From: Acidobacteriota bacterium
GTDB lineage: Bacteria > Acidobacteriota > UBA6911
DNA: 64,000 nucleotides
Direction: 5' to 3'
Assembly (NCBI GenBank): GCA_016929335.1
Contig: JAFGIY010000200.1
Coordinates: forward strand, 1-64,000
A model generated the notes under the pieces. The model ran no database searches, had not been told where the DNA came from, and saw only the letters and a list, made by a program, of their open reading frames with translations. The position numbers were made by a program, and so were the translations under genes. Shown in pieces: positions 1 through 64,000 of the stretch (position 1 is its first letter; each line of letters begins with the position of its first letter).

Positions 1-1
1 A

Positions 2-91
2 CAGTACGTCGAGGAAGCCGACCGAGCGCAACGCGGCAGACATGCCCGGATCCGCCGCCGCAGCAGAAGCTTCATGAATAAAGCGGGTTAA
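2..91 (+). CDS. possible 3' end of an upstream gene (partial)
   Basis: The frame beginning at base 2 is open from the window edge to a TAA at 89-91 and would give an arginine-rich tail ending FMNKAG. Another frame is open to 77, so the choice is not secure. Nothing in the short peptide identifies a family. It lies 24 bases before htpX on the same strand. Confidence 0.25.
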   Translation, partial: QYVEEADRAQRGRHARIRRRSRSFMNKAG

Positions 92-115
92 GATCGAAAT
101 TAATTGGAAATAATT

Positions 116-949
116 ATGGCAAACAATCTTAAAACCGTTTTGCTACTTGGTCTGTTGACGGGCCTTATCCTTTTTATTGGCAGTTTCTGGGGACAGCAGG
201 GGCTGACGATTGCGTTGGTCCTGTCGATCGTTATGAATTTTGCGAGCTATTTTTTCTCCGACAAGATTGCCCTGAGAATGTACCATGCGAAGCCCGTCAC
301 GCGAGAGCAGGCTCCGCAGATATATCGAATCGTTGAATATCTTTGTTCCAGGACCAACATTCCAATGCCGAAGATTTATATCATTCCGGATGAATCTCCA
401 AATGCATTTGCCACCGGCAGGAATCCCCATCATGCATCGATTGCCGTAACGCAGGGAGCCCTGCGCATATTGAATGAAGACGAGCTTACGGGCGTCCTGG
501 CACATGAAATTTCGCACATTAAAAACCGGGACATTCTAATAAGCGGCGTAGCTGCCACTCTGGCCGGCGTCATCATGTTTGCAGCCCGGTCTGCTGTTTT
601 CTTCGGCGGTGGACGGGATCGGGAAGATCATGGAGGAGGCGCGCTCGGAGGACTCATTGCCATCATCGTCGCGCCGATTGCCGCAATGCTCATCCAGATG
701 TGGATTTCACGCACGCGAGAATACCAGGCTGATGCAAGTGCGTCCGAAGCAATCGGCAGTCCGAACGGCCTGGCTTCCGCACTCCAGAAACTGGAGAATT
801 ACTCAAAACGGATACCCATGGAAGCCTCTCCCAGCACGGCGCACATGTTCATCATGCATCCGTTTTCCGGCAGATCTCTCATGAGTCTTTTCAGCACTCA
901 TCCCTCGACCCAGAAGCGAATCGAAAGGCTGCTGGCCGGGAATAATTGA
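116..949 (+). CDS. htpX: HtpX-like membrane zinc metalloprotease (M48)
   Basis: Inner-membrane protease of the M48 family that degrades misfolded membrane proteins, acting beside FtsH. The 277-residue product has two N-terminal membrane segments (about 7-25 and 29-48), the zinc motif HEISH at 130-134 and the third metal ligand region EYQAD near residue 202, after another hydrophobic stretch. Length and order match the family. The frame can be extended to a TTG at 104, but the ATG at 116 has a GGA seven bases upstream and gives the usual HtpX start. It is followed 61 bases later by grpE, so two protein quality-control genes sit together. Identity is secure; the substrate range is not visible. 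Confidence 0.93.
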   Translation: MANNLKTVLLLGLLTGLILFIGSFWGQQGLTIALVLSIVMNFASYFFSDKIALRMYHAKPVTREQAPQIYRIVEYLCSRTNIPMPKIYIIPDESPNAFATGRNPHHASIAVTQGALRILNEDELTGVLAHEISHIKNRDILISGVAATLAGVIMFAARSAVFFGGGRDREDHGGGALGGLIAIIVAPIAAMLIQMWISRTREYQADASASEAIGSPNGLASALQKLENYSKRIPMEASPSTAHMFIMHPFSGRSLMSLFSTHPSTQKRIERLLAGNN

Positions 950-1010
950 TCCTATCCGGATCCTCTCGCAAAAAATATCCAATGCCCAATCATTCTTCAG
1001 GAAAGCTGAG

Positions 1011-1607
1011 ATGAAAGATCAGGAAAAGCAGAAAGAGGAAACCGACACACTGGATTTTCAAGTCATCGACAAAAGGCAATTTGTGAATCTTGATACAGTT
1101 GATAAAACGACGATCGGCGAAGAGAAGCCTCGCTATCCCACCTACGTGGAAGAATTGATGGCCCGAATGGCGGAGACGGAACGCAGGTTCCAGGAAAAGA
1201 AGCAGCAGATAGACGATGAAATCGGCCGCACCAAGAGCAGGCTGGAAAGCGATTTCGAGCGCAAACTGGAACTGGAGAAACAGAAAATCATTCTGCCGTT
1301 TCTGGAGGTTATGGATAACCTCCAGCGTGCCCTGGATTCAGCCGTACACTCAGGAACGATAGAGAACCTGCTGGAGGGAGTTCAGATGACGGCCAATCTG
1401 TTCCGCGCCAAGCTTCAGGCCATGGGCGTTGAAGCAATTCCTGCTATAAACCAGCCTTTCGATCCCAATCTGGAACAGGCTATCGGCACAGTTAAAGTCA
1501 CGGACGCGGAGCGCGATGGAATTGTGGTTGAAGAAGTCCAATCAGGATATTCAATGAACGGCCAGTTGCTGAGGCCGGCTCGGGTGCGTGTCGGCCGTTT
1601 CGAGTAA
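1011..1607 (+). CDS. grpE: GrpE, nucleotide exchange factor for DnaK
   Basis: Cytoplasmic co-chaperone that releases ADP from DnaK. The 198-residue protein has a charged N-terminus, a long coiled coil (about residues 45-95) that forms the GrpE dimer stalk, and a C-terminal beta domain with the family signature around NQPFDPNLEQAI and LLRPARVRV. An AGGAAAG ribosome site precedes the ATG. The dnaK and dnaJ genes that usually flank grpE are not in the window; its neighbours are htpX and an orphan nuoF, so the heat-shock genes appear scattered in this genome. Confidence 0.93.
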   Translation: MKDQEKQKEETDTLDFQVIDKRQFVNLDTVDKTTIGEEKPRYPTYVEELMARMAETERRFQEKKQQIDDEIGRTKSRLESDFERKLELEKQKIILPFLEVMDNLQRALDSAVHSGTIENLLEGVQMTANLFRAKLQAMGVEAIPAINQPFDPNLEQAIGTVKVTDAERDGIVVEEVQSGYSMNGQLLRPARVRVGRFE

Positions 1608-1723
1608 TTGTATGCAAGAATTCTGAATAGCTGCAGCAGACTGCCCGCTGCCTACTTGTATCTCCTTCCCTCATCCTGTGGTAGTATAGAGCCAACTTAT
1701 ACGCAAAGGATGCCAACATCCCA

Positions 1724-2989
1724 ATGTCGATCAAAATACTGACCCAAAATATGCATGTCCCCAACCTTCCGCAAATCGGCGTTTATGAATCACTGGGAGG
1801 TTACAGTGGACTTAAAAAAGCCCTTCGTGAGCTTAAGCCTGCGGAGATCATCGAGATTGTCAAAAAATCCGGCCTGCGGGGCCGGGGCGGAGCCGGCTTT
1901 CCAACCGGATTGAAGTGGGGATTTGTGCCAAAGGATAGCGGGAAACCGGTTTATCTTTGCGTCAACGCCGATGAAAGCGAGCCGGGAACGTTTAAGGACC
2001 GCTTGATAATTGAAAAGGATCCTCACCAGTTGATCGAAGGGACCATCCTTGCCGCCTACGCGATCGGATGCCATCAGGCGTTCATCTATATTCGCGGGGA
2101 GTTCTGCTATGGAGCCGAAGTCTTGAACCGGGCGGCCCGTGAAGCCTATGAAAAAGGGTACCTGGGGAAGAATATTCTGGGTTCGGGTTTCGACCTGGAC
2201 GTGATTGTACATCGCGGCGCGGGCGCTTACATCTGCGGAGAAGAGACCGGACTGCTGGAATCGATTGAAGGGAAGCGCGGGCATCCTCGGCTGAAGCCTC
2301 CGTTCCCGGCCGTCGTCGGCCTCTATGATTCTCCGACGATCATAAACAACGTGGAGACTCTTTCGAACGTACCTCATATCATCAATAACGGAGCCGAGTG
2401 GTATGCCGCGATCGGCGTGGAGCGAAATTCAGGCACTCGTCTCTTCGGTGTAAGCGGGCATGTGCAGAAGCGCGGGGTCTTTGAGTTTCCGATGGGCATT
2501 TCGCTGCGGGAACTGATATTCGATCATTGCGGAGGAATGAGAAACGGCCGCAAACTCAAAGCGGTGGTCCCCGGAGGGTCTTCCGTCCCTGTTTTGACGG
2601 CAGATCAGATCGATGTTTCACTGGACTTCGACTCCATAGCCAAAGCCGAAAGCATGCTGGGATCCGCAGGCGTTATCGTAATGGACGAATCGACCTGCAT
2701 GGTAAAGGCCGCCTTGAGAATATCCAAGTTCTATGCAGAAGAATCGTGCGGCCAATGCACTCAATGCCGAGAAGGCACGGAATGGATTTATCGCATTCTG
2801 TCCAGGATTGAAAATGGCAGCGGCAGAAGCGGAGAATTGGAGCTCCTGCTCGACATTTGCTCCAATATGAAGGCTCTGACGATCTGCCCTCTTTCCGATG
2901 CGGCCGCCATGCCGATAGAAAGTTATATTAAAAAATTCTACGACGAGTTTGCAGCGCATATCGAAGAGGGACGCTGCGTAGTGGCATAA
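1724..2989 (+). CDS. nuoF: NuoF-type NADH dehydrogenase flavoprotein (orphan copy)
   Basis: NADH-oxidising FMN subunit of the complex I / diaphorase family. Visible motifs are the FMN/NADH glycine-rich segment GRGGAGFPTG (about 50-60), the NADESEPGTF loop, the second binding segment GAGAYICGEETGLLESIEG, and the N3 [4Fe-4S] ligands CGQCTQC plus the later TICP cysteine. At 421 residues it is the short form: it lacks the N-terminal thioredoxin-like [2Fe-2S] domain and the C-terminal ferredoxins present in the second copy at 54,170. No nuoE or nuoG is adjacent, so its partner must lie elsewhere. The ribosome site is weak (AAAGGA about 13 bases before the ATG), and an ATG at 1751 is an alternative. 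Confidence 0.88.
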   Translation: MSIKILTQNMHVPNLPQIGVYESLGGYSGLKKALRELKPAEIIEIVKKSGLRGRGGAGFPTGLKWGFVPKDSGKPVYLCVNADESEPGTFKDRLIIEKDPHQLIEGTILAAYAIGCHQAFIYIRGEFCYGAEVLNRAAREAYEKGYLGKNILGSGFDLDVIVHRGAGAYICGEETGLLESIEGKRGHPRLKPPFPAVVGLYDSPTIINNVETLSNVPHIINNGAEWYAAIGVERNSGTRLFGVSGHVQKRGVFEFPMGISLRELIFDHCGGMRNGRKLKAVVPGGSSVPVLTADQIDVSLDFDSIAKAESMLGSAGVIVMDESTCMVKAALRISKFYAEESCGQCTQCREGTEWIYRILSRIENGSGRSGELELLLDICSNMKALTICPLSDAAAMPIESYIKKFYDEFAAHIEEGRCVVA

Positions 2990-3008
2990 TCGGCAGAGGA
3001 GTAGCAAA

Positions 3009-3812
3009 ATGATTCGAGAAGCCGCGGTTGCGGGTCAGTTCTACCCGGCGGATGCGGAGGAGCTTCGCGCAACGATCGTATCTTTTATTCGCTCGCCGGA
3101 GTCATTGCTGGATGCAAAAGCCGTCATCGTCCCCCATGCCGGATACATTTATTCCGGTTCGGTCGCAGGGGAGGTTCTCTCTTCGGTGCGCCTGCCTCCC
3201 CGAATAATCCTTTTAGGACCGAATCATACCGGCAAGGGCGCAAGGCTGGCGCTCGCGCCGGCAGGTAAATGGGATATGCCACTGGGGATTGCCCCGATTG
3301 ATGCAGAGATGAACCGGGCGTTGATGGCAGAATGTCCGGAGTTGAAGGAAGATGCCGCTGCGCATCGATTCGAACATTCTTTGGAAGTGCAGATCCCCTT
3401 CCTTCAGGTACTGAATAAGGATTTCCGATTTTGCGCTCTTTGTATCAGGGCAATCGATTTTCCCGTCCTTGAGGCGCTCGGACATGCAATAGCCCGCGTT
3501 ATCCGTTCACTTGGAGAATCCGTTCTCCTCATCGCAAGTTCCGACATGACTCATTATGAAACAGGAGAAGTAGCTGCAAAACAGGACCAGTTCGCCATCG
3601 AGAAGATCCTGGCCCTGGATCCTTCCGGACTCTACCAGGTTATACTGGCCAAGAATATCAGCATGTGCGGGTTCGCTCCGGCAGCGGCTGTTCTTACCGC
3701 CTGCCGCGATCTCGGCGCTTCCGCAGCACGTTTGATCCGCTACACGAACTCCGGAGAAGCCAGCGGAGATTACGGCCGCGTGGTTGCCTACGCCGGAATC
3801 GCCATCGCCTAA
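3009..3812 (+). CDS. MEMO1-family protein (AmmeMemoRadiSam system protein B)
   Basis: A 267-residue member of the MEMO family, related in fold to class III non-haem iron dioxygenases. Family marks are the N-terminal REAAVAGQFYPADA, VPHAGYIYSG near residue 40, the GPNH motif and the SSDMTHYE motif near 180, which together place the conserved histidines. In many prokaryotes it sits with AMMECR1 and a radical SAM gene (the so-called AmmeMemoRadiSam set); neither partner is here. It starts 19 bases after nuoF and is probably co-transcribed. Its stop codon runs straight into a heptamer repeat array. The biochemical role in bacteria is not established. Confidence 0.88.
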   Translation: MIREAAVAGQFYPADAEELRATIVSFIRSPESLLDAKAVIVPHAGYIYSGSVAGEVLSSVRLPPRIILLGPNHTGKGARLALAPAGKWDMPLGIAPIDAEMNRALMAECPELKEDAAAHRFEHSLEVQIPFLQVLNKDFRFCALCIRAIDFPVLEALGHAIARVIRSLGESVLLIASSDMTHYETGEVAAKQDQFAIEKILALDPSGLYQVILAKNISMCGFAPAAAVLTACRDLGASAARLIRYTNSGEASGDYGRVVAYAGIAIA

Positions 3813-4188
3813 TGACGAATTACGAATGACGAATGACGAATGACGAATTGCAGCCTGCATCCCGATATCGGCTAATAACCGCAAACAACGACATATATTT
3901 TCATTCGCAATTCGCAATTCAGTATTGAAGAGCCGCAATGCTGATTATGGATATTTCGAATTTCAGCCGCGTATATGCGAGTTTCTCCGCGTGACAAAAA
4001 ATGCTTTAACCATGCATTCGCGGCAGCTGAGAGATTGAAAAAATTCCAGGAAGCCCAAAGGCTCCGAGAGCTTGCGGAAAAACTTTAGAAGGAATTATGG
4101 CTGGAAACCTTCGCCGTTGATAGCAGCTATCTGCAAATAATGGCCCAGAGGTTTCAATTCGCAATCCGTCATTCGTAATTCGCAATTT
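3811..4188. repeat. inverted heptamer arrays flanking a 300-bp spacer (MEMO gene / ruvC junction)
   Basis: The left arm has five tandem 7-mers of type AATGACG/AATTACG (3811-3845), whose first bases are part of the stop codon of the upstream gene. A second array, ATTCGCA twice plus ATTCAGT, lies at 3903-3923. The right arm (4155-4182) has CAATTCG, CAATCCG, TCATTCG and TAATTCG, which are the left units read in reverse. The right arm encodes the last residues of RuvC (…IANYE) and its TGA. The spacer holds only a short open stretch ending at a TAG near 4087, with a helical charged tail (…RLRELAEKL), but no credible start; it may be a decayed gene. Confidence 0.8.
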
Positions 4189-4657
4189 TCTTCATTCGGT
4201 GGGCGTGGCAAATCGCAATGGCGAGTGCGTCGGCGGCATCATCCGGGGAAGGAATTTCCGGCAGGTTCAGGATCAGGCGGACCATCGTTTGCACCTGCGT
4301 TTTCTCGGCTCGTCCGTAACCTACGACGGCGCTCTTTATCTCCAGTGGGGAATATTCGTACACATCCATGTTTCGCCGTGCGGCCACCAGCAGCGCAATT
4401 CCTCTCGCGTGTCCCAGTCGCAGGGCCGACTGCACGTTGGTTGCATGAAATACTTCCTCAATCGCCATTACGTCTGCCTTCTCGCGCGAAAGGATATCGT
4501 TCAGATCTGTGTAGATCTTCAGAAGGCGTTCATGAAAAGGCTTTTTGGGATTTGTTTTTATGGCGCCGTACAGGATCGACCGGTGTCGGGAACCGTCGGT
4601 GTCTATAATTCCGTAACCGGTTGATCCGCTGCCGGGATCAATGCCCAGTATCCTCAT
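4169..4657 (-). CDS. ruvC: RuvC, Holliday junction resolvase
   Basis: Endonuclease that cuts Holliday junctions with RuvAB at the end of recombination. The 162-residue product has the N-terminal acidic motif GIDPGSGSTGYG, the second catalytic Glu in MAIEEVF and the C-terminal acidic helix DDAADALAIA, as in the RNase H-like fold. The ATG at 4657 is preferred; in-frame GTG (4660) and TTG (4663) lie just upstream. It follows yebC by 12 bases, the common yebC-ruvC operon order. The final residues (NYE) and stop are encoded inside a heptamer repeat, so the natural C-terminus seems to have been replaced or extended by the repeat. Confidence 0.93.
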   Translation of the reverse strand: MRILGIDPGSGSTGYGIIDTDGSRHRSILYGAIKTNPKKPFHERLLKIYTDLNDILSREKADVMAIEEVFHATNVQSALRLGHARGIALLVAARRNMDVYEYSPLEIKSAVVGYGRAEKTQVQTMVRLILNLPEIPSPDDAADALAIAICHAHRMKKIANYE

Positions 4658-4669
4658 CACCAACGTGCC

Positions 4670-5419
4670 CTAGGAGGCTTCTGCATCCAGTTCCGATTCA
4701 TCGATGTCGAAATTTGCCCATACATTCTGGATGTCTTCATGATCTTCAAGAGCTTCCATGAGCTTCAGCATGGTCTGGGCATTCTTGCCTTCCAGCTTGA
4801 CATAATTCTGCGGCATCATGGAAATTTCGGCGGCAGTTGTGGGCATCTTTGCCGATTCCAGCGCTTCTCGCACGGCATCGAAGTTCTCAGGCGCAGTTAG
4901 GATTTCAAAATTGCTTCCATCCTCGCGCATATCGTCGGCTCCCGCACCCAGAGCCAGTTCCATCAGCTTATCTTCATCTGCCGATGTCTTTTCTATAACA
5001 AAGTAGCCCTTTCTATCGAACATCCAGCCAACGCAGCCTGTTTCACCCAGGTTCCCGCCATTCTTGGACAGGATATGTCTCAGCTCCGCAACAGTCCGGT
5101 TTTTATTGTCTGTCAGGACATGCATAAAAATGGCAACTCCTCCCGGTCCATATCCTTCATAATTGACGTCTTCATAGGAAACACCGGGAAGCTCTCCTGT
5201 GCCGCGCATGATTGCTCGTTTGATGTTTTCGGCAGGCATGTTGCTTGCCTTCGCAGTTGCGACGGCGAGACGGAGTCTGGGATTCGCATCAGGATCACCG
5301 CCACCCATTCGCGCCGCCGCGGTCATTTCTTTGATTAGACGTGTGAATATCCGACCGCGTTTCGAATCCGCCGCAGCCTTCTTATGCTTGATAGAATGCC
5401 ACTTTGAGTGACCTGACAT
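4670..5419 (-). CDS. yebC: YebC/PmpR-family protein
   Basis: A 249-residue member of the YebC family, described in different bacteria as a transcriptional regulator or a translation factor that relieves stalling. The N-terminus [18 protein letters not shown] is diagnostic, followed by the conserved [17 protein letters not shown] helix and the [10 protein letters not shown] segment. A strong AAAGGAG site lies seven bases before the ATG. It is first in a two-gene operon with ruvC and diverges from pyrE across about 150 bases. Confidence 0.93.
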
Positions 5420-5572
5420 AAAATGACTCCTTTAAAGAGAGGAGCAATCATTTTATCATAGTTCGTCTTATCGAAAAGAATCTTGTGACTGGATGGTTCG
5501 GGAAAAATCGGCAATTGGCCTTTGAACGGCGTGTCCGGCATCGGGCGTTTGAAATTTTGCATGGGGATTGAT

Positions 5573-6145
5573 ATGACTCAGGATGAAGTGCTGAACATAT
5601 TCAGGCAATCAGGGGCTCTGCTGGAAGGCCATTTCCGGCTTACGTCCGGCTTGCACAGTGATCGCTATCTGCAGTGTGCTCTGGTACTGCAGCATCCATT
5701 GCAGGCAGGCGCATTGGGAGCTGCTTTGGCAGCCCGCATGTGCGCCCTCATCGGGAAACCTGATTTTGTGATCGCTCCCGCTCTGGGAGGAATCCTTGTA
5801 GCGCATGAGGTAGCTCGGGAAGTCGGAGTGCGGGGTTTGTTTGCAGAACGACAGGAGGGCGTTCTGCAATTGCGCCGCGGTTTCCGCATTGAGCCCGGAG
5901 AAAAAGCCTTCGTTGTGGAAGATGTGGTGACAACAGGGGGGTCTACGAAAGAAACAATGGATGTCGTCACCCGAGCGGGAGGGATTGTTCTGGCCGCCGG
6001 ATCCTTGATTGACCGAACCGGCGGAAGAGCCGATCTCGGAGTTCCTCGGGTAGCCCTTGCCGTTCTCGATATACCCGCGTTCCCTCCTGAAGAGTGTCCA
6101 TTATGCAGGACGGGAAGCCAGGCAATCAAACCGGGGAGTCGATGA
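5573..6145 (+). CDS. pyrE: orotate phosphoribosyltransferase
   Basis: Pyrimidine biosynthesis enzyme that joins orotate to PRPP to give OMP. The PRPP-binding signature VVEDVVTTGGST is present in the C-terminal half, and the N-terminal segment LTSGLHSDRYLQ matches the family. The ATG at 5573 has a GGGGA site six bases upstream and gives a normal 190-residue enzyme; an ATG at 5561 and a TTG at 5522 are in frame but poorly supported. The stop overlaps the truA start as ATGA, so the two are translationally coupled. Confidence 0.92.
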   Translation: MTQDEVLNIFRQSGALLEGHFRLTSGLHSDRYLQCALVLQHPLQAGALGAALAARMCALIGKPDFVIAPALGGILVAHEVAREVGVRGLFAERQEGVLQLRRGFRIEPGEKAFVVEDVVTTGGSTKETMDVVTRAGGIVLAAGSLIDRTGGRADLGVPRVALAVLDIPAFPPEECPLCRTGSQAIKPGSR

Positions 6146-6885
6146 AAAATAAGCGGAATATCCGGCTGATTCTGGCCTTTGATGGGACGGAGTACCACGG
6201 CTGGCAAATCCAAAATGATTCCAAGACTTTGCAGGGCTTGCTTTCTGAGGCCATCGCCAGGATTACCGGAGAAAAAGCCGGCATTACGGGAAGTGGAAGA
6301 ACCGATGCAGGGACTCATGCACGGGGTCTTGCCGCCAATTTCCACACAGGATCGCGGATCGCTCCCCGGCAGCTCGTGCGCGCTCTAAACAGCCTGCTGC
6401 CCCGCGATGTCAGGGTGTTGTCCGCGCGGCAGGTTCCTCATGCTTTTCACGCCAGACGGGACGCCGTATCCAAAGTCTACCGCTATCAGATGTATCTGGG
6501 CCCGATTCTGCCGCCTCATTTGATGAGAGAGTATTTCCACTATCCGATCCCCGTCGACATTCCCAAAATGGAAACGGCCGCGCGCTTATTCATAGGAGAG
6601 CATGACTTCACAAGCTATGCGAAGAAAAACGCAATATCTTCCAGCGCCACCCGGCGCATTTTCCGTTGCGAGTTAAAAAAGCTGGGACGCCGCCTGCTTC
6701 TCACTGTTGAAGGCAACGGTTTTTTGCATCATATGGTACGTAACATGGCAGGGACTTTGCTGGAGGTCGGAAGAGGAACCATAAGCTTGACCGACTTCCA
6801 GAACCTCTTCTCCAAGCGGGACCGTACTCAGGCTGGTTTTACCGCACCGGCCCATGGATTGGTCCTTCTAAAAGTAAAATACTGA
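6142..6885 (+). CDS. truA: tRNA pseudouridine synthase A
   Basis: Converts uridines 38-40 of the tRNA anticodon arm to pseudouridine. The 247-residue product has the family start ILAFDGTEYHGWQ, the catalytic Asp in GSGRTDAGTHA and the C-terminal HHMVRNMAGTL motif. The chosen ATG overlaps the pyrE stop (ATGA) and has a GGGGAG site; the frame is open further upstream but only inside pyrE. An extended -10 for the next gene follows its stop. Confidence 0.93.
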   Translation: MKNKRNIRLILAFDGTEYHGWQIQNDSKTLQGLLSEAIARITGEKAGITGSGRTDAGTHARGLAANFHTGSRIAPRQLVRALNSLLPRDVRVLSARQVPHAFHARRDAVSKVYRYQMYLGPILPPHLMREYFHYPIPVDIPKMETAARLFIGEHDFTSYAKKNAISSSATRRIFRCELKKLGRRLLLTVEGNGFLHHMVRNMAGTLLEVGRGTISLTDFQNLFSKRDRTQAGFTAPAHGLVLLKVKY

Positions 6886-6900
6886 GCACTGCAAAAATTC

Positions 6901-6909
6901 TGCTATCAT
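6901..6909 (+). promoter_or_regulatory. candidate extended -10 for uppS
   Basis: TGCTATCAT, a TGn-extended -10 element, lies 22 bases before the uppS ATG. No clear -35 is seen 17 bases upstream, which is common for extended -10 promoters. The evidence is one short match. Confidence 0.35.
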
Positions 6910-6930
6910 AACAACCGGGAGAAAGCCGGT

Positions 6931-7692
6931 ATGGAGCTAGAGGACTTCGCTAAACCCGGGAGTCAGGAAGCAGATCTTCTGAAGAGAATCGATAAAAAAC
7001 GTCTGCCCAAGCATATAGCCGTAATCATGGACGGGAACGGCCGATGGGCAGGATTGCGCAAACTCCCCAGAGTTGCCGGACATCGTGCAGGAATCGAATC
7101 CGTTCGCGACATCGTCGAGAGCTCGGCCAGGCTTGGCCTTGAAGCACTCACTCTCTACGCCTTTTCCGTCGAGAACTGGAAGAGACCGCGCAGTGAAGTC
7201 CGCACACTCATGAACCTGCTGAAAGAATATGTCCGTTTGGAATTGAGCAATGTTCATAAGAATAATATCAGATTTCAGGCGATCGGAAGAATTCAGGAGC
7301 TTGAAGAATCGGTCCGGACCGAATTGCAGCGCGCCATGAACACTACCAAAGATAATACCGGCATGCTTCTCAACGTCGCGCTCAATTACAGTGGCCGCGC
7401 GGAAATTGTCGATACCTTTAACCGGATGTTCCGGGAAGTCAAACAGAATGGACACAAGGCTCCCGTAAGCGAAGAGCTGATCTCGCAGTTTCTCTATACT
7501 TCAGGCATACCCGATCCCGATCTGCTGATCCGGACGAGCGGGGAGATGCGCATCAGCAATTTCCTTCTGTGGCAAATCGCCTATTCCGAGATTTATATAA
7601 CACCAACATTCTGGCCCGACTTCCGCCGCAAACACCTGCTGGAGGCCATCCTGGAGTACCAGCGGCGAGACCGGCGCTATGGTGGCATTTAG
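6931..7692 (+). CDS. uppS: undecaprenyl diphosphate synthase (cis-prenyltransferase)
   Basis: Condenses isopentenyl diphosphate onto farnesyl diphosphate in cis to make the C55 lipid carrier for peptidoglycan and other glycans. The signature HIAVIMDGNGRWA is present near residue 28, with ALTLYAFSVENW and the C-terminal RTSGEMRISNFLLWQ, as in the family; 253 residues is normal. It begins the uppS-cdsA-dxr-rseP series common to many bacteria, although the repeat-filled 180-base gap before cdsA suggests separate initiation or a recent insertion. The stop codon is the first part of a heptamer array. Confidence 0.94.
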   Translation: MELEDFAKPGSQEADLLKRIDKKRLPKHIAVIMDGNGRWAGLRKLPRVAGHRAGIESVRDIVESSARLGLEALTLYAFSVENWKRPRSEVRTLMNLLKEYVRLELSNVHKNNIRFQAIGRIQELEESVRTELQRAMNTTKDNTGMLLNVALNYSGRAEIVDTFNRMFREVKQNGHKAPVSEELISQFLYTSGIPDPDLLIRTSGEMRISNFLLWQIAYSEIYITPTFWPDFRRKHLLEAILEYQRRDRRYGGI

Positions 7693-7864
7693 TCTTTAGT
7701 CGGCAGTAAAATACAGCTCGATAACCGGCAGCTTCATCTCAATAAAATGGATGCATAGGAATATCCAATTCATTTTTTCATATGAACGAACCGAGCAAAG
7801 CTGAGTGACTCAGTGTATGTACTATCCGATGCAGGCTGACGACTGCCGACTGCCGACTGAAAAC
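7691..7864. repeat. inverted heptamer arrays between uppS and cdsA
   Basis: The left arm is AGTCTTT, AGTCGGC, AGTAAAA (7691-7711), starting inside the uppS stop codon. The right arm is GACGACT, GCCGACT, GCCGACT (7838-7858), the reverse complement type. The spacer of about 125 bases has no gene; it contains a small palindrome, CTGAGTGACTCAG, at 7801-7813. Confidence 0.75.
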
Positions 7865-7872
7865 GGTGACGA

Positions 7873-8670
7873 ATGGCACGAATAATCTCCGCGCTGATAC
7901 TCATTCCCCTGGCAATCCTGGTGGTGATATACGCCACTCCCATCTACTTTTTAATCGGGATCGGCCTCATCGGAACATTTTGCCTGTATGAGTATTTCGG
8001 GCTGATGCGCGCGATGGGAATTCATGTTCAGCCGCTGTTTGCCTGCTTGGCCTTCTGGGTACTGCTGGTTGCCTTTTACCAGGATCAATATCCGGCGGGT
8101 ATTCTGCTGGCCTTTGTAATGATCGCGGCTTTCCTTTCGGCAATCTGGCGACGACGTCCTGTCAAAGAACGAGCCTTTGCGTTGATCGCGGAATTGTTCG
8201 GGATTTTTTATTTCGTATTATTTCTCTACCCTGCGGTTCCAATACGCTATGACTTTGGCGACAAAACAGGAATGCAATGGACGATTCTGCTTCTGGCCGT
8301 AATCTGGGCGGGGGATACGGTTGCCCTTGTGGTTGGGAAATGGATAGGCAAGCATCCTTTTGCACCCATTTTAAGTCCGAAGAAAACGCAAGAGGGCGCA
8401 ATAGCAGGGCTTCTGGGAAGCATTGGAGTCGGTGCTGCGATTCAGCCTTTGTTCCTGGCGGAGTTGCCCTTATATCATGTGATCGCCATCTCTGCACTGC
8501 TTGGGATATTCGGGCAGCTTGGCGACCTCGCAGAATCAATGCTGAAGAGAGCTGCAGAGATTAAAGACAGCTCTCATATTATCCCGGGACACGGAGGCGT
8601 GCTCGACCGGATGGACAGCCTGCTTTTTGCCGTTCCCGTGCTGTATTTCTGCCTTCTCCAGCTTTATTAG
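7873..8670 (+). CDS. cdsA: phosphatidate cytidylyltransferase
   Basis: Integral membrane enzyme that makes CDP-diacylglycerol from phosphatidate and CTP, the precursor of all phospholipid headgroups. The 265-residue protein is strongly hydrophobic with about eight membrane segments, and carries the C-terminal signature GDLAESMLKRAAEIKDSS…PGHGGVLDRMDS, including the metal-binding aspartates. It lies 48 bases before dxr. Confidence 0.93.
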   Translation: MARIISALILIPLAILVVIYATPIYFLIGIGLIGTFCLYEYFGLMRAMGIHVQPLFACLAFWVLLVAFYQDQYPAGILLAFVMIAAFLSAIWRRRPVKERAFALIAELFGIFYFVLFLYPAVPIRYDFGDKTGMQWTILLLAVIWAGDTVALVVGKWIGKHPFAPILSPKKTQEGAIAGLLGSIGVGAAIQPLFLAELPLYHVIAISALLGIFGQLGDLAESMLKRAAEIKDSSHIIPGHGGVLDRMDSLLFAVPVLYFCLLQLY

Positions 8671-8688
8671 CGGCTTGCAGGGATTAGT

Positions 8689-8696
8689 GCTAAAAT
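8689..8696 (+). promoter_or_regulatory. candidate extended -10 for dxr
   Basis: GCTAAAAT preceded by GT (TGCTAAAAT, 8688-8696) lies 22 bases before the dxr ATG, in the same position and form as the element before uppS. No good -35 is visible, so this is only a suggestion. Confidence 0.3.
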
Positions 8697-8718
8697 ATCG
8701 ATTCCCAGGTTGGCTTGA

Positions 8719-9909
8719 ATGAAAATAATTTCAGTCCTCGGTTCTACCGGATCCATAGGGACAAACACCCTAAAAGTAACCTCCAGTTTTCCAAAGGCCT
8801 TTCGTGTCGCAGGACTCAGCGGAGGGAATAATGTTGCCCTGCTTGCCAGGCAGATTGAGGAAACACGCCCCGAAGTCGCCTCCTGCGGAAATGAACGGGC
8901 ATCCGCAGAATTGCAGAGCCTCCTCAGGCAACGCGGCTATCGCATGGCTCGCACCCGGTTTGTCCACGGAGTGGAAGGCCACATTGAGGTTTCCTGTCAT
9001 CCTCAGACATCCATCGTTCTTTCGGCCATCTCGGGAGCAGCGGGATTGATACCGACATACCGTGCACTGGAATTGGGAAAAAGCATCGCTCTCGCAACCA
9101 AAGAAGCGATGGTAATGGCCGGCGAACTGATGATGCGCAAATCGCGCGAGAAGCAGGTGGAGATTGTGCCCGTCGACAGCGAACACAATGCCATACACCA
9201 GTGTTTAAGAGGAGGCAGACGGCAGGAGGTGAAGCGTTTGATTTTGACTGCCTCCGGCGGCCCATTCAGAGAAACCCCAAAAGAAAGGCTTTCTTCCGTA
9301 ACTCTGGAGCAGGCACTCAACCACCCGACCTGGCGCATGGGCCGAAAAATAACAATTGATTCTGCTACCTTGATGAACAAAGGACTTGAGGTTATCGAGG
9401 CCTCCCGCTTGTTCAGTGTTACAGCCGAAGAGATAGGCGTTGTCGTGCATCCGCAGAGCGTCATTCATTCCATGGTTGAGTTCAAAGACGGCTCTCTCCT
9501 TGCGCAAATGGGACTGACCGATATGCGTATACCCATCCAATATGCTTTGACGTATCCGGAACGATGGGATACGCCTCTCCCTTCGCTTGATCTTTATGGT
9601 CTGCCCAAGCTGGAGTTTCATAAACCCGATCTGGACAAATTTCCCTGTCTGGGATTAGCCTACAGAGCGTTGCGCGCCGGAGGCACGGCTCCTGCAGTCC
9701 TCAATGCAGCCAATGAAGTCGCAGTCGAAGCCTTCCTGAACAGAGGCATTGCTTATCAGGAAATACCGCAAATCATTGAATCGGTGCTGGATGTGCATAC
9801 ACCGCAGGATTCATCCGATTTGGAAACCGTGTTGAAGGCGGACGCATGGGCAAGAGAGGAAGCAAGAGCCTGCAGCCGGATTACAGCTCAGGCAATTTCC
9901 CGCCGATAA
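8719..9909 (+). CDS. dxr: 1-deoxy-D-xylulose 5-phosphate reductoisomerase
   Basis: Second enzyme of the non-mevalonate isoprenoid pathway: converts DXP to methylerythritol phosphate with NADPH. The 396-residue product shows the NADPH motif GSTGSIG at residues 8-14, the metal/substrate motif PVDSEHNAIHQ, SGGPFR, and MNKGLEVIEA. It feeds the same lipid-carrier pathway as uppS upstream. It is followed by a 261-base non-coding gap before rseP in which I see no feature. Confidence 0.95.
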   Translation: MKIISVLGSTGSIGTNTLKVTSSFPKAFRVAGLSGGNNVALLARQIEETRPEVASCGNERASAELQSLLRQRGYRMARTRFVHGVEGHIEVSCHPQTSIVLSAISGAAGLIPTYRALELGKSIALATKEAMVMAGELMMRKSREKQVEIVPVDSEHNAIHQCLRGGRRQEVKRLILTASGGPFRETPKERLSSVTLEQALNHPTWRMGRKITIDSATLMNKGLEVIEASRLFSVTAEEIGVVVHPQSVIHSMVEFKDGSLLAQMGLTDMRIPIQYALTYPERWDTPLPSLDLYGLPKLEFHKPDLDKFPCLGLAYRALRAGGTAPAVLNAANEVAVEAFLNRGIAYQEIPQIIESVLDVHTPQDSSDLETVLKADAWAREEARACSRITAQAISRR

Positions 9910-10170
9910 GGGCTTCCTCATATGCAAATCAGGTTCCAGCTTCAAACAGTAACCGGCCATCGAACATGGATTCCAAGTTGGGTCGCTGCGCAGTCTATGT
10001 TTGGGCCATCAAAGGACTTAATTTGAAAGCTCAATACCTAATTTTCAGATCCGCGCAAAATATCGCGAGGGGCATACTTATTTATTGGCAGCATACTTCA
10101 CATCGGATATTGAGCCTTTGCTCTCTTTAGGGCATCATAGTTAGGCGGAACAAACGGAGGGATTATCGCA

Positions 10171-11559
10171 TTGATAACTACCATTCTTGCTTTTGTGATT
10201 GTACTCGGCATTACGATCACGATTCATGAATTCGGCCATTTCGCGATGGCCAAGCTTCTGAAAATACGGGTCCTGGTATTCTCGCTCGGATTCGGGCCAA
10301 AGCTTCTGGGATTTACACGCGGAGGAACAGAATATCGCATAAGTCCTTTCCCCATTGGCGGCTATGTGAAAATGGCCGGAGAGGCTTACGATGGCGAACG
10401 CGAAGGATCTCCGGACGAATTTCTTTCGCATCCGAAATGGCATCGGTTTCTGGTAGCCGTTTCGGGTCCTTTCATGAACATTGTCCTCGCAATCCTCATA
10501 TTCGCTTTCTCTTATCTCGAAGGAGTCTATGTCCCAAGATACCCAAAGGAACCGGCGATAGTGGGACCTGTCACGGCGAATTCGATAGCCAAAAAAGCCG
10601 GGCTGCAAACCGGTGACCGGATAGTGTCTGTGAACGGAAACCAAGTCAGCACATGGAAAGACATGGAAATCGCATTGGGAACCGCTCATCGAGACGCCTT
10701 AAATATGGAAGTCTTCCGCAATAATCAGGTTGTGCGAATCCATTTTGATGCGCCGGACGGCAATGATATCGAGCCTTCAGCGCTGGGCTTTAAGTTTTCA
10801 TTGCCCAAAGCCCTCGTGTCCTCTGTTGACCGCAATTCTCCTGCCGCGAAAGCAGGCCTGAAGGCAGGAGATGAAATCATCTCCGTAAGCGGCCCTAACC
10901 GCTCAAGCGCAGGCTACGATCAGATCTTGAACGTCATATCGGAAAGCAAGGGAATTCCCCTCACTTTTAAGATCCGGCGTCCGGAGGTTGAACCTCCCAG
11001 AGATCAGATCTGGGAATCGTCCGCTCATCAACGAGGCAGAATTATGGACCTCAGCATCACTCCGATCGAAGAAAAGGGACGCGTCATCGTCGGATTTGTT
11101 CCCGACTATCCCGCGGATCTTCAGAAGTTCGGAGTTATTGGCGCGGTCGAGCAGTCGGTCCAGCAATGTCTTGATTTGTCTGTATGGACTTTTCGTATTA
11201 TCGGCAGAATTATTAAGGGATCCGCATCCGTGCAGACGCTATCCGGCCCGATTGAAATTGCCCGCATCTCAGGGGACGCTGCCCGCGCTGCCCGTCAGAC
11301 GGGCAGCGCTCGCATTTTCTTTGAGTTCCTGGGATTGGTCAGCCTTCAACTCGGAGTATTCAACTTGCTCCCCATCCCCATCCTCGATGGCGGAGTCATA
11401 GCCCTTCTGCTTATCGAAGGGCTGATTCGACGCGACATCAGCCTTCATCTCAAAGAGAAGATCGTGCAGGTCGGGTTTGTCTTTCTTATTCTCCTCATGG
11501 GCTTCGTGGTATTCAATGATCTGTCCAAGATCATCGATTTGAACCGGATCTTTCGCTGA
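10171..11559 (+). CDS. rseP: RseP-type intramembrane zinc protease (site-2 protease)
   Basis: Regulated intramembrane proteolysis enzyme that cleaves anti-sigma factors or signal-peptide remnants. The zinc motif HEFGH is near residue 18 in the first membrane segment, two PDZ domains follow (about 120-190 and 205-280), and the third ligand segment LNLLPIPILDGG is in the C-terminal membrane part. The start is a TTG with a strong GGAGGG nine bases upstream; no ATG is suitably placed. It runs to within seven bases of a convergent STAS gene. Confidence 0.93.
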   Translation: MITTILAFVIVLGITITIHEFGHFAMAKLLKIRVLVFSLGFGPKLLGFTRGGTEYRISPFPIGGYVKMAGEAYDGEREGSPDEFLSHPKWHRFLVAVSGPFMNIVLAILIFAFSYLEGVYVPRYPKEPAIVGPVTANSIAKKAGLQTGDRIVSVNGNQVSTWKDMEIALGTAHRDALNMEVFRNNQVVRIHFDAPDGNDIEPSALGFKFSLPKALVSSVDRNSPAAKAGLKAGDEIISVSGPNRSSAGYDQILNVISESKGIPLTFKIRRPEVEPPRDQIWESSAHQRGRIMDLSITPIEEKGRVIVGFVPDYPADLQKFGVIGAVEQSVQQCLDLSVWTFRIIGRIIKGSASVQTLSGPIEIARISGDAARAARQTGSARIFFEFLGLVSLQLGVFNLLPIPILDGGVIALLLIEGLIRRDISLHLKEKIVQVGFVFLILLMGFVVFNDLSKIIDLNRIFR

Positions 11560-11565
11560 TCGGCT

Positions 11566-11904
11566 TTAGGAAAAACTGGCCACTGCAGCCGATTCGTCGT
11601 CGAAAACCTGGAACACTGTCAACAGCTTGGTGATCTGCAAAAGCTCATGGATCTTCTTTGTCAGGTTCAAAAGTTTCAGCTGACCGCCATTGTTGGTGAC
11701 TGTCGTGTACGTGCTTACCAATTCTCCAATCCCTGAGCTGTCGATATAGTTCACATTCGCCAGATTGAGGATAATCTTCTTGCCGTTGTCTTTCAGGATG
11801 TCCCGCACCGTATTGCGAACAGCCATCGTTCCCTCTCCAAGGGTGATCTTGCCGCTGCAATCCAGAATTCGTACATCCCCGACGGTGCGCATTTCAATCT
11901 TCAT
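11566..11904 (-). CDS. STAS-domain anti-anti-sigma factor (RsbV/SpoIIAA-like)
   Basis: A 112-residue single STAS domain. The phosphorylatable serine lies in the motif YIDSSGIGEL near residue 57-59, as in RsbV/SpoIIAA, which sequester an anti-sigma kinase when unphosphorylated. It starts 11 bases after the RsbW-like gene with an AAGGAG site seven bases before the ATG, so the two form a partner-switching pair. No sigma factor or PP2C phosphatase gene is adjacent, so the output is unknown. Confidence 0.85.
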   Translation of the reverse strand: MKIEMRTVGDVRILDCSGKITLGEGTMAVRNTVRDILKDNGKKIILNLANVNYIDSSGIGELVSTYTTVTNNGGQLKLLNLTKKIHELLQITKLLTVFQVFDDESAAVASFS

Positions 11905-11915
11905 AAATACTCTCC

Positions 11916-12344
11916 TTAATTTGATGAAAGCCTCTTCACCATGTAAACTTCCGTTCCTCCCTGGGACAGATGCCTGAATTCGACTTCATCCATGAAGGTA
12001 CGGATATAAAAAATACCGCGGCCGCTCGGCTTCAGCAGATTTTCTGTATCCAAAGGATTCGGAATTTCATCTGCATTAAAACCATTGCCCTGGTCCTTGA
12101 CGGAAATAGAAAGTCTATCGGGCATAACTTCGAACCGGATATCGACTCTCTTGCTGAGATCCAGTTTGTTTCCATGCTGGATAGCATTGGTTACAGACTC
12201 GCGTACCGACATCCCTATCCAGTGTGCAGCCTCTTCATCGAAACTCATAAAATCGGTAATGCAATCGGTGAGAGTCTGGATGAGATCAAGATTATCCAGA
12301 GCGCTGCTGATGATCACCTCAATCTCGTTGGCTAATCTGGTCAT
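11916..12344 (-). CDS. RsbW-like serine kinase / anti-sigma ATPase
   Basis: A 142-residue GHKL ATPase of the HATPase_c_2 type. The N-box RESVTNAIQHGNK, the G1 segment KDQGNGFNADEIP and the GRGIFYI segment are visible. It is expected to bind or phosphorylate the STAS protein encoded directly downstream. The ATG at 12,344 matches where the family domain begins; the frame stays open to an ATG at 12,416, whose upstream GATGG is a possible ribosome site, so a 24-residue longer form cannot be excluded. Confidence 0.8.
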   Translation of the reverse strand: MTRLANEIEVIISSALDNLDLIQTLTDCITDFMSFDEEAAHWIGMSVRESVTNAIQHGNKLDLSKRVDIRFEVMPDRLSISVKDQGNGFNADEIPNPLDTENLLKPSGRGIFYIRTFMDEVEFRHLSQGGTEVYMVKRLSSN

Positions 12345-12473
12345 CGGGCGGCAATTATAAGACCGGTAATCATATAAAAGCGATCCCTTAACGGGAAACC
12401 CAGTCATCTTAATCATCCATCTTTAAGCCTGTCAAGGCATAAGAGCATAGGAGAAGCAGGATATCAATGCCAC

Positions 12474-12614
12474 TCAATCCATGCAATACTTCTCTTTCCA
12501 GCTTTCCAGCGGCCGCTTCACAATGCCCCAGAGCAGAATCTGCCGCGCCTGCATGTTACTCTCAAGGAGCTTGATCCCATCTCTTTTATGCGAATTCCCG
12601 ATGAGGATTTCCAT
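12474..12614 (-). CDS. possible small protein, 46 residues
   Basis: A short frame (MEILIGNSHK…KEKYCMD) reads with an even, protein-like composition and has a GAAGG five bases before its ATG. The frame is open further upstream without another good start. It lies just before the RsbW-like gene on the same strand, so it could be the first gene of that operon. I recognise no family, and chance cannot be excluded at this length. It accounts for part of the 344-base gap between the kinase gene and the VanZ-like gene; nothing else is seen there. Confidence 0.3.
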   Translation of the reverse strand: MEILIGNSHKRDGIKLLESNMQARQILLWGIVKRPLESWKEKYCMD

Positions 12615-12760
12615 CCATGCCTTCTCGCGCCTCCTTCTGCGGATTAATATCCAAACGGCACCGATATGCGTTTATGGCATACTGATGCAGTTCATGGATT
12701 TTGTTTGAAGCCCCGCGATGTTGCGGCCGCAGCAGAAGCGGGCAGGGGAAAGGATTGCAG

Positions 12761-13165
12761 ATGAAGAATTGGTTTTACCGCTGGGGTCCGGCAATTCTGT
12801 TCATGGCAATAATTTTCATTGTTTCGTCGACTCCGGGATCTGACATTCCCGGATTGGGCGCCTGGGATTTTATAGCCAAAAAAGGCGGACATCTTATAGG
12901 TTACGCCTTGCTGGGCGCCGCCTATCGCCATGCGTTGAATTATGGCAACCGCGCTCGAAAGCGGCATCATATTCCGGCCATGTGCATGACGGCATTATAC
13001 GCAGCGTCGGACGAATGGCATCAAACCTTTACGCCCGGAAGAAGTGGTTCATTTTCAGATGTAGGCATTGATATAGCCGGCGGGATCATTGGAATCCTGG
13101 TCTCGGGTTGGGCGCAGAAGCATTTCGCGGAGCAGAACAAAGCGCGAAGCGTCTATTCTGATTAG
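12761..13165 (+). CDS. VanZ-like small membrane protein
   Basis: A 134-residue membrane protein with about four hydrophobic segments. It has the VanZ-family pattern: an N-terminal segment, then GHLIGYALLGAAYRHAL, and the conserved ASDEWHQTFTPGRSGSFSDVGIDIAGGIIG stretch. The original VanZ gives low teicoplanin resistance, but most family members are uncharacterised, so no resistance role should be assumed. An AAAGGA site lies six bases before the ATG; the frame is open upstream to 12,701 without support. Confidence 0.8.
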   Translation: MKNWFYRWGPAILFMAIIFIVSSTPGSDIPGLGAWDFIAKKGGHLIGYALLGAAYRHALNYGNRARKRHHIPAMCMTALYAASDEWHQTFTPGRSGSFSDVGIDIAGGIIGILVSGWAQKHFAEQNKARSVYSD

Positions 13166-13232
13166 GCATCGAAGATATTCGGCTTCATTTCGATAAGGGC
13201 TCAAGTCCGCATTGCGGGACGGGAATCCGCAT

Positions 13233-14312
13233 CTATTCTTCAGGTTTGTGGCTATTGGAATTTCTAGGCGAAAATTTCAAAGGAACACAATCCCGTTTCG
13301 CCTGAGACTCCTCGCTTTGGTCCTCGGGCTTTCTGCCATGTAAGATTTGCAGATCTCTCTCAGAGGACGGCAGATCGCCGGATTCTTCCGCCGAATCCAT
13401 TCCAAAAACGATCGGCTTATCTTCAAGAATCGGATCCTTAACATCCCACGCATTTTCCCACATTAAAACTTCATCAGTATTGGATCGGGTCCCCGATTGG
13501 TCTTCCATGTCATGCGCATCCGCGGCTGCTCTCGAACTCCCGGTCGAAGTGTCGCCCGATACAGGCATGCTCAATCGCGCCCCCGAATCTTCCATTCGCG
13601 GTTGGGCTGAAGCCGCGCCACCCGGACGCGCCCGTTTGGCCAGCCTGGACAGGAATTGCTCCAATTCCTGTATGAGTTGACTCCATTCTTGTTCTTTCTT
13701 CTTGAGTGTGAGCTCCCGGTTGAGAAAATCTCTCTCCGCCGCCTCCTGGGCTTCCCGATTCCTTTGCCGAGCCGCATTCAGTTCCTCCTCGAGCATTTGG
13801 CGGGCCTTCAACCGCTCAGCATCCCATGCTTTTCTGTGTTCTTCCTCTTCGCGTTCCCTCTGATTCTGGCGATTCTCGTAATATTCCTTTTCTTCCCTTG
13901 CCCGCCGTGCCTTTTCTGCTTCCCATGCATTCCGTTGGGTACTGATAAGACCATCAAGGCTTTCTTTCTGTTGCCTGATTTCCTCAATCTGCTGCTGCAG
14001 ATCAGCAGCAGATCTTTCGGCTTTGCGCAAAGCCGCGATTTCCTCTCTTTCGAGATTCAGGGCCGACCGGACGGATTGGAATTCCTCTGCTGATTGATTA
14101 ATATGCCGGTACAGGTTCGACAGCAGCGCAATCATTTCGGAGCTGAGACCGGAAAAGCGATCGATCTCAAGAAAAAGCTTCTCCGAGCCCTCAATCGGCT
14201 TTGCGCCGGCGTCTCCCTCGGCAATCTCCGGCTTCATGGTCTGCTGGACATTCGATTCTGAAATATCGTTGCCCGTAAAAGGCGCAGGCAGTCCATCTTT
14301 GGATTCATCCAT
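13233..14312 (-). CDS. coiled-coil protein of unknown function
   Basis: A 359-residue soluble protein I do not recognise. Residues of about 55-210 are dominated by Glu, Arg, Lys, Gln and Ala in a long predicted coiled coil (repeated RERE/EEE patterns, WDAERLKARQ). The N-terminal 40 and C-terminal 140 residues are acidic and low in complexity, with no membrane segment or signal peptide. The ATG at 14,312 has a GGAG site; upstream extension to 14,369 lacks one. It diverges from ligA across about 175 bases. A scaffold or filament-like role would fit but is a guess. Confidence 0.7.
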   Translation of the reverse strand: MDESKDGLPAPFTGNDISESNVQQTMKPEIAEGDAGAKPIEGSEKLFLEIDRFSGLSSEMIALLSNLYRHINQSAEEFQSVRSALNLEREEIAALRKAERSAADLQQQIEEIRQQKESLDGLISTQRNAWEAEKARRAREEKEYYENRQNQREREEEEHRKAWDAERLKARQMLEEELNAARQRNREAQEAAERDFLNRELTLKKKEQEWSQLIQELEQFLSRLAKRARPGGAASAQPRMEDSGARLSMPVSGDTSTGSSRAAADAHDMEDQSGTRSNTDEVLMWENAWDVKDPILEDKPIVFGMDSAEESGDLPSSERDLQILHGRKPEDQSEESQAKRDCVPLKFSPRNSNSHKPEE

Positions 14313-14465
14313 TACAGTCTCCAACAAAATTGTACTCGCCAACTGCAGAATGCTGCGGCAGCTTCTCACGTATTCGGCTACTCGTTTATTCTAATATCGT
14401 CCTATCCTTCTGGACAGCAAATTAATGTATTCTATTAAGGCATCCGTAAAGGAAAGCGGATTTAA

Positions 14466-16875
<2,410 letters not shown>

Positions 16876-16880
16876 CTGCC

Positions 16881-17729
16881 TCACGGAGCGCAGAAACTCA
16901 AGGCGTTGATGAGGTAATTGCGAAGCTCGCGCCGGTCGACGATGGCGTCCAGCATTCCATGCTGGAGGAGGAATTCGGAGCGCTGAAATCCTTTGGGAAG
17001 CTTCTGGCGTATAGTCTGTTCAATGACTCGGGGACCGGCAAATCCTATCAAAGCGCCGGGTTCCGCAATGTTCAGGTCTCCGAGCATTGCATAACTTGCG
17101 GTTACACCGCCGGTCGTGGGATCCGTGAGTATCGAAATATAAGGCACGCGAGCTTCGTCCAATCGGCAGAGTGCCGCGCTCACCTTCCCCATCTGCATCA
17201 GAGAAAGCGTCCCTTCATGCATGCGGGCTCCCCCCGAAGCGGATACTATGATGAGAGGTATCCTTTCTTTCGCCGACCTTTCGACGGCTAATGTGATCAT
17301 CTCGCCGACCACCGAACCCATGGATCCGCCGATGAAGCTGTACTCCATAGCCGAAATCTGAGTGGGGCGTCCGCCCATCGTGCCTAATGCATTGACGACT
17401 GCATCGTTCAGTCCCGTCGCGTCTTGTGCAGCCGCAAGCTTCTTTGCATACGGTTCCCGGTCGACAAATTTCAGCGGATCAGTGGTAATCATATTCTGAT
17501 CGAGAACCTGGTATTTGTGGTCATCAAACAATATCTCCAGGCGCTCTGCGGCGTTGATTCGACAGTGATAGCCGCATTTCGGGCAGACTTTCAGGTTGGA
17601 TTCCAGATCCTTCTTATAGATGGCCGCCCGGCAGCCGTCGCATTTTGTGAACAGGCCTTCTGTCCGGACGGTCTTCTCTTCCTCTCTGGTGCTTGCAATC
17701 GTGCCTTTTTCTTTTTGAAACCAGCTCAT
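16881..17729 (-). CDS. accD: acetyl-CoA carboxylase, carboxyltransferase beta subunit
   Basis: Transfers CO2 from carboxybiotin to acetyl-CoA to give malonyl-CoA for fatty acid synthesis, with AccA. The 282-residue product has the N-terminal four-Cys zinc ribbon (CDGCRAAIYK…CPKCGYHC) and the carboxyltransferase core with SASGGARMHEGTLSLMQM and GFAGPRVIEQT. The ATG at 17,729 has a GGAG site; upstream extension is unsupported. folC, often downstream, is not present here. It diverges from pdxB. Confidence 0.94.
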   Translation of the reverse strand: MSWFQKEKGTIASTREEEKTVRTEGLFTKCDGCRAAIYKKDLESNLKVCPKCGYHCRINAAERLEILFDDHKYQVLDQNMITTDPLKFVDREPYAKKLAAAQDATGLNDAVVNALGTMGGRPTQISAMEYSFIGGSMGSVVGEMITLAVERSAKERIPLIIVSASGGARMHEGTLSLMQMGKVSAALCRLDEARVPYISILTDPTTGGVTASYAMLGDLNIAEPGALIGFAGPRVIEQTIRQKLPKGFQRSEFLLQHGMLDAIVDRRELRNYLINALSFCAP

Positions 17730-17854
17730 GGTTCTCCATAATAACTCAGTTCTGATGCAAGCTGCAATTCCTGGTATAGCCGTTGATGGGAAATGCAAAA
17801 CGGGTTTGATTTTACGAATAAATGCCTGCACTATATAGAATTTTTGAGGATTTG

Positions 17855-19030
17855 ATGATCATCGCGGCAGACGCGGCAATACCGTACAGGGAGGAGGCTT
17901 TCGCGGAATTCGGAAATCTTCGCCTCTTTTCGGCAACAGATCTCAGGCCCGGAGATGTTCGCGACGCGGATGCATTGATAGTACGTTCGGTCACTCCGGT
18001 GAATGCATCTCTCCTGGAAGGCAGCTCAATCCGGTTTGTTGCTGCGGCCAGCGCCGGCGTCGATCACGTCGATCAGGACTATCTCAGAACCCGTGGCATC
18101 CGGTTTGCTTACGCCGCCGGATGCAATGCGGATTCCGTTTCCGAATATATTGTCACCGCGCTGCATGTCATAGCCTCCCGAAGGAACTGGAAACTCAAAG
18201 AGAAGTCGATTGCAGTCGTTGGGGTGGGCAACGTGGGATCCCGGGTTGCCCGCAAGGCGCAAGCCCTGGAAATGGAGGTGCTTCTCTGTGATCCTCCGCT
18301 GCGGGATACAACCGGCGATCTTAGCTATCGTCCTTTTGACGAAGTGCTCCACGCTGATATCCTGACATTTCATGTACCCCTCAGCCTGAAATCCCCATAT
18401 CCGACCCGGCATATGATCGACCGAAAGGTTTTGGATCGCCTCTCGTCGAAACAATATCTTATTAATACTTCGAGGGGTGCGGTTTTCGATAATCAAGAAT
18501 TGAAAACGGCTCTTCTGGAGGGAAGAATAGAGGGTGCCGTCCTGGATGTCTGGGAAGGAGAACCGCAGTTCGATGATTCGCTGCTGAAGCTGGTGGACAT
18601 CGGTACTCCTCACATTGCAGGCTCGGCGATAGACGGGAAAATACGGGCGACCGAAATGACGCGCGACGCCCTGTGCGGATTTCTCGGACAAAGCCCATCC
18701 AGCGATCTGACAGTCTTTTACCCGGAATCCAGACCTGTTCGGCCGCAATCGACAACAGGAAACCAGGAACACATTTTGTCCGTGCTGCTTCAGGCTTTTG
18801 ACATCATGAAAGTCGATGAAAACTTCAGAAGTCTCGCCGGGCTTTCGCCTGAACGAGCTGCGGCGAGCTTTGAAAGGATGCGCACACAAAATCCACTGCG
18901 CCCGGAATTTCGTCATTTCGCTGTCGATTTGGATAAAAGACATATAGACTTAGCAGAGACATATGCGGCTTTGGGTTTCCAGATCCGGGGAATAAAGGAG
19001 TATGCTCCCATTGAACGGAGGTTGGCTTAA
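17855..19030 (+). CDS. pdxB: erythronate-4-phosphate dehydrogenase
   Basis: NAD-dependent D-2-hydroxyacid dehydrogenase of the DXP-dependent vitamin B6 pathway. The NAD-binding motif GVGNVGSRVA is near residue 122, and the catalytic pattern follows: NTSRGAVFD, DVWEGEP and a histidine in TPHIAGSA. A C-terminal PdxB dimerisation domain (about 285-391) distinguishes it from simple 2-hydroxyacid dehydrogenases. The ATG at 17,855 has a GAGGA site; the frame extends 33 bases upstream without one. The other B6 genes are not in the window. Confidence 0.88.
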   Translation: MIIAADAAIPYREEAFAEFGNLRLFSATDLRPGDVRDADALIVRSVTPVNASLLEGSSIRFVAAASAGVDHVDQDYLRTRGIRFAYAAGCNADSVSEYIVTALHVIASRRNWKLKEKSIAVVGVGNVGSRVARKAQALEMEVLLCDPPLRDTTGDLSYRPFDEVLHADILTFHVPLSLKSPYPTRHMIDRKVLDRLSSKQYLINTSRGAVFDNQELKTALLEGRIEGAVLDVWEGEPQFDDSLLKLVDIGTPHIAGSAIDGKIRATEMTRDALCGFLGQSPSSDLTVFYPESRPVRPQSTTGNQEHILSVLLQAFDIMKVDENFRSLAGLSPERAAASFERMRTQNPLRPEFRHFAVDLDKRHIDLAETYAALGFQIRGIKEYAPIERRLA

Positions 19031-19033
19031 CGG

Positions 19034-20215
19034 ATGGCTAATGTAGCGCGGTATTCATTGGAATGGCTTTTTTTAATTCCGACCATCGGCGGTTCCATTT
19101 TTGCCGTCCTATGCATCTGGGCTATCTTTCGGTTCCGCATGCACCCTGCAGGCAAAACAGGCAAGCCATTAAAAGCATGGCCTCCTGTTACCGTTCTCAA
19201 ACCGGTTCATGGCTTGGAAAAGAATCAGAGAGAAAATCTGAGAAGCTGCTGTATCCAGGATTATCCCGAATTTCAGGTCGTTTTTTCAGTGCAGAACGCC
19301 GATGACGCTGCAATCCCGCTGCTGGAAGAACTGCAGAGGGAATTCGGGCATGAGCGGATTACGGTTGCCATCGAAAGCTGTCGTGCGGGAACCAACGGCA
19401 AAATCAACAACATGATCGGGGGCCTGCGACATGCCCGCTATGACGTCCTGGTTATCAGCGACAGCGACGTTTTGCTTAAACCGGACTACCTGAAAACCAT
19501 CGTCGCCCCTCTGAAGGATCCCGGCGTCGGCTGTGCCTGCACCCTCTATAAGGCAGTCGGAGCAGATAAATGGTTTGAGAAGATGGAACTGCTGACCCTT
19601 AATGCGGATTTCATGACCAACGTTCTTTTTGCTCATGTCAGCGGGGCATCCAAATTCTGCCTCGGAGCTTCGGCAGCGCTGCACCGTTCGACACTCGAAC
19701 AGATCGGAGGACTGGAATCTCTTTCCGACTATCTGGTTGAAGATTATGAAATGGGAAGGCGCATCTGGATGTTGGGCAAAAAGGTCGCCGTCGTCCCGTA
19801 TTTCGTGGACACGATCGTGGATCTGAAGAGCCCTTCGCAATGGTGGGACCATCAGGTCTATTGGGACCAGAATACGCGGGCCGCGCGCCCATTCGCGTTT
19901 TTTGCCACAGCCCTCGTGCGATCCGTGCCGTTCGCAGTCCTTTATGCCGTAGTCCGAATGATGGACGCTGTGGGTCTGTGGACTATGGCAGGAGCATTCA
20001 CTCTAAGAATAGTATCGGCTGCCGTAGTCCTGGGATGGGGGCTACGCGATCGCGAAGGTTTGCGCAGCCTCGCTCTGCTGATATTTCGAGATATATCCTC
20101 ATTGGTCACGTGGCTTCTTGCTTTTACCAAACGCACGACCATCTGGCGCGGAACCAGTTTTGTCCTCACCAGAGACGGCCGCCTTGTAGCCCAAAAACCA
20201 ATTGCGAACGACTGA
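19034..20215 (+). CDS. hpnI: HpnI-type glycosyltransferase (hopanoid/ceramide glucosyltransferase family)
   Basis: GT21-family membrane glycosyltransferase. HpnI adds N-acetylglucosamine to bacteriohopanetetrol. The N-terminal membrane anchor (about 10-33), VTVLKPVHGLE, the D1 aspartate region VQNADDA, the SDSDV motif, VEDYEMGRRI and the processivity-like HQVYWDQNTR are as in HpnI and ceramide glucosyltransferases, with membrane segments after about residue 285. It starts three bases after pdxB. The following gene is HpnK-like, which supports the hopanoid assignment over ceramide. Its C-terminal IAND is encoded in a heptamer-like repeat. HpnJ and the squalene-hopene cyclase are not in the window. 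Confidence 0.8.
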   Translation: MANVARYSLEWLFLIPTIGGSIFAVLCIWAIFRFRMHPAGKTGKPLKAWPPVTVLKPVHGLEKNQRENLRSCCIQDYPEFQVVFSVQNADDAAIPLLEELQREFGHERITVAIESCRAGTNGKINNMIGGLRHARYDVLVISDSDVLLKPDYLKTIVAPLKDPGVGCACTLYKAVGADKWFEKMELLTLNADFMTNVLFAHVSGASKFCLGASAALHRSTLEQIGGLESLSDYLVEDYEMGRRIWMLGKKVAVVPYFVDTIVDLKSPSQWWDHQVYWDQNTRAARPFAFFATALVRSVPFAVLYAVVRMMDAVGLWTMAGAFTLRIVSAAVVLGWGLRDREGLRSLALLIFRDISSLVTWLLAFTKRTTIWRGTSFVLTRDGRLVAQKPIAND

Positions 20216-20235
20216 TTACGCATGACGAATTGAAG
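20201..20235 (+). repeat. single-arm degenerate heptamer array after hpnI
   Basis: Units ATTGCGA, ACGACTG, ATTACGC, ATGACGA, ATTGAAG run from the last codons of hpnI across its stop. They match the AATTACG/AATGACG type seen at 3811, but no inverted partner arm is present. Confidence 0.5.
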
Positions 20236-20272
20236 CCTCAGGGCAAACATTCTCTGCAACGCGAAAGGCTTA

Positions 20273-21124
20273 TTGAAAAAAATAATAGTGACCGGAGATG
20301 ATTTCGGCCTCGCCTTGCCCGTTAACGAGGCCATCGTGCAGGCTCATCAGCATGGGATTCTCACAACCGCGAGTCTTATGCCGGGCGCCAGATTTTTCCA
20401 GGATGCAGTGGCGCGGGCCAAAGAGCATCCATCTCTCAGGGTAGGCTTGCATGTAACGCTCGTTGAAGGAAGCCCGGTCCTGCCGCCCCGCCAGGTACCA
20501 AACCTGGTCGATGAAAAAGGCTATTTTTCGACGCATCTTGCGCGAGCCGGCTTCATGTTTTTCTTTTATCCGGGGATACGGAAACAACTCGAAGCCGAAA
20601 TACGTGCGCAGTTCGAAGCCTTTCGCAAGACCGGATTGGCGCTGGATCATGTCAATGCGCATAACCACATGCAATTGCACCCGACTGTATTGAGGTTGAT
20701 ATTAAAAGCGGGGAAGGAGCATGGATTGAAGGCGGTCCGGCTGCCCAACGAGCCTCCGGTGAGATCGTGGATGGCTGCGGGGACATCGATTGGATCAAGA
20801 CTCGTATCACGGGCATTCCTCTCTCCATGGATAGTACTTATGAAAAAAATGATGGATCGGGCACATGTGCGATACAACGATTTCCTGCTTGGCATGACGG
20901 ATAGCGGCTCCATGACATCAGACCTCGTGATCCGGTTTCTGCGTCATATGCCCGAAGGAACCACCGAAATGTGTTTCCATCCGTCCACGCATCGTTGTGT
21001 CGAGATTGATGCCACCATGCCGGAATACCGGCATGAAGATGAGCTCAGGACGCTCACCAGCGAGGCGCTGCGCGGAGCTTTACAGACGAATGGCATTCAG
21101 ACGATCGTTTTCAGCGATCTTTAA
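20273..21124 (+). CDS. hpnK: HpnK-like deacetylase (YdjC family)
   Basis: YdjC-type carbohydrate deacetylase. HpnK removes the acetyl group from GlcNAc-bacteriohopanetetrol to give the glucosamine form. The 283-residue protein starts KKIIVTGDDFGLALPVNEA with the metal-binding Asp pair. It keeps the HGILTTASLM segment, the His pair in DHVNAHNHMQLHP near 128-136 and a later ECFHPS-like metal site (MCFHPSTH). The start is a TTG with AAAGG five bases upstream. It acts naturally after HpnI upstream. Confidence 0.83.
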   Translation: MKKIIVTGDDFGLALPVNEAIVQAHQHGILTTASLMPGARFFQDAVARAKEHPSLRVGLHVTLVEGSPVLPPRQVPNLVDEKGYFSTHLARAGFMFFFYPGIRKQLEAEIRAQFEAFRKTGLALDHVNAHNHMQLHPTVLRLILKAGKEHGLKAVRLPNEPPVRSWMAAGTSIGSRLVSRAFLSPWIVLMKKMMDRAHVRYNDFLLGMTDSGSMTSDLVIRFLRHMPEGTTEMCFHPSTHRCVEIDATMPEYRHEDELRTLTSEALRGALQTNGIQTIVFSDL

Positions 21125-21139
21125 AAACGGGGATGGACA

Positions 21140-21523
21140 ATGCTGCGAGTAATTATTGCGATGACAATTGCCGCGGGATCAGCCGCGTACGGCCAGATTC
21201 TGGTGCGCCGCGGCATGTTGCAGGTCGGCAGTCTGGAAAACTACGCGCCCTGGCCGGTAATAACCTATTTCTGGCACGCGCTGTGCAATCCTTATGTCAT
21301 CGGCGGCACTATTCTCAATGCCGTCTTTTATTTTCTTTTTCTCGCGGCTCTTTCATGGACGAACGTAACGGTTGCGCTTCCGATGACGGCCATCGAATAT
21401 GGATTCGCGGCATTTCTTGCCGTTATAATCCTCAAAGAGAGCGTTCCTCCTGTTCGCTGGGCCGGAATCGCGCTGGTCATTATCGGCGTGATCCTCATTG
21501 CCCGCGGGGGCGGCGATAATTAG
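21140..21523 (+). CDS. small EamA/SMR-like membrane transporter
   Basis: A 127-residue protein with four predicted membrane segments (about 3-20, 43-63, 67-90, 98-120). It resembles half-size EamA or small multidrug resistance transporters, with an internal ALPMTAIEYGFAAFLAVIILKE segment typical of the fold. It lies between hpnK and an aminotransferase gene and may move a lipid-linked sugar across the membrane, like ArnE/ArnF; that role is inferred from context. A GGGGA site precedes the ATG. An overlapping frame of similar length is a shadow. Confidence 0.78.
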   Translation: MLRVIIAMTIAAGSAAYGQILVRRGMLQVGSLENYAPWPVITYFWHALCNPYVIGGTILNAVFYFLFLAALSWTNVTVALPMTAIEYGFAAFLAVIILKESVPPVRWAGIALVIIGVILIARGGGDN

Positions 21524-21630
21524 AGGATGCCTCCGGGCTGAAGGCTGGACGCACATGTATGGATATCATGCATTTGAAAAAAGTGAACGGCGGAGACGTT
21601 CCTGATTATTTGCACAGAAAGGATGATTGT

Positions 21631-22746
21631 ATGACTCCGGTTCCTGCAGCAAAGATACAGTTTCTTCCTGAGGACAGGGCATGGATTGCGGATCGGATTC
21701 AGGAAGTATTGGGGAGCGGCCAACTGACGCTGGGCAAATATGGCGCCGAGTTTGAGAAGAAATTTTCCGGCCTTTGCGGCGTGCGCCACGGAATCGCCGT
21801 CAACAGCGGAACCAGCGCCCTCGAAATTATCCTTCGTTCCCTCGAGATCGACGGGCGGGATGTGCTGGTGCCGACCAACACCTTTTTCGCCACTGCGGCA
21901 GCCGTGGTACACGCCGGAGGCAATCCGGTTTTTCTCGATATGGATCCCGATTTCTTCTCCATACGGCCGGAAACGGTTGAAAAGAGCCTTACGCCCAAAA
22001 CAGCCGGAATTATCGTCGTTCATATCGGAGGAATCGTTACGGCGCACATGCCGGCTCTGGTGGAACTGGCAGAGAAAAAGGGCATCTGGCTCGTAGAAGA
22101 TGCGGCGCATGCACACGGATCATCCTTTCGATCCACCAGTGCCGGCGCTTTCGGCATTGCGAGTTCATTCAGCTTCTATCCGACAAAAGTCATGACTTCC
22201 GCCGAAGGCGGCATGATCATCACGAACAACGACAAGCTCGCCGAAGAATCCCGTATATACCGCGATCAGGGCAAAGCCAGCTTCACCGTCAATGCCCATG
22301 TACGCATGGGTTACAATTGGCGCATGTCGGAACCGCACGCAATCATCGGGCTCAAACACCTGGAACGCCTGCCTGCAATGATCGCGGAAAGGAGAGAGAT
22401 CGCCTCACTATACGACCACGGCCTGGCTGGATTCCGGAATCTGCGGCCATTGGCCGTGCCGGAAGATGGAATCTGCAATTATTATAAATACATCGCTGTT
22501 TTGAGCGAGAAGCAAGACCGCAAGGGACTGAAGACGATCCTGCGTGAGAAGCATGGAGTGTCCCTGGCCGGCGAAGTCTACGAAGAACCGCTTCACAAGC
22601 AGCCGGTATTTGAGAAATACTGCACGGGTCCCCTCCCGATATCCGAAGACTTGTGTTCACGACATATATGCCTCCCCATCTTTCCGGGGATGCAGGAATC
22701 GGACGTGCATCAGGTGCTGAAAGCCTTGAAAGAGGTCATCGGATAA
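21631..22746 (+). CDS. DegT/DnrJ/EryC1/StrS-family aminotransferase
   Basis: PLP-dependent enzyme of the sugar-nucleotide aminotransferase family, which converts keto sugars to amino sugars. The 371-residue product has NSGTSALEI near residue 50, DVLVPTNTFFATAAAV, VEDAAHAHGS and the PLP lysine in SFYPTKVMTSAEGG. The ATG at 21,631 has an AAAGGA site seven bases upstream; an ATG at 21,559 in the same frame would add 24 residues not typical of the family. Its place after hpnI-hpnK and the transporter suggests it makes an amino sugar for the same lipid or glycan. The substrate cannot be told. Confidence 0.85.
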   Translation: MTPVPAAKIQFLPEDRAWIADRIQEVLGSGQLTLGKYGAEFEKKFSGLCGVRHGIAVNSGTSALEIILRSLEIDGRDVLVPTNTFFATAAAVVHAGGNPVFLDMDPDFFSIRPETVEKSLTPKTAGIIVVHIGGIVTAHMPALVELAEKKGIWLVEDAAHAHGSSFRSTSAGAFGIASSFSFYPTKVMTSAEGGMIITNNDKLAEESRIYRDQGKASFTVNAHVRMGYNWRMSEPHAIIGLKHLERLPAMIAERREIASLYDHGLAGFRNLRPLAVPEDGICNYYKYIAVLSEKQDRKGLKTILREKHGVSLAGEVYEEPLHKQPVFEKYCTGPLPISEDLCSRHICLPIFPGMQESDVHQVLKALKEVIG

Positions 22747-22747
22747 A

Positions 22748-22817
22748 CTCATTGACGATTTACGATTGACGAATGAAAACCGGCTGTGTGGTGCCCCAAT
22801 CGTCAATCGTAAATGAG
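22748..22817. repeat. heptamer hairpin between the aminotransferase gene and mazG
   Basis: The left arm at 22,748-22,768 (units ATTGACG, ATTTACG, ATTGACG) and the right arm at 22,797-22,817 (units CAATCGT, CAATCGT, AAATGAG) pair at 19 of 21 positions, with a 28-base loop. The two mismatches come from the order of G and T variants in the heptamers. The array starts just after the stop of the upstream gene. Confidence 0.85.
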
Positions 22818-22825
22818 AAAATGCT

Positions 22826-23638
22826 ATGGATACGAAACATCCGGATATTGAGAAGCTGGAATCACTGGTCGCGAAGCTGCGGGGCGCTAACGGCTGCCCG
22901 TGGGATAGGGAGCAGACGCGAGAGACACTGAAGCCGATGCTGATCGAAGAGGCTTATGAGGTGCTGGATGCCCTTGATGCGGAAGATCCTGTGGAGCTTA
23001 AGGAGGAATTGGGGGACCTGCTGTTTCAAGTGGTTTTCCACGCTCAGATTTCCAAAGAGCGCGGAGAATTCAGCCTGGCAGATGTTATTGACCGTTCCTA
23101 TGAAAAAATGGTTCGCCGACACCCGCATATTTTCGGAGATGCCGATCTGAAAACCTCCGAGGATGTACTCAAAAATTGGGAAGATATCAAGGCGGCGGAA
23201 AAAGGCATTCCATCCGCTTCCCTTCCCGACTCGGAAAGATCGCTGTTGGACGGAATACCTTCCAAGCTGCCCGCATTGCACCGCGCGTATCAAATGACGT
23301 CGAAAGCTTCCCGAGTCGGCTTCGACTGGGAGAGACTGGAAGATATTTTGGTAAAGCTGCAAGAGGAAATAAATGAGCTTCTGGAAGCACGGAAGAGACA
23401 CGATTCACGGAAGATTGCGGATGAAGTGGGCGATATGCTTTTCGTTATCGTTAATGTCGCCCGGTTTCTCGGCGTTGATCCGGAAACAGCCCTGGGACGC
23501 AGCAATCGGAAATTTCAGCGACGCTTCCGCCACATAGAGTCCGCCATCAAGCAGCAGGGCCGCGAACTGAGGAATGCTTCTCTGGCGGAGATGGATGCCC
23601 TCTGGAATGAAGCAAAGAGAAATGAAACCAATTTCTAA
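22826..23638 (+). CDS. mazG: MazG nucleoside triphosphate pyrophosphohydrolase
   Basis: All-alpha NTP pyrophosphohydrolase that clears aberrant nucleotides. The 270-residue protein contains two MazG domains: the N-terminal one with CPWDREQT, EEAYEVLDAL and EELGDLLFQVVFHA, and the C-terminal one with EEINELLEAR and DEVGDMLFVIVNVARF. Both keep the metal-binding acidic helices. The stop codon is the first part of a perfect 26-bp hairpin. Confidence 0.93.
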   Translation: MDTKHPDIEKLESLVAKLRGANGCPWDREQTRETLKPMLIEEAYEVLDALDAEDPVELKEELGDLLFQVVFHAQISKERGEFSLADVIDRSYEKMVRRHPHIFGDADLKTSEDVLKNWEDIKAAEKGIPSASLPDSERSLLDGIPSKLPALHRAYQMTSKASRVGFDWERLEDILVKLQEEINELLEARKRHDSRKIADEVGDMLFVIVNVARFLGVDPETALGRSNRKFQRRFRHIESAIKQQGRELRNASLAEMDALWNEAKRNETNF

Positions 23639-23704
23639 AAAAGGCCACGGATTGCACGGATTTAAAAAATATAAACAATCCGTGCAATCCGTGGCCTTTT
23701 TTTT
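23637..23704. terminator. perfect 26-bp hairpin, bidirectional terminator between mazG and rng
   Basis: Left arm 23,637-23,662 and right arm 23,677-23,702 are exact reverse complements (core GGCCACGGATTGCACGGATT) with a 14-base loop. The stem is bounded by runs of A and T: eight T after the stem on the plus strand and six on the minus strand. This suits intrinsic termination for both convergent genes. The stem is built of two near-identical 9-mers (CACGGATTG, CACGGATTT), so it also belongs with the short-repeat hairpins of this genome. Confidence 0.9.
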
Positions 23705-23722
23705 GAAGACTCTGATCCCAGG

Positions 23723-25759
23723 CTAGGTGACAATGTTGAAGTGCTCGATGTGAAGCGTCGGATCGGATTTCACGAGTACGTCCCGCTTCAATATATGGCG
23801 GATCTCATCAATCACATCGGACTCTGATTCACGCAGGGCGCGTGCTACATCGGGATGCACGCGGATCATCACTTCGGAACGGGCTTCGATGAAGTGACGC
23901 ATTTTTTCTATTTCGTGATATATGCCGTAGCACGTCGTTGCGATGGATTTCACCATTCCCGAACCGGTGCAATACGGGCAGGGCTGGCATAAAGCGCGTT
24001 CCAGAGACTGCTTCACCCTCTTTCGCGTAATGGCCACCAATCCGAACTCGTTAAATTCAAGTATCTTGCTGGGGGCTTTGTCTTTGGCGATTTCCTCGGA
24101 TAAGGCTTCCATGACACGCTTGCGATTCTTCCGCTCATCCATGTCGATGAAATCAATAACGATGATACCGCCGAGGTCTCTGAGCCGGATTTGCCGGACA
24201 ATTTCTTTAACCGCTTCCAGATTCGTCCGGGTAATGGTTTCTTCAAGGCTGTTACCGCGTCCGACAAATTTGCCCGTATTAATATCAATGCTGACGAGAG
24301 CTTCCGTCTGGTTGATAACAATGTATCCGCCCGATTTCAGCCAGATCTTCGGTTGCAGCAGTTTGTCGATTTCGGGCGTGATCCCGTACTCATCAAAAAT
24401 GTAGGTGTCTTTGGTGTAAAGCTTTACGCGGTGGACAAGGTTCGGGAAAATCTTATCCACAAACTCGACAATTCTTTGGTACTCAATCTCGTCGTCAACT
24501 CGTATGGCTGCGAATTCAAAAGAAAACTGATCCCGCAGGAGCCGTTGAACAAGATTCATTTCGGCATGGACGAGGGCGGGGGCGGCGACCTTTTCTGCCC
24601 GCGAACGGATGTCTTCCCATAATCTTACGAGGAAATTGAGATCATTGACGATATCCTCTTCGCTGCGTTCCTCGGCAGCCGTTCTCACAATAACTCCGCC
24701 TGGGAAATTATCCCGATGTCTCAGGATGATGTCCTTCAGCCGAATTCTCTCTGCATCCGAACCGATCTTCCGGGAAACGCCGACATGATCCACCGTCGGC
24801 ATAAATACCAGATAGCGTCCCGGGAGGGCGATATGGCTGGTTACGCGAGCTCCTTTTTTGCCAATCGGCTCTTTGGCTACCTGAACCAGCACCTCCTGGC
24901 CTTCCTGGAGCATGTCATCAATGGATTGATGCTCATTCCGATGCGTAGTGCGCGCTGCTGTATAGCGCTTGCGCCTTGTGGCCGCTCCTCTGCGGCGCGC
25001 AAATCCCGGCTTGGATCTTTCGGAATCCGCGCTGAGCGAAAACGTTTCGCCGTCATCCCTGATGGAAGCTGAATCCATGAAGGGATCCTCAGACGCCCCC
25101 TGAGAATTATCCACAGCAGGCGGAGACTCGACCATGGATTCAGAAATCTGCTCCGACCCGACTTCTTCCGCGGAGACGGGGAAAGAGCCCGGCTCCATAG
25201 GTTCTTCGGGACGAGGCAGAGAAGCGGATAGAGATGGCTCGGGAATTTCAGAAACCTCATAGAGAGCATCCGATTCCAGGTGAGATTCCACTTCCCGGTC
25301 CGTTTCCGCACTTATGTTCCAGCTTTCCAAATGCGGAGGATGGGACCGCTGGACCGATTCGGATTGCGAGCCGGCGCTCCGCGAAGCTCCGGCCCGTTCT
25401 TTTCGTTCCCGCCAGCGGCTCTTGTCTGATTTCCTTTCCCGGCGCTGCGGCTTGTCCTGGATCTCTGCTTCCACGATAGCCGTATCCATCTGGTCTTCAG
25501 CCGCGGAAAAAATCTGGTCGCATTCCTCATTATCTTCGATAAAGTCTGAGACATAAAGGAATGCGTCCTTTTCAAGACCTATGTTGACAAAGGCGGACTG
25601 CATCCCGGGCAAAACCTTGGTGACTTTGCCTTTATAGGTGTTGGCGAGAATGCCCCGATTTCGATTCCGTTCAATATAAAGCTCTGCCAATTGGTCGTCT
25701 TCAAGAATTGCGACCTTCGTTTCCAGCGCTGTGCTGGAAACGATCATTTCTTTAATCAT
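23723..25759 (-). CDS. rng: ribonuclease E/G family endoribonuclease
   Basis: Single-strand-specific endoribonuclease for rRNA and mRNA processing. The 678-residue protein has an S1 RNA-binding domain starting near residue 35 (ILANTYKGKVTKVLPGMQSAFVNIG), the catalytic-site strands ALVSIDINTGKF and GIIVIDFIDMD with the metal-binding aspartates, and the CPYC zinc-link. The S1 domain is interrupted by about 195 acidic, Ser/Arg-rich low-complexity residues (about 80-275), after which the domain resumes at LQEGQEVLVQVAKEPIGKKG. The ATG at 25,759 has a GGAG site; upstream extension is unsupported. Confidence 0.92.
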   Translation of the reverse strand: MIKEMIVSSTALETKVAILEDDQLAELYIERNRNRGILANTYKGKVTKVLPGMQSAFVNIGLEKDAFLYVSDFIEDNEECDQIFSAAEDQMDTAIVEAEIQDKPQRRERKSDKSRWRERKERAGASRSAGSQSESVQRSHPPHLESWNISAETDREVESHLESDALYEVSEIPEPSLSASLPRPEEPMEPGSFPVSAEEVGSEQISESMVESPPAVDNSQGASEDPFMDSASIRDDGETFSLSADSERSKPGFARRRGAATRRKRYTAARTTHRNEHQSIDDMLQEGQEVLVQVAKEPIGKKGARVTSHIALPGRYLVFMPTVDHVGVSRKIGSDAERIRLKDIILRHRDNFPGGVIVRTAAEERSEEDIVNDLNFLVRLWEDIRSRAEKVAAPALVHAEMNLVQRLLRDQFSFEFAAIRVDDEIEYQRIVEFVDKIFPNLVHRVKLYTKDTYIFDEYGITPEIDKLLQPKIWLKSGGYIVINQTEALVSIDINTGKFVGRGNSLEETITRTNLEAVKEIVRQIRLRDLGGIIVIDFIDMDERKNRKRVMEALSEEIAKDKAPSKILEFNEFGLVAITRKRVKQSLERALCQPCPYCTGSGMVKSIATTCYGIYHEIEKMRHFIEARSEVMIRVHPDVARALRESESDVIDEIRHILKRDVLVKSDPTLHIEHFNIVT

Positions 25760-26226
25760 GCAATTACTCCAGTTTGGGTAGAAGCGAACGCGAAGGGATA
25801 TGGACGGAAGCAATGCGGATCGGCAAGGGATGATGGTTCACGTCCGGAACCATCTGAGCCTGACACAACACAAATTTTCAAAAAACCCCAAAATCAGCCC
25901 TGGTCGGGATGCGCATTCAACGGAAACGCCTGTTCCCGTCTCGAAGCCCCGGAAGTCGAACACTCACCTGAAAACGGAGCAGAAGGCTTTCGACTGATTT
26001 GCGCCATGCGTCATGGTCAGAATAAAAATCCCGAATCAAACCCTTTTTCAATGTACCGTCACTTAAGACATCGAATCGCGATCGATCAAATTCATAAATC
26101 TTACAGCTCTTTTAAGAGCCGACCTTATTATAGCGATTTGCTGAAAATTCAATGATTTCCTGCCGGCCTGAATTGGTAATGGTAAATTGCCTGAACGCAG
26201 AATGCAAGGAAAGCTTCCCCTTATAA
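25760..26226. other. intergenic region without a recognised gene
   Basis: The 558-base space between rng and rodA (the remainder is a repeat described separately) holds open frames of up to 154 codons on the plus strand. Their composition is not protein-like and they overlap the 5' end of rng, so I do not accept them. It presumably contains the rng promoter; a small inverted repeat GCTCTTTTAAGAGC is at 26,106-26,119. No tRNA or other RNA gene is visible. Confidence 0.6.
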
Positions 26227-26317
26227 CCGTTTCCCGTTTCCCGTTGTGTCATAAATCAGACCGCGTTCGGTCGGCAATAAGCTCGAAACCGGGAACCGGA
26301 AACCGAAAACGGGGAAC
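26227..26317. repeat. inverted heptamer arrays after rodA
   Basis: The left arm has CCGTTTC, CCGTTTC, CCGTTGT (26,227-26,247). The right arm has GAAACCG, GGAACCG, GAAACCG, AAAACGG, GGAACC (26,285-26,317), of the reverse complement type. The right arm abuts the rodA stop codon. The unit sequence differs from the other loci, but length, tandem order and inverted layout are the same. Confidence 0.75.
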
Positions 26318-27412
26318 CTAGTTGACATAGCGCCTCATTCGGATGCCCATACAGATGCTCATGGCAGCAAAGAATGAAATGAGAGAGGATCCCCCTGCGC
26401 TGACAAAAGGAAGCGGTATGCCGGCGATCGGGAGCAATCCCACCCCCATTCCGATATTGATGACAACATGGAAAAGCATCAAGGCTAAAACGCCGACAAC
26501 AATCAGAGCGCCGACTTTATCCTTCGCCTCTCGGGCGGCTCGAAAAAGCCTGGATGCGACAAGCAGAAACAAGCCCAGGATGGAAATACTCCCCACAAAA
26601 CCCTTTTCCTCGGACAGGACCGCAAAAACGAAGTCCGTATGCGGGGCCGGCAAAAACCCGAGATTGCCTTGAGTCCCTCGTTTGAATCCTTTGCCCAGAA
26701 ATCTTCCTGATCCGATTGCAATCTCTGATTGTATTTTTTGGTATCCCGATCGGAGCGGGTCGCTCCCCGGATTGAGTACGGTTTCGAATCGTCCCTTTTG
26801 ATGGCCGCGCAACAGGAACCAGGCAAGCGGAGCGGCAGCGATGGCGATAATGAGCAGGCTTATCAGATGCTTGCGTCTGATTCCCGCCATACAGGTTAAA
26901 ACCGCATAGATCGGGAAGAAGGTAACCGCCGTCCCCAGGTCACCCTGAAAAATCACCATAAGCACAGGCACGAAAACAATCAAACCGCCGAATACCAGCT
27001 CTCGCAGGCTCAGGTATTCCTGATCCAGATCCGAGTAATATTTGGCCAGGGCAATGATTACCAGTATCTTCATGAGTTCGGAAGGCTGAAATGAGAATAA
27101 GCCTATATCAATCCAGCTCTTGTTGCTGTGGATTGACGTTCCGATCATTAAAACGAGCCCAAGCACCGCAAGGCCTGCAATATAAATGATCGTTATAAAA
27201 TCCGAGAAGAAATGGTAGTCAAAGTACAGCAGTGCCGCAAATACCACCAGGCCGCCACATACGTAGATCACCTGCTTCCCGAAATATGAATTCAGGCTCG
27301 TACCGTCGGTAGTACTCCATATGGCAGTGATGCCTGCGCAGGACAAAATCAAAATGGCCAGGAAGAGAAGCCAATCAAAACTCAGCAATAACCGTCGGTC
27401 TGTCTTAATCAT
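26318..27412 (-). CDS. rodA: RodA, SEDS-family peptidoglycan glycosyltransferase
   Basis: Polytopic membrane glycosyltransferase that polymerises lipid II for side-wall growth with PBP2. The 364-residue protein has about ten membrane segments and family motifs GTSIHSNKSWIDIGLFSFQPSELMK and, near the C-terminus, GIPLPFVSAGGSSL. The ATG at 27,412 overlaps the end of mrdA by eight bases; longer frames are contained inside mrdA. It is the last gene of the shape operon. Confidence 0.92.
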   Translation of the reverse strand: MIKTDRRLLLSFDWLLFLAILILSCAGITAIWSTTDGTSLNSYFGKQVIYVCGGLVVFAALLYFDYHFFSDFITIIYIAGLAVLGLVLMIGTSIHSNKSWIDIGLFSFQPSELMKILVIIALAKYYSDLDQEYLSLRELVFGGLIVFVPVLMVIFQGDLGTAVTFFPIYAVLTCMAGIRRKHLISLLIIAIAAAPLAWFLLRGHQKGRFETVLNPGSDPLRSGYQKIQSEIAIGSGRFLGKGFKRGTQGNLGFLPAPHTDFVFAVLSEEKGFVGSISILGLFLLVASRLFRAAREAKDKVGALIVVGVLALMLFHVVINIGMGVGLLPIAGIPLPFVSAGGSSLISFFAAMSICMGIRMRRYVN

Positions 27413-29273
27413 TGGTGTATTGTAATCCGCCCTCCTCGCTTCTATTTCCGAATGCGAATGACGGAAAATCCGTTCTGGTTTTTGGCTGGTTTTTGCTGAA
27501 ATAAGCTCTGAAAATCTCTCTGGCAAGAGGCGCAGCGGCTATTCCGCCCTTCCCTCCGTGTTCCAGAAAGACAACGACCGCTATTTCGGGATTATCCCGG
27601 TTGCCGAAACCGACGAACCAGGAGTGATCCTCGATATCTTCATTCAACCTCCTTTTCAGCTCGTTGCTAATGACTTGGACTGTGCCCGTTTTTCCGCAGA
27701 TGTCCAGGCCGGGCACTGCGGCGTTATGCCCTGTTCCATAGTTGTTAACGCTTTCCCACATACCCTGCCGGATCCGGCGCGCATGTTCCTCAGTGATCGG
27801 GAGTCGAACTGCAGGCCATTTCAGACTTGTTTCGGGAACGCCTTCCGCGCGAAGCAGTACGTGAGGCGTTGTGAGCAGCCCTCCCATCGCAATGGCGCCT
27901 ATCGCACGGACCATTTGCAGTGGTGTCGCACTCACAGCCCCCTGCCCTATGGAAACGGATATTGTTTCTCCGGCATACCATTTAGTCCGGTAGGTTTCCA
28001 TCTTCCATTCGGGGCTGGGCATTACACCGGCGCGCTCCCCTGGAAGGTCAATGCCGGTTCGTCGGCCCAATCCCAAAGCACTTGCATGCTGCGCGATTTT
28101 GGAAATTCCAAGTCTTCGGCCCAAATCATAAAAAAATATGTTGCATGATTTGGCTATGGCCTGTTCCAGGTGAAGAGCTCCGTGTCCTTCTCTCTTCGCA
28201 CAGTGGAACGTTCGTCCATAATAGCTGGCCGCCCCTCTGCAATATACCGCCGGATTGTCGTCGAGAAGACCTTCCGCGAGACCGGCATCCGCCATGATCA
28301 GCTTGAAAATGGATCCCGGGGAGTAGCTATTCTGAATTGCCCGATTCTGCATAGGCCGATCGGCATGATCGCGTAATCCGGCCCATTTGGCATCAGAAAT
28401 GCGGGTGGCAAAATCATTCGGATCAAAGGATGGCGAACTGGCCATTGCCAGGACTTCGCCGTTGCGGGGATCGATGGCTACGATCGCTCCGACCTTATCT
28501 TCTAAAGCTTTTTCCGCAATCTGCTGCAGTTCAAGATCCAGCGTCAGCTGAATCTCACCCCCTATAACCGAATTTATTTCATCCAGGAGATGCTTTTCAC
28601 GCCCCAGGCTGTCAACCAGGACATTGCGGGCGCCGTCCTTGCCGACAAGAATTTGATTGTAGGTTCGCTCCGCTCCGCTGCGGCCGACCAGAGACCCCGG
28701 CTTAGCCCCCGGGAACTGATTCGAAGACAGCTCTCGTTCGGATATCTCCCCTACGTATCCCAGAAGGTGGGCCGCCAGTTTCCCATAGTGATATAACCTG
28801 CGAGGCTCAAGTCCCAGCTGTATTTCCGGATGGTCTCTCCTGTGCCCCTCAATTATGGAAGCATCCTCCATCCCAGCATCTTCTTTTAAAACGATAGGTT
28901 GATAAAGACCTGTATTTCTGCTTCGGCGCAGTATCGATTCCAGTTCTTCCGGCAATACGCCGAGTTTTTCAGTGATGAATCGAATCGTCTCCTTGCGATT
29001 CTTCATATCTTCGCGATAAAGCAGAATTTCGAAAGACGGGCGGTTTTCTACCAGAGGAATCTTGTTGCGATCCATTATGGTGCCGCGAGGAGCAATAAGC
29101 TGGATCCGCCGGATTCGGTTGCGTTCGGCACTTAGGCTGTGATCGGATCCCTGGATAATTTGAAGCTGCCAAAGCCGGGCAGCAAGGATCAGAAATATCA
29201 GCAGAACCGGTATACGGAACAGATTGAGTCGCTGCTGAATAAGCTGTCGGTTGGATTCCTGCTGAAGGGTCAC
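27405..29273 (-). CDS. mrdA: penicillin-binding protein 2 (elongation transpeptidase)
   Basis: Class B PBP that crosslinks peptidoglycan during rod elongation, working with RodA. One N-terminal membrane segment (about 18-36) is followed by the pedestal domain and the transpeptidase. Motif 1 is SIFK within PGSIFKLIM, motif 2 SCN in KSCNIFFYDLG, and motif 3 KTGT in CGKTGTVQV. The product is 622 residues, normal for PBP2. The start is a GTG seven bases after mreD. Its end overlaps rodA. Confidence 0.94.
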   Translation of the reverse strand: MTLQQESNRQLIQQRLNLFRIPVLLIFLILAARLWQLQIIQGSDHSLSAERNRIRRIQLIAPRGTIMDRNKIPLVENRPSFEILLYREDMKNRKETIRFITEKLGVLPEELESILRRSRNTGLYQPIVLKEDAGMEDASIIEGHRRDHPEIQLGLEPRRLYHYGKLAAHLLGYVGEISERELSSNQFPGAKPGSLVGRSGAERTYNQILVGKDGARNVLVDSLGREKHLLDEINSVIGGEIQLTLDLELQQIAEKALEDKVGAIVAIDPRNGEVLAMASSPSFDPNDFATRISDAKWAGLRDHADRPMQNRAIQNSYSPGSIFKLIMADAGLAEGLLDDNPAVYCRGAASYYGRTFHCAKREGHGALHLEQAIAKSCNIFFYDLGRRLGISKIAQHASALGLGRRTGIDLPGERAGVMPSPEWKMETYRTKWYAGETISVSIGQGAVSATPLQMVRAIGAIAMGGLLTTPHVLLRAEGVPETSLKWPAVRLPITEEHARRIRQGMWESVNNYGTGHNAAVPGLDICGKTGTVQVISNELKRRLNEDIEDHSWFVGFGNRDNPEIAVVVFLEHGGKGGIAAAPLAREIFRAYFSKNQPKTRTDFPSFAFGNRSEEGGLQYTND

Positions 29274-29280
29274 ATCTTAC

Positions 29281-29769
29281 TCAATGCGCTTTATTCGTTT
29301 GACTTCTTTTGTAGGTTTCAAAACCCGCGAACAGGACAATGGCGACCGTCGCCGTAATGAGTGCTTGCAGAATCGAGGCGCCCAGAAAAATTCTGTTTAA
29401 AGCCCGCTGCAGGAGCCAGAACAGAATAAAAATGCTCAGCGAGCTTAAGCAGGAAGAAGTCGCAATAATTGAAAATCTCACCCACGGCTGTTCCATCGTG
29501 TTGAATCGTTTCCAGCATTGACCGATGATAAACGCGGCCAAAGTCTTGCCGAATCCATTATATCCAAGCGGCCATCCCAAGGCCGCATCCAGAAGAAGAC
29601 CGGTCAGTGCACCGACAAAAAGCGCCTGAATCCGGCTGCGATAGATGGCCCAATAGGCAACAAGAATCAGCGATAGGTCGAGAAAATTAAACAGGAAAAA
29701 ATTCTCCCCTGCAATCATTTGGGCAACGATCGCCAGAAACGATGACAAGGCTAAGAATAAGTATTTCAT
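29281..29769 (-). CDS. mreD: MreD, rod-shape membrane protein
   Basis: A 162-residue hydrophobic protein with about five membrane segments, placed exactly between mreC and mrdA. MreD sequences vary; the GLLLDAALGWPLGYNGFGKTL stretch fits the family. The ATG at 29,769 gives a normal length. The upstream in-frame extension to 29,865 nearly reaches mreC but lacks a ribosome site. Confidence 0.85.
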   Translation of the reverse strand: MKYLFLALSSFLAIVAQMIAGENFFLFNFLDLSLILVAYWAIYRSRIQALFVGALTGLLLDAALGWPLGYNGFGKTLAAFIIGQCWKRFNTMEQPWVRFSIIATSSCLSSLSIFILFWLLQRALNRIFLGASILQALITATVAIVLFAGFETYKRSQTNKAH

Positions 29770-29877
29770 GGAATCCGGATTGAGAGTCTTTTTGACGGCT
29801 TGCTCTGGAACAGTCCAAAATCCTCGCCAGGCATCACAAAGCTCTTCATATCTAAATGTGAACACATAAAATATGGT

Positions 29878-30732
29878 TCACTTTCCCGCCGCTGTTTCCC
29901 CGGATTTGGCATTACCCCGCAACACAGATACCTCTTCCACTCGAATCAAGTCCATCCGAGGCTCGACCTTAATAGAACGAAATACACCTTTGCCTTTGTG
30001 TGAGTCAACTACTTTTCCAATTGGATAGCCTTTGGGATAAATACCGTCCAAGCCAGAGCTTAAGACAATATCCCCCACCTCTACCGATTCGGAGTTCCCG
30101 ACATAGATCATATCCAGCAGGAGATCTCCGGATCCTCTCAGGATAGCCGGGGTGCGGGTACGTTCCAGGACAGCGCCAATCGAGGCATCCGGATTGGTGA
30201 TCAACTGTACCTGAGACTGGTGATTCGCAACCAGGATGACCCTTCCGATGATGCCGTCTCCCGAAATAACCGCGGAATCGACTTGCACCCCATCCGCTGA
30301 ACCACGGTCTATATATATCAGATTGGACAGAAAACTCGGTGTGCGCGCGATCACACGTGCACCGATGGATTCATGTGAAATGCTTTCGTTTAGGTCCAGC
30401 AACCGACGCAACCGGGCGTTTTCCTGTTTGGCCTGCTCATAGGAGTTGTTCAGAAGAGTGAGCTGCTGCAAAGCCTGTCGAAGCTGTTTATTTTCGGCGC
30501 GCGCTCCTACTGTCCAGATATAGTTTCGCCAGAAATCCTTGACTCCGTTCGTTATGCCCGATGATACCGCTACTATTGGAGCCTGCAAGGTCAGCGTCCA
30601 GGTCTTGAGAAGCAGGGTGCCGGACGGCCCCTCAATTTGAACCGAAAGAAGGGCAAGATTCAGAACGAGCAAGGGTACCATTACAAGAACCGCTCGTTCC
30701 TTATTTACCCTCAAAGGCAGTTCACTGGACAC
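29878..30732 (-). CDS. mreC: MreC, rod-shape periplasmic scaffold
   Basis: Bitopic protein that links MreB to PBP2 in the elongation complex. The 284-residue product has one N-terminal membrane segment (about 13-30), a coiled coil (about 70-105, NKQLRQALQQL…NARLRRLLDL) and the two beta-barrel domains with VISGDGIIGRVI and GLDGIYPKGYPIGKV. The start is a GTG overlapping the end of mreB by 11 bases. Confidence 0.92.
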   Translation of the reverse strand: MSSELPLRVNKERAVLVMVPLLVLNLALLSVQIEGPSGTLLLKTWTLTLQAPIVAVSSGITNGVKDFWRNYIWTVGARAENKQLRQALQQLTLLNNSYEQAKQENARLRRLLDLNESISHESIGARVIARTPSFLSNLIYIDRGSADGVQVDSAVISGDGIIGRVILVANHQSQVQLITNPDASIGAVLERTRTPAILRGSGDLLLDMIYVGNSESVEVGDIVLSSGLDGIYPKGYPIGKVVDSHKGKGVFRSIKVEPRMDLIRVEEVSVLRGNAKSGETAAGK

Positions 30733-31747
30733 AAATCCTCCGGAAGAGCTTGAAATCCGTCAGCATTTTGCTGGTCCCCAGTACGACAGAGGAAAGGGGA
30801 TCTTCCGCAACAAAAACCGGGAGGCCCGTTTCGGATGACAGCCGTTTATCGAAGCGTTTCAAAAGGGCTCCGCCGCCGGTCAGGACAATGCCACGATCCA
30901 TAATGTCGGCCGACAGTTCGGGCGGAGTGCGCTCAAGTGCTACCTTGATTGCATTGATAATGATCGCAATGCTGTCGCTCAACGCTTCCCGGATTTCTTC
31001 ATCCGTGACGGTGATCGTTTTCGGCACTCCCTCTATCAGGTTACGTCCTTTGATCTCCATGGTAAGTTGCCGATCCAGGGAACCGGCCGAGCCCAGCTGC
31101 ATCTTAATTGTTTCCGCAGTACGCTCACCGATGAGCAGATTGTGTTTGCGCTTGATGTACTGGATGATGGCTTCATCCATCTCATTGCCGGCCACTCTGA
31201 CCGACCGGCTGTAAACTATGCCAGAGAGGGAAATTACGGCAATATCCGTTGTGCCGCCGCCGATATCCACGATCATATTGCCGCAAGCTTCGGTTATAGG
31301 CATCCCCGCCCCGATCGCGGCAACGATTGCCTGTTCGACAAGGTACACTTCACTGGCTTTTGCACGCAATGCCGATTCCTGCACCGCTCGTTTTTCGACC
31401 TGCGTAATTTCCGAAGGGATGCCGATAACGATACGGGGGCTAAGGAGATGGTTCCGGCTATGAGCACCTTTAATAAAATACTTGAGCATGACCTCCGTAA
31501 CATCGAAATCCGCAATCACACCATCTTTCATCGGTTTGACCGCGACGATATCAGCGGGAGTTCTACCAAGCATCTCCTTGGCCGCGTGTCCAACAGCGAG
31601 CACTTTTTTGGAGTTTCGATCCAATGCAACAATGGAGGGCTCGTTCACTACTATCCCTCGGCCTTTTGCGTAGACCAGGGTGTTGGCAGTCCCCAGATCA
31701 ATGGCTAAGTCACTGGAAAAAAATCCGAATATCGATCTAAGATTCAT
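30722..31747 (-). CDS. mreB: MreB, bacterial actin
   Basis: Actin-like filament protein that positions the elongation machinery under the inner membrane. The phosphate 1 motif DLAIDLGTANTLV, the phosphate 2 motif MIVDIGGGTTDIAVISL and the adenosine motif IVLTGGGALL are present in a 341-residue product. The ATG at 31,747 lies seven bases after the stop of the GGDEF gene and has no clear ribosome site of its own, which suggests translational coupling. Confidence 0.95.
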   Translation of the reverse strand: MNLRSIFGFFSSDLAIDLGTANTLVYAKGRGIVVNEPSIVALDRNSKKVLAVGHAAKEMLGRTPADIVAVKPMKDGVIADFDVTEVMLKYFIKGAHSRNHLLSPRIVIGIPSEITQVEKRAVQESALRAKASEVYLVEQAIVAAIGAGMPITEACGNMIVDIGGGTTDIAVISLSGIVYSRSVRVAGNEMDEAIIQYIKRKHNLLIGERTAETIKMQLGSAGSLDRQLTMEIKGRNLIEGVPKTITVTDEEIREALSDSIAIIINAIKVALERTPPELSADIMDRGIVLTGGGALLKRFDKRLSSETGLPVFVAEDPLSSVVLGTSKMLTDFKLFRRICVQ

Positions 31748-31754
31748 ATTTTTG

Positions 31755-33152
31755 CTAGACGGCGACTTTGATGCTGTTCTTGGAAAGCTCTTTCGCCCGG
31801 TACATCGCGGCATCCGCTTTTTTAATCAGACCTTCCGCAGTAAGAGTATGCTTTGGGCAATTTGCCACCCCGAGACTCACTGTAAGACGGATACTTAAAT
31901 TCTGGGCCACAAACTCACACTCTTCAACTTTTTTCCGTATTCGTTCCGCGATAACCATCGCCCCATTCAAAGGGGTTTCCGGCAGAACAATCACAAATTC
32001 GTCTCCTCCATATCTACCGACCACGTCGGTTTCGCGAACTATTCTTTTGAAAACCTGCCCCATCTCCGCCAGGGCCTGGCTCCCTACCAGGTGCCCAAAA
32101 GTATCATTGATTCTCTTGAATCCATCAACATCAATGAACAGCAAAGATACTTTTTTCTTGTAGCGTAAGCAACGTTTTACATCAGCCTGGAGATATTTCA
32201 TCAGATAGCGGTAGTTATAGAGCTTGGTCAGATCGTCGGTAATGGTGAGACGTTCGGCGTTTTCAAACATATCCACTGTGCGGATGGCGATCGCCAGCGG
32301 ACTGAGCAACATTTCGATCAGGTCCTGATCCATGCGGGTGAATGTGCCGCTGCCCTTGTTGATCAATTCGATGACTCCGACTTTTTCTCCTCTGCGCTGA
32401 AGGGGATAACAGAGCACCGATCGAATGAAGACGCTTTCTTTACTAAATGGGACTCTGATCTCGAAAAGGTAATTATTATTTATATAGGGCGTGCCGCTTT
32501 TTATAACCTTTTCCACAATCGCGCTGTTGGCATGCTGCTCGAACAAATCCAGATCCTTTATGTTGCCGGTACTGTAAGCGCGCTGCAGCGTAGCGCTCCC
32601 TTCTCCGAACAGATAGAGGATGCATTCCTCGGCTTGAACGTGTGAAAGTATTTTATTAATAAGCAGACTCATTCCCAACTTGCGATCGGTAATATTTGAA
32701 CAAGACTCGACAGTATGAACAAATGCGTCAAAAAAGTCCTGGACGTTGTCCGCGCGCTGCTGAACCAAGGCGATCTCTCTTCTCTGCGCTTTGGTCATGG
32801 CTATGCTTTCCATCAAGTGACTCACAAGATAAAAAGGCACCGGAATCCGCACGATTTGTATTCCATCTTCGCTTCTTGAAAGTTTCAAAGACGAGGGCCT
32901 GTCGGATTCTCCATATCCAACAATCTCTGCTCCCGGAAACATGTTGGAGAGAAGGCGCTGCATTTCCGGGGTTTCACTGTTCAGCGGGAAAAAGACGGCC
33001 AGATAGTCTTTTGCTGCGGGGATAGGGCCGCCCAAAACGGCATTCTCCTGGCAGTATTCAAATTTCCAGGGCACTTCCTCGGGAACGGCATCAAGGAAAA
33101 ATTGGGGGGCCCGATCTTTATAAATAATGCCGATCTTCAGCTGTTCAATCAT
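31755..33152 (-). CDS. GAF-GGDEF diguanylate cyclase
   Basis: Predicted cyclase making cyclic di-GMP. The first 140 or so residues are an unassigned domain, a GAF-type sensor domain follows (about 150-300: KLGMSLLINKILSHVQAEEC…YPLQRRGEKVGVIELINK), and a GGDEF domain occupies the rest. The active site GGDEF is intact, and RETD lies exactly five residues before it, which is the RxxD inhibitory-site spacing. There is no membrane segment, so it is probably cytoplasmic. It starts one base after the FecR-like gene and ends seven bases before mreB, so it is co-transcribed with the shape genes. Confidence 0.9.
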   Translation of the reverse strand: MIEQLKIGIIYKDRAPQFFLDAVPEEVPWKFEYCQENAVLGGPIPAAKDYLAVFFPLNSETPEMQRLLSNMFPGAEIVGYGESDRPSSLKLSRSEDGIQIVRIPVPFYLVSHLMESIAMTKAQRREIALVQQRADNVQDFFDAFVHTVESCSNITDRKLGMSLLINKILSHVQAEECILYLFGEGSATLQRAYSTGNIKDLDLFEQHANSAIVEKVIKSGTPYINNNYLFEIRVPFSKESVFIRSVLCYPLQRRGEKVGVIELINKGSGTFTRMDQDLIEMLLSPLAIAIRTVDMFENAERLTITDDLTKLYNYRYLMKYLQADVKRCLRYKKKVSLLFIDVDGFKRINDTFGHLVGSQALAEMGQVFKRIVRETDVVGRYGGDEFVIVLPETPLNGAMVIAERIRKKVEECEFVAQNLSIRLTVSLGVANCPKHTLTAEGLIKKADAAMYRAKELSKNSIKVAV

Positions 33153-33153
33153 T

Positions 33154-33942
33154 CTAATCGTTCCCGTCCTGAGGCCCGAAATCGTAGGTCGTGGTCACTA
33201 TGCGAGTCCTGCCGGCAAGATCGGATACTCTCATCACGAGATTCACTCTCCGAGCAGAAACAGGAAATGGATTGGTAAAGTGCTTGAAAGATCCATCTCC
33301 GGCCACATCGACTATTTCATTATTCACAACCAGCCTGCTCCCGGCTTCCACGCTTCCAATCAACTCCAGACTCCTGCCGAATGGAATAATGCGGTCCAGT
33401 TTGATGAACAGGCTTGCCTGATCTTTCCTCGCATCATTCAAAACGGGGGCTTCGTATTTTGGGGCGGATTGAGCGGAATCTCGGGACAAAAGGTTCCCAT
33501 CGTGCACCAGGGCATTCGATACCAAAGCGGCCCCTGAAGGCACGCTTATCTCCATGCTGCCGTCTCCGGCTTTCCGAACAGTGAATATGGTACTTGCCTG
33601 TATTGTAACAGCAACACCGTTGGAATATCGGATGGTGGCTGTTCCGGACTCATCGGTTTGTACCAGATCCCCCTCCATGAGAAGCGCGCCCATCTCCACA
33701 GGATGCCAGCCTTTGCTTCCTGCCTTCTCCACGGCAATCATTCCGGACGCTGAAACCAGTTCAGCAACGGCCTTCGGCTCCGGCGCTTTCACAGGCCCGG
33801 CATCCCGGTTGTGCAGCTTGGAAAGAAATAAAAAAGAGGCTAGAGCAACTGCTGACAGTGCCAGAACACCCGCGACAATATACTTCCCATTCCCTTCTTT
33901 CCTTGTGGGATCCGATAAAAAATGAGCATGGCTGCTGGACAT
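33154..33942 (-). CDS. FecR-domain membrane protein
   Basis: A 262-residue protein with a short cytoplasmic head, one membrane segment (about 20-40) and an outer part with a FecR-like domain (about 58-150: ELVSASGMIAVEKAG…LLMEGDLVQTDESGTATIRYSNG). After this comes a beta-rich tail resembling an Ig-like or bacterial-surface domain (VEAGSRLVVNNEIVDVAGDGSF). FecR domains outside iron transport are often found in envelope proteins of unknown role. It is the first gene of the run into GGDEF-mreBCD-mrdA-rodA. Confidence 0.75.
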   Translation of the reverse strand: MSSSHAHFLSDPTRKEGNGKYIVAGVLALSAVALASFLFLSKLHNRDAGPVKAPEPKAVAELVSASGMIAVEKAGSKGWHPVEMGALLMEGDLVQTDESGTATIRYSNGVAVTIQASTIFTVRKAGDGSMEISVPSGAALVSNALVHDGNLLSRDSAQSAPKYEAPVLNDARKDQASLFIKLDRIIPFGRSLELIGSVEAGSRLVVNNEIVDVAGDGSFKHFTNPFPVSARRVNLVMRVSDLAGRTRIVTTTYDFGPQDGND

Positions 33943-34302
33943 ATCGATGCAACCGAAATAGTCAAGGCCCTTGATATGGTTTTTGCCGGCTATTCAACAA
34001 ATGTCGAGAGCACGTGAGATCGAAATCACGCCGACACACCAATAACTAACCGTGTCCTCTCGATTCTCATCGGATGAGCTAAGCCTGTCTATTATGAAAT
34101 CCGCCTAAAAATTAATAAAATTACTCCCCGGCGCGGGATGCCGGGTCTTAATATGAAGGCGGGGAGAGGGGCTTGCGCTAAATCCATTAATTCTAAAAGA
34201 GATTGCCAGGCTTCCGCCTCATGCTTACGGCATTTTGCGGCATAAATCACCCATTTGATGCACGAACCGATAGTTCTAGAGCAACTACGCATTTTCGTAT
34301 GC
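33943..34302. other. intergenic region, no secure gene
   Basis: The space between the divergent FecR-like and ppiD genes. A minus-strand frame at 34,092-34,292 contains a protein-like core (IKWVIYAAKCRKHEAEAWQS), but no ribosome site or known relative is recognised, so it is at most a decayed remnant. A GC-rich hairpin, CCCGGCGCGGGATGCCGGG, lies at 34,126-34,144. Promoters for both flanking genes are expected here. Confidence 0.5.
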
Positions 34303-34308
34303 TATAAT
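34300..34308 (+). promoter_or_regulatory. extended -10 promoter for ppiD
   Basis: TGCTATAAT (a perfect TATAAT at 34,303-34,308 with an upstream TG) lies 38 bases before the ppiD ATG. No convincing -35 is seen at 17 bases, which the extended -10 can compensate for. Confidence 0.6.
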
Positions 34309-34346
34309 GCCGTTTTTTTGCCACTGAACGGAGGCAGTAAATCCTT

Positions 34347-36275
34347 ATGCTGGATCTCATGCGCCGCAAAAAGCGGCTGAAAATTATTCTCTGGCTGGTG
34401 ATTTTTAGTCTTGCGTTGGGAATGCTTCTCTTTTTCGTACCCGGCGTAAATATTGGAAATGTTGCAACCGACACCTCAGCTGCATCAGTCGATGGGCAGA
34501 CTATTTCGATCAATGAATTCGCTTCCACCTACCGGAGGGTGGTGAAGCAATACAGCAACAGAGGGAAGAACAGGATTGATCCCGAAACGCTCAAGAACAT
34601 GGGACTTCCCAGACAGGTGCTCGATGAGTTGATCACGGAAAAAGTTATCCAGACTGCTGCAAAACGTTTTGGGATTACTGTCACCGAGAATGAAGTTCGC
34701 CGGGCTATTGAAACTTATCCATATTTCCAGGATCAGGGCAAATTTATTGGAGTCGAGAGGTACAAAGAGCTCCTGGCCACAAATGACATCCCCGTCGAAG
34801 AATTTGAAAGAGATATGCGCCATTCACAGCTATTAAAAAAGCTGCGCGCAATCATTACCGATTCCCTGAATGTAAGTGAAAGCGATCTGCGGGACGAATT
34901 CGCCCGTGCAAACCAGCAGACTCAGGTCTATTTCGCCGTACTGAAGAAAGAGGATTTTAAGAAGCGCGTGAACCCGAATGAAACAGAGTTGCGGGCTTAC
35001 TTTGAAGAGCATAAGGCTTCCTATCAGGTTAAAGAGAAACGCAGGGCGCAGTACCTTGAAATACCGCTTTCGGCAATTCTGGCCGACGCCAATGTAGTGG
35101 CAACGGACCAGGAAATACAGGATGCGTGGAATCAGAAATCGCACGAGGATGCGGTGGAAGCATCCCATATATTGCTGCGGGTGGAAGATGAATCCAAGGA
35201 TGCAGAGGTGAAAGCGAAAGCGGAGACCATCCTGAAAAAGGCGAAAAGCGGCGGGGATTTCGCCGAACTGGCCAGAAAAAATTCTCAGGACACGGGTAGC
35301 GCCAGCCAAGGCGGTTACCTCGGCTCTTTCCAGCGCGGGCAGATGGTTAGAGAGTTTGAAGACGCAGCTTTCGCTTTAAAACCGGGGGAGATTTCCGACC
35401 TTGTCCGCACGCAATACGGCTATCACATTATCCAAGTCTTAAAGCACGAAACGCCTACTCTTGAATCGAGCCTCGGCGCATTGATGGCGGAAGTGCGGAT
35501 GAAAAAATCACAGGAATTGGCCAGGCAAAAAGCGGAAGAGGCTGCACAGCTTGCTGTAAAGAATGGGGATCTGAATTCGGCAGCAAAGACTTTGGGATTC
35601 GCGGCGGATATCAAGGATTCCGGCTATCTTCAGAAAGGTGAAGCCTCCGCGGGAGGAAACAATCTCCAGGCATTGGAAGATGAGGTCTTCCGAATGAAGG
35701 AAATCAACTCGATCGGATCGGTTGTGGAACTTCCCATGGGTTTCGCGATTCCCAAATTGATTGAGGTCCAGCAGGCCAGACCTGGAAATTTCTCAGAGTT
35801 CAGAAGTCAGATTGAAACGGATTTCATCGACTCCAAAGCCAAAGAACTTCTGCAGGCCGAAGCCAGGAAGCTATCCGAGGAAGCACGAAAACAGAGCAGT
35901 CTGGAGAAGGCGGCGAAGCAGATGGGTTGGAATGTGAAAACAAGCCAGCTGTTTAATATGTCCGGAACGCCTGATCCTGAAATTGGCTCGAATCCCTCCT
36001 TTAACAGCGCCGCATTTGAATTGGAGCCGGGAGCGGTGAGTGACCCACTCTCTCTGCTGGACGATCAGGCCGTTCTCCAGGTAAAATCGCGTACGCCGTT
36101 TGATGAAGCCGCCTTTCAGAAAGAAAGGGCGCAATTGAAAGCAAAGCTTCTTCAGGCAAGTCAGGATCTGTATTTCCAGGATTACGTCCGCAAAATCACG
36201 TCGGATCTGGAAAAAGCCGGAAAAATTCGCATCAATCCCAAAACTCTTGAGGATTTGCCTTCATCGTACTATTAG
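34347..36275 (+). CDS. ppiD: PpiD/SurA-like periplasmic peptidyl-prolyl isomerase
   Basis: Inner-membrane-anchored chaperone with one membrane segment near the N-terminus (about 12-33) and a large periplasmic part. A SurA-type chaperone domain spans about 45-180, a parvulin rotamase domain about 270-372 (HILLRVED…GDFAELARKNSQDTGSASQGGYLGSF…GYHIIQVL), and a second chaperone-like region follows. The 642-residue length matches PpiD. The GGAGG site is 12 bases before the ATG; an ATG 12 bases downstream is possible. It probably helps fold proteins leaving the Sec translocon. Confidence 0.88.
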   Translation: MLDLMRRKKRLKIILWLVIFSLALGMLLFFVPGVNIGNVATDTSAASVDGQTISINEFASTYRRVVKQYSNRGKNRIDPETLKNMGLPRQVLDELITEKVIQTAAKRFGITVTENEVRRAIETYPYFQDQGKFIGVERYKELLATNDIPVEEFERDMRHSQLLKKLRAIITDSLNVSESDLRDEFARANQQTQVYFAVLKKEDFKKRVNPNETELRAYFEEHKASYQVKEKRRAQYLEIPLSAILADANVVATDQEIQDAWNQKSHEDAVEASHILLRVEDESKDAEVKAKAETILKKAKSGGDFAELARKNSQDTGSASQGGYLGSFQRGQMVREFEDAAFALKPGEISDLVRTQYGYHIIQVLKHETPTLESSLGALMAEVRMKKSQELARQKAEEAAQLAVKNGDLNSAAKTLGFAADIKDSGYLQKGEASAGGNNLQALEDEVFRMKEINSIGSVVELPMGFAIPKLIEVQQARPGNFSEFRSQIETDFIDSKAKELLQAEARKLSEEARKQSSLEKAAKQMGWNVKTSQLFNMSGTPDPEIGSNPSFNSAAFELEPGAVSDPLSLLDDQAVLQVKSRTPFDEAAFQKERAQLKAKLLQASQDLYFQDYVRKITSDLEKAGKIRINPKTLEDLPSSYY

Positions 36276-36310
36276 GGAAGGTTTCCATCGCCGCCGGAGG
36301 AAGCTGCATA

Positions 36311-36928
36311 TCAGGCGGATTGTGATGTCGCATCAGTCTGGGAATCCGACGAGCGCTTATCATAAAGAGAGATTGCATAATCATGCAATCTCTCAACTAC
36401 CTGATTAACCCTCTTCAGTTCCGAATACAGCTTTTCGATATCCGCCCGGACCTTGCCCTGACAGCCCGAATTCAATACCAGCAGCTGCGTAAATCCCATG
36501 ATCACGGCGAGAGGATTGTTCAGGTCATGGGCGAATGCCCGAAGCGTGGTCGCGATATCGGTTACAACCGATTGATCACCTTCTTTGAGAGCCAGCGATT
36601 TATTCAGATTGGAGACAAAGAGAAATCCGTCCGCGCGATTCCCCTTGCCGGCCAGCAGCGTTACTGCACTGCGTGCTTCCAGGGATTTGCCGCCGCGAGT
36701 CCGATGAACAATCTCTCCTTCCCAGTATCCCCACTCTCTGGCAAGCGCCAGAATGCGCGGCATCTCGAAAGCTGAATCATCGGTCAAGATTTGAGTAATG
36801 GGTCTGCCGACCAGTTCTTGCGCTGAATAACCTGTAAACTGCTCGGCGCCGGATGACAGGGATGCAATAAGAGCTTCTGGCGATAGAGTGGCAGCAAGCC
36901 ACCGGGAGGAGCACACGAACGGCTGCAT
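36311..36928 (-). CDS. PAS-HisKA protein lacking the kinase ATPase domain
   Basis: A 205-residue protein with a PAS domain (about 15-110: ALIASLSSGAEQFTGYSAQELVGRPI) followed by a HisKA dimerisation helix pair with the phospho-acceptor region FAHDLNNPLAVIMGF. It ends about 55 residues later; the HATPase domain of a normal histidine kinase is absent and no continuation is found downstream. It could be phosphorylated in trans, act as a phosphotransfer protein, or be a truncated gene. A good ribosome site (AGGGAAA) supports translation. Confidence 0.8.
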   Translation of the reverse strand: MQPFVCSSRWLAATLSPEALIASLSSGAEQFTGYSAQELVGRPITQILTDDSAFEMPRILALAREWGYWEGEIVHRTRGGKSLEARSAVTLLAGKGNRADGFLFVSNLNKSLALKEGDQSVVTDIATTLRAFAHDLNNPLAVIMGFTQLLVLNSGCQGKVRADIEKLYSELKRVNQVVERLHDYAISLYDKRSSDSQTDATSQSA

Positions 36929-37044
36929 AGAGTTTCCCTACCTTGATTTCTTATGTCCTATCGTCAAATACGCCGGTTACGGTTAACACTTTTGTGCCGG
37001 ATATCCACCTGAATATTAACTGCAGGTTTAGGAGAAGAGGAAAA

Positions 37045-37119
37045 GCAAAAACGCCACGGATTTCACCGATTATAAATCTATATATCCAAAGCACTACGCT
37101 AAAAACTGGCGTTTTTTGC
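37045..37119. repeat. hairpin-forming repeat after coaX (possible terminator)
   Basis: The left arm GCAAAAACGCCA (37,045-37,056) pairs with the right arm TGGCGTTTTTTGC (37,107-37,119) with a one-base bulge and a 50-base loop. The loop begins with CGGATTTCACCGATT, similar to the stem unit of the mazG hairpin. It lies just downstream of coaX on the minus strand and may end that transcript, though neither side has a clean T run outside the stem. Confidence 0.5.
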
Positions 37120-37133
37120 AGCAGAACCCATTC

Positions 37134-37934
37134 TTAAGCCGAAGGCTTATGGCTGATGACTCCGGCGAGGCCGGCGTTCAATTCATGAATAATCCTGAGT
37201 CCGTCGAGCGTCAGCCAGGGGGCGAGGATCGTAATGACATTGGTTTCTTTGGCAATGATCTCGGCCAGACCGCCGGTTGCAATAACCTTGGTTTCAGGTC
37301 CCAACTCGCTCTTGATTCGGGCAATGATCCCCTCTACGAGCCCTACGTAGCCGAACATGATCCCGGATTGCAGCGATTGGGTGGTATTTCTGCCTATTGG
37401 CGAAGGCGGCCATCGGAGATCGACTTTGGGTAATTTGGCCGTCCGATCAAAAAGCGCCTGGGCGGCAACCGCGATCCCGGGCGCAATTGCGCCCCCGAGG
37501 AAATCCCCATCGGCCGAAACCGCATCAAACGTTGTAGCCGTCCCAAAGTCGATGATACAGACCGGTCCTCCGTACATTTTATAGCCTGCGGCGGCATCCA
37601 CTATCCGATCAGCGCCGACCTGACCCGGCTCGTCATACCGTATATTTAAACCAGTCTTGCATTTAGCATCAACTACAAGCGGGTCACACCGGAGGAAATG
37701 CCTGCAGACCTCCACGAATGTGCCCATGAGCGAGGGTACAACAGAGGCCATGGCGATTGCCTTAATGTCTGCAGGCGAGATTTTCGCGCTTCGCAAAAGG
37801 CCCAATACCAGCGCACCGTACTCGTCCTGCGTTTTGTCATGGTGCGAAGCAAGGCGCCAGTGAGGTCCAAGGGTTTCGCCTGCGTATGCGCCCAAGCTTA
37901 TGTTTGTATTCCCGATATCAATAGCCAATAGCAT
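37134..37934 (-). CDS. coaX: type III pantothenate kinase
   Basis: First enzyme of coenzyme A synthesis: phosphorylates pantothenate. The 266-residue ASKHA-fold protein starts MLLAIDIGNTNISLGAY (phosphate 1 motif) and has GADRIVDAAAGY and CIIDFGTATTFDAV (phosphate 2) typical of CoaX. birA, its frequent neighbour, is not present; it stands alone between a repeat and the small zinc-motif gene. Confidence 0.93.
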   Translation of the reverse strand: MLLAIDIGNTNISLGAYAGETLGPHWRLASHHDKTQDEYGALVLGLLRSAKISPADIKAIAMASVVPSLMGTFVEVCRHFLRCDPLVVDAKCKTGLNIRYDEPGQVGADRIVDAAAGYKMYGGPVCIIDFGTATTFDAVSADGDFLGGAIAPGIAVAAQALFDRTAKLPKVDLRWPPSPIGRNTTQSLQSGIMFGYVGLVEGIIARIKSELGPETKVIATGGLAEIIAKETNVITILAPWLTLDGLRIIHELNAGLAGVISHKPSA

Positions 37935-38030
37935 AAATACCCATTTGCATCGGACGGTTTTCGATTGGGACCAAACTCAGCAATCTCAGAATGAATCCTG
38001 ATTGAAACGAATGCTTTATAATATCAATCG

Positions 38031-38237
38031 CTAATCATCTTTGGCAGAAGGAGTTACCGGACGGCCCGCGATATCAACCTCGCCGAGGCCGCGGCAGTTC
38101 GCGCATTTTCCGCTGCCGGGAGGGTAGCAGGATGTGCAGAGCTTCCCCCTCTGCAACGTTAACCGGCCTGTTCCATGGCAGGCATGACAGTTACCAGTGC
38201 CTTTGCAATGTGAACATTTTCTATGGGATTCCGGCAT
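38031..38237 (-). CDS. small CxxCxGxG (DnaJ-type zinc finger) protein
   Basis: A 68-residue protein made almost wholly of four Cys-pair motifs: CSHCKGTG, CHACHGTG, CTSC and CANCRGLG. These resemble the zinc-finger repeats of DnaJ without any J domain. The ATG at 38,237 has GAGG seven bases upstream; a TTG at 38,279 in frame overlaps the end of mutM. It starts about 30 bases after mutM on the same strand. Probably a metal-binding protein; its role is unknown. Confidence 0.7.
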   Translation of the reverse strand: MPESHRKCSHCKGTGNCHACHGTGRLTLQRGKLCTSCYPPGSGKCANCRGLGEVDIAGRPVTPSAKDD

Positions 38238-38266
38238 TTTACGCCTCACATATTCCGCAGGAAATT

Positions 38267-39088
38267 CTATTCCTGGCAATTAGAACAGTAAAAAGAACTG
38301 CGATTCCCCTGAACAATCCTCCTGATCGGGAAACCGCACCGCGCACAAACATCGCCTTCCTTCTGAAAAACCCTCAGATAATTCTGATTTTCTCCGGGAT
38401 TCCCTTCGGAATCCACAAAATCCGAAAAGCTGGTCCCCCGATGCCGGATGGAGTCTCTCATCACATTTCGAATGGCAGCGGCCAAATTCTCCACCTCTTC
38501 GGATGACAATGTATGACATCGGCGCTGGGGGCGGACCCGAGCCAAAAACAGGGATTCGCATACGTAGATATTACCAAGCCCGGCTACATTCCGCTGATCC
38601 AGAAGAAAAGATTTGATCTCCCGCCGGCTCCTCTGCAATTTCGTTTTGAGCCATTGGCCGCAAAACCCACAGCTAAGTGGATCCTTGCCTAAGGAACATA
38701 TTTCCGGAATCTGGTCCAGGCGGAATCCATCATAAGCAGCCATGAGTCCAAAGCGGCGAGGATCGCGATATTCCAATTCCGAGCCGTCGGAAAAGCGGAT
38801 GAGTGCGTGCGTATGCTTTACCCTCTCTTCCGACCGGGCATGATAAAGAATTCTGCCGCTCATTCCCAGGTGGATCAGCCAGAACGCCCTCGGCTCCAAT
38901 TCCGCGATGAGGTATTTTCCGCGGCGGAGAATCTTTCGAATCGTGCGGCCTCGAAGCGTCATGGCAAAGCTTTCGGTAAAGGGCCGGCGCAACGGGAATC
39001 CGGAAAGGGAGACATGCTCGATGCATTTGCCCACAAGCCTCTTTCGAAGCTTGCGCGCCAGGGTTTCAACTTCGGGCATTTCGGGCAT
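38267..39088 (-). CDS. mutM: formamidopyrimidine-DNA glycosylase (Fpg/MutM)
   Basis: Base excision repair enzyme removing 8-oxoguanine and formamidopyrimidines. The mature N-terminus PEMPEVET supplies the catalytic Pro2 and Glu3, so the ATG at 39,088 is the functional start; an in-frame ATG nine bases later would also give a PEVET start. The helix-two-turn-helix and the C-terminal four-Cys zinc finger (CARCGFP…FYCSNCQ) are present. The product is 273 residues. Confidence 0.94.
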   Translation of the reverse strand: MPEMPEVETLARKLRKRLVGKCIEHVSLSGFPLRRPFTESFAMTLRGRTIRKILRRGKYLIAELEPRAFWLIHLGMSGRILYHARSEERVKHTHALIRFSDGSELEYRDPRRFGLMAAYDGFRLDQIPEICSLGKDPLSCGFCGQWLKTKLQRSRREIKSFLLDQRNVAGLGNIYVCESLFLARVRPQRRCHTLSSEEVENLAAAIRNVMRDSIRHRGTSFSDFVDSEGNPGENQNYLRVFQKEGDVCARCGFPIRRIVQGNRSSFYCSNCQE

Positions 39089-39157
39089 TTTTTCAGACGG
39101 GCGGAAGCACATCGATTCCCATGTACATAAAGCTTTTGGTAATCAATGGCTTTCGGG

Positions 39158-39529
39158 CTAGAGATCTTCGGAGGATGTACTCCCCCCTTGATCGTCGGGA
39201 CTTCCCTCGCCGGCAGCTTCTCTTGCCGCTTCCTCAGCAAGCTGATCTATATCCTCTCCTGCAAAATCCTCACCGAGCTCTTTGCCCATCTTTTTCATCC
39301 AGCGGGCTACGCTGCCCGGATCATTTTCATCCAAACCGGATAAAGACGATGGATCCGCCAAAGATTCCAGACGGCTTTCCTCGGATTTTGGCATGGCAAA
39401 CCGTGAATAAAGCTGCTCAATGTCTTCGCCTTTGCAATACCTGCAAACAGGATGAAATGTGGCGGGAGACATGACCAGATAGCTCATCTTCTTCTTGCAT
39501 TTGCGGCAGAAGTACTCAAAGATCGGCAT
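39158..39529 (-). CDS. FmdB-like zinc ribbon protein
   Basis: A 123-residue protein with an N-terminal FmdB-type zinc ribbon (MPIFEYFCRKCKKK…CRYCKGEDIEQLYS) and an acidic, Ser/Gly-rich C-terminal tail. FmdB was named from a formamidase operon and its function is not known. It lies between mutM and moaC on the minus strand. Confidence 0.8.
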   Translation of the reverse strand: MPIFEYFCRKCKKKMSYLVMSPATFHPVCRYCKGEDIEQLYSRFAMPKSEESRLESLADPSSLSGLDENDPGSVARWMKKMGKELGEDFAGEDIDQLAEEAAREAAGEGSPDDQGGSTSSEDL

Positions 39530-39587
39530 ACATCCTTCCTGATGTTTTCAAATTCAAACGCCTTAATATTACCAGAGCTTTTGACAG

Positions 39588-40079
39588 TCAGGAACTTTTG
39601 CGAGCGTAGACGCCGCTTTTGCCGCCGCTTTTTTCAAGCAACTGCACCTTCTCAACCGTAGCTCCCTTCTCAACAGCCTTTACCATATCATAGAGAGTCA
39701 GGGCTGCTACGGACGCCGCGGTCAGCGCTTCCATTTCAACTCCGGTAGTCCCGGCGCATGAAACAGTGGCGACAAAGCGTACTCCTGTTCCGCAGATTAT
39801 CGCATCTACGTCGACATGCGTTAAAAGAAGCGGATGGCAGAGGGGAATGAGATCCGGAGTCCGTTTCGCAGCCAGAATGCCGGCAAGCCGCGCCGTTTCC
39901 AAAGGATTTCCTTTGGGCAACGCACCCCGACGAAGTAGGGATAGAGTCTTTCGCGAAAGCCGCAAAAACGATTCCGCTACCGCCCGTCGGGAAGTGATGG
40001 CCTTTTCCGTAACATCCACCATCCGCGCCCGCCCCTTCGCATCAATATGAGTCAGTATCGCAGGTTGTTTCTTAATCAT
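39588..40079 (-). CDS. moaC: cyclic pyranopterin monophosphate synthase
   Basis: Second step of molybdenum cofactor synthesis, forming cyclic pyranopterin with MoaA. Signature segments are [16 protein letters not shown], the [13 protein letters not shown] motif and [20 protein letters not shown], with the conserved Lys in MVKAVEKG. The product is 163 residues, normal length. With moeA upstream it forms a small molybdopterin group, separated by a repeat hairpin. Confidence 0.94.
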
Positions 40080-40094
40080 ATATCGATTTGAAAT

Positions 40095-40154
40095 ATTGAC
40101 GATTGACGCTTAAAAACCTGATGTTCTGCGTGTCGTCAATCGAAAATCGTCAAT
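40095..40154. repeat. heptamer hairpin between moeA and moaC
   Basis: The left arm is ATTGACG twice (40,095-40,108); the right arm is CGTCAAT, CGAAAAT, CGTCAAT (40,134-40,154). The right arm ends two bases before the moeA stop codon. The unit is the same as at 22,748. Confidence 0.8.
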
Positions 40155-40156
40155 CA

Positions 40157-41377
40157 TCAGCGCTGCCGGACGAAGAAATCCGGCAACAGCATTATTTCGA
40201 CAACTTCTCCACGGCGCAGCAAATCCCTGCTTTTGGGAAATATAAAAGTCGCATTCGCGCGCGTAAATCCAATGATATCCGCCGAGCTCTTCCACAAAAG
40301 CGGCTCGACTTTCCAGCCATCGTCCTGCCAGAATACCCATGCGGGCATAAATGCCGTTCTTCCGGGAGATTGTCTCATATCTGCCAGCAGCTCACCCTTC
40401 ATTCTCGGCAACTCAGGCTGGGTCATGCCACAAAGCCGGCCCAGTACAGGACGCACAAAGCACTCGAATGTGACAAGTGCCGATATGGGATTCCCCGGCA
40501 ATCCAAAGATCAGCTTGTCACCCTTGCGGGCAAACACTGTCGGTTTGCCGGGTTTGATAGCCACCTTATTAAACAGAATTTCCAGCCCTATATCCTTGAA
40601 AACATCGCGCACAAAGTCGTATTCGCCCATGGAGACTCCGCCGGTAATGATCAACACATCCCGCTCAAGTCCCAACAGCATCATGCGATGCAGTTCATCC
40701 CGATTATCCCGCGCAATGCCGAGGTAATCGGGCTCAAATCCCATATATTGAAGCTGGCTGGAAAGGCAATAAGCATTGGAGTTCCGGATCTGGTCCAGTT
40801 CAGGCGTTTTATCAAACTCAACCAGTTCATCGCCGGTAGCGAATATCGCGATGCTGGGTTTCCGGTAAACTTTGACACGGCTATATCCGAAAGTGGCCAT
40901 GGCCGCGATTTCAGCCGGACCCACCCGGTGGCCCGATTCCAGCACCACCGCGCCGGTTTTCGCTTCCGACCCCTGCATAGCGATATTCTCGCGCGGCTTC
41001 ACCGGCTCAAGAATTCTGATCCGCTTACCGTCATCCGAAATCCGGCACAGCTCAATGATCTGAACCGCATCGGCGCCTTCGGAAACTGGCGCCCCCGTCA
41101 TAGTCGCTATCGCTTCACCGGGATTCAATTTCCGGGGGATTCCGCCTCCGGCCCGAATTTCCCCGGCAATAATTAGTTCGACTGGAGCGTGCTCGACATC
41201 AGCGGCACGCACGGCATAGCCATCCATTGCCGAACGATGAAAGGGTGGTATATCACGGGTTGCGACGAGGTCTTCGGCCAAATTGCGTCCCAACGCCGCT
41301 TGGAACGGGACTTCTTCAACTTTGCGCTCGGGCAAGTTCGAAAGCAAAATCCCCAGAGCTTCTTCAACGCTTATCAT
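40157..41377 (-). CDS. moeA: molybdopterin molybdenumtransferase
   Basis: Inserts molybdate into adenylated molybdopterin, completing the molybdenum cofactor. The 406-residue protein has the MoeA N-terminal domains (SAMDGYAVRA, GEAIATMTGAPVSEGADAVQ), the central MoaB-like fold with ITGGVSMGEYDFV, and GLPGNPISALVTFECFV in the C-terminal part. The ATG at 41,377 has a GGGAG site; another ATG 12 bases upstream is less well placed. It implies the cell makes molybdo- or tungsto-enzymes, which are encoded elsewhere. Confidence 0.94.
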   Translation of the reverse strand: MISVEEALGILLSNLPERKVEEVPFQAALGRNLAEDLVATRDIPPFHRSAMDGYAVRAADVEHAPVELIIAGEIRAGGGIPRKLNPGEAIATMTGAPVSEGADAVQIIELCRISDDGKRIRILEPVKPRENIAMQGSEAKTGAVVLESGHRVGPAEIAAMATFGYSRVKVYRKPSIAIFATGDELVEFDKTPELDQIRNSNAYCLSSQLQYMGFEPDYLGIARDNRDELHRMMLLGLERDVLIITGGVSMGEYDFVRDVFKDIGLEILFNKVAIKPGKPTVFARKGDKLIFGLPGNPISALVTFECFVRPVLGRLCGMTQPELPRMKGELLADMRQSPGRTAFMPAWVFWQDDGWKVEPLLWKSSADIIGFTRANATFIFPKSRDLLRRGEVVEIMLLPDFFVRQR

Positions 41378-41398
41378 AAAGTCTCCCATTTACTGCAG

Positions 41399-41538
41399 GG
41401 GGGAAAGAAAGGGGTAAAGGGGTAGAGGGGAAAACAATTAGAGTAAATGATTTAAATAGCGGTTTTCTTTTCATCATACAGCTCATTCCCTCTACCCCTT
41501 TACCCCTTTACCCCTTTCTTCGCCCCTTTGCCCCTCTA
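41399..41538. repeat. inverted G-rich octamer arrays between the Lon-like gene and moeA
   Basis: The left arm contains GGGGTAAA, GGGGTAGA, GGGGAAAA (41,411-41,434) preceded by a G-run. The right arm contains TCTACCCC, TTTACCCC, TTTACCCC (41,491-41,514) and further CCCCTTTG, CCCCTCTA units reaching the stop codon of the Lon-like gene, so its last residues (EEEKG) are repeat-encoded. The unit is 8 bp here rather than 7. The runs of four G could also form a quadruplex on the plus strand. Confidence 0.85.
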
Positions 41539-43950
41539 TCCCTTCTCTTCCTCCTTGGCAAACTTGCGCAAAGCCTCGGCGAATTCCTTCAGTCGCCGCT
41601 CGACGCGATAATTAACGGTTCCCTCTTTATATTCGTTATGTTCGTCGCGTTCACCCGCAGGAATGCCCGTCAGGATTTCGATTCCCTCATCAATCGTGCC
41701 GACGGCGTAGATGGAAAATCTGCCCGCGGCCACGGCCTCGACGACGTCCTTCCGCAACATCAGATTCCTGACATTCTGAAGAGGAATCATCACCCCTTGA
41801 TCCCCCGTAAGACCTATTGCCTTGCATACATCGAAGTATCCCTCGATTTTCTGATTCACCCCTCCGATCGGCTGGATTTGGCCGTTCTGATTGACAGATC
41901 CGGTGACCGCAATGCTCTGCTTGACAGGAATTTTTGAGAGGCTTGAGAGCAATGCGTAGACTTCGGTTGACGAAGCACTGTCGCCATCGATTCCTTCATA
42001 GGACTGTTCAAAGCACAAACTGGCCGATACGGACAGCGGTTGTTGCTGAGCATATTTTGCTCCCAGATAGCCGCTCAAGATAAGAACTCCCTTGTCGTAA
42101 ATCTTTCCGCTCATCTTGGATTCCCGCTCAATATCCACAACGCCGCTCTTGCCCATAAATGTCTTGGCCGTAATGCGGGAGGGCTTGCCGAAACGGATGT
42201 CGCCGAGATCAATCACTGCCAAACCATTGACTTGCCCCACAGCTTCTCCCGAAACATCTACCAGAATCGTGCCCTCAGCTATCAGATTCCGGATCCGCTC
42301 CTCGATCAAACTGGAACGATAGTATTTTTCCTCGATCGCTTGCAGAACGCTGGCGGAAGTGACGAGACTGGCGCCTGAACTGCGGGCCCAGTAGCTTGCC
42401 TCGCGAACGATATCGGCTACATCGCTGAACCGAGCCGAAAGCTTCTGCTGATCATCGACAAGCCAGGCTCCGTATTCTATTACCCGCGCAACCCCGGTTG
42501 GATCAAAGTGCAAAAGGCCCTCGTCAAAGCAACGAGTGCTGATGAAGGAAGCATAATTATTAAAAGCCTGTTCATCCCGGGGCATCTCCGAATCAAAGTC
42601 GGCTTTAACTTTGAAAATCTTCCTGAAATCCTCGTCCAGTCCATATAACTGATGATAGATGAGCTGGTGGCCGATCATGATGACCTTTACATTGACAGGT
42701 ATTGGATTCGGCCTCATTCCCGCAACTGGAACAATGCCAAACTGCTCGGCCAAATCTTCGATCCGCACTTCCTTGTTTTTGACGGTGCGCTTCAGCGTTT
42801 CCCAGACGCCTGAATTAAGCAGAACATCATGCACATTAACAACCAGAAATCCTCCGTTCGCCCTTGCATAGGAACCGGCCCGGATCAGCGTAAAGTCGCC
42901 TGACAGAGTACCGAATTGAGCCCGCCGTTCCACGCGCCCAAAAAGGTTGTAATACGTAGGATTGGTTTCAATAACAACCGGCGCTCCTTTGAGATCGGTA
43001 TTATCCACCACGATGTTGACAGTGTATTTGGCAAATGGATCTACCTGGGGCTCCAGGCGTATCTGAGAAGCGGCAGCTGCATCCGATTTAGCGGAATCCT
43101 CCGTAAAATCCTCCAGATGAGAAAGAATGTATTCCTGAACGTCATCCAGGTAAGACGTTACTTGCGGAAAACCTATGTATTCTTCCTTGATCCCATCGAC
43201 CCGGCCCCCGACGACATATAATCCGACTCTGCGGTGCAGTTCGTTGATTTTGTCGCGGCTCTCTTTATTGATATTGCGCACTTGCCGGAGAAAGGATTGA
43301 ATATCCTGATTGAGTCCCGTCTGGCGGGTCTCTATCTGTTTTTTTGCCTCAGGATCCAAAGCCTCATATTGTTCGGATGTCATTAGCTTCCCTTCCACCA
43401 AAGGCACGAGGGAAACTCCGACTTTAGTGATCTCGACCTCAAAACCCTCTGCGCGCGCCTTCTCGGAAAGCCTGCTTAATAGGAGCTGCTGCTGTTCCTG
43501 GTTCTCGCGAATAAGGCCGTTGACGCTCTCTTCGTATTCCTTGGACTCGAAGGCTTTGGGTATCTCTTTTTTCAGATGACGGACGAATTCATCCATTTCC
43601 GCTTTTAAGGATTTGCCGCGGCCCGCCGGAAGATTAAGGATGATCGGACAGTTGGGATCCCGAAAATTGTAGACATAGCACCAATCATCCGGACAAGGCA
43701 TCTTAGCGGCGATTTCCTCAAGAAAGGTACGGATCACCGTGGTTTTGCCGGTTCCCGTCAGCCCGCTTACATAGATATTGTAGCCGGGGGATGAGATATC
43801 CAGACCGAAACGAATCGCCCGAATTGGGCGTTCCTGCTCCACTATGCCCTGCATCGGAGGTATTTCTGCCGTTGATTGAAATTTGAAAAAGGAGGAATCA
43901 CAGGTCCAACGCAGGCGTTCAGGTGACAGCAATTTGCTTTGTTCGTTCAT
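41536..43950 (-). CDS. Lon-like ATP-dependent protease (LonB-type AAA+/S16)
   Basis: An 804-residue AAA+ protease of the Lon family without the usual Lon N-terminal domain. Walker A is GLTGTGKTT near residue 66, a long inserted helical region follows (about 130-260), and the S16 protease domain is C-terminal with the catalytic Ser in EGIDGDSASSTE and Lys in GGVNQKIEGY. No membrane segments are obvious, unlike archaeal LonB. The ATG at 43,950 has a GGGGA site. It lies 26 bases after the adenosine-specific kinase-like gene on the same strand, so the two may be co-transcribed. Confidence 0.88.
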   Translation of the reverse strand: MNEQSKLLSPERLRWTCDSSFFKFQSTAEIPPMQGIVEQERPIRAIRFGLDISSPGYNIYVSGLTGTGKTTVIRTFLEEIAAKMPCPDDWCYVYNFRDPNCPIILNLPAGRGKSLKAEMDEFVRHLKKEIPKAFESKEYEESVNGLIRENQEQQQLLLSRLSEKARAEGFEVEITKVGVSLVPLVEGKLMTSEQYEALDPEAKKQIETRQTGLNQDIQSFLRQVRNINKESRDKINELHRRVGLYVVGGRVDGIKEEYIGFPQVTSYLDDVQEYILSHLEDFTEDSAKSDAAAASQIRLEPQVDPFAKYTVNIVVDNTDLKGAPVVIETNPTYYNLFGRVERRAQFGTLSGDFTLIRAGSYARANGGFLVVNVHDVLLNSGVWETLKRTVKNKEVRIEDLAEQFGIVPVAGMRPNPIPVNVKVIMIGHQLIYHQLYGLDEDFRKIFKVKADFDSEMPRDEQAFNNYASFISTRCFDEGLLHFDPTGVARVIEYGAWLVDDQQKLSARFSDVADIVREASYWARSSGASLVTSASVLQAIEEKYYRSSLIEERIRNLIAEGTILVDVSGEAVGQVNGLAVIDLGDIRFGKPSRITAKTFMGKSGVVDIERESKMSGKIYDKGVLILSGYLGAKYAQQQPLSVSASLCFEQSYEGIDGDSASSTEVYALLSSLSKIPVKQSIAVTGSVNQNGQIQPIGGVNQKIEGYFDVCKAIGLTGDQGVMIPLQNVRNLMLRKDVVEAVAAGRFSIYAVGTIDEGIEILTGIPAGERDEHNEYKEGTVNYRVERRLKEFAEALRKFAKEEEKG

Positions 43951-43976
43951 CGATTTCCCCAAAGAAAGATTTCGGA

Positions 43977-44459
43977 CTACCTTTTGTATCCAATTTTGCG
44001 CAGAAATTCTTTTCTGGCTTGAACATCCCCCCCAGTCTCAACTCCTTTGGGAGAAAATCCATCGATGACACCCAATATACCCCTGCCTTGATCGGTTTCA
44101 GCAACGATGATTTCTACGGAATTCGCTGTGGCGCAGAAAACCTGGCATACCTCGGAACAGCTTTTTACCGCATTGAGTATATTGATGGGAAACGCATCCT
44201 TGAGTAGAACAACAAAGGAATGGCCGGCACCCATGGTCATGGCGTTTTCGGCTGAAGTCTTTTTCAGACCTTCGTCATTCCCCTCCACGCGGATGAGGCA
44301 GGGGCCTGAGGCTTCACAGAAAGCGATCCCGAACCTGGCGTGCGGACATCCGGTAACAATAGCTTCATAAAGGTCTTCGATTGTCTTAATAAAATGACTC
44401 TGGCCTACAATGATGTTACAGTCTTCAGGAATTGACAGCCGGATATTTTTTATTTCCAT
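43977..44459 (-). CDS. adenosine-specific kinase-like protein (DUF355 family)
   Basis: A 160-residue member of a conserved family found mainly in archaea and some anaerobic bacteria, annotated from structural work as adenosine-specific kinase. Conserved segments are [33 protein letters not shown] and the [17 protein letters not shown] end. The true activity is uncertain. A GGGGTG site precedes the ATG. It is divergent from glmS. Confidence 0.75.
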
Positions 44460-44492
44460 GTTTCACCCCATAATATCCGATATAGGATGTTG

Positions 44493-44517
44493 AAGAACGG
44501 CAACCTTTGCCGTTCTT
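44493..44517. promoter_or_regulatory. perfect 11-bp inverted repeat in the glmS divergent region
   Basis: AAGAACGGCAA at 44,493-44,503 and TTGCCGTTCTT at 44,507-44,517 are exact reverse complements around three bases. Neither strand continues with a T run, so it is not a classic terminator. It ends 10 bases upstream of the proposed glmS -35, so an operator is possible; an RNA hairpin in the leader of the divergent gene is the alternative. Confidence 0.6.
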
Positions 44518-44527
44518 GCGCCGCCGG

Positions 44528-44556
44528 TTGCCCCATCGGCTTGCGTCATCTATAAT
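44528..44556 (+). promoter_or_regulatory. sigma-70-type promoter for glmS
   Basis: TTGCCC (44,528-44,533), a 17-base spacer, and a perfect TATAAT (44,551-44,556). It would give a leader of about 135 bases before the glmS ATG. I see no glmS ribozyme-like core in that leader. Confidence 0.6.
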
Positions 44557-44697
44557 TTCGGCGCTATTTGGCACCGCAGGCGGCGATTGTAACACAGATA
44601 TGCGTCGGGGATGCTGGTACAAGTATTCTTTCGAACATATTCATGGCAATCGGAATCCGGTTTGTTGAAGTCAGATAAAATGGAACGAAGGTGATCT

Positions 44698-46551
44698 ATG
44701 TGCGGGATTGTCGGATATGTAGGATCAAAATCGGTTGTTTCCGTCATTATTAATGGACTCCGAAAACTTGAATACCGAGGCTATGACTCCGCCGGCATTG
44801 CAGTGGTACGCAACAACCAGGTTTTCATACGACGCGCTTCCGGCAAACTCGCCAATCTAGTTCGTTCCCTCAATTCAACCCCCCTGACAGGGGACTATGG
44901 GATAGGCCATACCCGGTGGGCCACCCACGGGCGACCGTCGGAAGAGAATGCACATCCGCACCGTGACTGCACAGGCAAAATTATTGTCGTCCATAACGGG
45001 ATTATTGAGAATTATCTCGAACTGAAAACAAGATTGCAGAAAGAAAACCACCGGTTTGTCACCGAAACCGACACGGAAATCATCGCTCATCTGGTGGAGT
45101 CGCTGATGCCCGGCAGATCGTTTGAGGGAGCGTCGGCTGAAGCAATTAAACAGCTCCGCGGCAGCTTCGCAATCTGCCTGATATCGGCAGATTGCCCGAA
45201 CACGATCATCGCCGCCCGCAATGGCCCTCCGTTGGTGCTCGGTCTGGGAAAACAGGAATTCTTCGTCGCATCCGATGTCCCTGCCCTTCTTGAGCATACA
45301 CGCGATATGTACTTTATGAAGGATGGCGAAATGGCTGTTCTGTCTCCGGAGGGAGTGATAGTTCGGGATTCCGATGGTCAGGTTGTACCCTGCGATGTGC
45401 AGGAGGTGCAATGGAGCCCGGAAATGGCAGAAAAAGGCGGATTCCGTCACTATATGCTCAAGGAGGTTCATGAGCAGCCTCGAAGCATCCGCGAAACAAT
45501 CGCCGGCCGGATCTCATTGGATTCCGGTGATATTCTCCTGGATGAAGCCATGATCCCGGAAGCCTTCCTGTCCAAAATCGAGCGTATTCATATCGTCGCT
45601 TGCGGAACTTCATGGCACGCTGCACTGATCGGGAAATTCCTGATCGAAGATTTCACACGCATTCCCGTGGAAATCGATTACGGCTCCGAATTTCGTTACC
45701 GCAATCCCCTTGTGAGCGATCGTTCACTCGTTATCGCCATCAGCCAGTCCGGAGAGACGGCGGACACCTTGGCCGCCGTTCGGGAAGCCAAATCAAAACA
45801 TGCCAGAATCCTTTCAATCTGTAATGTGGTCGGGAGCATGCTCTCCAGAGAAAGTGATGGGAACCTCTATACGCGAAGCGGGCCCGAAATCGGCGTTGCC
45901 TCAACCAAAGCATTTACCAGTCAGCTTGCAGTCCTTGTGCTTCTTGCGCTCTATCTGGGCCGGGCGCGAAACACCCTATCCGGAGAACAGATCCATTCCC
46001 TGTTGCCGGAGTTGATCCGGCTGCCGCAATGTATCCAGCAACTGCTGGACCGAAGCTCTTCCTACGAGGAAATCGCCGGGGCAATCTGTCGCTGCAATAA
46101 TGCCCTCTATCTCGGACGGGGAATTCACTATCCCATCGCGCTCGAGGGCGCCCTAAAGCTCAAAGAGATATCGTATATTCATGCGGAAGGATATCCGGCA
46201 GGCGAAATGAAACATGGGCCCAATGCCTTGATCGACCAGACCTTCCCTGTTGTTACACTGGCAGCCCGGGACAAGCAAAATCCCAAATCGGTGCTGCGCT
46301 ATGAAAAAATGATCAGCAATATCGAGGAAGTACGAGCCCGTCAGGGAATCATCATAGCCGTGGCAAGCGAAGGAGATAAACGAATACCTGAGCTTGCGCA
46401 ATATGTTATTCGCGTCCCGGAGATAGCGGATCCACTGCTTCCGATACTGATGATCATTCCACTCCAGCTTCTGGCTTATTATATCGCCGTGCTTCGCGGC
46501 TGCGATGTCGATCAACCGCGCAATCTGGCCAAAAGCGTCACCGTCGAATGA
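44698..46551 (+). CDS. glmS: glutamine-fructose-6-phosphate aminotransferase
   Basis: Makes glucosamine-6-phosphate from fructose-6-phosphate and glutamine, the entry to peptidoglycan and other amino sugars. Cys2 of MCGIVGYVG is the glutaminase nucleophile, and GHTRWATHG is the next active-site loop. Two SIS isomerase domains follow (CGTSWHAALIG, ISQSGETADT, and YLGRGIHYPIALEGALKLKEISYIHAEGY), ending with PRNLAKSVTVE. The product is 617 residues. An AAGG site lies six bases before the ATG. Confidence 0.96.
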   Translation: MCGIVGYVGSKSVVSVIINGLRKLEYRGYDSAGIAVVRNNQVFIRRASGKLANLVRSLNSTPLTGDYGIGHTRWATHGRPSEENAHPHRDCTGKIIVVHNGIIENYLELKTRLQKENHRFVTETDTEIIAHLVESLMPGRSFEGASAEAIKQLRGSFAICLISADCPNTIIAARNGPPLVLGLGKQEFFVASDVPALLEHTRDMYFMKDGEMAVLSPEGVIVRDSDGQVVPCDVQEVQWSPEMAEKGGFRHYMLKEVHEQPRSIRETIAGRISLDSGDILLDEAMIPEAFLSKIERIHIVACGTSWHAALIGKFLIEDFTRIPVEIDYGSEFRYRNPLVSDRSLVIAISQSGETADTLAAVREAKSKHARILSICNVVGSMLSRESDGNLYTRSGPEIGVASTKAFTSQLAVLVLLALYLGRARNTLSGEQIHSLLPELIRLPQCIQQLLDRSSSYEEIAGAICRCNNALYLGRGIHYPIALEGALKLKEISYIHAEGYPAGEMKHGPNALIDQTFPVVTLAARDKQNPKSVLRYEKMISNIEEVRARQGIIIAVASEGDKRIPELAQYVIRVPEIADPLLPILMIIPLQLLAYYIAVLRGCDVDQPRNLAKSVTVE

Positions 46552-46626
46552 CGGATTTCGAATCGAAACCGAGTCAAACTCTTCAATGCAAGCTTCAATT
46601 CGTAATCGGTTACTCCTAATCCGTCA
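46548..46626. repeat. degenerate inverted repeat at the glmS stop
   Basis: AATGACGGATTTCGAATCGAAACC (split over 46,548-46,571, overlapping the glmS stop) is partly mirrored by AATTCGTAATCGGTTACTCC then TAATCCGTCA (46,597-46,626). It looks like an older, diverged copy of the AATGACG/AATTACG arrays. Confidence 0.4.
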
Positions 46627-47062
46627 CTGAACGCCCTGCATATTTTTCAGCTTCAGCCGGGTCATATAACCCGGATTCATGGTTTATTTAACCGAATTTA
46701 GCGCAAAAAAGTCCTGGCCATTTGGCATGGTCCTGTCATTGACAGACAAGATGGATTTATAAATCGTTGATTAATAATTACTTATATTTTTGTTACCAGA
46801 ACTGCTCTTTTCTGGTAGAGCATGTGCATATAAAACATACTCGAAAGGTGAAATTCTTTACAGCTCTTACGCCTATTGGTTGTTAGCTCCTGCTCAGAAA
46901 GTCATTTTAGAGTGGAAATACTGAAGGGAGCCTATAAAGCTCCTGGAAATTCTTATCTCTTGACTCTAATTCAGGAAACTTAAGTACAAGTTGCGAAGCC
47001 CGGCGATCGAGGGATTCCGCAAGGACATTCCGGCGGATAGGGTCGGGTACCGGAGGCTCTTC
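46627..47062. promoter_or_regulatory. leader region of the Hdr-hydrogenase operon
   Basis: This region without a gene carries several palindromes. CCGGGT…ACCCGG (46,657-46,674) has a six-base loop. TACCAGAA (46,794-46,801) and TTCTGGTA (46,810-46,817) are exact inverted 8-mers eight bases apart, a good operator shape. A TATAAA (46,829-46,834) lies 12 bases further on without a good -35, which suits an activated promoter. The 46,740-46,800 part is AT-rich. No clear sigma-54 site is seen although a sigma-54 regulator gene lies at the end of the operon. Confidence 0.45.
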
Positions 47063-47644
47063 ATGAGTGAGGTACAGCAAACTGTAATCTATGAACAAGC
47101 CATGGATCTGAATTTCCTTGATGAGGTCTACCGAATACCTGGAGGGGAAAAAATCAAGGATTGCATTCAATGTGGAACTTGCAGCGGATCGTGCCCTGTG
47201 TCCTGGGCTATGGAAGAAACGCCGCGAAAAATCTTTGCCATGATCCGGGCAGGGATGCGAGATAAAGTGTTGGACAGCATCACGATTTGGACTTGCGCAT
47301 CCTGCTATCAATGTATGCATCGCTGTCCGCAGGAAATCAAAATCACAGACATCATGTACATGCTCAAAAGAATGGCCATCCGGGAAAACAGGCAGCGAAG
47401 CAAGAATGCAGCTGCTTTATCGAGGAACTTCTTCAACATTGTCAATAAAAAGGGGCGCAACCATGAGACTTCTCTGATGATGAAGGTTGTATTGGGCACG
47501 AAGCCCTTGGATGGGATAAATCTTGCACCGGTCGGATTGGGTTTGGTAATGCACAACCGTCTTCCCATGTTTGGGAAAAAGATTCGCGACATAGAAGGCC
47601 TTCGAAAAATTGTTGCCAAAGCCAAAGAATTGGGAGGTGAGTAA
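47063..47644 (+). CDS. hdrC: HdrC, heterodisulfide reductase iron-sulfur subunit
   Basis: A 193-residue ferredoxin-like subunit that passes electrons between HdrA and HdrB. Two [4Fe-4S] motifs are intact: Cys34, 37, 40, 44 and Cys78, 81, 84, 88. The ATG at 47,063 has GGAGG six bases upstream and is clearly better than the upstream frame extension to 46,991. The stop and the hdrB start overlap as TAATG. It opens the operon. Confidence 0.93.
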   Translation: MSEVQQTVIYEQAMDLNFLDEVYRIPGGEKIKDCIQCGTCSGSCPVSWAMEETPRKIFAMIRAGMRDKVLDSITIWTCASCYQCMHRCPQEIKITDIMYMLKRMAIRENRQRSKNAAALSRNFFNIVNKKGRNHETSLMMKVVLGTKPLDGINLAPVGLGLVMHNRLPMFGKKIRDIEGLRKIVAKAKELGGE

Positions 47645-48513
47645 TGTTGCGCTACGCTTATTACCCGGGATGTTCGCAGGAAGCGACTGGAAGGCCCTAT
47701 GAGGAATCCGTACAGGAAGTTGCCAAGGTTCTCGGAGTAGAACTGGTTGAACTGGAGGATTGGAATTGCTGCGGCGCCACTGCATACATGAGCATAAACG
47801 AGGTGCTCTCTTTCAGCTTGAGCGCGCGCAATTTATGCCAGGCAAAGAAGATAGGAGACACATTGGTGACCGCCTGCAGCGCCTGCTATACAAATCTGCG
47901 GAAAACGGAAACCTATCTGTCTGAATTCCCGGAGACTAAGAGCAAGGTCAATACAGCTCTAGCCGAGGCAGGCCTGAAATATGAAGGAGGCATAGTCACC
48001 AAGCACTTTCTGCAGACCGTTGTGCAAGACGTCGGACTCGATCATGTCAAATCCCTCGTCAAGCGCCCGCTCTCAGGACTGCGGGTAGCCCCATACTATG
48101 GCTGTCAAATAGCCCGGCCGTTCGGCATTGAAGACAGCGCCGATAATCCGGTTATGATGGACAAGCTCATTGAAGCAATCGGCGCGACTGCGACCTATTA
48201 TCCGATGAAAACCATGTGCTGCGGCGGATCCCTTATGGGGATCCAAAGGGATGTTGCGCTTCGTCTCTGCCGCAATCTCCTTCTCTGTGCCCGGCAATAT
48301 GAAGCGGATTGCATCGCGGTAACCTGCCCGCTATGCCAGATCAATTTGGATGCGTTTCAATCGTTGATCAACAAGAAATACGACACGAACTTCAATATTC
48401 CAATCATCTATTTCACCCAGTTGATGGGTGTTGCGTTCGGGCTGGATTCCAAGGGACTGGGACTCAACGATTGTATCGTCCCGGCAACACATGTCATGGC
48501 CAAATATGCATAA
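47644..48513 (+). CDS. hdrB: HdrB, heterodisulfide reductase catalytic subunit
   Basis: A 289-residue protein with two CCG domains (Cys10…Cys42-Cys43…CSAC in the first half; YYGC…MCCGGS…CPLC in the second), which in methanogen HdrB hold two non-cubane [4Fe-4S] clusters that reduce CoM-S-S-CoB. Bacteria of this type generally lack those coenzymes, so the physiological disulfide or other acceptor is unknown. Cysteine spacing is complete, so it should be active. Confidence 0.93.
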   Translation: MLRYAYYPGCSQEATGRPYEESVQEVAKVLGVELVELEDWNCCGATAYMSINEVLSFSLSARNLCQAKKIGDTLVTACSACYTNLRKTETYLSEFPETKSKVNTALAEAGLKYEGGIVTKHFLQTVVQDVGLDHVKSLVKRPLSGLRVAPYYGCQIARPFGIEDSADNPVMMDKLIEAIGATATYYPMKTMCCGGSLMGIQRDVALRLCRNLLLCARQYEADCIAVTCPLCQINLDAFQSLINKKYDTNFNIPIIYFTQLMGVAFGLDSKGLGLNDCIVPATHVMAKYA

Positions 48514-48522
48514 GGAGACGGC

Positions 48523-49407
48523 ATGAGTACCAAGATCGGCGTTTATGTGTGCCATTGCGGCACAAATATCTCCGGCAAAGTGAATGTCACGGAAGTAACC
48601 GAATTTGCCAAAAAGTTGCCCGGCGTCGCTATCGCCCGGGAATACAAATTCATGTGTTCGGATCCCGGCCAGATCCTTATCGAGGATGATATTAAGAATC
48701 TCGGCCTTGACCGTATCGTGGTGGCCTCCTGTTCTCCGCTGATGCACGAACCCACCTTCCGCGGAGCCTGCGAGAGGGCAAACGTCAACCGCTATTTATT
48801 CCAGATGGCCAACATCCGCGAGCACTGCTCCTGGGTTACGGTGGATCCGAATGCGGCGACTGAAAAGGCGAAGGCTCTGCTGGCGGGCGCGGTCGCAAAA
48901 GCAGGCACGCTGCAATCGCTGCCGCATAAAACCGTCCCCGTAAACCCGGCAACCCTGGTGGTGGGCGCAGGCATTGCTGGGATTCAGGCAGCTCTGGATA
49001 TCGCTGATTCAGGGCGCACAGTCTATCTGGTTGAAAAGCAGCCTTCCATCGGCGGCCATATGGCTCTGTTTGACAAGACCTTCCCAACGCTGGACTGCGC
49101 TGCATGCATTCTGACGCCCAAAATGGTGCAAGTCGGGAAGCATTCGAACATCAAGCTGATGACTTCCAGCGAAGTGGAGAAAGTTGAGGGATTCGTCGGG
49201 AACTTTCGCGTGAAGGTCCGCCATAACGCCACCTATGTTGATCACATAAAATGCACCGGCTGCGGGCTTTGCTGGGAATCCTGTCCGGCCCGAATGATCC
49301 CGGCTGCACGGGTTATACGCAAAGGTAAACTGGTTATAGGCCGCAGCAAGGAGGCAATGGAAGGCCTCGAGGGAGGCAACGGCTTTCACAAGAGTCTCAC
49401 TCAATAG
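48523..49407 (+). CDS. hdrA: HdrA N-terminal half (split HdrA)
   Basis: The protein matches HdrA from its start (KIGVYVCHCGTNISGKVNV), through the FAD motif VVGAGIAGIQAALDIA near residue 148 and the HdrA segment LDCAACILTPKM, to the first inserted ferredoxin (CTGCGLCWESCP). It stops at 294 residues, whereas HdrA is normally 650 or more. The C-terminal FAD half and last ferredoxins are missing here. They occur 6.6 kb downstream, fused to a HoxU-like module (56,008-57,765). The next gene begins directly after the stop, so this is an orderly split rather than a broken gene. The HdrA bifurcating flavin site would have to be built by both polypeptides. Confidence 0.88.
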   Translation: MSTKIGVYVCHCGTNISGKVNVTEVTEFAKKLPGVAIAREYKFMCSDPGQILIEDDIKNLGLDRIVVASCSPLMHEPTFRGACERANVNRYLFQMANIREHCSWVTVDPNAATEKAKALLAGAVAKAGTLQSLPHKTVPVNPATLVVGAGIAGIQAALDIADSGRTVYLVEKQPSIGGHMALFDKTFPTLDCAACILTPKMVQVGKHSNIKLMTSSEVEKVEGFVGNFRVKVRHNATYVDHIKCTGCGLCWESCPARMIPAARVIRKGKLVIGRSKEAMEGLEGGNGFHKSLTQ

Positions 49408-49785
49408 GTGAACGAGGAAATGTCCTGCTCAGCAGCTTTAAAAACGCTCACTCTTGCGGATATTCGGAATCTTCTGGACGCTGAAGTGCTCAGCGGCGGT
49501 GACCTCTCCATCCAGGTTGCGGCAATCGGAGCAGCGGATCTGCTGAGCGACGTGCTGGCTACCAGCAAAATGGGGACCCTTCTTCTCACGGGGCTTGTCA
49601 GTACGCAGGTAATCAGGACTGCAGTTGTAGCGGATTTATGCGGCGTCGTTTTTGTGCGAGGAAAGAAACCCGGGGATGAAATTCTCTTGCTGGCAAAAGA
49701 GTCGAAGATCCCGGTTCTCTGCACGCGACTCAAAATGTTCGAAGCAGCCGGTCGTCTTTATATGGCGATTTCAGAGAGCAGATAA
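49408..49785 (+). CDS. DRTGG-domain protein 1
   Basis: A 125-residue single DRTGG-like domain (LTLADIRNLLDAEVLSGGD…DLLSDVLATSKMGTLLLTGLVSTQ). Such proteins recur in clostridial and Thermotoga-type bifurcating hydrogenase operons, with unknown function, perhaps nucleotide sensing. The start is a GTG directly after the hdrA stop; an ATG at 49,420 is an alternative. The stop overlaps the next gene as TAATG. Confidence 0.75.
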   Translation: MNEEMSCSAALKTLTLADIRNLLDAEVLSGGDLSIQVAAIGAADLLSDVLATSKMGTLLLTGLVSTQVIRTAVVADLCGVVFVRGKKPGDEILLLAKESKIPVLCTRLKMFEAAGRLYMAISESR

Positions 49786-50219
49786 TGCCGGAGGAGTTTG
49801 AAAGTGTTTATTGCGTTTTGGGAAGGGATTACACCAATGCCGGGCGAATCTCCACTCAAATCAAAGACACTCTCAAGCGTGTTGGCATCAATCCTGCAGT
49901 GGTGCGCCGCATCGCCATTGTTTCCTATGAGGCGGAGATGAATCTGGTCATGTATGCCACGCAGGGAAAAATTCTGCTTAATGTCAGCAGCGAAGCAGTC
50001 ACGCTTCGCATTGAGGATGAAGGTCCGGGGATCCCGGATGTCAATCTAGCAATGCAGGAAGGGTGGTCCACTGCTACGGCGGAGATGAAGGAAATGGGAT
50101 TCGGCGCCGGGATGGGACTGCCCAATATCAAAAAAAATGCTGATGAATTCATCATCAGTTCGGAAGTAGGGCGAGGCACCAAACTTTACATACGGGTCAG
50201 GCAAACGCCACAGAGCTGA
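49785..50219 (+). CDS. RsbW-like GHKL ATPase in the hydrogenase operon
   Basis: A 144-residue HATPase_c_2 protein with N-box YEAEMNLVMYA, G1 DEGPGIPD and GMGLPNIKKNAD. Relatives occur beside DRTGG, PHP and HsfB-like genes in [FeFe] hydrogenase operons. No STAS partner is present, so the target might be the DRTGG protein, the hydrogenase-like protein that follows or an unlinked regulator. Confidence 0.8.
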   Translation: MPEEFESVYCVLGRDYTNAGRISTQIKDTLKRVGINPAVVRRIAIVSYEAEMNLVMYATQGKILLNVSSEAVTLRIEDEGPGIPDVNLAMQEGWSTATAEMKEMGFGAGMGLPNIKKNADEFIISSEVGRGTKLYIRVRQTPQS

Positions 50220-50221
50220 AA

Positions 50222-51550
50222 ATGGTTGCCCAGTATCACCACTCATTGCGTTTTGACATAGACCGGTGTGACGGATGCATGTCGTGCATGCGCGCCTGCC
50301 CGACCGCCGCTGTCCGCATTCGCAATGGGCACGCGGTGAAGCTCGCCGACCGATGCATTGATTGCGGTGAATGCATCCGGGTTTGCCCGCGAGCCGCTAT
50401 CGTTCCATTGACAGATCATATGGCGGATTTGTCGAAGTTCGAATGCAAAATAGCAATCCCTTCTCCAGCTCTATACGCGCAGTTCGACTCAGAAGTCTTT
50501 CCCGGCATGATCTTTTCGGCTCTGAAGCAGTGCGGCTTTGATGATGTCGAAAGCGTTTCTCCCGCATGCGACGCGGTTACCATTGCGACGGAGCTCTTTC
50601 TGAATGAATACCGGGGCCAGTACCCTCTGATCTCTTCTTTCTGCCCAACCGTTGTGCGCCTGTTGCAGGTCAAGTATCCGGAACTGGTCGACCAGCTCCT
50701 GCCGGTGCTCGCCCCGCGAGAAATCTCGGCGCGGAATGCAAAAATCCGCAAAGCCAGGGAAACCGGATTGAGTCCGGACCAAATTGGCGCGATATACATT
50801 ACTCCCTGCCCCTCCAAAATAGTCTCCATTCTCGAGCATCCCGGCATGCAGCAGTCAAATCTGGACGCCGCGGTTTCAATTTGTGACCTTTTTCAAATTC
50901 TGGCGGCAGCGGTTTCTCGAGTTCAGGAAACGGAGTACAAGATCGATGCAGTGGAATCGGCATCCGGTCTCGATTGGTCTTTTATGGGAAGATCTCCCCG
51001 ATCCTTGCCTGCGGAAGACACTCTTTCGGTAGCAGGACTGCCGAATGTGATGCGGATATTGGACGACATCGAAAAGGGTCGCCTCCGCAAGTATCGCTAC
51101 ATCGAATGCCATGCATGTCCCGAAGGCTGCGTCGGCGGCTGCCTCACCGTCGAAAATCCCTATCTCGCAAGAGGCAAAGCAATCAAGCTCCAGCAAAATC
51201 TTCCGGCAGGATGCATGGTGGATCGGCGTGAAGTCGAGATTTCCTATCGCAGGAAAGAATACTTAATGGATGATTACCTCACCGGCAGGCCGCTCCGGCC
51301 GCTGGATGATGACATCTCCAGAGCTATTCTGAAAATGAAGGAGCGGGACAGAGTGCTTGCAGAGCTGCCCCGCATCGATTGCGGCGCCTGCGGCGCCCCC
51401 TCCTGTCGCGCGTTTGCCGAAGATGTGGTGCTCGGCGATGCGGATAAGGAATTGTGCGTTTTCTACTGGCGCAGAGAGCTGGCAACCCGGATTGAGCAGC
51501 TCGCCAGCCTCGTCAAAACACAAAACCAAGCCATCGGAGGACAACCATGA
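50222..51550 (+). CDS. degenerate [FeFe]-hydrogenase-like (HsfB-type) iron-sulfur protein
   Basis: A 442-residue protein: two [4Fe-4S] ferredoxin motifs (Cys16-19-22-26, Cys45-48-51-55), then an [FeFe]-hydrogenase H-cluster-like domain, then a four-Cys FeS domain (Cys387, 390, 395, 412). The four cysteines matching the H-cluster ligands are kept (Cys141 in SSFCP, Cys196 in ITPCPSK, Cys299 and Cys303 in HACPEGC). The proton-relay Cys of catalytic enzymes is Phe140 here. A sensory or electron-transfer role is more likely than H2 turnover. No catalytic [FeFe] HydA is in the operon. Confidence 0.8.
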   Translation: MVAQYHHSLRFDIDRCDGCMSCMRACPTAAVRIRNGHAVKLADRCIDCGECIRVCPRAAIVPLTDHMADLSKFECKIAIPSPALYAQFDSEVFPGMIFSALKQCGFDDVESVSPACDAVTIATELFLNEYRGQYPLISSFCPTVVRLLQVKYPELVDQLLPVLAPREISARNAKIRKARETGLSPDQIGAIYITPCPSKIVSILEHPGMQQSNLDAAVSICDLFQILAAAVSRVQETEYKIDAVESASGLDWSFMGRSPRSLPAEDTLSVAGLPNVMRILDDIEKGRLRKYRYIECHACPEGCVGGCLTVENPYLARGKAIKLQQNLPAGCMVDRREVEISYRRKEYLMDDYLTGRPLRPLDDDISRAILKMKERDRVLAELPRIDCGACGAPSCRAFAEDVVLGDADKELCVFYWRRELATRIEQLASLVKTQNQAIGGQP

Positions 51551-51897
51551 ACGTCGCCGAGGCAGCAAAGAAGATCGAAGGCATCCTGATGGCCGCACGT
51601 TCCTCCGTGGAACGAGAGATCCAGGGCGGCTATGCATCGGACCTCCTCTCGGATGTAATGGGTAACAGCCGGGAGGGAGATATCTGGGTCACCATGCAGA
51701 AGCATGTAAACGTCGTAGCCGTCGCCCAGCTCAATAACCTGGCGGCCATTGTGCTAGTCAACGGCCGCACTCCCGAATCGGATACGGCGGTCAGGGCGGA
51801 AGAAATCGGGATCCCGATTATTTCAACTCCGCTGCAGGCTTTTGATGTCATCGGGATTCTCTATAGCTTGGGCATTCGGGGGAGGAGGACAGTCTGA
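51547..51897 (+). CDS. DRTGG-domain protein 2
   Basis: A 116-residue relative of the first DRTGG protein (ASDLLSDVMGNSREGDIWVTMQKHVNVVAVAQL). Its start overlaps the previous stop (ATGA). The pair flanks the HsfB-like and ATPase genes; in related operons the same four families travel together. Confidence 0.72.
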   Translation: MNVAEAAKKIEGILMAARSSVEREIQGGYASDLLSDVMGNSREGDIWVTMQKHVNVVAVAQLNNLAAIVLVNGRTPESDTAVRAEEIGIPIISTPLQAFDVIGILYSLGIRGRRTV

Positions 51898-51899
51898 AA

Positions 51900-53180
51900 G
51901 TGTTTATGATCGACACGCACATCCACACATGTCTTTCACCCTGCGCCGAGCTGGATATGCATCCTTCCGCCTTGGTCGATGCGGCGGTGCGGGCGGGGCT
52001 GGACGCGATTGCCGTGTGCGACCATAACTCAGTCGAGAATGCGGCCGCCGTTCAGCGGGCTGGAGACACAGCCGGACTTGCCGTCATTCCCGGGATGGAA
52101 ATTACCAGCGCAGAAGAAGTCCATATCCTGGGATTGCTGCCCGATCTGACCGCTGCCATGGAGCTTCAGGCAAAGGTATACCGGGCATTGCCCGGACGTA
52201 ATGACGAGAAGGCTTTTGGGATGCAGGTGGTAGCCAACGAATTTGCAGAGGTCCTGGGTTTCAACGAGCATCTGCTCTCGGGAGCTACGACGCTGAATGT
52301 GGAAAAAGTTGTCGCCGCCATTCATGAGGTCGACGGATTGGCGGTGGCTTCTCATGTGGACAGAGAAGGCTTTGGAATCATCGGTCAGCTGGGATTCATT
52401 CCTCCGGGGCTGCCGCTGGATGCCGTTGAAGTTTCCCAGCGGATGCCGCTTCCGGCGGCAAGGGCATCGTTTGCTCCGAAAGGAGAGTACTCGATTCTCT
52501 GCGCATCTGATGCGCATGAGCCCAAAGATATCGCAAGAGCTGCGACGTATGTGCTGATGCAGGAAGCTTCACTTGCAGAACTGCGCCGCGCATTGGCCGG
52601 TGAAGGCGGCAGGGCAATTCTGGGCGGAGGAAGGCCGATGGAAGATCTCTCACTGCACATCCTGGATATCGCGCAGAACAGCCTGGAAGCAGGCGCCAGC
52701 CTGATCGAAATCGAGATCATGGAGAGTCTGCAGGAAGATTTGCTGACCATACTCATTCATGACAACGGGCGAGGCATGGATCCCAAAACTCTTGCGAAAG
52801 CAACCGATCCCTTCTTCACGACACGTACGACGCGCCGCGTAGGGATGGGATTGCCTCTTCTGGCCGCGGCGACACGGGCAGCCGGCGGAACACTCGTCAT
52901 TGACACAGAGCCCGGCAAGGGCACCACCATCCGTGCCACATTTCAGCACCGGCATATTGATCGGGCTCCGCTCGGCGACATCGAAACGACGCTGATGGTC
53001 TTGCTGGCGGGACAGCAGGATAAGGACATCTCTTTCAAACACATACTGGAAGACCGAGTATTTGAGCTGGATTCGCGCGATTTCCGCGCGGCCGAAATTG
53101 ATCTGGCGTCGCCGGTTGGACTGGCGATCTTGCGGGAAGCAATAAGAAAGGGCGAGGCCGGATTGCAGGACCATATCTAA
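51900..53180 (+). CDS. PHP phosphoesterase domain fused to a GHKL ATPase domain
   Basis: Residues 1 to about 245 are a PHP metal-dependent phosphoesterase-like domain: IDTHIHTCLSPCAELDMHP, CDHNSVENA, HVDREGFG and CASDAHEP carry the metal-binding His/Asp residues. Residues from about 248 to 350 are a histidine-kinase-type ATPase with DIAQNSLEAGA, HDNGRGMD and RRVGMGLPLLAAA, followed by a short alpha/beta tail. In other hydrogenase operons I would expect these as two adjacent genes, so this looks like a fusion. Start GTG (or ATG at 51,906); GGGAGGAGG lies upstream. A small-molecule or phospho-signal role is inferred only. Confidence 0.8.
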   Translation: MFMIDTHIHTCLSPCAELDMHPSALVDAAVRAGLDAIAVCDHNSVENAAAVQRAGDTAGLAVIPGMEITSAEEVHILGLLPDLTAAMELQAKVYRALPGRNDEKAFGMQVVANEFAEVLGFNEHLLSGATTLNVEKVVAAIHEVDGLAVASHVDREGFGIIGQLGFIPPGLPLDAVEVSQRMPLPAARASFAPKGEYSILCASDAHEPKDIARAATYVLMQEASLAELRRALAGEGGRAILGGGRPMEDLSLHILDIAQNSLEAGASLIEIEIMESLQEDLLTILIHDNGRGMDPKTLAKATDPFFTTRTTRRVGMGLPLLAAATRAAGGTLVIDTEPGKGTTIRATFQHRHIDRAPLGDIETTLMVLLAGQQDKDISFKHILEDRVFELDSRDFRAAEIDLASPVGLAILREAIRKGEAGLQDHI

Positions 53181-53194
53181 AAGAAACCTGGAGT

Positions 53195-53240
53195 GCGGCA
53201 GTTCGCTGCCGCCTTCAAAGCGAAGGCAAGCTTGGCTTGC
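53195..53240 (+). other. two intercistronic RNA hairpins before nuoE, one with a UUCG loop
   Basis: GCGGCAG-TTCG-CTGCCGC (53,195-53,212) is a perfect 7-bp stem with the exceptionally stable UUCG tetraloop; its closing pair is G-C. A second stem, GCAAGC-TTG-GCTTGC (53,226-53,240), follows. No T run is present, so they suggest mRNA processing, protection or attenuation between the accessory and NuoE-hydrogenase blocks rather than full termination. Confidence 0.6.
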
Positions 53241-53272
53241 TTGCGCACTTCAAGGTTAGCGGGAGGAACCCT

Positions 53273-53779
53273 ATGGTTGATGTTTCAAGAGTAAATGAGA
53301 TCCTCGAACGGCACGGCTCAAGACGCGAGCGTATGATTGCCATACTGCTCGACTGTCAGGAGGAATTTTACTATCTGCCTCGAGAGGTGCTGGAGGCGGT
53401 GGCTGCCGGAGTCAAGATTCCGCTGACGTCCGTTCTTGCCATAGCAACGTTCTTCAAAGCGTTCAGCCTCAAACCGATCGGACGATATCCATTCCGCGTC
53501 TGCAACGGTACAGCCTGCAATATCCAGGGCGGGCCGTTGCTCGTGGATGCCCTGGAGCGCGAACTCAAAATCAAGAAGGGCGAAACCACAAAGGACGGCA
53601 TGTTTGGTTTGGATACGGTAAATTGCGTCGGATGCTGCGGTTTGGCGCCGGTCATCACAGTAGGACAGGACGTGCATGGAAAAGTGAAAATATCGTCCGT
53701 GCCCAAGGTGATCAAGCAATACCAGTCAAAAGCTCCGGCTGTGCCCAAGGAGGGAAAAGATGCCCCGACTGTCCATTGA
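53273..53779 (+). CDS. nuoE: NuoE-type [2Fe-2S] subunit
   Basis: Thioredoxin-fold subunit that accompanies NuoF in complex I and in HydABC/HndA hydrogenases. The [2Fe-2S] cysteines are in RVCNGTACNIQGG and NCVGCCGLAPV. The ATG at 53,273 has GGGAGG six bases upstream; the frame is open to 53,237 but without support. The product is 168 residues. It overlaps the next gene by 20 bases. Confidence 0.93.
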   Translation: MVDVSRVNEILERHGSRRERMIAILLDCQEEFYYLPREVLEAVAAGVKIPLTSVLAIATFFKAFSLKPIGRYPFRVCNGTACNIQGGPLLVDALERELKIKKGETTKDGMFGLDTVNCVGCCGLAPVITVGQDVHGKVKISSVPKVIKQYQSKAPAVPKEGKDAPTVH

Positions 53780-54143
53780 TGATTTGAAGAAGATACGTGA
53801 GGACGCAAAGCGCACACTGACGCTGCGGTCCGGTGAGGCGCGCGCCAAGATTACGGTGCATATGGGAACTTGTGGTATTTCGGCAGGCGCCAGAGAGATT
53901 ATGGGCGCACTGCTTAAGGAAATCGAAAACCTCAAAGTGACCGATGTCATCGTCACGACATCGGGCTGCGCCGGATTGTGCAGCCGGGAACCGATGGCAA
54001 CTGTTGAAATCGCAGGCCAGTCCCCCGTGAAGTATGTGGACCTGAAGCCTGAGGCGATTGTGAAAGTGCTCAAAGACCATGTTCTTGGGGGCAAAATTGT
54101 AACCGACTACGCGCTAGCAAGCGGGTGTGAAACTACCGGCTAA
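53760..54143 (+). CDS. thioredoxin-like [2Fe-2S] ferredoxin (HndB-like)
   Basis: A 127-residue protein with an N-terminal helix and a thioredoxin-like [2Fe-2S] domain (HMGTCGISAGAREI, then TTSGCAGLCSREP). It resembles HndB of NADP-reducing hydrogenases, and usually lies between nuoE- and nuoF-like genes as here. GGAGGG lies before the ATG. It probably passes electrons within the diaphorase part of the complex. Confidence 0.85.
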   Translation: MPRLSIDDLKKIREDAKRTLTLRSGEARAKITVHMGTCGISAGAREIMGALLKEIENLKVTDVIVTTSGCAGLCSREPMATVEIAGQSPVKYVDLKPEAIVKVLKDHVLGGKIVTDYALASGCETTG

Positions 54144-54169
54144 TCCGCCGGCTGGGAGGTATGAATATC

Positions 54170-56011
54170 ATGGCATTCCGCACAAATGTGTTGGTTTGCG
54201 CAGGAACCGGATGCGTATCCGGGAACTCTTTCGCAACGGCAACAGCTCTAGAGAACGAGATATTCAAGAAAGGTCTCGCCCAGGAGGTACAGGTAATCAG
54301 GACCGGCTGCCAGGGGTTCTGCGCTGAAGGCCCCATTGTGATCGTGCAGCCGGAAGGGATCTTTTACTGTGGTGTTCAAGCCAAGGATGTTCCTTTTCTG
54401 GTGGAGGAGCATCTCGTAAAAGGCAGACCCGTCAAGAAGCTGATGTACACGCCTCCGACAGAAAAAAGCCCGATTCCCGCCTTGAAGGAAATTCCCTTTT
54501 TCGCGAAACAGAAGCTGGTGGTCTTAAGAAACCGCGGCGTCATCGATCCGGAAAGGATAGACGATTACATCGCGGTCGACGGCTACACGGCGCTGGAAAA
54601 AGCTCTGTTCCAGATGACACCGGAACAGATCCTCTCCGAAATCAAAAGGTCCGGGCTGCGAGGCCGCGGAGGTGGAGGATTCCCTGCCGGCGTGAAATGG
54701 GAAACCTGCCGGCATGCGGCACAGCACCGGGAGGTTGAGCCCGTTCTCGTTTGTAACGCCGACGAAGGAGATCCGGGCGCATTCATGGACCGGAGTATCA
54801 TCGAAAGCGATCCGCACTCCGTTCTCGAAGGAATGACCATCGGCGCGCGTGCGATCGGATGCAAGGAAGGCTTCGTTTACATCCGGCATGAGTACCCCAT
54901 AGCCCGAGAACGCCTGTTGAAAGCAATCGATCAGGCGCGGGATTATGGACTTCTCGGCAAGAACATTCTGGGAAGCGGAATGGATTTTGATATCGAGATT
55001 GTTCAGGGCGCCGGAGCTTTTGTATGCGGAGAATCCACAGCGCTCATGGCATCCCTGGAAGGCAATGTAGGCGAACCGCGAGCCAAATATATTCATACCG
55101 TGGAGTACGGATACAAAAACCGGCCGACCAATCTCAACAATGTGGAGACCTGGGCAAATGTTCCGTTGATCATCAACCGCGGAGCGGTATGGTTCAATTC
55201 CATGGGTACCGGCGATGTTTCGGAAAATCCATGGAATGGAAGCAGTGGAACGAAGGTCTTTTCCATGGTCGGCAAAATCAACAACACGGGCCTGATCGAA
55301 GTTCCAATGGGCATTTCGCTGCGCGAGATCATCTTTGATATCGGCGGCGGCATTCCAAAAGGCCGAAAGTTCAAAGCGGTCCAGACCGGCGGGCCTTCCG
55401 GCGGTTGTCTGCCCGAATCCCATCTGGACATGCCGGTTGATTTCGACAGTTTGACCGAGGCGGGATCCATGATGGGTTCCGGGGGAATGATCGTTATGGA
55501 CGATCAGACCTGCATGGTGGACGTAGCCCGCTACTTCATCTCGTTCCTGACTGAGGAGTCATGCGGCAAATGCACACCATGCCGGGAAGGACTCCGGACA
55601 ATGCTGGAAATCCTTGAGAGAATTACGCAGGGGAAAGGGCTTCCCGGCGATTTGGAAAAGCTGCAGGAAATGGCCGAAGTCATGCAGGATTGCTGTCTGT
55701 GCGCCCTTGGCACCTCGGCGCCCAATCCTGTTCTTTCAACTCTCCATTATTTCAAGGATGAATACGACGCCCACATCAAGGAGCACCGCTGCCCGGGAGG
55801 AGTCTGCAAGGAATTGATCGAGTATGAGATTGACCCGGCGAAATGCGACGGCTGCCACGCCTGCGTCCGGGGTTGCTCGGTGCAGGCCATTTTGGGTGAA
55901 GTGAAGAAAACGCACATACTGGACAAAGCGAAATGCGTCAAGTGCGGAGCCTGTATCGAGGCATGCAAGCGCGACGCGATTCACAAGGTTCCCAGGAGCT
56001 ATGCCGCATGA
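54170..56011 (+). CDS. hydB: HydB/HndC-type NADH-binding flavoprotein
   Basis: A 613-residue NuoF-like subunit with additional domains. In order: a thioredoxin-like [2Fe-2S] domain (Cys10, 15, 47, 51), the FMN/NADH domain (RGRGGGGFPAGVKWE, NADEGDPGAFMDR, GAGAFVCGESTALM), the [4Fe-4S] site CGKCTPC with a downstream Cys, and two C-terminal [4Fe-4S] ferredoxin motifs (CDGCHACVRGC, CVKCGACIEAC). This is the layout of HydB of bifurcating hydrogenases. The ATG at 54,170 is ten bases after GGAGG; the ATG at 54,161 is only one base after it. It should couple NAD(H) to ferredoxin and the hydrogenase. Confidence 0.93.
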   Translation: MAFRTNVLVCAGTGCVSGNSFATATALENEIFKKGLAQEVQVIRTGCQGFCAEGPIVIVQPEGIFYCGVQAKDVPFLVEEHLVKGRPVKKLMYTPPTEKSPIPALKEIPFFAKQKLVVLRNRGVIDPERIDDYIAVDGYTALEKALFQMTPEQILSEIKRSGLRGRGGGGFPAGVKWETCRHAAQHREVEPVLVCNADEGDPGAFMDRSIIESDPHSVLEGMTIGARAIGCKEGFVYIRHEYPIARERLLKAIDQARDYGLLGKNILGSGMDFDIEIVQGAGAFVCGESTALMASLEGNVGEPRAKYIHTVEYGYKNRPTNLNNVETWANVPLIINRGAVWFNSMGTGDVSENPWNGSSGTKVFSMVGKINNTGLIEVPMGISLREIIFDIGGGIPKGRKFKAVQTGGPSGGCLPESHLDMPVDFDSLTEAGSMMGSGGMIVMDDQTCMVDVARYFISFLTEESCGKCTPCREGLRTMLEILERITQGKGLPGDLEKLQEMAEVMQDCCLCALGTSAPNPVLSTLHYFKDEYDAHIKEHRCPGGVCKELIEYEIDPAKCDGCHACVRGCSVQAILGEVKKTHILDKAKCVKCGACIEACKRDAIHKVPRSYAA

Positions 56012-57765
56012 AAACGATCAAAGTAAAAATCGATGGTATTGAAACCGAAGCCGAGGATCGCACGCCGATCCTCAATATTGCGCAGAAGCTTGGGATCAAG
56101 ATCCCGACTTTATGCCATCACCCGCTGCTGGAGCCTTACGGAGTATGCCGCATATGCACCGTCGAGGTGAGGTCGGGCAAACGCATCCGCATGGTTACGG
56201 CATGCAATTATCCTGCGACGAACGGGATCGAAGTCCTGACCAATTCGCCCCGCGTCCGGCGCGACCGGAAGCTGATCCTCGAATGGATGATGGCGCGGTG
56301 CGGGCACGTCAAGGTCATAGAGGACCTCGCGGCGGAATATGGGATTACGGAACCCCGGTTCGGCCGCGGCGACGACGATTGCATTCTGTGCGGATTGTGC
56401 GTACGGGTCTGCCAGGATGTTGTCGGCGCCAACGTTCTCGGATTTTTCAACCGCGGCGCGACGCGCGAGGTCTCAACCGCTTACGGCGAGACGTCGGACA
56501 AGTGCATTGCCTGCGGCGCCTGTGCCTATGTATGTCCGACCGGAGCGATCAAGATCGAAAACGATGAAGCCCTGGTGCGGGAGGCATTGCCGCTCGGCCC
56601 ACTGACCCCCATTCACGTCCCGTTCATGCAGGCAGTCCCCCACCAGCCCGTGATCGATCCGGAATCCTGCATTCATTTCAAGACCGGCGGCTGCAAGGTT
56701 TGCGAAAAGGTCTGCGAAGTCAAGGCTATCGATCATGCGCAGCAACCCGTGACCGAAACGATCGAGGTCGGCGCCGTCATCCTGGCAACCGGATTCAAAC
56801 AATTCGATGCCGAGAAATTGCCGGAGTACGGTTATGGGAAATATCCGAACGTCTTGTCCGGCCTGGAATTCGAAAAGATGAACAGCGCTTCAGGTCCGAC
56901 CGGAGGCCAGATTCAGCTGGCAAACGGCCAACCGCCGAAGAGTGTGGGCATCATCCACTGCGTCGGCAGCCGCGACGAACGCAACAACAAGTACTGTTCT
57001 CGTGTCTGCTGCATGTACGCTTTGAAGTTCGCTCACCTGATCAAAGAAAAGACCGGCGCGGATGTCTATAACTTCTACATCGACATGCGCTGTTTCGGAA
57101 AAGGCTACGAGGAATTCTATCATCGTCTGCTCGAAGAAGAAGTACGCTTCATCCGCGGTCGCGCCGCCTCGATATCCGATTTCCCGTTCAACGAAACGGA
57201 GGTCGGGAAGCTGATCGTCAGGGTTGAAGACACCTTGATTGGCCAGGTGCGGCGCGTGCCGCTAGACATGGTCATCCTGGCGACGGGCCTGGAACCTGTT
57301 GCGGATGCTACGGAGATTGCACGCACATTCAACATCAGCTGCGGCAACGGCTTCTTCACAGAACGGCATCCCAAGCTGGCTCCGGTGTCCACAGCCACGG
57401 ACGGCATCTTTGTTGCAGGAACATGTCAGGGGCCGAAAGATATTCCAGACACCGTCGCTCAGGCGGGAGCCGCGGCTTCGGCCGTGCAATCCCTCATATC
57501 CAGAGGAGAGATCGAGGTTGAGTCCGCTACAAGTGTCGTAGATGCGGAAAAGTGCTCCGGCTGCAGGATCTGCAACACTCTCTGTTCCCTGTCGGCTATC
57601 AGCTTCGACGAAGAGAAGGGAGTGACCGTCATCAACGACGTATTGTGCAAGGGATGCGGGACCTGTGCCGCGGCATGCCCGAGCGGCGCCATTACTGCGC
57701 GCCACTTCACCGATGAGCAGTTGTTCTCCGAAATAGAAGGAGTGCTGTATGACGTTCGAACCTAA
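56008..57765 (+). CDS. HoxU/NuoG-like ferredoxin module fused to the HdrA C-terminal half
   Basis: A 585-residue fusion. Residues 1-75 form a plant-type [2Fe-2S] domain (Cys36, 47, 50, 66), and 120-180 hold two [4Fe-4S] motifs (Cys125-128-131-135, Cys166-169-172-176); the His-Cys3 site of NuoG is absent. From about residue 205 the protein is the C-terminal half of HdrA: the CIHFKTGGCKVCEKVC motif, VGAVILATGF, the YCSRVCCMYALK segment, VILATGLEPVAD and GTCQGPKDIPDTVAQA. It ends with a two-cluster ferredoxin (CSGCRICNTLC, CKGCGTCAAAC). The start overlaps the hydB stop (ATGA). It should physically bridge the NADH module and the Hdr/Mvh module. Confidence 0.9.
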   Translation: MKTIKVKIDGIETEAEDRTPILNIAQKLGIKIPTLCHHPLLEPYGVCRICTVEVRSGKRIRMVTACNYPATNGIEVLTNSPRVRRDRKLILEWMMARCGHVKVIEDLAAEYGITEPRFGRGDDDCILCGLCVRVCQDVVGANVLGFFNRGATREVSTAYGETSDKCIACGACAYVCPTGAIKIENDEALVREALPLGPLTPIHVPFMQAVPHQPVIDPESCIHFKTGGCKVCEKVCEVKAIDHAQQPVTETIEVGAVILATGFKQFDAEKLPEYGYGKYPNVLSGLEFEKMNSASGPTGGQIQLANGQPPKSVGIIHCVGSRDERNNKYCSRVCCMYALKFAHLIKEKTGADVYNFYIDMRCFGKGYEEFYHRLLEEEVRFIRGRAASISDFPFNETEVGKLIVRVEDTLIGQVRRVPLDMVILATGLEPVADATEIARTFNISCGNGFFTERHPKLAPVSTATDGIFVAGTCQGPKDIPDTVAQAGAAASAVQSLISRGEIEVESATSVVDAEKCSGCRICNTLCSLSAISFDEEKGVTVINDVLCKGCGTCAAACPSGAITARHFTDEQLFSEIEGVLYDVRT

Positions 57766-58183
57766 AATTGTCGGAATTCTTTGTAACTGGTGTTCCTACA
57801 CCGGCGCGGACCTGGCCGGGACTTCGCGCATCAAGTATGCGCCCAACGTCAGAGTGGTACGGGTCATGTGCTCCGGAAGAGTGGATCCCACATTCATTCT
57901 GAAGGCATTTGCCGACGGCGCCGACGGAGTGCTGGTGGCAGGCTGCCATCCCGGCGACTGCCACTATATCGAAGGAAATTATAAAACTATTCGCCGGATG
58001 GCTTTGCTCAAGCGGATGCTTGCGGATTACGGCATCGAGCCGGAACGATTCCGTCTGGAATGGGTTTCTGCCGGGGAAGGCGATCGTTGGGCCCAGGTGG
58101 TCAATCAAATCACCGAAGATGTGCGGAAACTGGGGCCGACAAAAATCAAGCCGGCAGCCAGGAAAAGGTTTTCAGCGGCATAA
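57749..58183 (+). CDS. mvhD: MvhD, [2Fe-2S] electron-transfer subunit
   Basis: A 144-residue protein linking the Mvh hydrogenase to HdrA in methanogens. Family segments are GILCNWCSYTGADLAGTSR, VRVMCSGRVDP and GCHPGDCHYIEGN. Both residues that are selenocysteine in some relatives are ordinary Cys here. It overlaps the HdrA-fusion gene by 17 bases, and a GGAG site lies before the ATG. Confidence 0.93.
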   Translation: MTFEPKIVGILCNWCSYTGADLAGTSRIKYAPNVRVVRVMCSGRVDPTFILKAFADGADGVLVAGCHPGDCHYIEGNYKTIRRMALLKRMLADYGIEPERFRLEWVSAGEGDRWAQVVNQITEDVRKLGPTKIKPAARKRFSAA

Positions 58184-58235
58184 TTTATTCAAACAGATGG
58201 CATGAGATGCCGGAACTAAGAAAGCGGAGGCATGG

Positions 58236-59192
58236 ATGGCAAAACTAAAGCTGGCAGCATATTGGGCAGCTTCCTGCGGAGGATGCGATGTGGCGATCCT
58301 CGATGTGCATGAAAAAATTCTGGATCTCGCCGCAGCGGCGGATATTGTCTTTTGGCCTATTGCGATGGATTTCAAATACAGCGACGTGGAGGCAATGCCG
58401 GACGGCTACATTGATGTGACCCTGTTCAACGGAGCGATACGCACTTCGGAGAACGAGCATCTCGCTCATCTGTTGCGGGCAAAGTCGAAAACGCTGGTTG
58501 CTTTCGGATCCTGCGCGCATTTGGGCGGAATCCCGGGTCTGGCGAACCTGTTTACGAAAGAAGAAATCTTCAAACGCGTCTACCATGAAGTCCCATCCAT
58601 GGCGAACGTGGAAAAAACGGAGCCGCAGCCGAAATCCGCCGCTCCCGAAGGAGAACTGACAATCCCGGAGTTTTACAACACCGTCATGACCTTGGACCAG
58701 GTGGTGGATGTCGACTATTATGTGCCTGGATGTCCTCCACCTCCGAGGCAGATCTGGAGCGTCGTAGAGGCGATCGTCAGCGGCAAGCTCCCGCCCAAGG
58801 GCGCCGTGATAGGCGCTTCCGAAAAAACCCAGTGCGATGAATGCCCGCGCAAAAAGCAGGAAAAGAAAATCACCGGCTTCAAGCGGCTTGCAACCGCACA
58901 ACCCGATCCGGACATCTGCTTTCTGGAACAGGGTTTCCTATGCCTGGGTCCGGTTACCCGAGGCGGCTGCGATGCGCGCTGTATGACGTCCGGAGTCCCT
59001 TGCAGAGGCTGTTTTGGCCCCCCGGATGGCGTGCTGGACATGGGCGCCAAAGCCATATCGGCTATCGCATCCGTCATCGAGGCCAAAGAAGAGGCCGAAG
59101 TGCAACGTATAATCGACCAAATCCCAGATCCTCTTCGCAGCTTTAACCGGTTCGGGATTCCTGCATCACTCATTAAAAGGAAGGTGCTATGA
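58236..59192 (+). CDS. mvhG: MvhG, [NiFe] hydrogenase small subunit
   Basis: Iron-sulfur subunit that takes electrons from the [NiFe] site. The 318-residue product has the proximal-cluster start WAASCGGCDVAILDVH, FGSCAHLGGIPGLANL and VPGCPPPPRQIW. C-terminal cysteines for the medial and distal clusters follow (CLGPVTRGGCDARC, CRGCFGPP). There is no twin-arginine signal, so it is cytoplasmic, as in group 3c. GGAGG lies five bases before the ATG. Its stop overlaps mvhA (ATGA). Confidence 0.93.
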   Translation: MAKLKLAAYWAASCGGCDVAILDVHEKILDLAAAADIVFWPIAMDFKYSDVEAMPDGYIDVTLFNGAIRTSENEHLAHLLRAKSKTLVAFGSCAHLGGIPGLANLFTKEEIFKRVYHEVPSMANVEKTEPQPKSAAPEGELTIPEFYNTVMTLDQVVDVDYYVPGCPPPPRQIWSVVEAIVSGKLPPKGAVIGASEKTQCDECPRKKQEKKITGFKRLATAQPDPDICFLEQGFLCLGPVTRGGCDARCMTSGVPCRGCFGPPDGVLDMGAKAISAIASVIEAKEEAEVQRIIDQIPDPLRSFNRFGIPASLIKRKVL

Positions 59193-60667
59193 AACGCATT
59201 TCGATTGATCCTATAACAAGGCTTGAGGGGCATGGGAAAATTGACATTTTCCTCGCAGAGGACGGGAGCGTGGCAAACGCCTACTTCCAGGTGCCCGAAC
59301 TGCGTGGTTTCGAAAAGTTCGTCGAGGGGATGCCCATAGAGGAAGTTCCGCGCGTGGTTTCGCGGATCTGCGGCGTCTGACCGGCCAGCCATCACCTGGC
59401 CTCGGGTAAGGCCGCAGATGCAGTTTATAAAGTCGATCCGCCTCCGACAGCGAAGAAGCTCCGGGAAATGTATAACGCCGCCGCTTTTATCCATAGCCAT
59501 ATTGCCCACTTTTACGCCCTTGCCGCTCCGGACTTTGTTGTAGGACCGGACGCCGATCCCGCAAAACGCAACATCCTCGGGATCGTCGAAAAAGTGGGAG
59601 TTCCTATAGCAGGTGAGGTCTTAAAACACCGGGCTATTGCGCAGGACCTCCAGATAACTATTGGCGGCAGATCGACACATCCCGTTTGGACGCTTCCGGG
59701 AGGAGTCGCCAAAGGAATCACCGAGGAACAGCGAAAGGAAATAATAGAAAAGGCAAAATCCTGCGTAGAATTTTCGAAGTTCTCCTTAAAGCTTTTTGAG
59801 GACGTTGTTCTGAATAACAAGGCTTACCTTGACTTAGTCCTGTCGGATGTATACGAGATGGACAGCTATTGGATCGGTACCGTCGATTCTAAAAACTGTG
59901 TGAATTTCTACGATGGCGATGTCAGAGTCACGGATCAGAAAGCAAAGGAAGTCTTCCGGTATAAACCGCATGAATACCTGAACTATATCTCCGAGCGTGT
60001 TGAAAAATACAGCTACCTCAAGTTCCCTTTCCTGAAAAAGATCGGCTGGCAGGGATTTGTGGACGGTCCGTCATCGGGCGTCTATATGGCAACGCCGCTG
60101 TCCCGGCTGAATGCCGCGGACGGAATGGCAACCCCCTTAGCTCAGGAAGAATATGAAAAGATGTACAAGACCCTTGGAGGCAAACCGGTCAAGAAGCTTC
60201 TGGCAACCCATTGGGCCCGATTGATTGAATTACTGTATTCGGCTGAGAGGCTTTTGGAACTGGCTCAGGATCCGGAAGTGGCATCTCCCAATTTCCGAAC
60301 CGTGCCGACGGCTACGCCGGAGGAGGGCGTTGGAATCGTGGAGGCAATGCGCGGGATTCTCACGCATCATTATCAAACGGATAAAAACGGATTGGTAACC
60401 AAGGCCAATCTGATCGTCGGCACCACCAACAATAATGCTCCGATTTCGATCTCCATCAAGCGCGCCGCGCAAAAATTAATCCAGCCCGGCAAGGAAGTAG
60501 GACAGGGACTTCTGAACATGGTGGAAATGGCTTTCCGGCTTTACGATCCCTGCCTTTCATGCGCCACACATTCGCTCCCCGGCGAAATGCCGATGGTGAT
60601 CGAGGTGATAAACGCCAAAGGAGAAGTCGTTCACCGCGAGAGCCGTCTGGATGAGTACATTCCATGA
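59189..60667 (+). CDS. mvhA: MvhA, [NiFe] hydrogenase large subunit, predicted selenoprotein (Sec64)
   Basis: Catalytic subunit of a group 3c-type hydrogenase. Read through an in-frame TGA at 59,378-59,380, the gene gives 492 residues. The N-terminal nickel motif becomes RICGV-Sec-PASHH, with Cys61 and Sec64 where two Cys are usual. The C-terminal motif DPCLSCATH (Cys455, Cys458, His461) is intact and followed by a 31-residue extension of the kind removed by a maturation protease, whose gene is next. The frame, motif and homology continue unchanged on both sides of the TGA. A candidate SECIS hairpin follows. The alternative, a nonsense mutation (TGC to TGA), would leave a dead gene in an otherwise perfect operon. 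Both ends overlap neighbours as ATGA. Confidence 0.88.
59378..59413 (+). promoter_or_regulatory. selenocysteine UGA codon and candidate bacterial SECIS
   Basis: After the TGA (59,378-59,380), two alternative stems can form. GGCCAG…CTGGCC (59,383-59,400 region) has a 7-base loop. Alternatively, CTGGCC pairs with GGCCGCAG around the loop TCGGGTAA, whose G residues lie about 24-26 bases after the UGA. The second puts a G-containing apical loop within the range expected of bacterial SECIS elements. SelA, SelB and tRNA-Sec are not in the window. Confidence 0.65.
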
Positions 60668-61164
60668 GCACTCGCATCATTGGCCTCGGGAACTCCATAC
60701 TCACCGATGACGGGATCGGAATTTATGCAGTTCGGGAAATCCGGCGCCGTCTGGAGGAGTCGGGCAACGACGCGGCCGTCGACATCGTGGAGACCGAGGT
60801 CGGCGGATTCGACCTCATGGAATTGATGAGCGGCTGGAAGCGCATCATCCTTGTGGATTCCATCCAATTTGCCGGGCTGGAGCCGGGGACAGTGATCCGG
60901 ATTCAGCCCGACGATCTTCACACATCGCTGCGTTTGCGATCGGTACATGATATTGATCTGCCGACGGTGCTCGAATTGGGCCGACGGCTCGGGTTGGCGA
61001 TGCCGGAAGAAATTTCGATTTATGGCATTCAAGCCGAAGATGCCCTCACTCTCGGTGAACGATTGACCGATGCGGCGGATCGCGGCATGAAAGAGGCTAT
61101 TCGCCTTATCCTTGAAGAAATACAGACCGGCACAGCCATGAATTGCACGAAAAGCCCTCTGTGA
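60664..61164 (+). CDS. hydrogenase maturation protease (HycI/HyaD family)
   Basis: Endopeptidase that removes the C-terminal tail of the hydrogenase large subunit after nickel insertion. The 166-residue protein has GLGNSILTDDGIGIYAV at the start, the metal ligand region ETEVGGFDLM, VDSIQ and SVHDIDLPTVLEL, matching the family's Glu/Asp/His nickel-binding residues. It overlaps mvhA as ATGA. The last residues (…NCTKSPL) are unlike the family and may be a non-conserved tail. Confidence 0.9.
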   Translation: MSTRIIGLGNSILTDDGIGIYAVREIRRRLEESGNDAAVDIVETEVGGFDLMELMSGWKRIILVDSIQFAGLEPGTVIRIQPDDLHTSLRLRSVHDIDLPTVLELGRRLGLAMPEEISIYGIQAEDALTLGERLTDAADRGMKEAIRLILEEIQTGTAMNCTKSPL

Positions 61165-61199
61165 AATGCGTGTGATTTGCGGCAGATTTTATCTCAGAT

Positions 61200-63194
61200 A
61201 TGACCCCCAGCGACAAAGTAATACGATCCAGTATCAAAGCCCGGCTAATCAAAAGCTTTATCGTCGCCATCCTCATCCCGTCCATCGTTACGGCTATAGC
61301 CGGAATACTGATGATCCGGCAGCAGATTTATGATCAGGCTCAGGTCCGGGTCACTTCGGACCTGGAATCGGCGAAGGAAATTTACAGTAACTACGAAGAG
61401 CGCCTTAAAGACTCGCTCCGAATCCATGCTACGCGGATGATTGTTTATGGGGCGCTCGACCGGCGGGATCCTTCAGGCCTTGTCGATGAAATGGAACGAA
61501 TTCGCAAGGCCGAGCGGCTGGATGTCCTGACTTTGACTGACGCATCGGGAAAGGTCTTCTACAGGACTTCGAACCCTTCCCTCCTCGGCGACGACCAGCA
61601 GGGCGACGCGTTTGTGCAGTACGTAAGGCAAAAAAGAGCTCCGGTTTCAAGCACGGACATCGTTCCCCGCGAAGAACTCCTTAAAGAGTCGGCCAGGCTT
61701 GCGGATCAGGCGTTGATGGACATTACGTTCACCCGAATGGCCGGCCCCTCGGAAAAGACTCACATCACCGCAGGGATGATAATGAAGGGCGCAGCGCCCG
61801 TCTTTACGGCCGACGGAAGATTTGTGGGAGTACTGATCGGAGGGAAACTGCTCAACCGCAATTATGAGATTGTGGATAAAATCCGGACCACGGTCTTTAA
61901 GGCCGAATCCTATAAAGGACAGCAGGTGGGGACCGCGACAATCTTCCAGGATGATGTGCGCATTTCCACTAATGTGCGGAATGCCGACGGAAGCCGCGCG
62001 ATAACAACCCGTGTATCGGCCGAAGTGGCGGATGCAGTCCTGAAACTCGGCGTTACTTGGCGCGGGCGGGCTTTCGTGGTGAACGACTGGTATATCTCCG
62101 CCTATGCGCCCATCCGCAATTTCAGCGGCAAGACCATTGGAATGCTCTATGTGGGCACGCTTGAAAGGCCCTATCGGGACATTCTCTGGGAAAACATGTA
62201 TGTCTATTTTGGAATCACCCTGCTGGCAATGGGCCTGGTGAGCATCATCGCAATGATGGTTGCAAATAAAATCTCCAAGCCCATTCGTGCAATGGCCGAT
62301 GCCGCCAGGAAAATCGCCGATGGGGATTATTCCCAAAAGGTCGAAATCTCCTCGGATGACGAAACCGGATTTCTTGCCAACAATTTCAACAACATGGTAT
62401 CGGAGCTCGTTCGGGCACATCAGGAATTGAGAGAATGGGGGGAGACTTTAGAACGAAAAGTAGAACAAAGAACGACCGAGCTTAAGAGGATGCAGGCCCA
62501 TCTTATCCAATCGGAGAAACTGGCCGGCGTCGGCAAACTGGCGGCCGGCGTGGCTCACGAAATCAACAATCCCCTCACCTGTGTGCTTACCAACACCAGT
62601 CTGATCCTGTCGGACCTGCCGCCGGATGACCCGCGGCGTGAAGATCTGCAAAACGTTGTGGATGAAACGCTCCGCTGCCGGAAGATCGTTAAGGGGCTGC
62701 TGGATTTTGCGCGGCAGACAAAGCCCCAGAAACAACAGCTCGACATCAATAAGGTTGCCGAAGATGTGGTCACCCTGGTCCGGAACCAGGCATCTTTTCA
62801 GAATATAGTGATTCGTACCGATTTGGATTCAAGAACCCCCACTGTTTTTGCCGATGCCGATCAGATGCGCCAGGTTGTCCTGAATATCATTTTGAATGCT
62901 GCAGACGCCATGCCCCAGGGGGGAGAAATCCGCATTCGCTCACTATTCGACGAGAAAACGAATCAGGCAATGCTGCGCATCAGCGACACGGGCCCGGGCA
63001 TATCGGCTGAAATCCAGGATAAGCTGTTCGAGCCCTTTTTCAGCACAAAAAAGACCGGAACAGGACTGGGACTGGCCATAGCTTATGGGATCATGGAGCG
63101 GCACAAAGGATCGTTGAAGATAGAAAGTACTCTCGGCCATGGTACAACTATTATTATGGCGCTCCCTACTGATGTAAAATCCAAAGATGACTGA
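61200..63194 (+). CDS. Cache-HAMP sensor histidine kinase
   Basis: A 664-residue membrane kinase. A first membrane segment (about 18-40) is followed by a periplasmic Cache-type sensor (about 45-320), which has two PAS-like halves including GMIMKGAAPVFTADGRFVGVLIGGKLL. Then come a second membrane segment (about 333-356), HAMP (about 357-410), a short coiled coil, HisKA with phospho-acceptor AHEINNPLT near 460, and HATPase with NAADAMPQGG, DTGPGI and GTGLGLAIAYG. It starts 35 bases after the protease gene and overlaps the response regulator gene, so the pair may be in the hydrogenase transcript. The ligand is unknown. Confidence 0.9.
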   Translation: MTPSDKVIRSSIKARLIKSFIVAILIPSIVTAIAGILMIRQQIYDQAQVRVTSDLESAKEIYSNYEERLKDSLRIHATRMIVYGALDRRDPSGLVDEMERIRKAERLDVLTLTDASGKVFYRTSNPSLLGDDQQGDAFVQYVRQKRAPVSSTDIVPREELLKESARLADQALMDITFTRMAGPSEKTHITAGMIMKGAAPVFTADGRFVGVLIGGKLLNRNYEIVDKIRTTVFKAESYKGQQVGTATIFQDDVRISTNVRNADGSRAITTRVSAEVADAVLKLGVTWRGRAFVVNDWYISAYAPIRNFSGKTIGMLYVGTLERPYRDILWENMYVYFGITLLAMGLVSIIAMMVANKISKPIRAMADAARKIADGDYSQKVEISSDDETGFLANNFNNMVSELVRAHQELREWGETLERKVEQRTTELKRMQAHLIQSEKLAGVGKLAAGVAHEINNPLTCVLTNTSLILSDLPPDDPRREDLQNVVDETLRCRKIVKGLLDFARQTKPQKQQLDINKVAEDVVTLVRNQASFQNIVIRTDLDSRTPTVFADADQMRQVVLNIILNAADAMPQGGEIRIRSLFDEKTNQAMLRISDTGPGISAEIQDKLFEPFFSTKKTGTGLGLAIAYGIMERHKGSLKIESTLGHGTTIIMALPTDVKSKDD

Positions 63195-64000
63195 TATGGA
63201 TTCACCCAAAGCTCTTATTGTTGATGATGAACCCACCATTTGCAGAGCCGGCGAGAAAATACTGGCTCGCGAAGGCTATCGCGTTAAAATCGCCTACTCG
63301 GGGAAGCAGGCATTGGCAATGCTCGAACAGGAGCCTTTCGACATTTTGTTTACCGATCTGAAGATGGCGGAAATGGGGGGAATGGAGCTTCTGGGAACCT
63401 TGCGCTCACGCTTCCCGGACGTCGTTCCGGTTGTCATCACCGGTTATGCAACCATCGCCTCGGCCGTCGAAACCATGAAACTGGGAGCCTTTGATTATCT
63501 CCCTAAGCCTTTCACTCCGGATGAAATGGCGGCTGTGGCAAAAAAGGCATGGGATAAACGGCAGAGCCTGATCGAAACACGTGCAATCGCTCAGGGTGAA
63601 ATGCTCCCCTCTTTCTGCGGCATTGTCGGGAAAAGCCCTAAAATACAGGAAATTTTCCGGATGATCCGCAAAGTCGCTCCAACCTCCAGCACCGTCCTGA
63701 TCATCGGCGAAACAGGAACGGGCAAGGAACTGGTTGCCCGAGCCATTCATACATTCAGTCCCAGAAACGAACACCGTTTCTTTGCCGTTGATTGCGGCAC
63801 CCTCTCCGTTGAACTGCTCGAGAGCGAGCTGTTCGGACACATCAGGGGAGCTTTCACGGGAGCCGTTTCCAACAAACAGGGGATCTTCGAATCTGCAGAC
63901 CAGGGCACGGTCTTTCTGGATGAGATCTGCAATATAAACCTGGAAATTCAGGGCAAACTGCTTCGCTTCATTCAGGAGAGAGAGTTTCTTCCGGTGGGAG
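63187..64000 (+). CDS. sigma-54-dependent response regulator (partial at window end)
   Basis: NtrC-family activator cut off by the window edge after 271 codons. The receiver domain has the acidic pair DD at 13-14, the phospho-acceptor Asp57 in FTDLKM and the Lys in LPKPF. A AAA+ domain follows with Walker A GETGTGKE, the GAFTGA loop that contacts sigma-54, and FLDEICNINLEIQGKLLRFIQE. The DNA-binding domain is outside the window. The start is the ATG overlapping the kinase gene by eight bases, or an ATG nine bases later. It is the evident partner of the kinase upstream. Confidence 0.93.
   Translation, partial: MTDMDSPKALIVDDEPTICRAGEKILAREGYRVKIAYSGKQALAMLEQEPFDILFTDLKMAEMGGMELLGTLRSRFPDVVPVVITGYATIASAVETMKLGAFDYLPKPFTPDEMAAVAKKAWDKRQSLIETRAIAQGEMLPSFCGIVGKSPKIQEIFRMIRKVAPTSSTVLIIGETGTGKELVARAIHTFSPRNEHRFFAVDCGTLSVELLESELFGHIRGAFTGAVSNKQGIFESADQGTVFLDEICNINLEIQGKLLRFIQEREFLPVG

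Follow-up and report, generated by a model that had tools for sequence, protein, structure and literature searches.

Where in this gene cluster is the flavin domain of HdrA? The window, i.e. the whole stretch of 64,000 nt analysed here, contains the gene set of the HdrABC-MvhADG complex with its group 3c hydrogenase, and by ORFs and Pfam matches combined it reads as a canonical hdrCBA-mvhDGA operon, all on the forward strand, with nuoEFG (bfuCBA) located inside hdrA. HdrA of this cluster is not one polypeptide with a complete FAD domain; two ORFs were found instead. The first follows the genes of an HdrC-like 2[4Fe-4S] protein (193 aa, 47063..47644; Pfam Fer4_8/Fer4_17 matched on a longer frame, 46991-47641) and of an HdrB-like protein with two CCG domains (289 aa, 47644..48513; PF02754 in two stretches). 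The second precedes the genes of MvhD (57749..58183; PF02662, E 2e-56), the NiFe small subunit MvhG (58236..59192; PF01058), the large subunit MvhA (59189..60667; PF00374 on 59411-60664) and a hydrogenase maturation protease (60664..61164; PF01750).

The ORF at 48523..49407 (HdrA-N, an ATG-TAG frame of 294 aa) had been described in an earlier note as HdrA up to its inserted ferredoxin, and comparison with PDB chains now narrows this end to the first cluster motif. Residues 4-256 match residues 5-258 of 5odc_A (E 7e-95), and the longest match to an HdrA chain stops at residue 258. HdrA-N comprises the N-terminal Fe-S domain, the first part of the FAD domain and cluster motif I of the inserted ferredoxin (C244/247/250/254, 49252..49284, retained as CTGCGLCWESCP), which is the last piece homologous to HdrA. 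A new tail follows (49285..49404), the start of which, P..RVIRKGK..I, is visually recognisable in the majority of the 26 split HdrA-N proteins listed, but not in those fused to NuoE.

The remainder of HdrA is carried by the ORF at 56008-57765 (ATG-TAA frame, 585 aa), read by the earlier note as an Fe-S module followed by the rest of HdrA. Residues 1-~190 (56008..56574) are related to BfuA/HydA/NuoG by Pfam (Fer2_4, Fer4) and PDB matches (9mqx_A and HydA chains), and residues ~196-582 (HdrA-C, 56593..57762) match HdrA through to its C-terminus (9sfi_A, E 5e-118; 5odc_A, E 6e-112), with the remainder of the FAD domain, the central Cys cluster and the C-terminal ferredoxins. HMMER begins the HdrA matches on the fusion earlier, at residues 149-164, because the second ferredoxin motif of the module aligns with the first one of HdrA. 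HdrA-C resumes at about PIHVPFMQAVP, followed by cluster motif II of the inserted ferredoxin (C221/229/232/236, 56668..56715; Cys in 32/32 split rows). Of the breakpoint claimed to be shared by both halves, the position at the inserted ferredoxin stands, but the two ends do not abut, an estimated 15-20 residues of HdrA between motifs I and II being lost or changed.

The source is a draft metagenome assembly with a contamination value of 6.3, and a split gene in such a record might be an assembly or frameshift artefact. We regard this explanation as practically dismissed, because the three forward frames, read for 1 kb from just before the HdrA-N stop codon, contain no HdrA-C-like motif, and the same split recurs in 26 other loci from many genomes. 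The search for further instances of the fusion, suggested in the earlier note, identified NuoG::HdrA-C in 34 non-redundant loci besides the window, from MAG records of six phylum-level names. A separate HdrA-N was found upstream in 26/27 of those loci that reach far enough; the sole exception (L163) shows a stretch of N immediately ahead of the fusion frame. The recurrent order is hdrC-hdrB-hdrA-N-[..]-nuoE-(trx)-nuoF-nuoG::hdrA-C. In three loci (L017, L024 and L170) HdrA-N is itself fused to NuoE, which makes both ends of the module chimeric in these loci. The control loci with unsplit HdrA are the same operon minus the insert: the order hdrC-hdrB-hdrA-mvhD-mvhG-mvhA is found in 46/64, with a same-strand NuoF/NuoG in just one of them (L080).

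Of the FAD, Fe-S and E/K residues checked, nearly all are conserved across the split HdrA rows. On the HdrA-N side, the FAD Rossmann motif GxGxxG (G148/150/153) and the cysteines C10/12/45/70 and C195 (the equivalent of Cys197) are present in 26/26 split rows, E171 in 25/26, and the motif I cysteines in 26/26 split and 22/22 unsplit rows. On the HdrA-C side, E289 and K340, which correspond to E356 and K409, named as key FAD residues of HdrA (PMC12054007), are kept in 32/32 rows, as are the central cluster cysteines C318/330/334/335, and the cysteines of the C-terminal ferredoxins in 30-31 of 32 (the remainder being gaps and one S). The two chains also co-vary: the correlation of distances between HdrA-N and HdrA-C is 0.924, and that between NuoG and HdrA-C, though on one chain, is 0.703 (difference on resampling 0.12-0.32, with 0/1000 at or below zero). 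In unsplit HdrA, used as a control, r between the halves is 0.898. The split halves therefore co-vary as tightly as those of unsplit HdrA, and more tightly than NuoG with HdrA-C. HdrA appears to have been cut by the inserted NADH genes, with both resulting proteins evolving as one. Together, the co-occurrence in 26/27 loci, the residues kept on both chains and the co-variation indirectly support the proposal of the earlier note that the FAD site would be completed in trans.

HdrA-N could conceivably be a separate partner, in which case HdrA-C would pair with a full-length HdrA encoded by another gene of the genome. Further HdrA genes, for which a check had been recommended, are indeed present in the source genome, and in HdrA dimers a cluster ligand is shared between the copies (PMC9012536). 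However, these genes are only 31-55% identical to HdrA-N (matched stretches >90 aa), and the presence of HdrA-N upstream of nearly every fusion and its r of 0.92 with HdrA-C make such a pairing improbable. AlphaFold models of the single halves, computed from shallow alignments (32 and 34 rows), reached pLDDT 76.7/72.7 and pTM 0.54/0.40 and do not reproduce the HdrA arrangement, Foldseek superposition on full-length HdrA chains giving rmsd of 7-13.5 and 23-24 Å. The low confidence at the conserved FAD-domain segments 184-192 and 452-506 fits a missing partner and, equally, the shallow alignments.

Between HdrA-N and the NADH module lies a regulatory-looking cassette (49408..53180), in which Pfam and NCBIfam identify DRTGG, an anti-sigma-type HATPase, an Fe_hyd_lg_C/FeS protein, a further DRTGG and PHP+HATPase; a DRTGG1 homologue occupies the cassette position in 15/34 split loci. 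The module itself comprises NuoE/BfuC, a [2Fe-2S] protein (53237..53779; PF01257, E 5e-44), NuoF/BfuB (54161..56011; best PDB match 7t2r_B, E 5e-234) and the NuoG-type part of the fusion, BfuC and BfuA both being detected by Pfam. A small thioredoxin-like [2Fe-2S] protein (53760..54143), with weak NCBIfam 2Fe-2S ferredoxin matches and without any Pfam match, is encoded between NuoE and NuoF, and its gene recurs there in split loci. The module of the fusion had been called HoxU/NuoG-like; its Cys motifs account for one [2Fe-2S] and two [4Fe-4S] clusters, it lacks the His-Cys3 motif, like type 2 BfuA, and its best solved match is BfuA of a tungsten aldehyde oxidoreductase (9mqx_A), so that BfuA-like is the better description. 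According to the ligand rule for the B2 cluster of BfuB (PMC9304861), equivalents of C438/H525/C531/C536, including the diagnostic His, are present in 30/30 NuoF rows, with T in 18, C in five and other residues in seven at the equivalent of position 476. Two C-terminal CxxCxxCxxxC motifs in the NuoF of the window correspond to the 2[4Fe-4S] domain of BfuB; homologues exhibit two, one or none, partly because segments are cut. Since NuoF carries the Bfu ligands, the FMN-FeS and FAD bifurcation sites are probably joined.

These same marks could be turned into an argument that the halves assemble but that the FAD no longer bifurcates, HdrA serving as wiring from a NiFe-Bfu hydrogenase, with bifurcation at its FMN-FeS site, to HdrBC. 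The Bfu core bears the features of a bifurcating BfuB, and in NiFe-HydABCSL such a core plus a NiFe hydrogenase suffices for NADH/Fd/H2 coupling (PMC9304861). The retention of both key FAD residues, E356 and K409, in every split row speaks against the loss of this function, and we consider it less likely than not.

The hydrogenase part contains a peculiarity of its own. MvhA, read over the full frame, is open but for one TGA (59378..59380) in place of the second Cys codon of L1 (RICGV-TGA-PASHH), with the L2 motif DPCLSCATH intact. TGA occupies this codon in 6/77 MvhA-type sequences that fit the motif pattern, and neither TAA nor TAG was found there in any of the 77. The genome encodes tRNA-Sec and SelB, and the TGA probably specifies selenocysteine at the L1 position. 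The minimum free energy fold computed for this part of the window is unremarkable (z 0.35), and a hairpin with its loop starting 20-23 nt past the TGA was found in 5/6 TGA sequences; the hairpins of Cys homologues are about as stable (means -8.4 and -7.2 kcal/mol), so the candidate SECIS is only suggestive. A 2026 review (PMC13188914) gives the MvhA motif as UxxC, which we take to be the L2 position.

Do the NADH and Hdr parts belong to one enzyme? Two neighbouring enzymes, Bfu and Hdr-Mvh, joined by a fortuitous gene fusion might explain why the phylogeny of NuoF differs from that of HdrA (read from the placement of rows rather than from the group table, in which short copies from split loci were tagged 'other'), indicating partly different histories of the Hdr and Bfu parts. 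Gene content varies as well. One locus (L164) encodes HdrA-N and NuoG::HdrA-C without NuoE/NuoF, so at that locus the NADH core is dispensable. MvhA was found in only 20/34 split loci, so the third partner varies, although some absences are contig ends; MvhD is present but MvhG/MvhA are absent within 5.9-10 kb downstream in L013, L024 and L170, and all three are absent within 5.3-6.7 kb in L139, L142, L144 and L164. Nonetheless, 34 loci retain the fusion, three of them with a second fusion at the opposite end of the module, which makes a chance juxtaposition very improbable. That a Bfu-type NADH module is wired directly into HdrA, as the earlier note envisaged, gains support from the fusion in 34 loci and the window and from HdrA-N::NuoE in three.

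The origin of the split is less clear-cut. A one-clade origin was rejected for HdrA-C (p-AU 4e-58) and not for HdrA-N (p 0.35), in a test on 98 rows, 25 of them split, from which FUL_L125, L151, L160, L161, L162 and SPL_L024 had been dropped. The trees are of the 'quick' type with several long branches, so a repeated origin of the split is suggested at most; the trees would look alike if Hdr parts had been replaced around a split of long standing or if the halves had re-fused. A seam pattern written for unsplit HdrA fitted only 11/26 unsplit sequences tested, and the 'insertion seam' in L017 and L170 was therefore judged by eye.

How does this layout compare with known systems? HdrABC-MvhADG (group 3c) shares all six subunit types and their order with the window, but the window has HdrA in two pieces, BfuABC inserted and TGA at an L1 cysteine codon of MvhA. 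The claim that the organisation is not standard holds, with the qualification that a one-chain NADH-type insertion at the same ferredoxin has already been described: the nearest precedent is type III HdrA (PMC12054007), in which an NAD(P)H-reactive domain, GltD, is inserted at the inserted ferredoxin of HdrA within one polypeptide, whereas here the insert is a three-subunit Bfu module and HdrA is in two pieces. A Bathyarchaeota cluster with type III HdrA also contains mvhADG, and NADH/H2/disulfide coupling was proposed for it (PMC12054007). Neither HdrA chain of the window has a Fer4_20/GltD-type match; a weak Pyr_redox_2 match is as expected of the FAD domain itself. HdrL of Desulfobacterium autotrophicum is a predicted HdrA/glutamate-synthase fusion with an NADH site, and Hdr domains spread colinearly over two or more genes are described in the same paper, the text passages of which mention no NuoE/F/G module for HdrL (PMC2702500). 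NiFe-HydABCSL (NiFe-Bfu) of Acetomicrobium mobile (7t2r) combines BfuABC with a NiFe hydrogenase, as here, and its BfuB is the closest to the NuoF of the window, but it is without an Hdr module and its BfuA has more clusters.

In FlxABCD-HdrABC an NADH module feeds HdrABC; its Flx subunits are not known to be of the NuoE/NuoF type. The Pfam scan of 16 cluster proteins showed no Flx-type NADH subunits, the NADH module being NuoE/NuoF, and no other family of pyridine-nucleotide oxidoreductases was found, the FAD domain of HdrA aside. FlxABCD-HdrABC is named in PMC10553843, the text passages of which mention no split HdrA. The Bam-Bfu class II benzoyl-CoA reductase has Bfu and HdrA modules, with mechanistically different bifurcation sites, in one complex, and serial bifurcation was proposed for it, but its HdrA does not share a subunit with BfuA and a tungstopterin forms the third site (PMC9304861). 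No tungstopterin BamBC was found by Pfam among the 16 proteins. A Bam-like cluster with an unfused NuoG is present elsewhere in the source genome (L152). In the text passages of the literature searched, neither a NuoG/BfuA-HdrA fusion nor an HdrA split around NuoEFG is described.

We favour, with a probability of roughly 0.75, a single cytoplasmic complex in which a Bfu module (BfuC-BfuB-BfuA = NuoE-NuoF-NuoG, of the NADH/ferredoxin type) is inserted into HdrA of HdrABC-MvhADG and the halves re-associate. By physical complementation, HdrA-N and BfuA::HdrA-C would together make up a single FAD domain as well as a two-cluster ferredoxin that draws its ligands from both chains. The insertion falls at the ferredoxin through which ordinary HdrA hands low-potential electrons on to soluble ferredoxin. 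Electrons from H2 would most likely enter at MvhA and pass via MvhG, MvhD and the C-terminal ferredoxin of HdrA to FAD; the high-potential branch would lead through HdrC/HdrB to some disulfide/thiol, and the low-potential branch through the inserted ferredoxin and BfuA to the FMN in BfuBC, where NAD(H) and ferredoxin would react. In the source organism, four redox pairs (H2, NAD, ferredoxin, disulfide) would be coupled by two different bifurcation sites in series. DsrC and dsrA are present in the source genome; DsrC as a general disulfide partner was rejected, as it was found in only 14/31 other split genomes. Relatives without Mvh genes would have another third partner or none. As a tentative guess, somewhat against the odds, the complex would work in the direction of NADH- and ferredoxin-driven H2 formation with disulfide turnover, reversibly. 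At close to even odds, though short of them, we speculate that NADH modules, either GltD or a whole bfuCBA operon, entered hdrA more than once at the same ferredoxin loop, and that with the operon the protein was cut and then rebuilt in trans. The result would be a double-bifurcating machine, with FMN-FeS and BF-FAD wired covalently in a series that spans H2, NAD, ferredoxin and disulfide, and with 4Fe-4S ligands from two polypeptides.

Electron bifurcation is the basis of energy conservation in many anaerobes, and here its wiring is written into a gene, the NADH module being fused to the low-potential exit of HdrA. Annotation that expects a one-chain HdrA would probably misname both halves. 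The locus points to a new way of linking the chemistry of NADH, hydrogen and disulfides within a single electron-splitting complex. If confirmed, it would offer a compact, expressible system for testing serial bifurcation, and it would mean that two chains can make up a bifurcating flavin domain and that the inserted ferredoxin of HdrA is a plug-in site for new electron partners.

The cluster at 47063-61164 comprises 16 genes, all on the same strand, which overlap or are separated by small gaps of at most 56 bp. It begins with hdrC, hdrB, hdrA-N and genes for a DRTGG protein, a HATPase, an Fe_hyd_lg_C/FeS protein, another DRTGG protein and a PHP-HATPase, and continues with nuoE, a gene for a small 2Fe-2S protein, nuoF, nuoG::hdrA-C, mvhD, mvhG, mvhA and a maturation protease gene. 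The two parts of a split HdrA had been placed by the earlier note at 48523-49407 and 56008-57765, and both positions are correct. The first product (HdrA-N, 294 aa) aligns with solved HdrA chains to about residue 258, i.e. up to the ferredoxin insert as had been claimed, and the second (585 aa) indeed carries the remaining half behind an Fe-S module: its BfuA/NuoG-type module precedes an HdrA stretch that begins at the second motif of the inserted ferredoxin and extends to the C-terminus. The cassette between hdrA-N and nuoE (49408-53180) encodes a DRTGG protein, an anti-sigma-type ATPase, an [FeFe]-hydrogenase-like Fe-S protein, a second DRTGG protein and a PHP-ATPase, and looks like a redox-sensing regulator; as scored by DRTGG1, it occurs in 15 of 34 split loci. 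A separate NuoF-like gene (1724-2989, 421 aa, assigned by eye) lies far upstream of the cluster.

The search for the same fusion in other genomes, proposed by the earlier note, revealed NuoG::HdrA-C in 34 loci after removal of duplicates (loci are designated L, sampled genomes G and their contigs C, with G000 for the genome of the window). A separate HdrA-N is encoded upstream on the same strand in 26 of the 27 split loci with at least 6.5 kb of upstream sequence, the sole exception (L163) having a run of N there, and in the remaining seven the contig ends within 2.9 kb upstream. Among the best 80 of 337 confirmed loci retained from the genome-contig scan, near-whole-fusion matches come from MAG records named (possibly wrongly) Acidobacteria/Holophagales/Thermoanaerobaculum/Bryobacteraceae, Aminicenantes, Neomarinimicrobiota, Planctomycetales, Coatesbacteria and Deltaproteobacteria. 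In the phylum of the window, at least 20 of 396 sampled genomes (hand count, own genome included) have a match that starts no later than residue 4 and extends at least to residue 509, and in two additional genomes, G113 (the tandem-HdrA variant) and G323, the matching frames are very long; two other sampled phyla contribute at least 3 of 149 and at least 1 of 282, all these counts being lower bounds because of the cut-off of 1e-120.

The gene order varies among the split loci. L017, L024 and L170 have HdrA-N joined to NuoE, and the last of these (G113:C169, 4353-12580) represents a second architecture, a tandem HdrA split like that of the window, in the order [first HdrA FAD half + NuoE], NuoF, [NuoG::HdrA-C::second HdrA], MvhD. 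NuoE and NuoF are missing from L164. Of the 34 loci, 20 encode MvhA; L013, L024 and L170 exhibit MvhD only, with no MvhG/MvhA over 5.9-10 kb downstream, and MvhDGA are all absent over 5.3-6.7 kb in L139, L142, L144 and L164. In L143, a second hdrCB accompanied by a GltD-insert HdrA comes between the split cluster and MvhDGA. Upstream of the intact cluster of L147, short fragments of HdrA-N, NuoE, NuoF and HdrA-C (714-2049) are perhaps a decayed second copy.

As a control, 65 further loci of the scan, chosen by similarity to the query and not a random HdrA sample, yielded an unsplit HdrA frame from 64. The order hdrC-hdrB-hdrA-mvhD-mvhG-mvhA was found in 46 of these 64 and parts of it in the other 18; same-strand NuoF/NuoG were found near the unsplit HdrA in one (L080), and NuoF is present also in L088, outside the same-strand counting rule. 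The split cluster therefore corresponds to this canonical operon with its hdrA interrupted by nuoEFG and often also by the cassette. In the unsplit HdrA sequences compared, the inserted ferredoxin consists of CxxCxxCxxxCP, about 15-25 residues, PFPQAVP or similar, and a second Cys motif. Split HdrA-N terminates in the first Cys motif plus a new tail, and split HdrA-C picks up near xxxQAVP and the second Cys motif. More of the original join is retained in L017 and L170, where the N parts run in a single open frame from the first motif into NuoE and the C parts contain stretches such as EFEEGLTHRKPIYIPFAQAVP and EFNAQLGDRRPIHIPYAQAVP. Judged by eye, the arrangement resembles a seam from insertion of nuoEFG into hdrA; a pattern written for this seam fitted 11 of the 26 unsplit sequences to which it was applied.

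For split HdrA, residues were compared in 26 N halves and 32 C halves, with the positions of Cys197, E356 and K409 mapped by hand from HdrA alignments and their roles taken from PMC9012536 and PMC12054007. All rows keep the tested FAD-motif, N-terminal-domain and Cys197-equivalent residues, with the exception of one D at E171; the tested positions in both inserted-ferredoxin motifs and in the central cluster are likewise invariant, as are the equivalents of E356 and K409, and the C-terminal ferredoxin cysteines are retained in 30-31 of the 32 C halves (the rest are gaps and one S). Over 24 clusters, the distance correlation of HdrA-N with HdrA-C (0.924) is the top of 21 pairs, compared with 0.856 for HdrC-HdrB, 0.839 for NuoE-NuoF and 0.831 for NuoF-NuoG, and exceeds that of NuoG with HdrA-C on the same chain (0.703); all values are inflated by shared ancestry, so the comparison between pairs is the informative part. 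With loci resampled, the difference between the HdrA-N/HdrA-C and NuoG/HdrA-C correlations was 0.12-0.32 and was zero or below in 0 of 1000 cases. The N/C correlation is 0.898 in unsplit HdrA (68 rows) vs 0.926 in split HdrA (26 rows). Residue conservation and co-variation together argue strongly, if indirectly, for one HdrA made up of both chains. Since the two motifs of a 2[4Fe-4S] ferredoxin usually share ligands, both chains would contribute ligands to the clusters of the split ferredoxin. Modelled singly with AlphaFold, from alignments of 32 and 34 rows, the two halves gave mediocre results: HdrA-N alone has a mean pLDDT of 76.7 (81-98 in the first 140 residues, in blocks of ten; 45-61 in parts of the FAD half), and the fusion alone 72.7 (81-95 in the first 130 residues; below 50 in FAD-domain residues 452-506). 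Foldseek reported HdrA as the best match for both, with poor superpositions.

In trees of HdrA-N and HdrA-C (104 rows each, repeated after dropping six), split sequences occupy several separate places, with several groupings common to both. In both trees the window and L135 adjoin L023, an unsplit locus whose record carries the name Myxococcota (with support of 94 and 80 in the full trees and of 89 and 97 without the six rows), L011/L013/L016 adjoin the unsplit L116, and L017/L022 group with GltD-insert HdrA; others, among them L010, L024 and L146, are placed differently in the two trees. In the NuoF tree, the window groups with L009, L135, L010, L011, L013 and L016. Gene by gene, the Hdr and Mvh proteins of the window are nearer to unsplit L023 than to split L010 (e.g. 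identity 64 vs 49% for HdrB and 71 vs 51% for MvhA, though only 67 vs 63% for HdrA-C), whereas its NuoF and NuoG share 73-80% identity with their L010/L011 counterparts. Because these affinities differ, it seems that the module borders within hdrA served on more than one occasion, possibly through repeated insertion, possibly through replacement of the Hdr parts or re-fusion. A single origin of the split was rejected by the HdrA-C tree test and was not rejected by the HdrA-N tree test.

A further full-length hdrA, for which the earlier note had suggested looking, is found in the same genome: L151 (G000:C8, 2536-10715) contains two unsplit HdrA genes with MvhDGA and a protease, and the shorter HdrA (577 aa) may, from its match pattern, lack part of the inserted ferredoxin. 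Two other loci of this genome are L152 (G000:C60), a Bam-like cluster encoding a double HdrA together with MvhD and with NuoE, NuoF and NuoG as unfused proteins, and L153 (G000:C218), with another large double HdrA. HdrA of about 1140 aa, with about 510 extra residues at the ferredoxin insert, was observed in L021, L022, L071, L083, L143 (= L166), L167 and L168. Pfam identifies a GltD-type insert in L022, those of L021 and L143 are similar to it in sequence, and the remaining four were assessed from gap length alone; in L021, L022 and L143 the long HdrA adjoins a split cluster.

The mvhA gene (59189-60667) contains an in-frame TGA (59378-59380) at the codon for the second cysteine of L1, a cysteine motif of the NiFe large subunit. 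Among 77 distinct pattern-fitting MvhA-type sequences from the fetched loci, this codon is TGC in 50, TGT in 21, TGA in 6 and TAA or TAG in none. The TGA carriers are the window, G258 and G196 (same genus, 88% identical), G101 and L015 (both split clusters) and G348 (39% identical). MvhA matches were found in 99 of 396 genomes; of nine flagged with TGA, the codon lies at L1 in five and is only the terminal stop in the other four (G264, G272, G336, G363). The window's genome encodes tRNA-Sec (anticodon TCA) and SelB, and the TGA is probably a selenocysteine codon; any SECIS element is tentative. The L1 position would be unusual: in known [NiFeSe] enzymes, selenocysteine resides in the C-terminal region (PMC4730141, Figure 2 legend).

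The best PDB match of NuoF is BfuB of bifurcating enzymes (7t2r_B, E-value 5e-234). Four B2-cluster ligands, including the diagnostic His, are conserved in 30 of 30 NuoF sequences (window and relatives), and the fifth position holds T in 18 sequences, C in 5 and another residue in 7; PMC9304861, which describes the B2-cluster ligands of Bfu enzymes, gives Thr at this position in about two-thirds of these enzymes. Consistent with how type 2 BfuA is described, the fused BfuA part lacks the His-Cys3 motif and has cysteine motifs suited to one [2Fe-2S] cluster and two [4Fe-4S] clusters. Among the many Bfu types in the portions of PMC9304861 consulted, no Hdr-fused one was found, although Bam-Bfu combines Bfu and HdrA subunits. 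The individual components are already known; a literature search covering incomplete texts uncovered no description of the HdrA split, of the double chimera or of covalent wiring between Bfu and HdrA.

DsrC and dsrA share one contig of the window's genome (G000:C198; L119, L171), which points to sulfite/sulfate or sulfur metabolism and makes DsrC a possible, though not a general, partner of HdrB. As the inserted ferredoxin is fused to BfuA, the low-potential branch would run into the BfuBC FMN-FeS centre, the site at which Bfu enzymes process NAD(H) and ferredoxin (PMC9304861). In this organism the complex would thus probably act on four substrates and link two bifurcation sites in series, an idea comparable to the serial bifurcation proposed for Bam-Bfu (PMC9304861) and to the involvement of NADH proposed for type III HdrA (PMC12054007).
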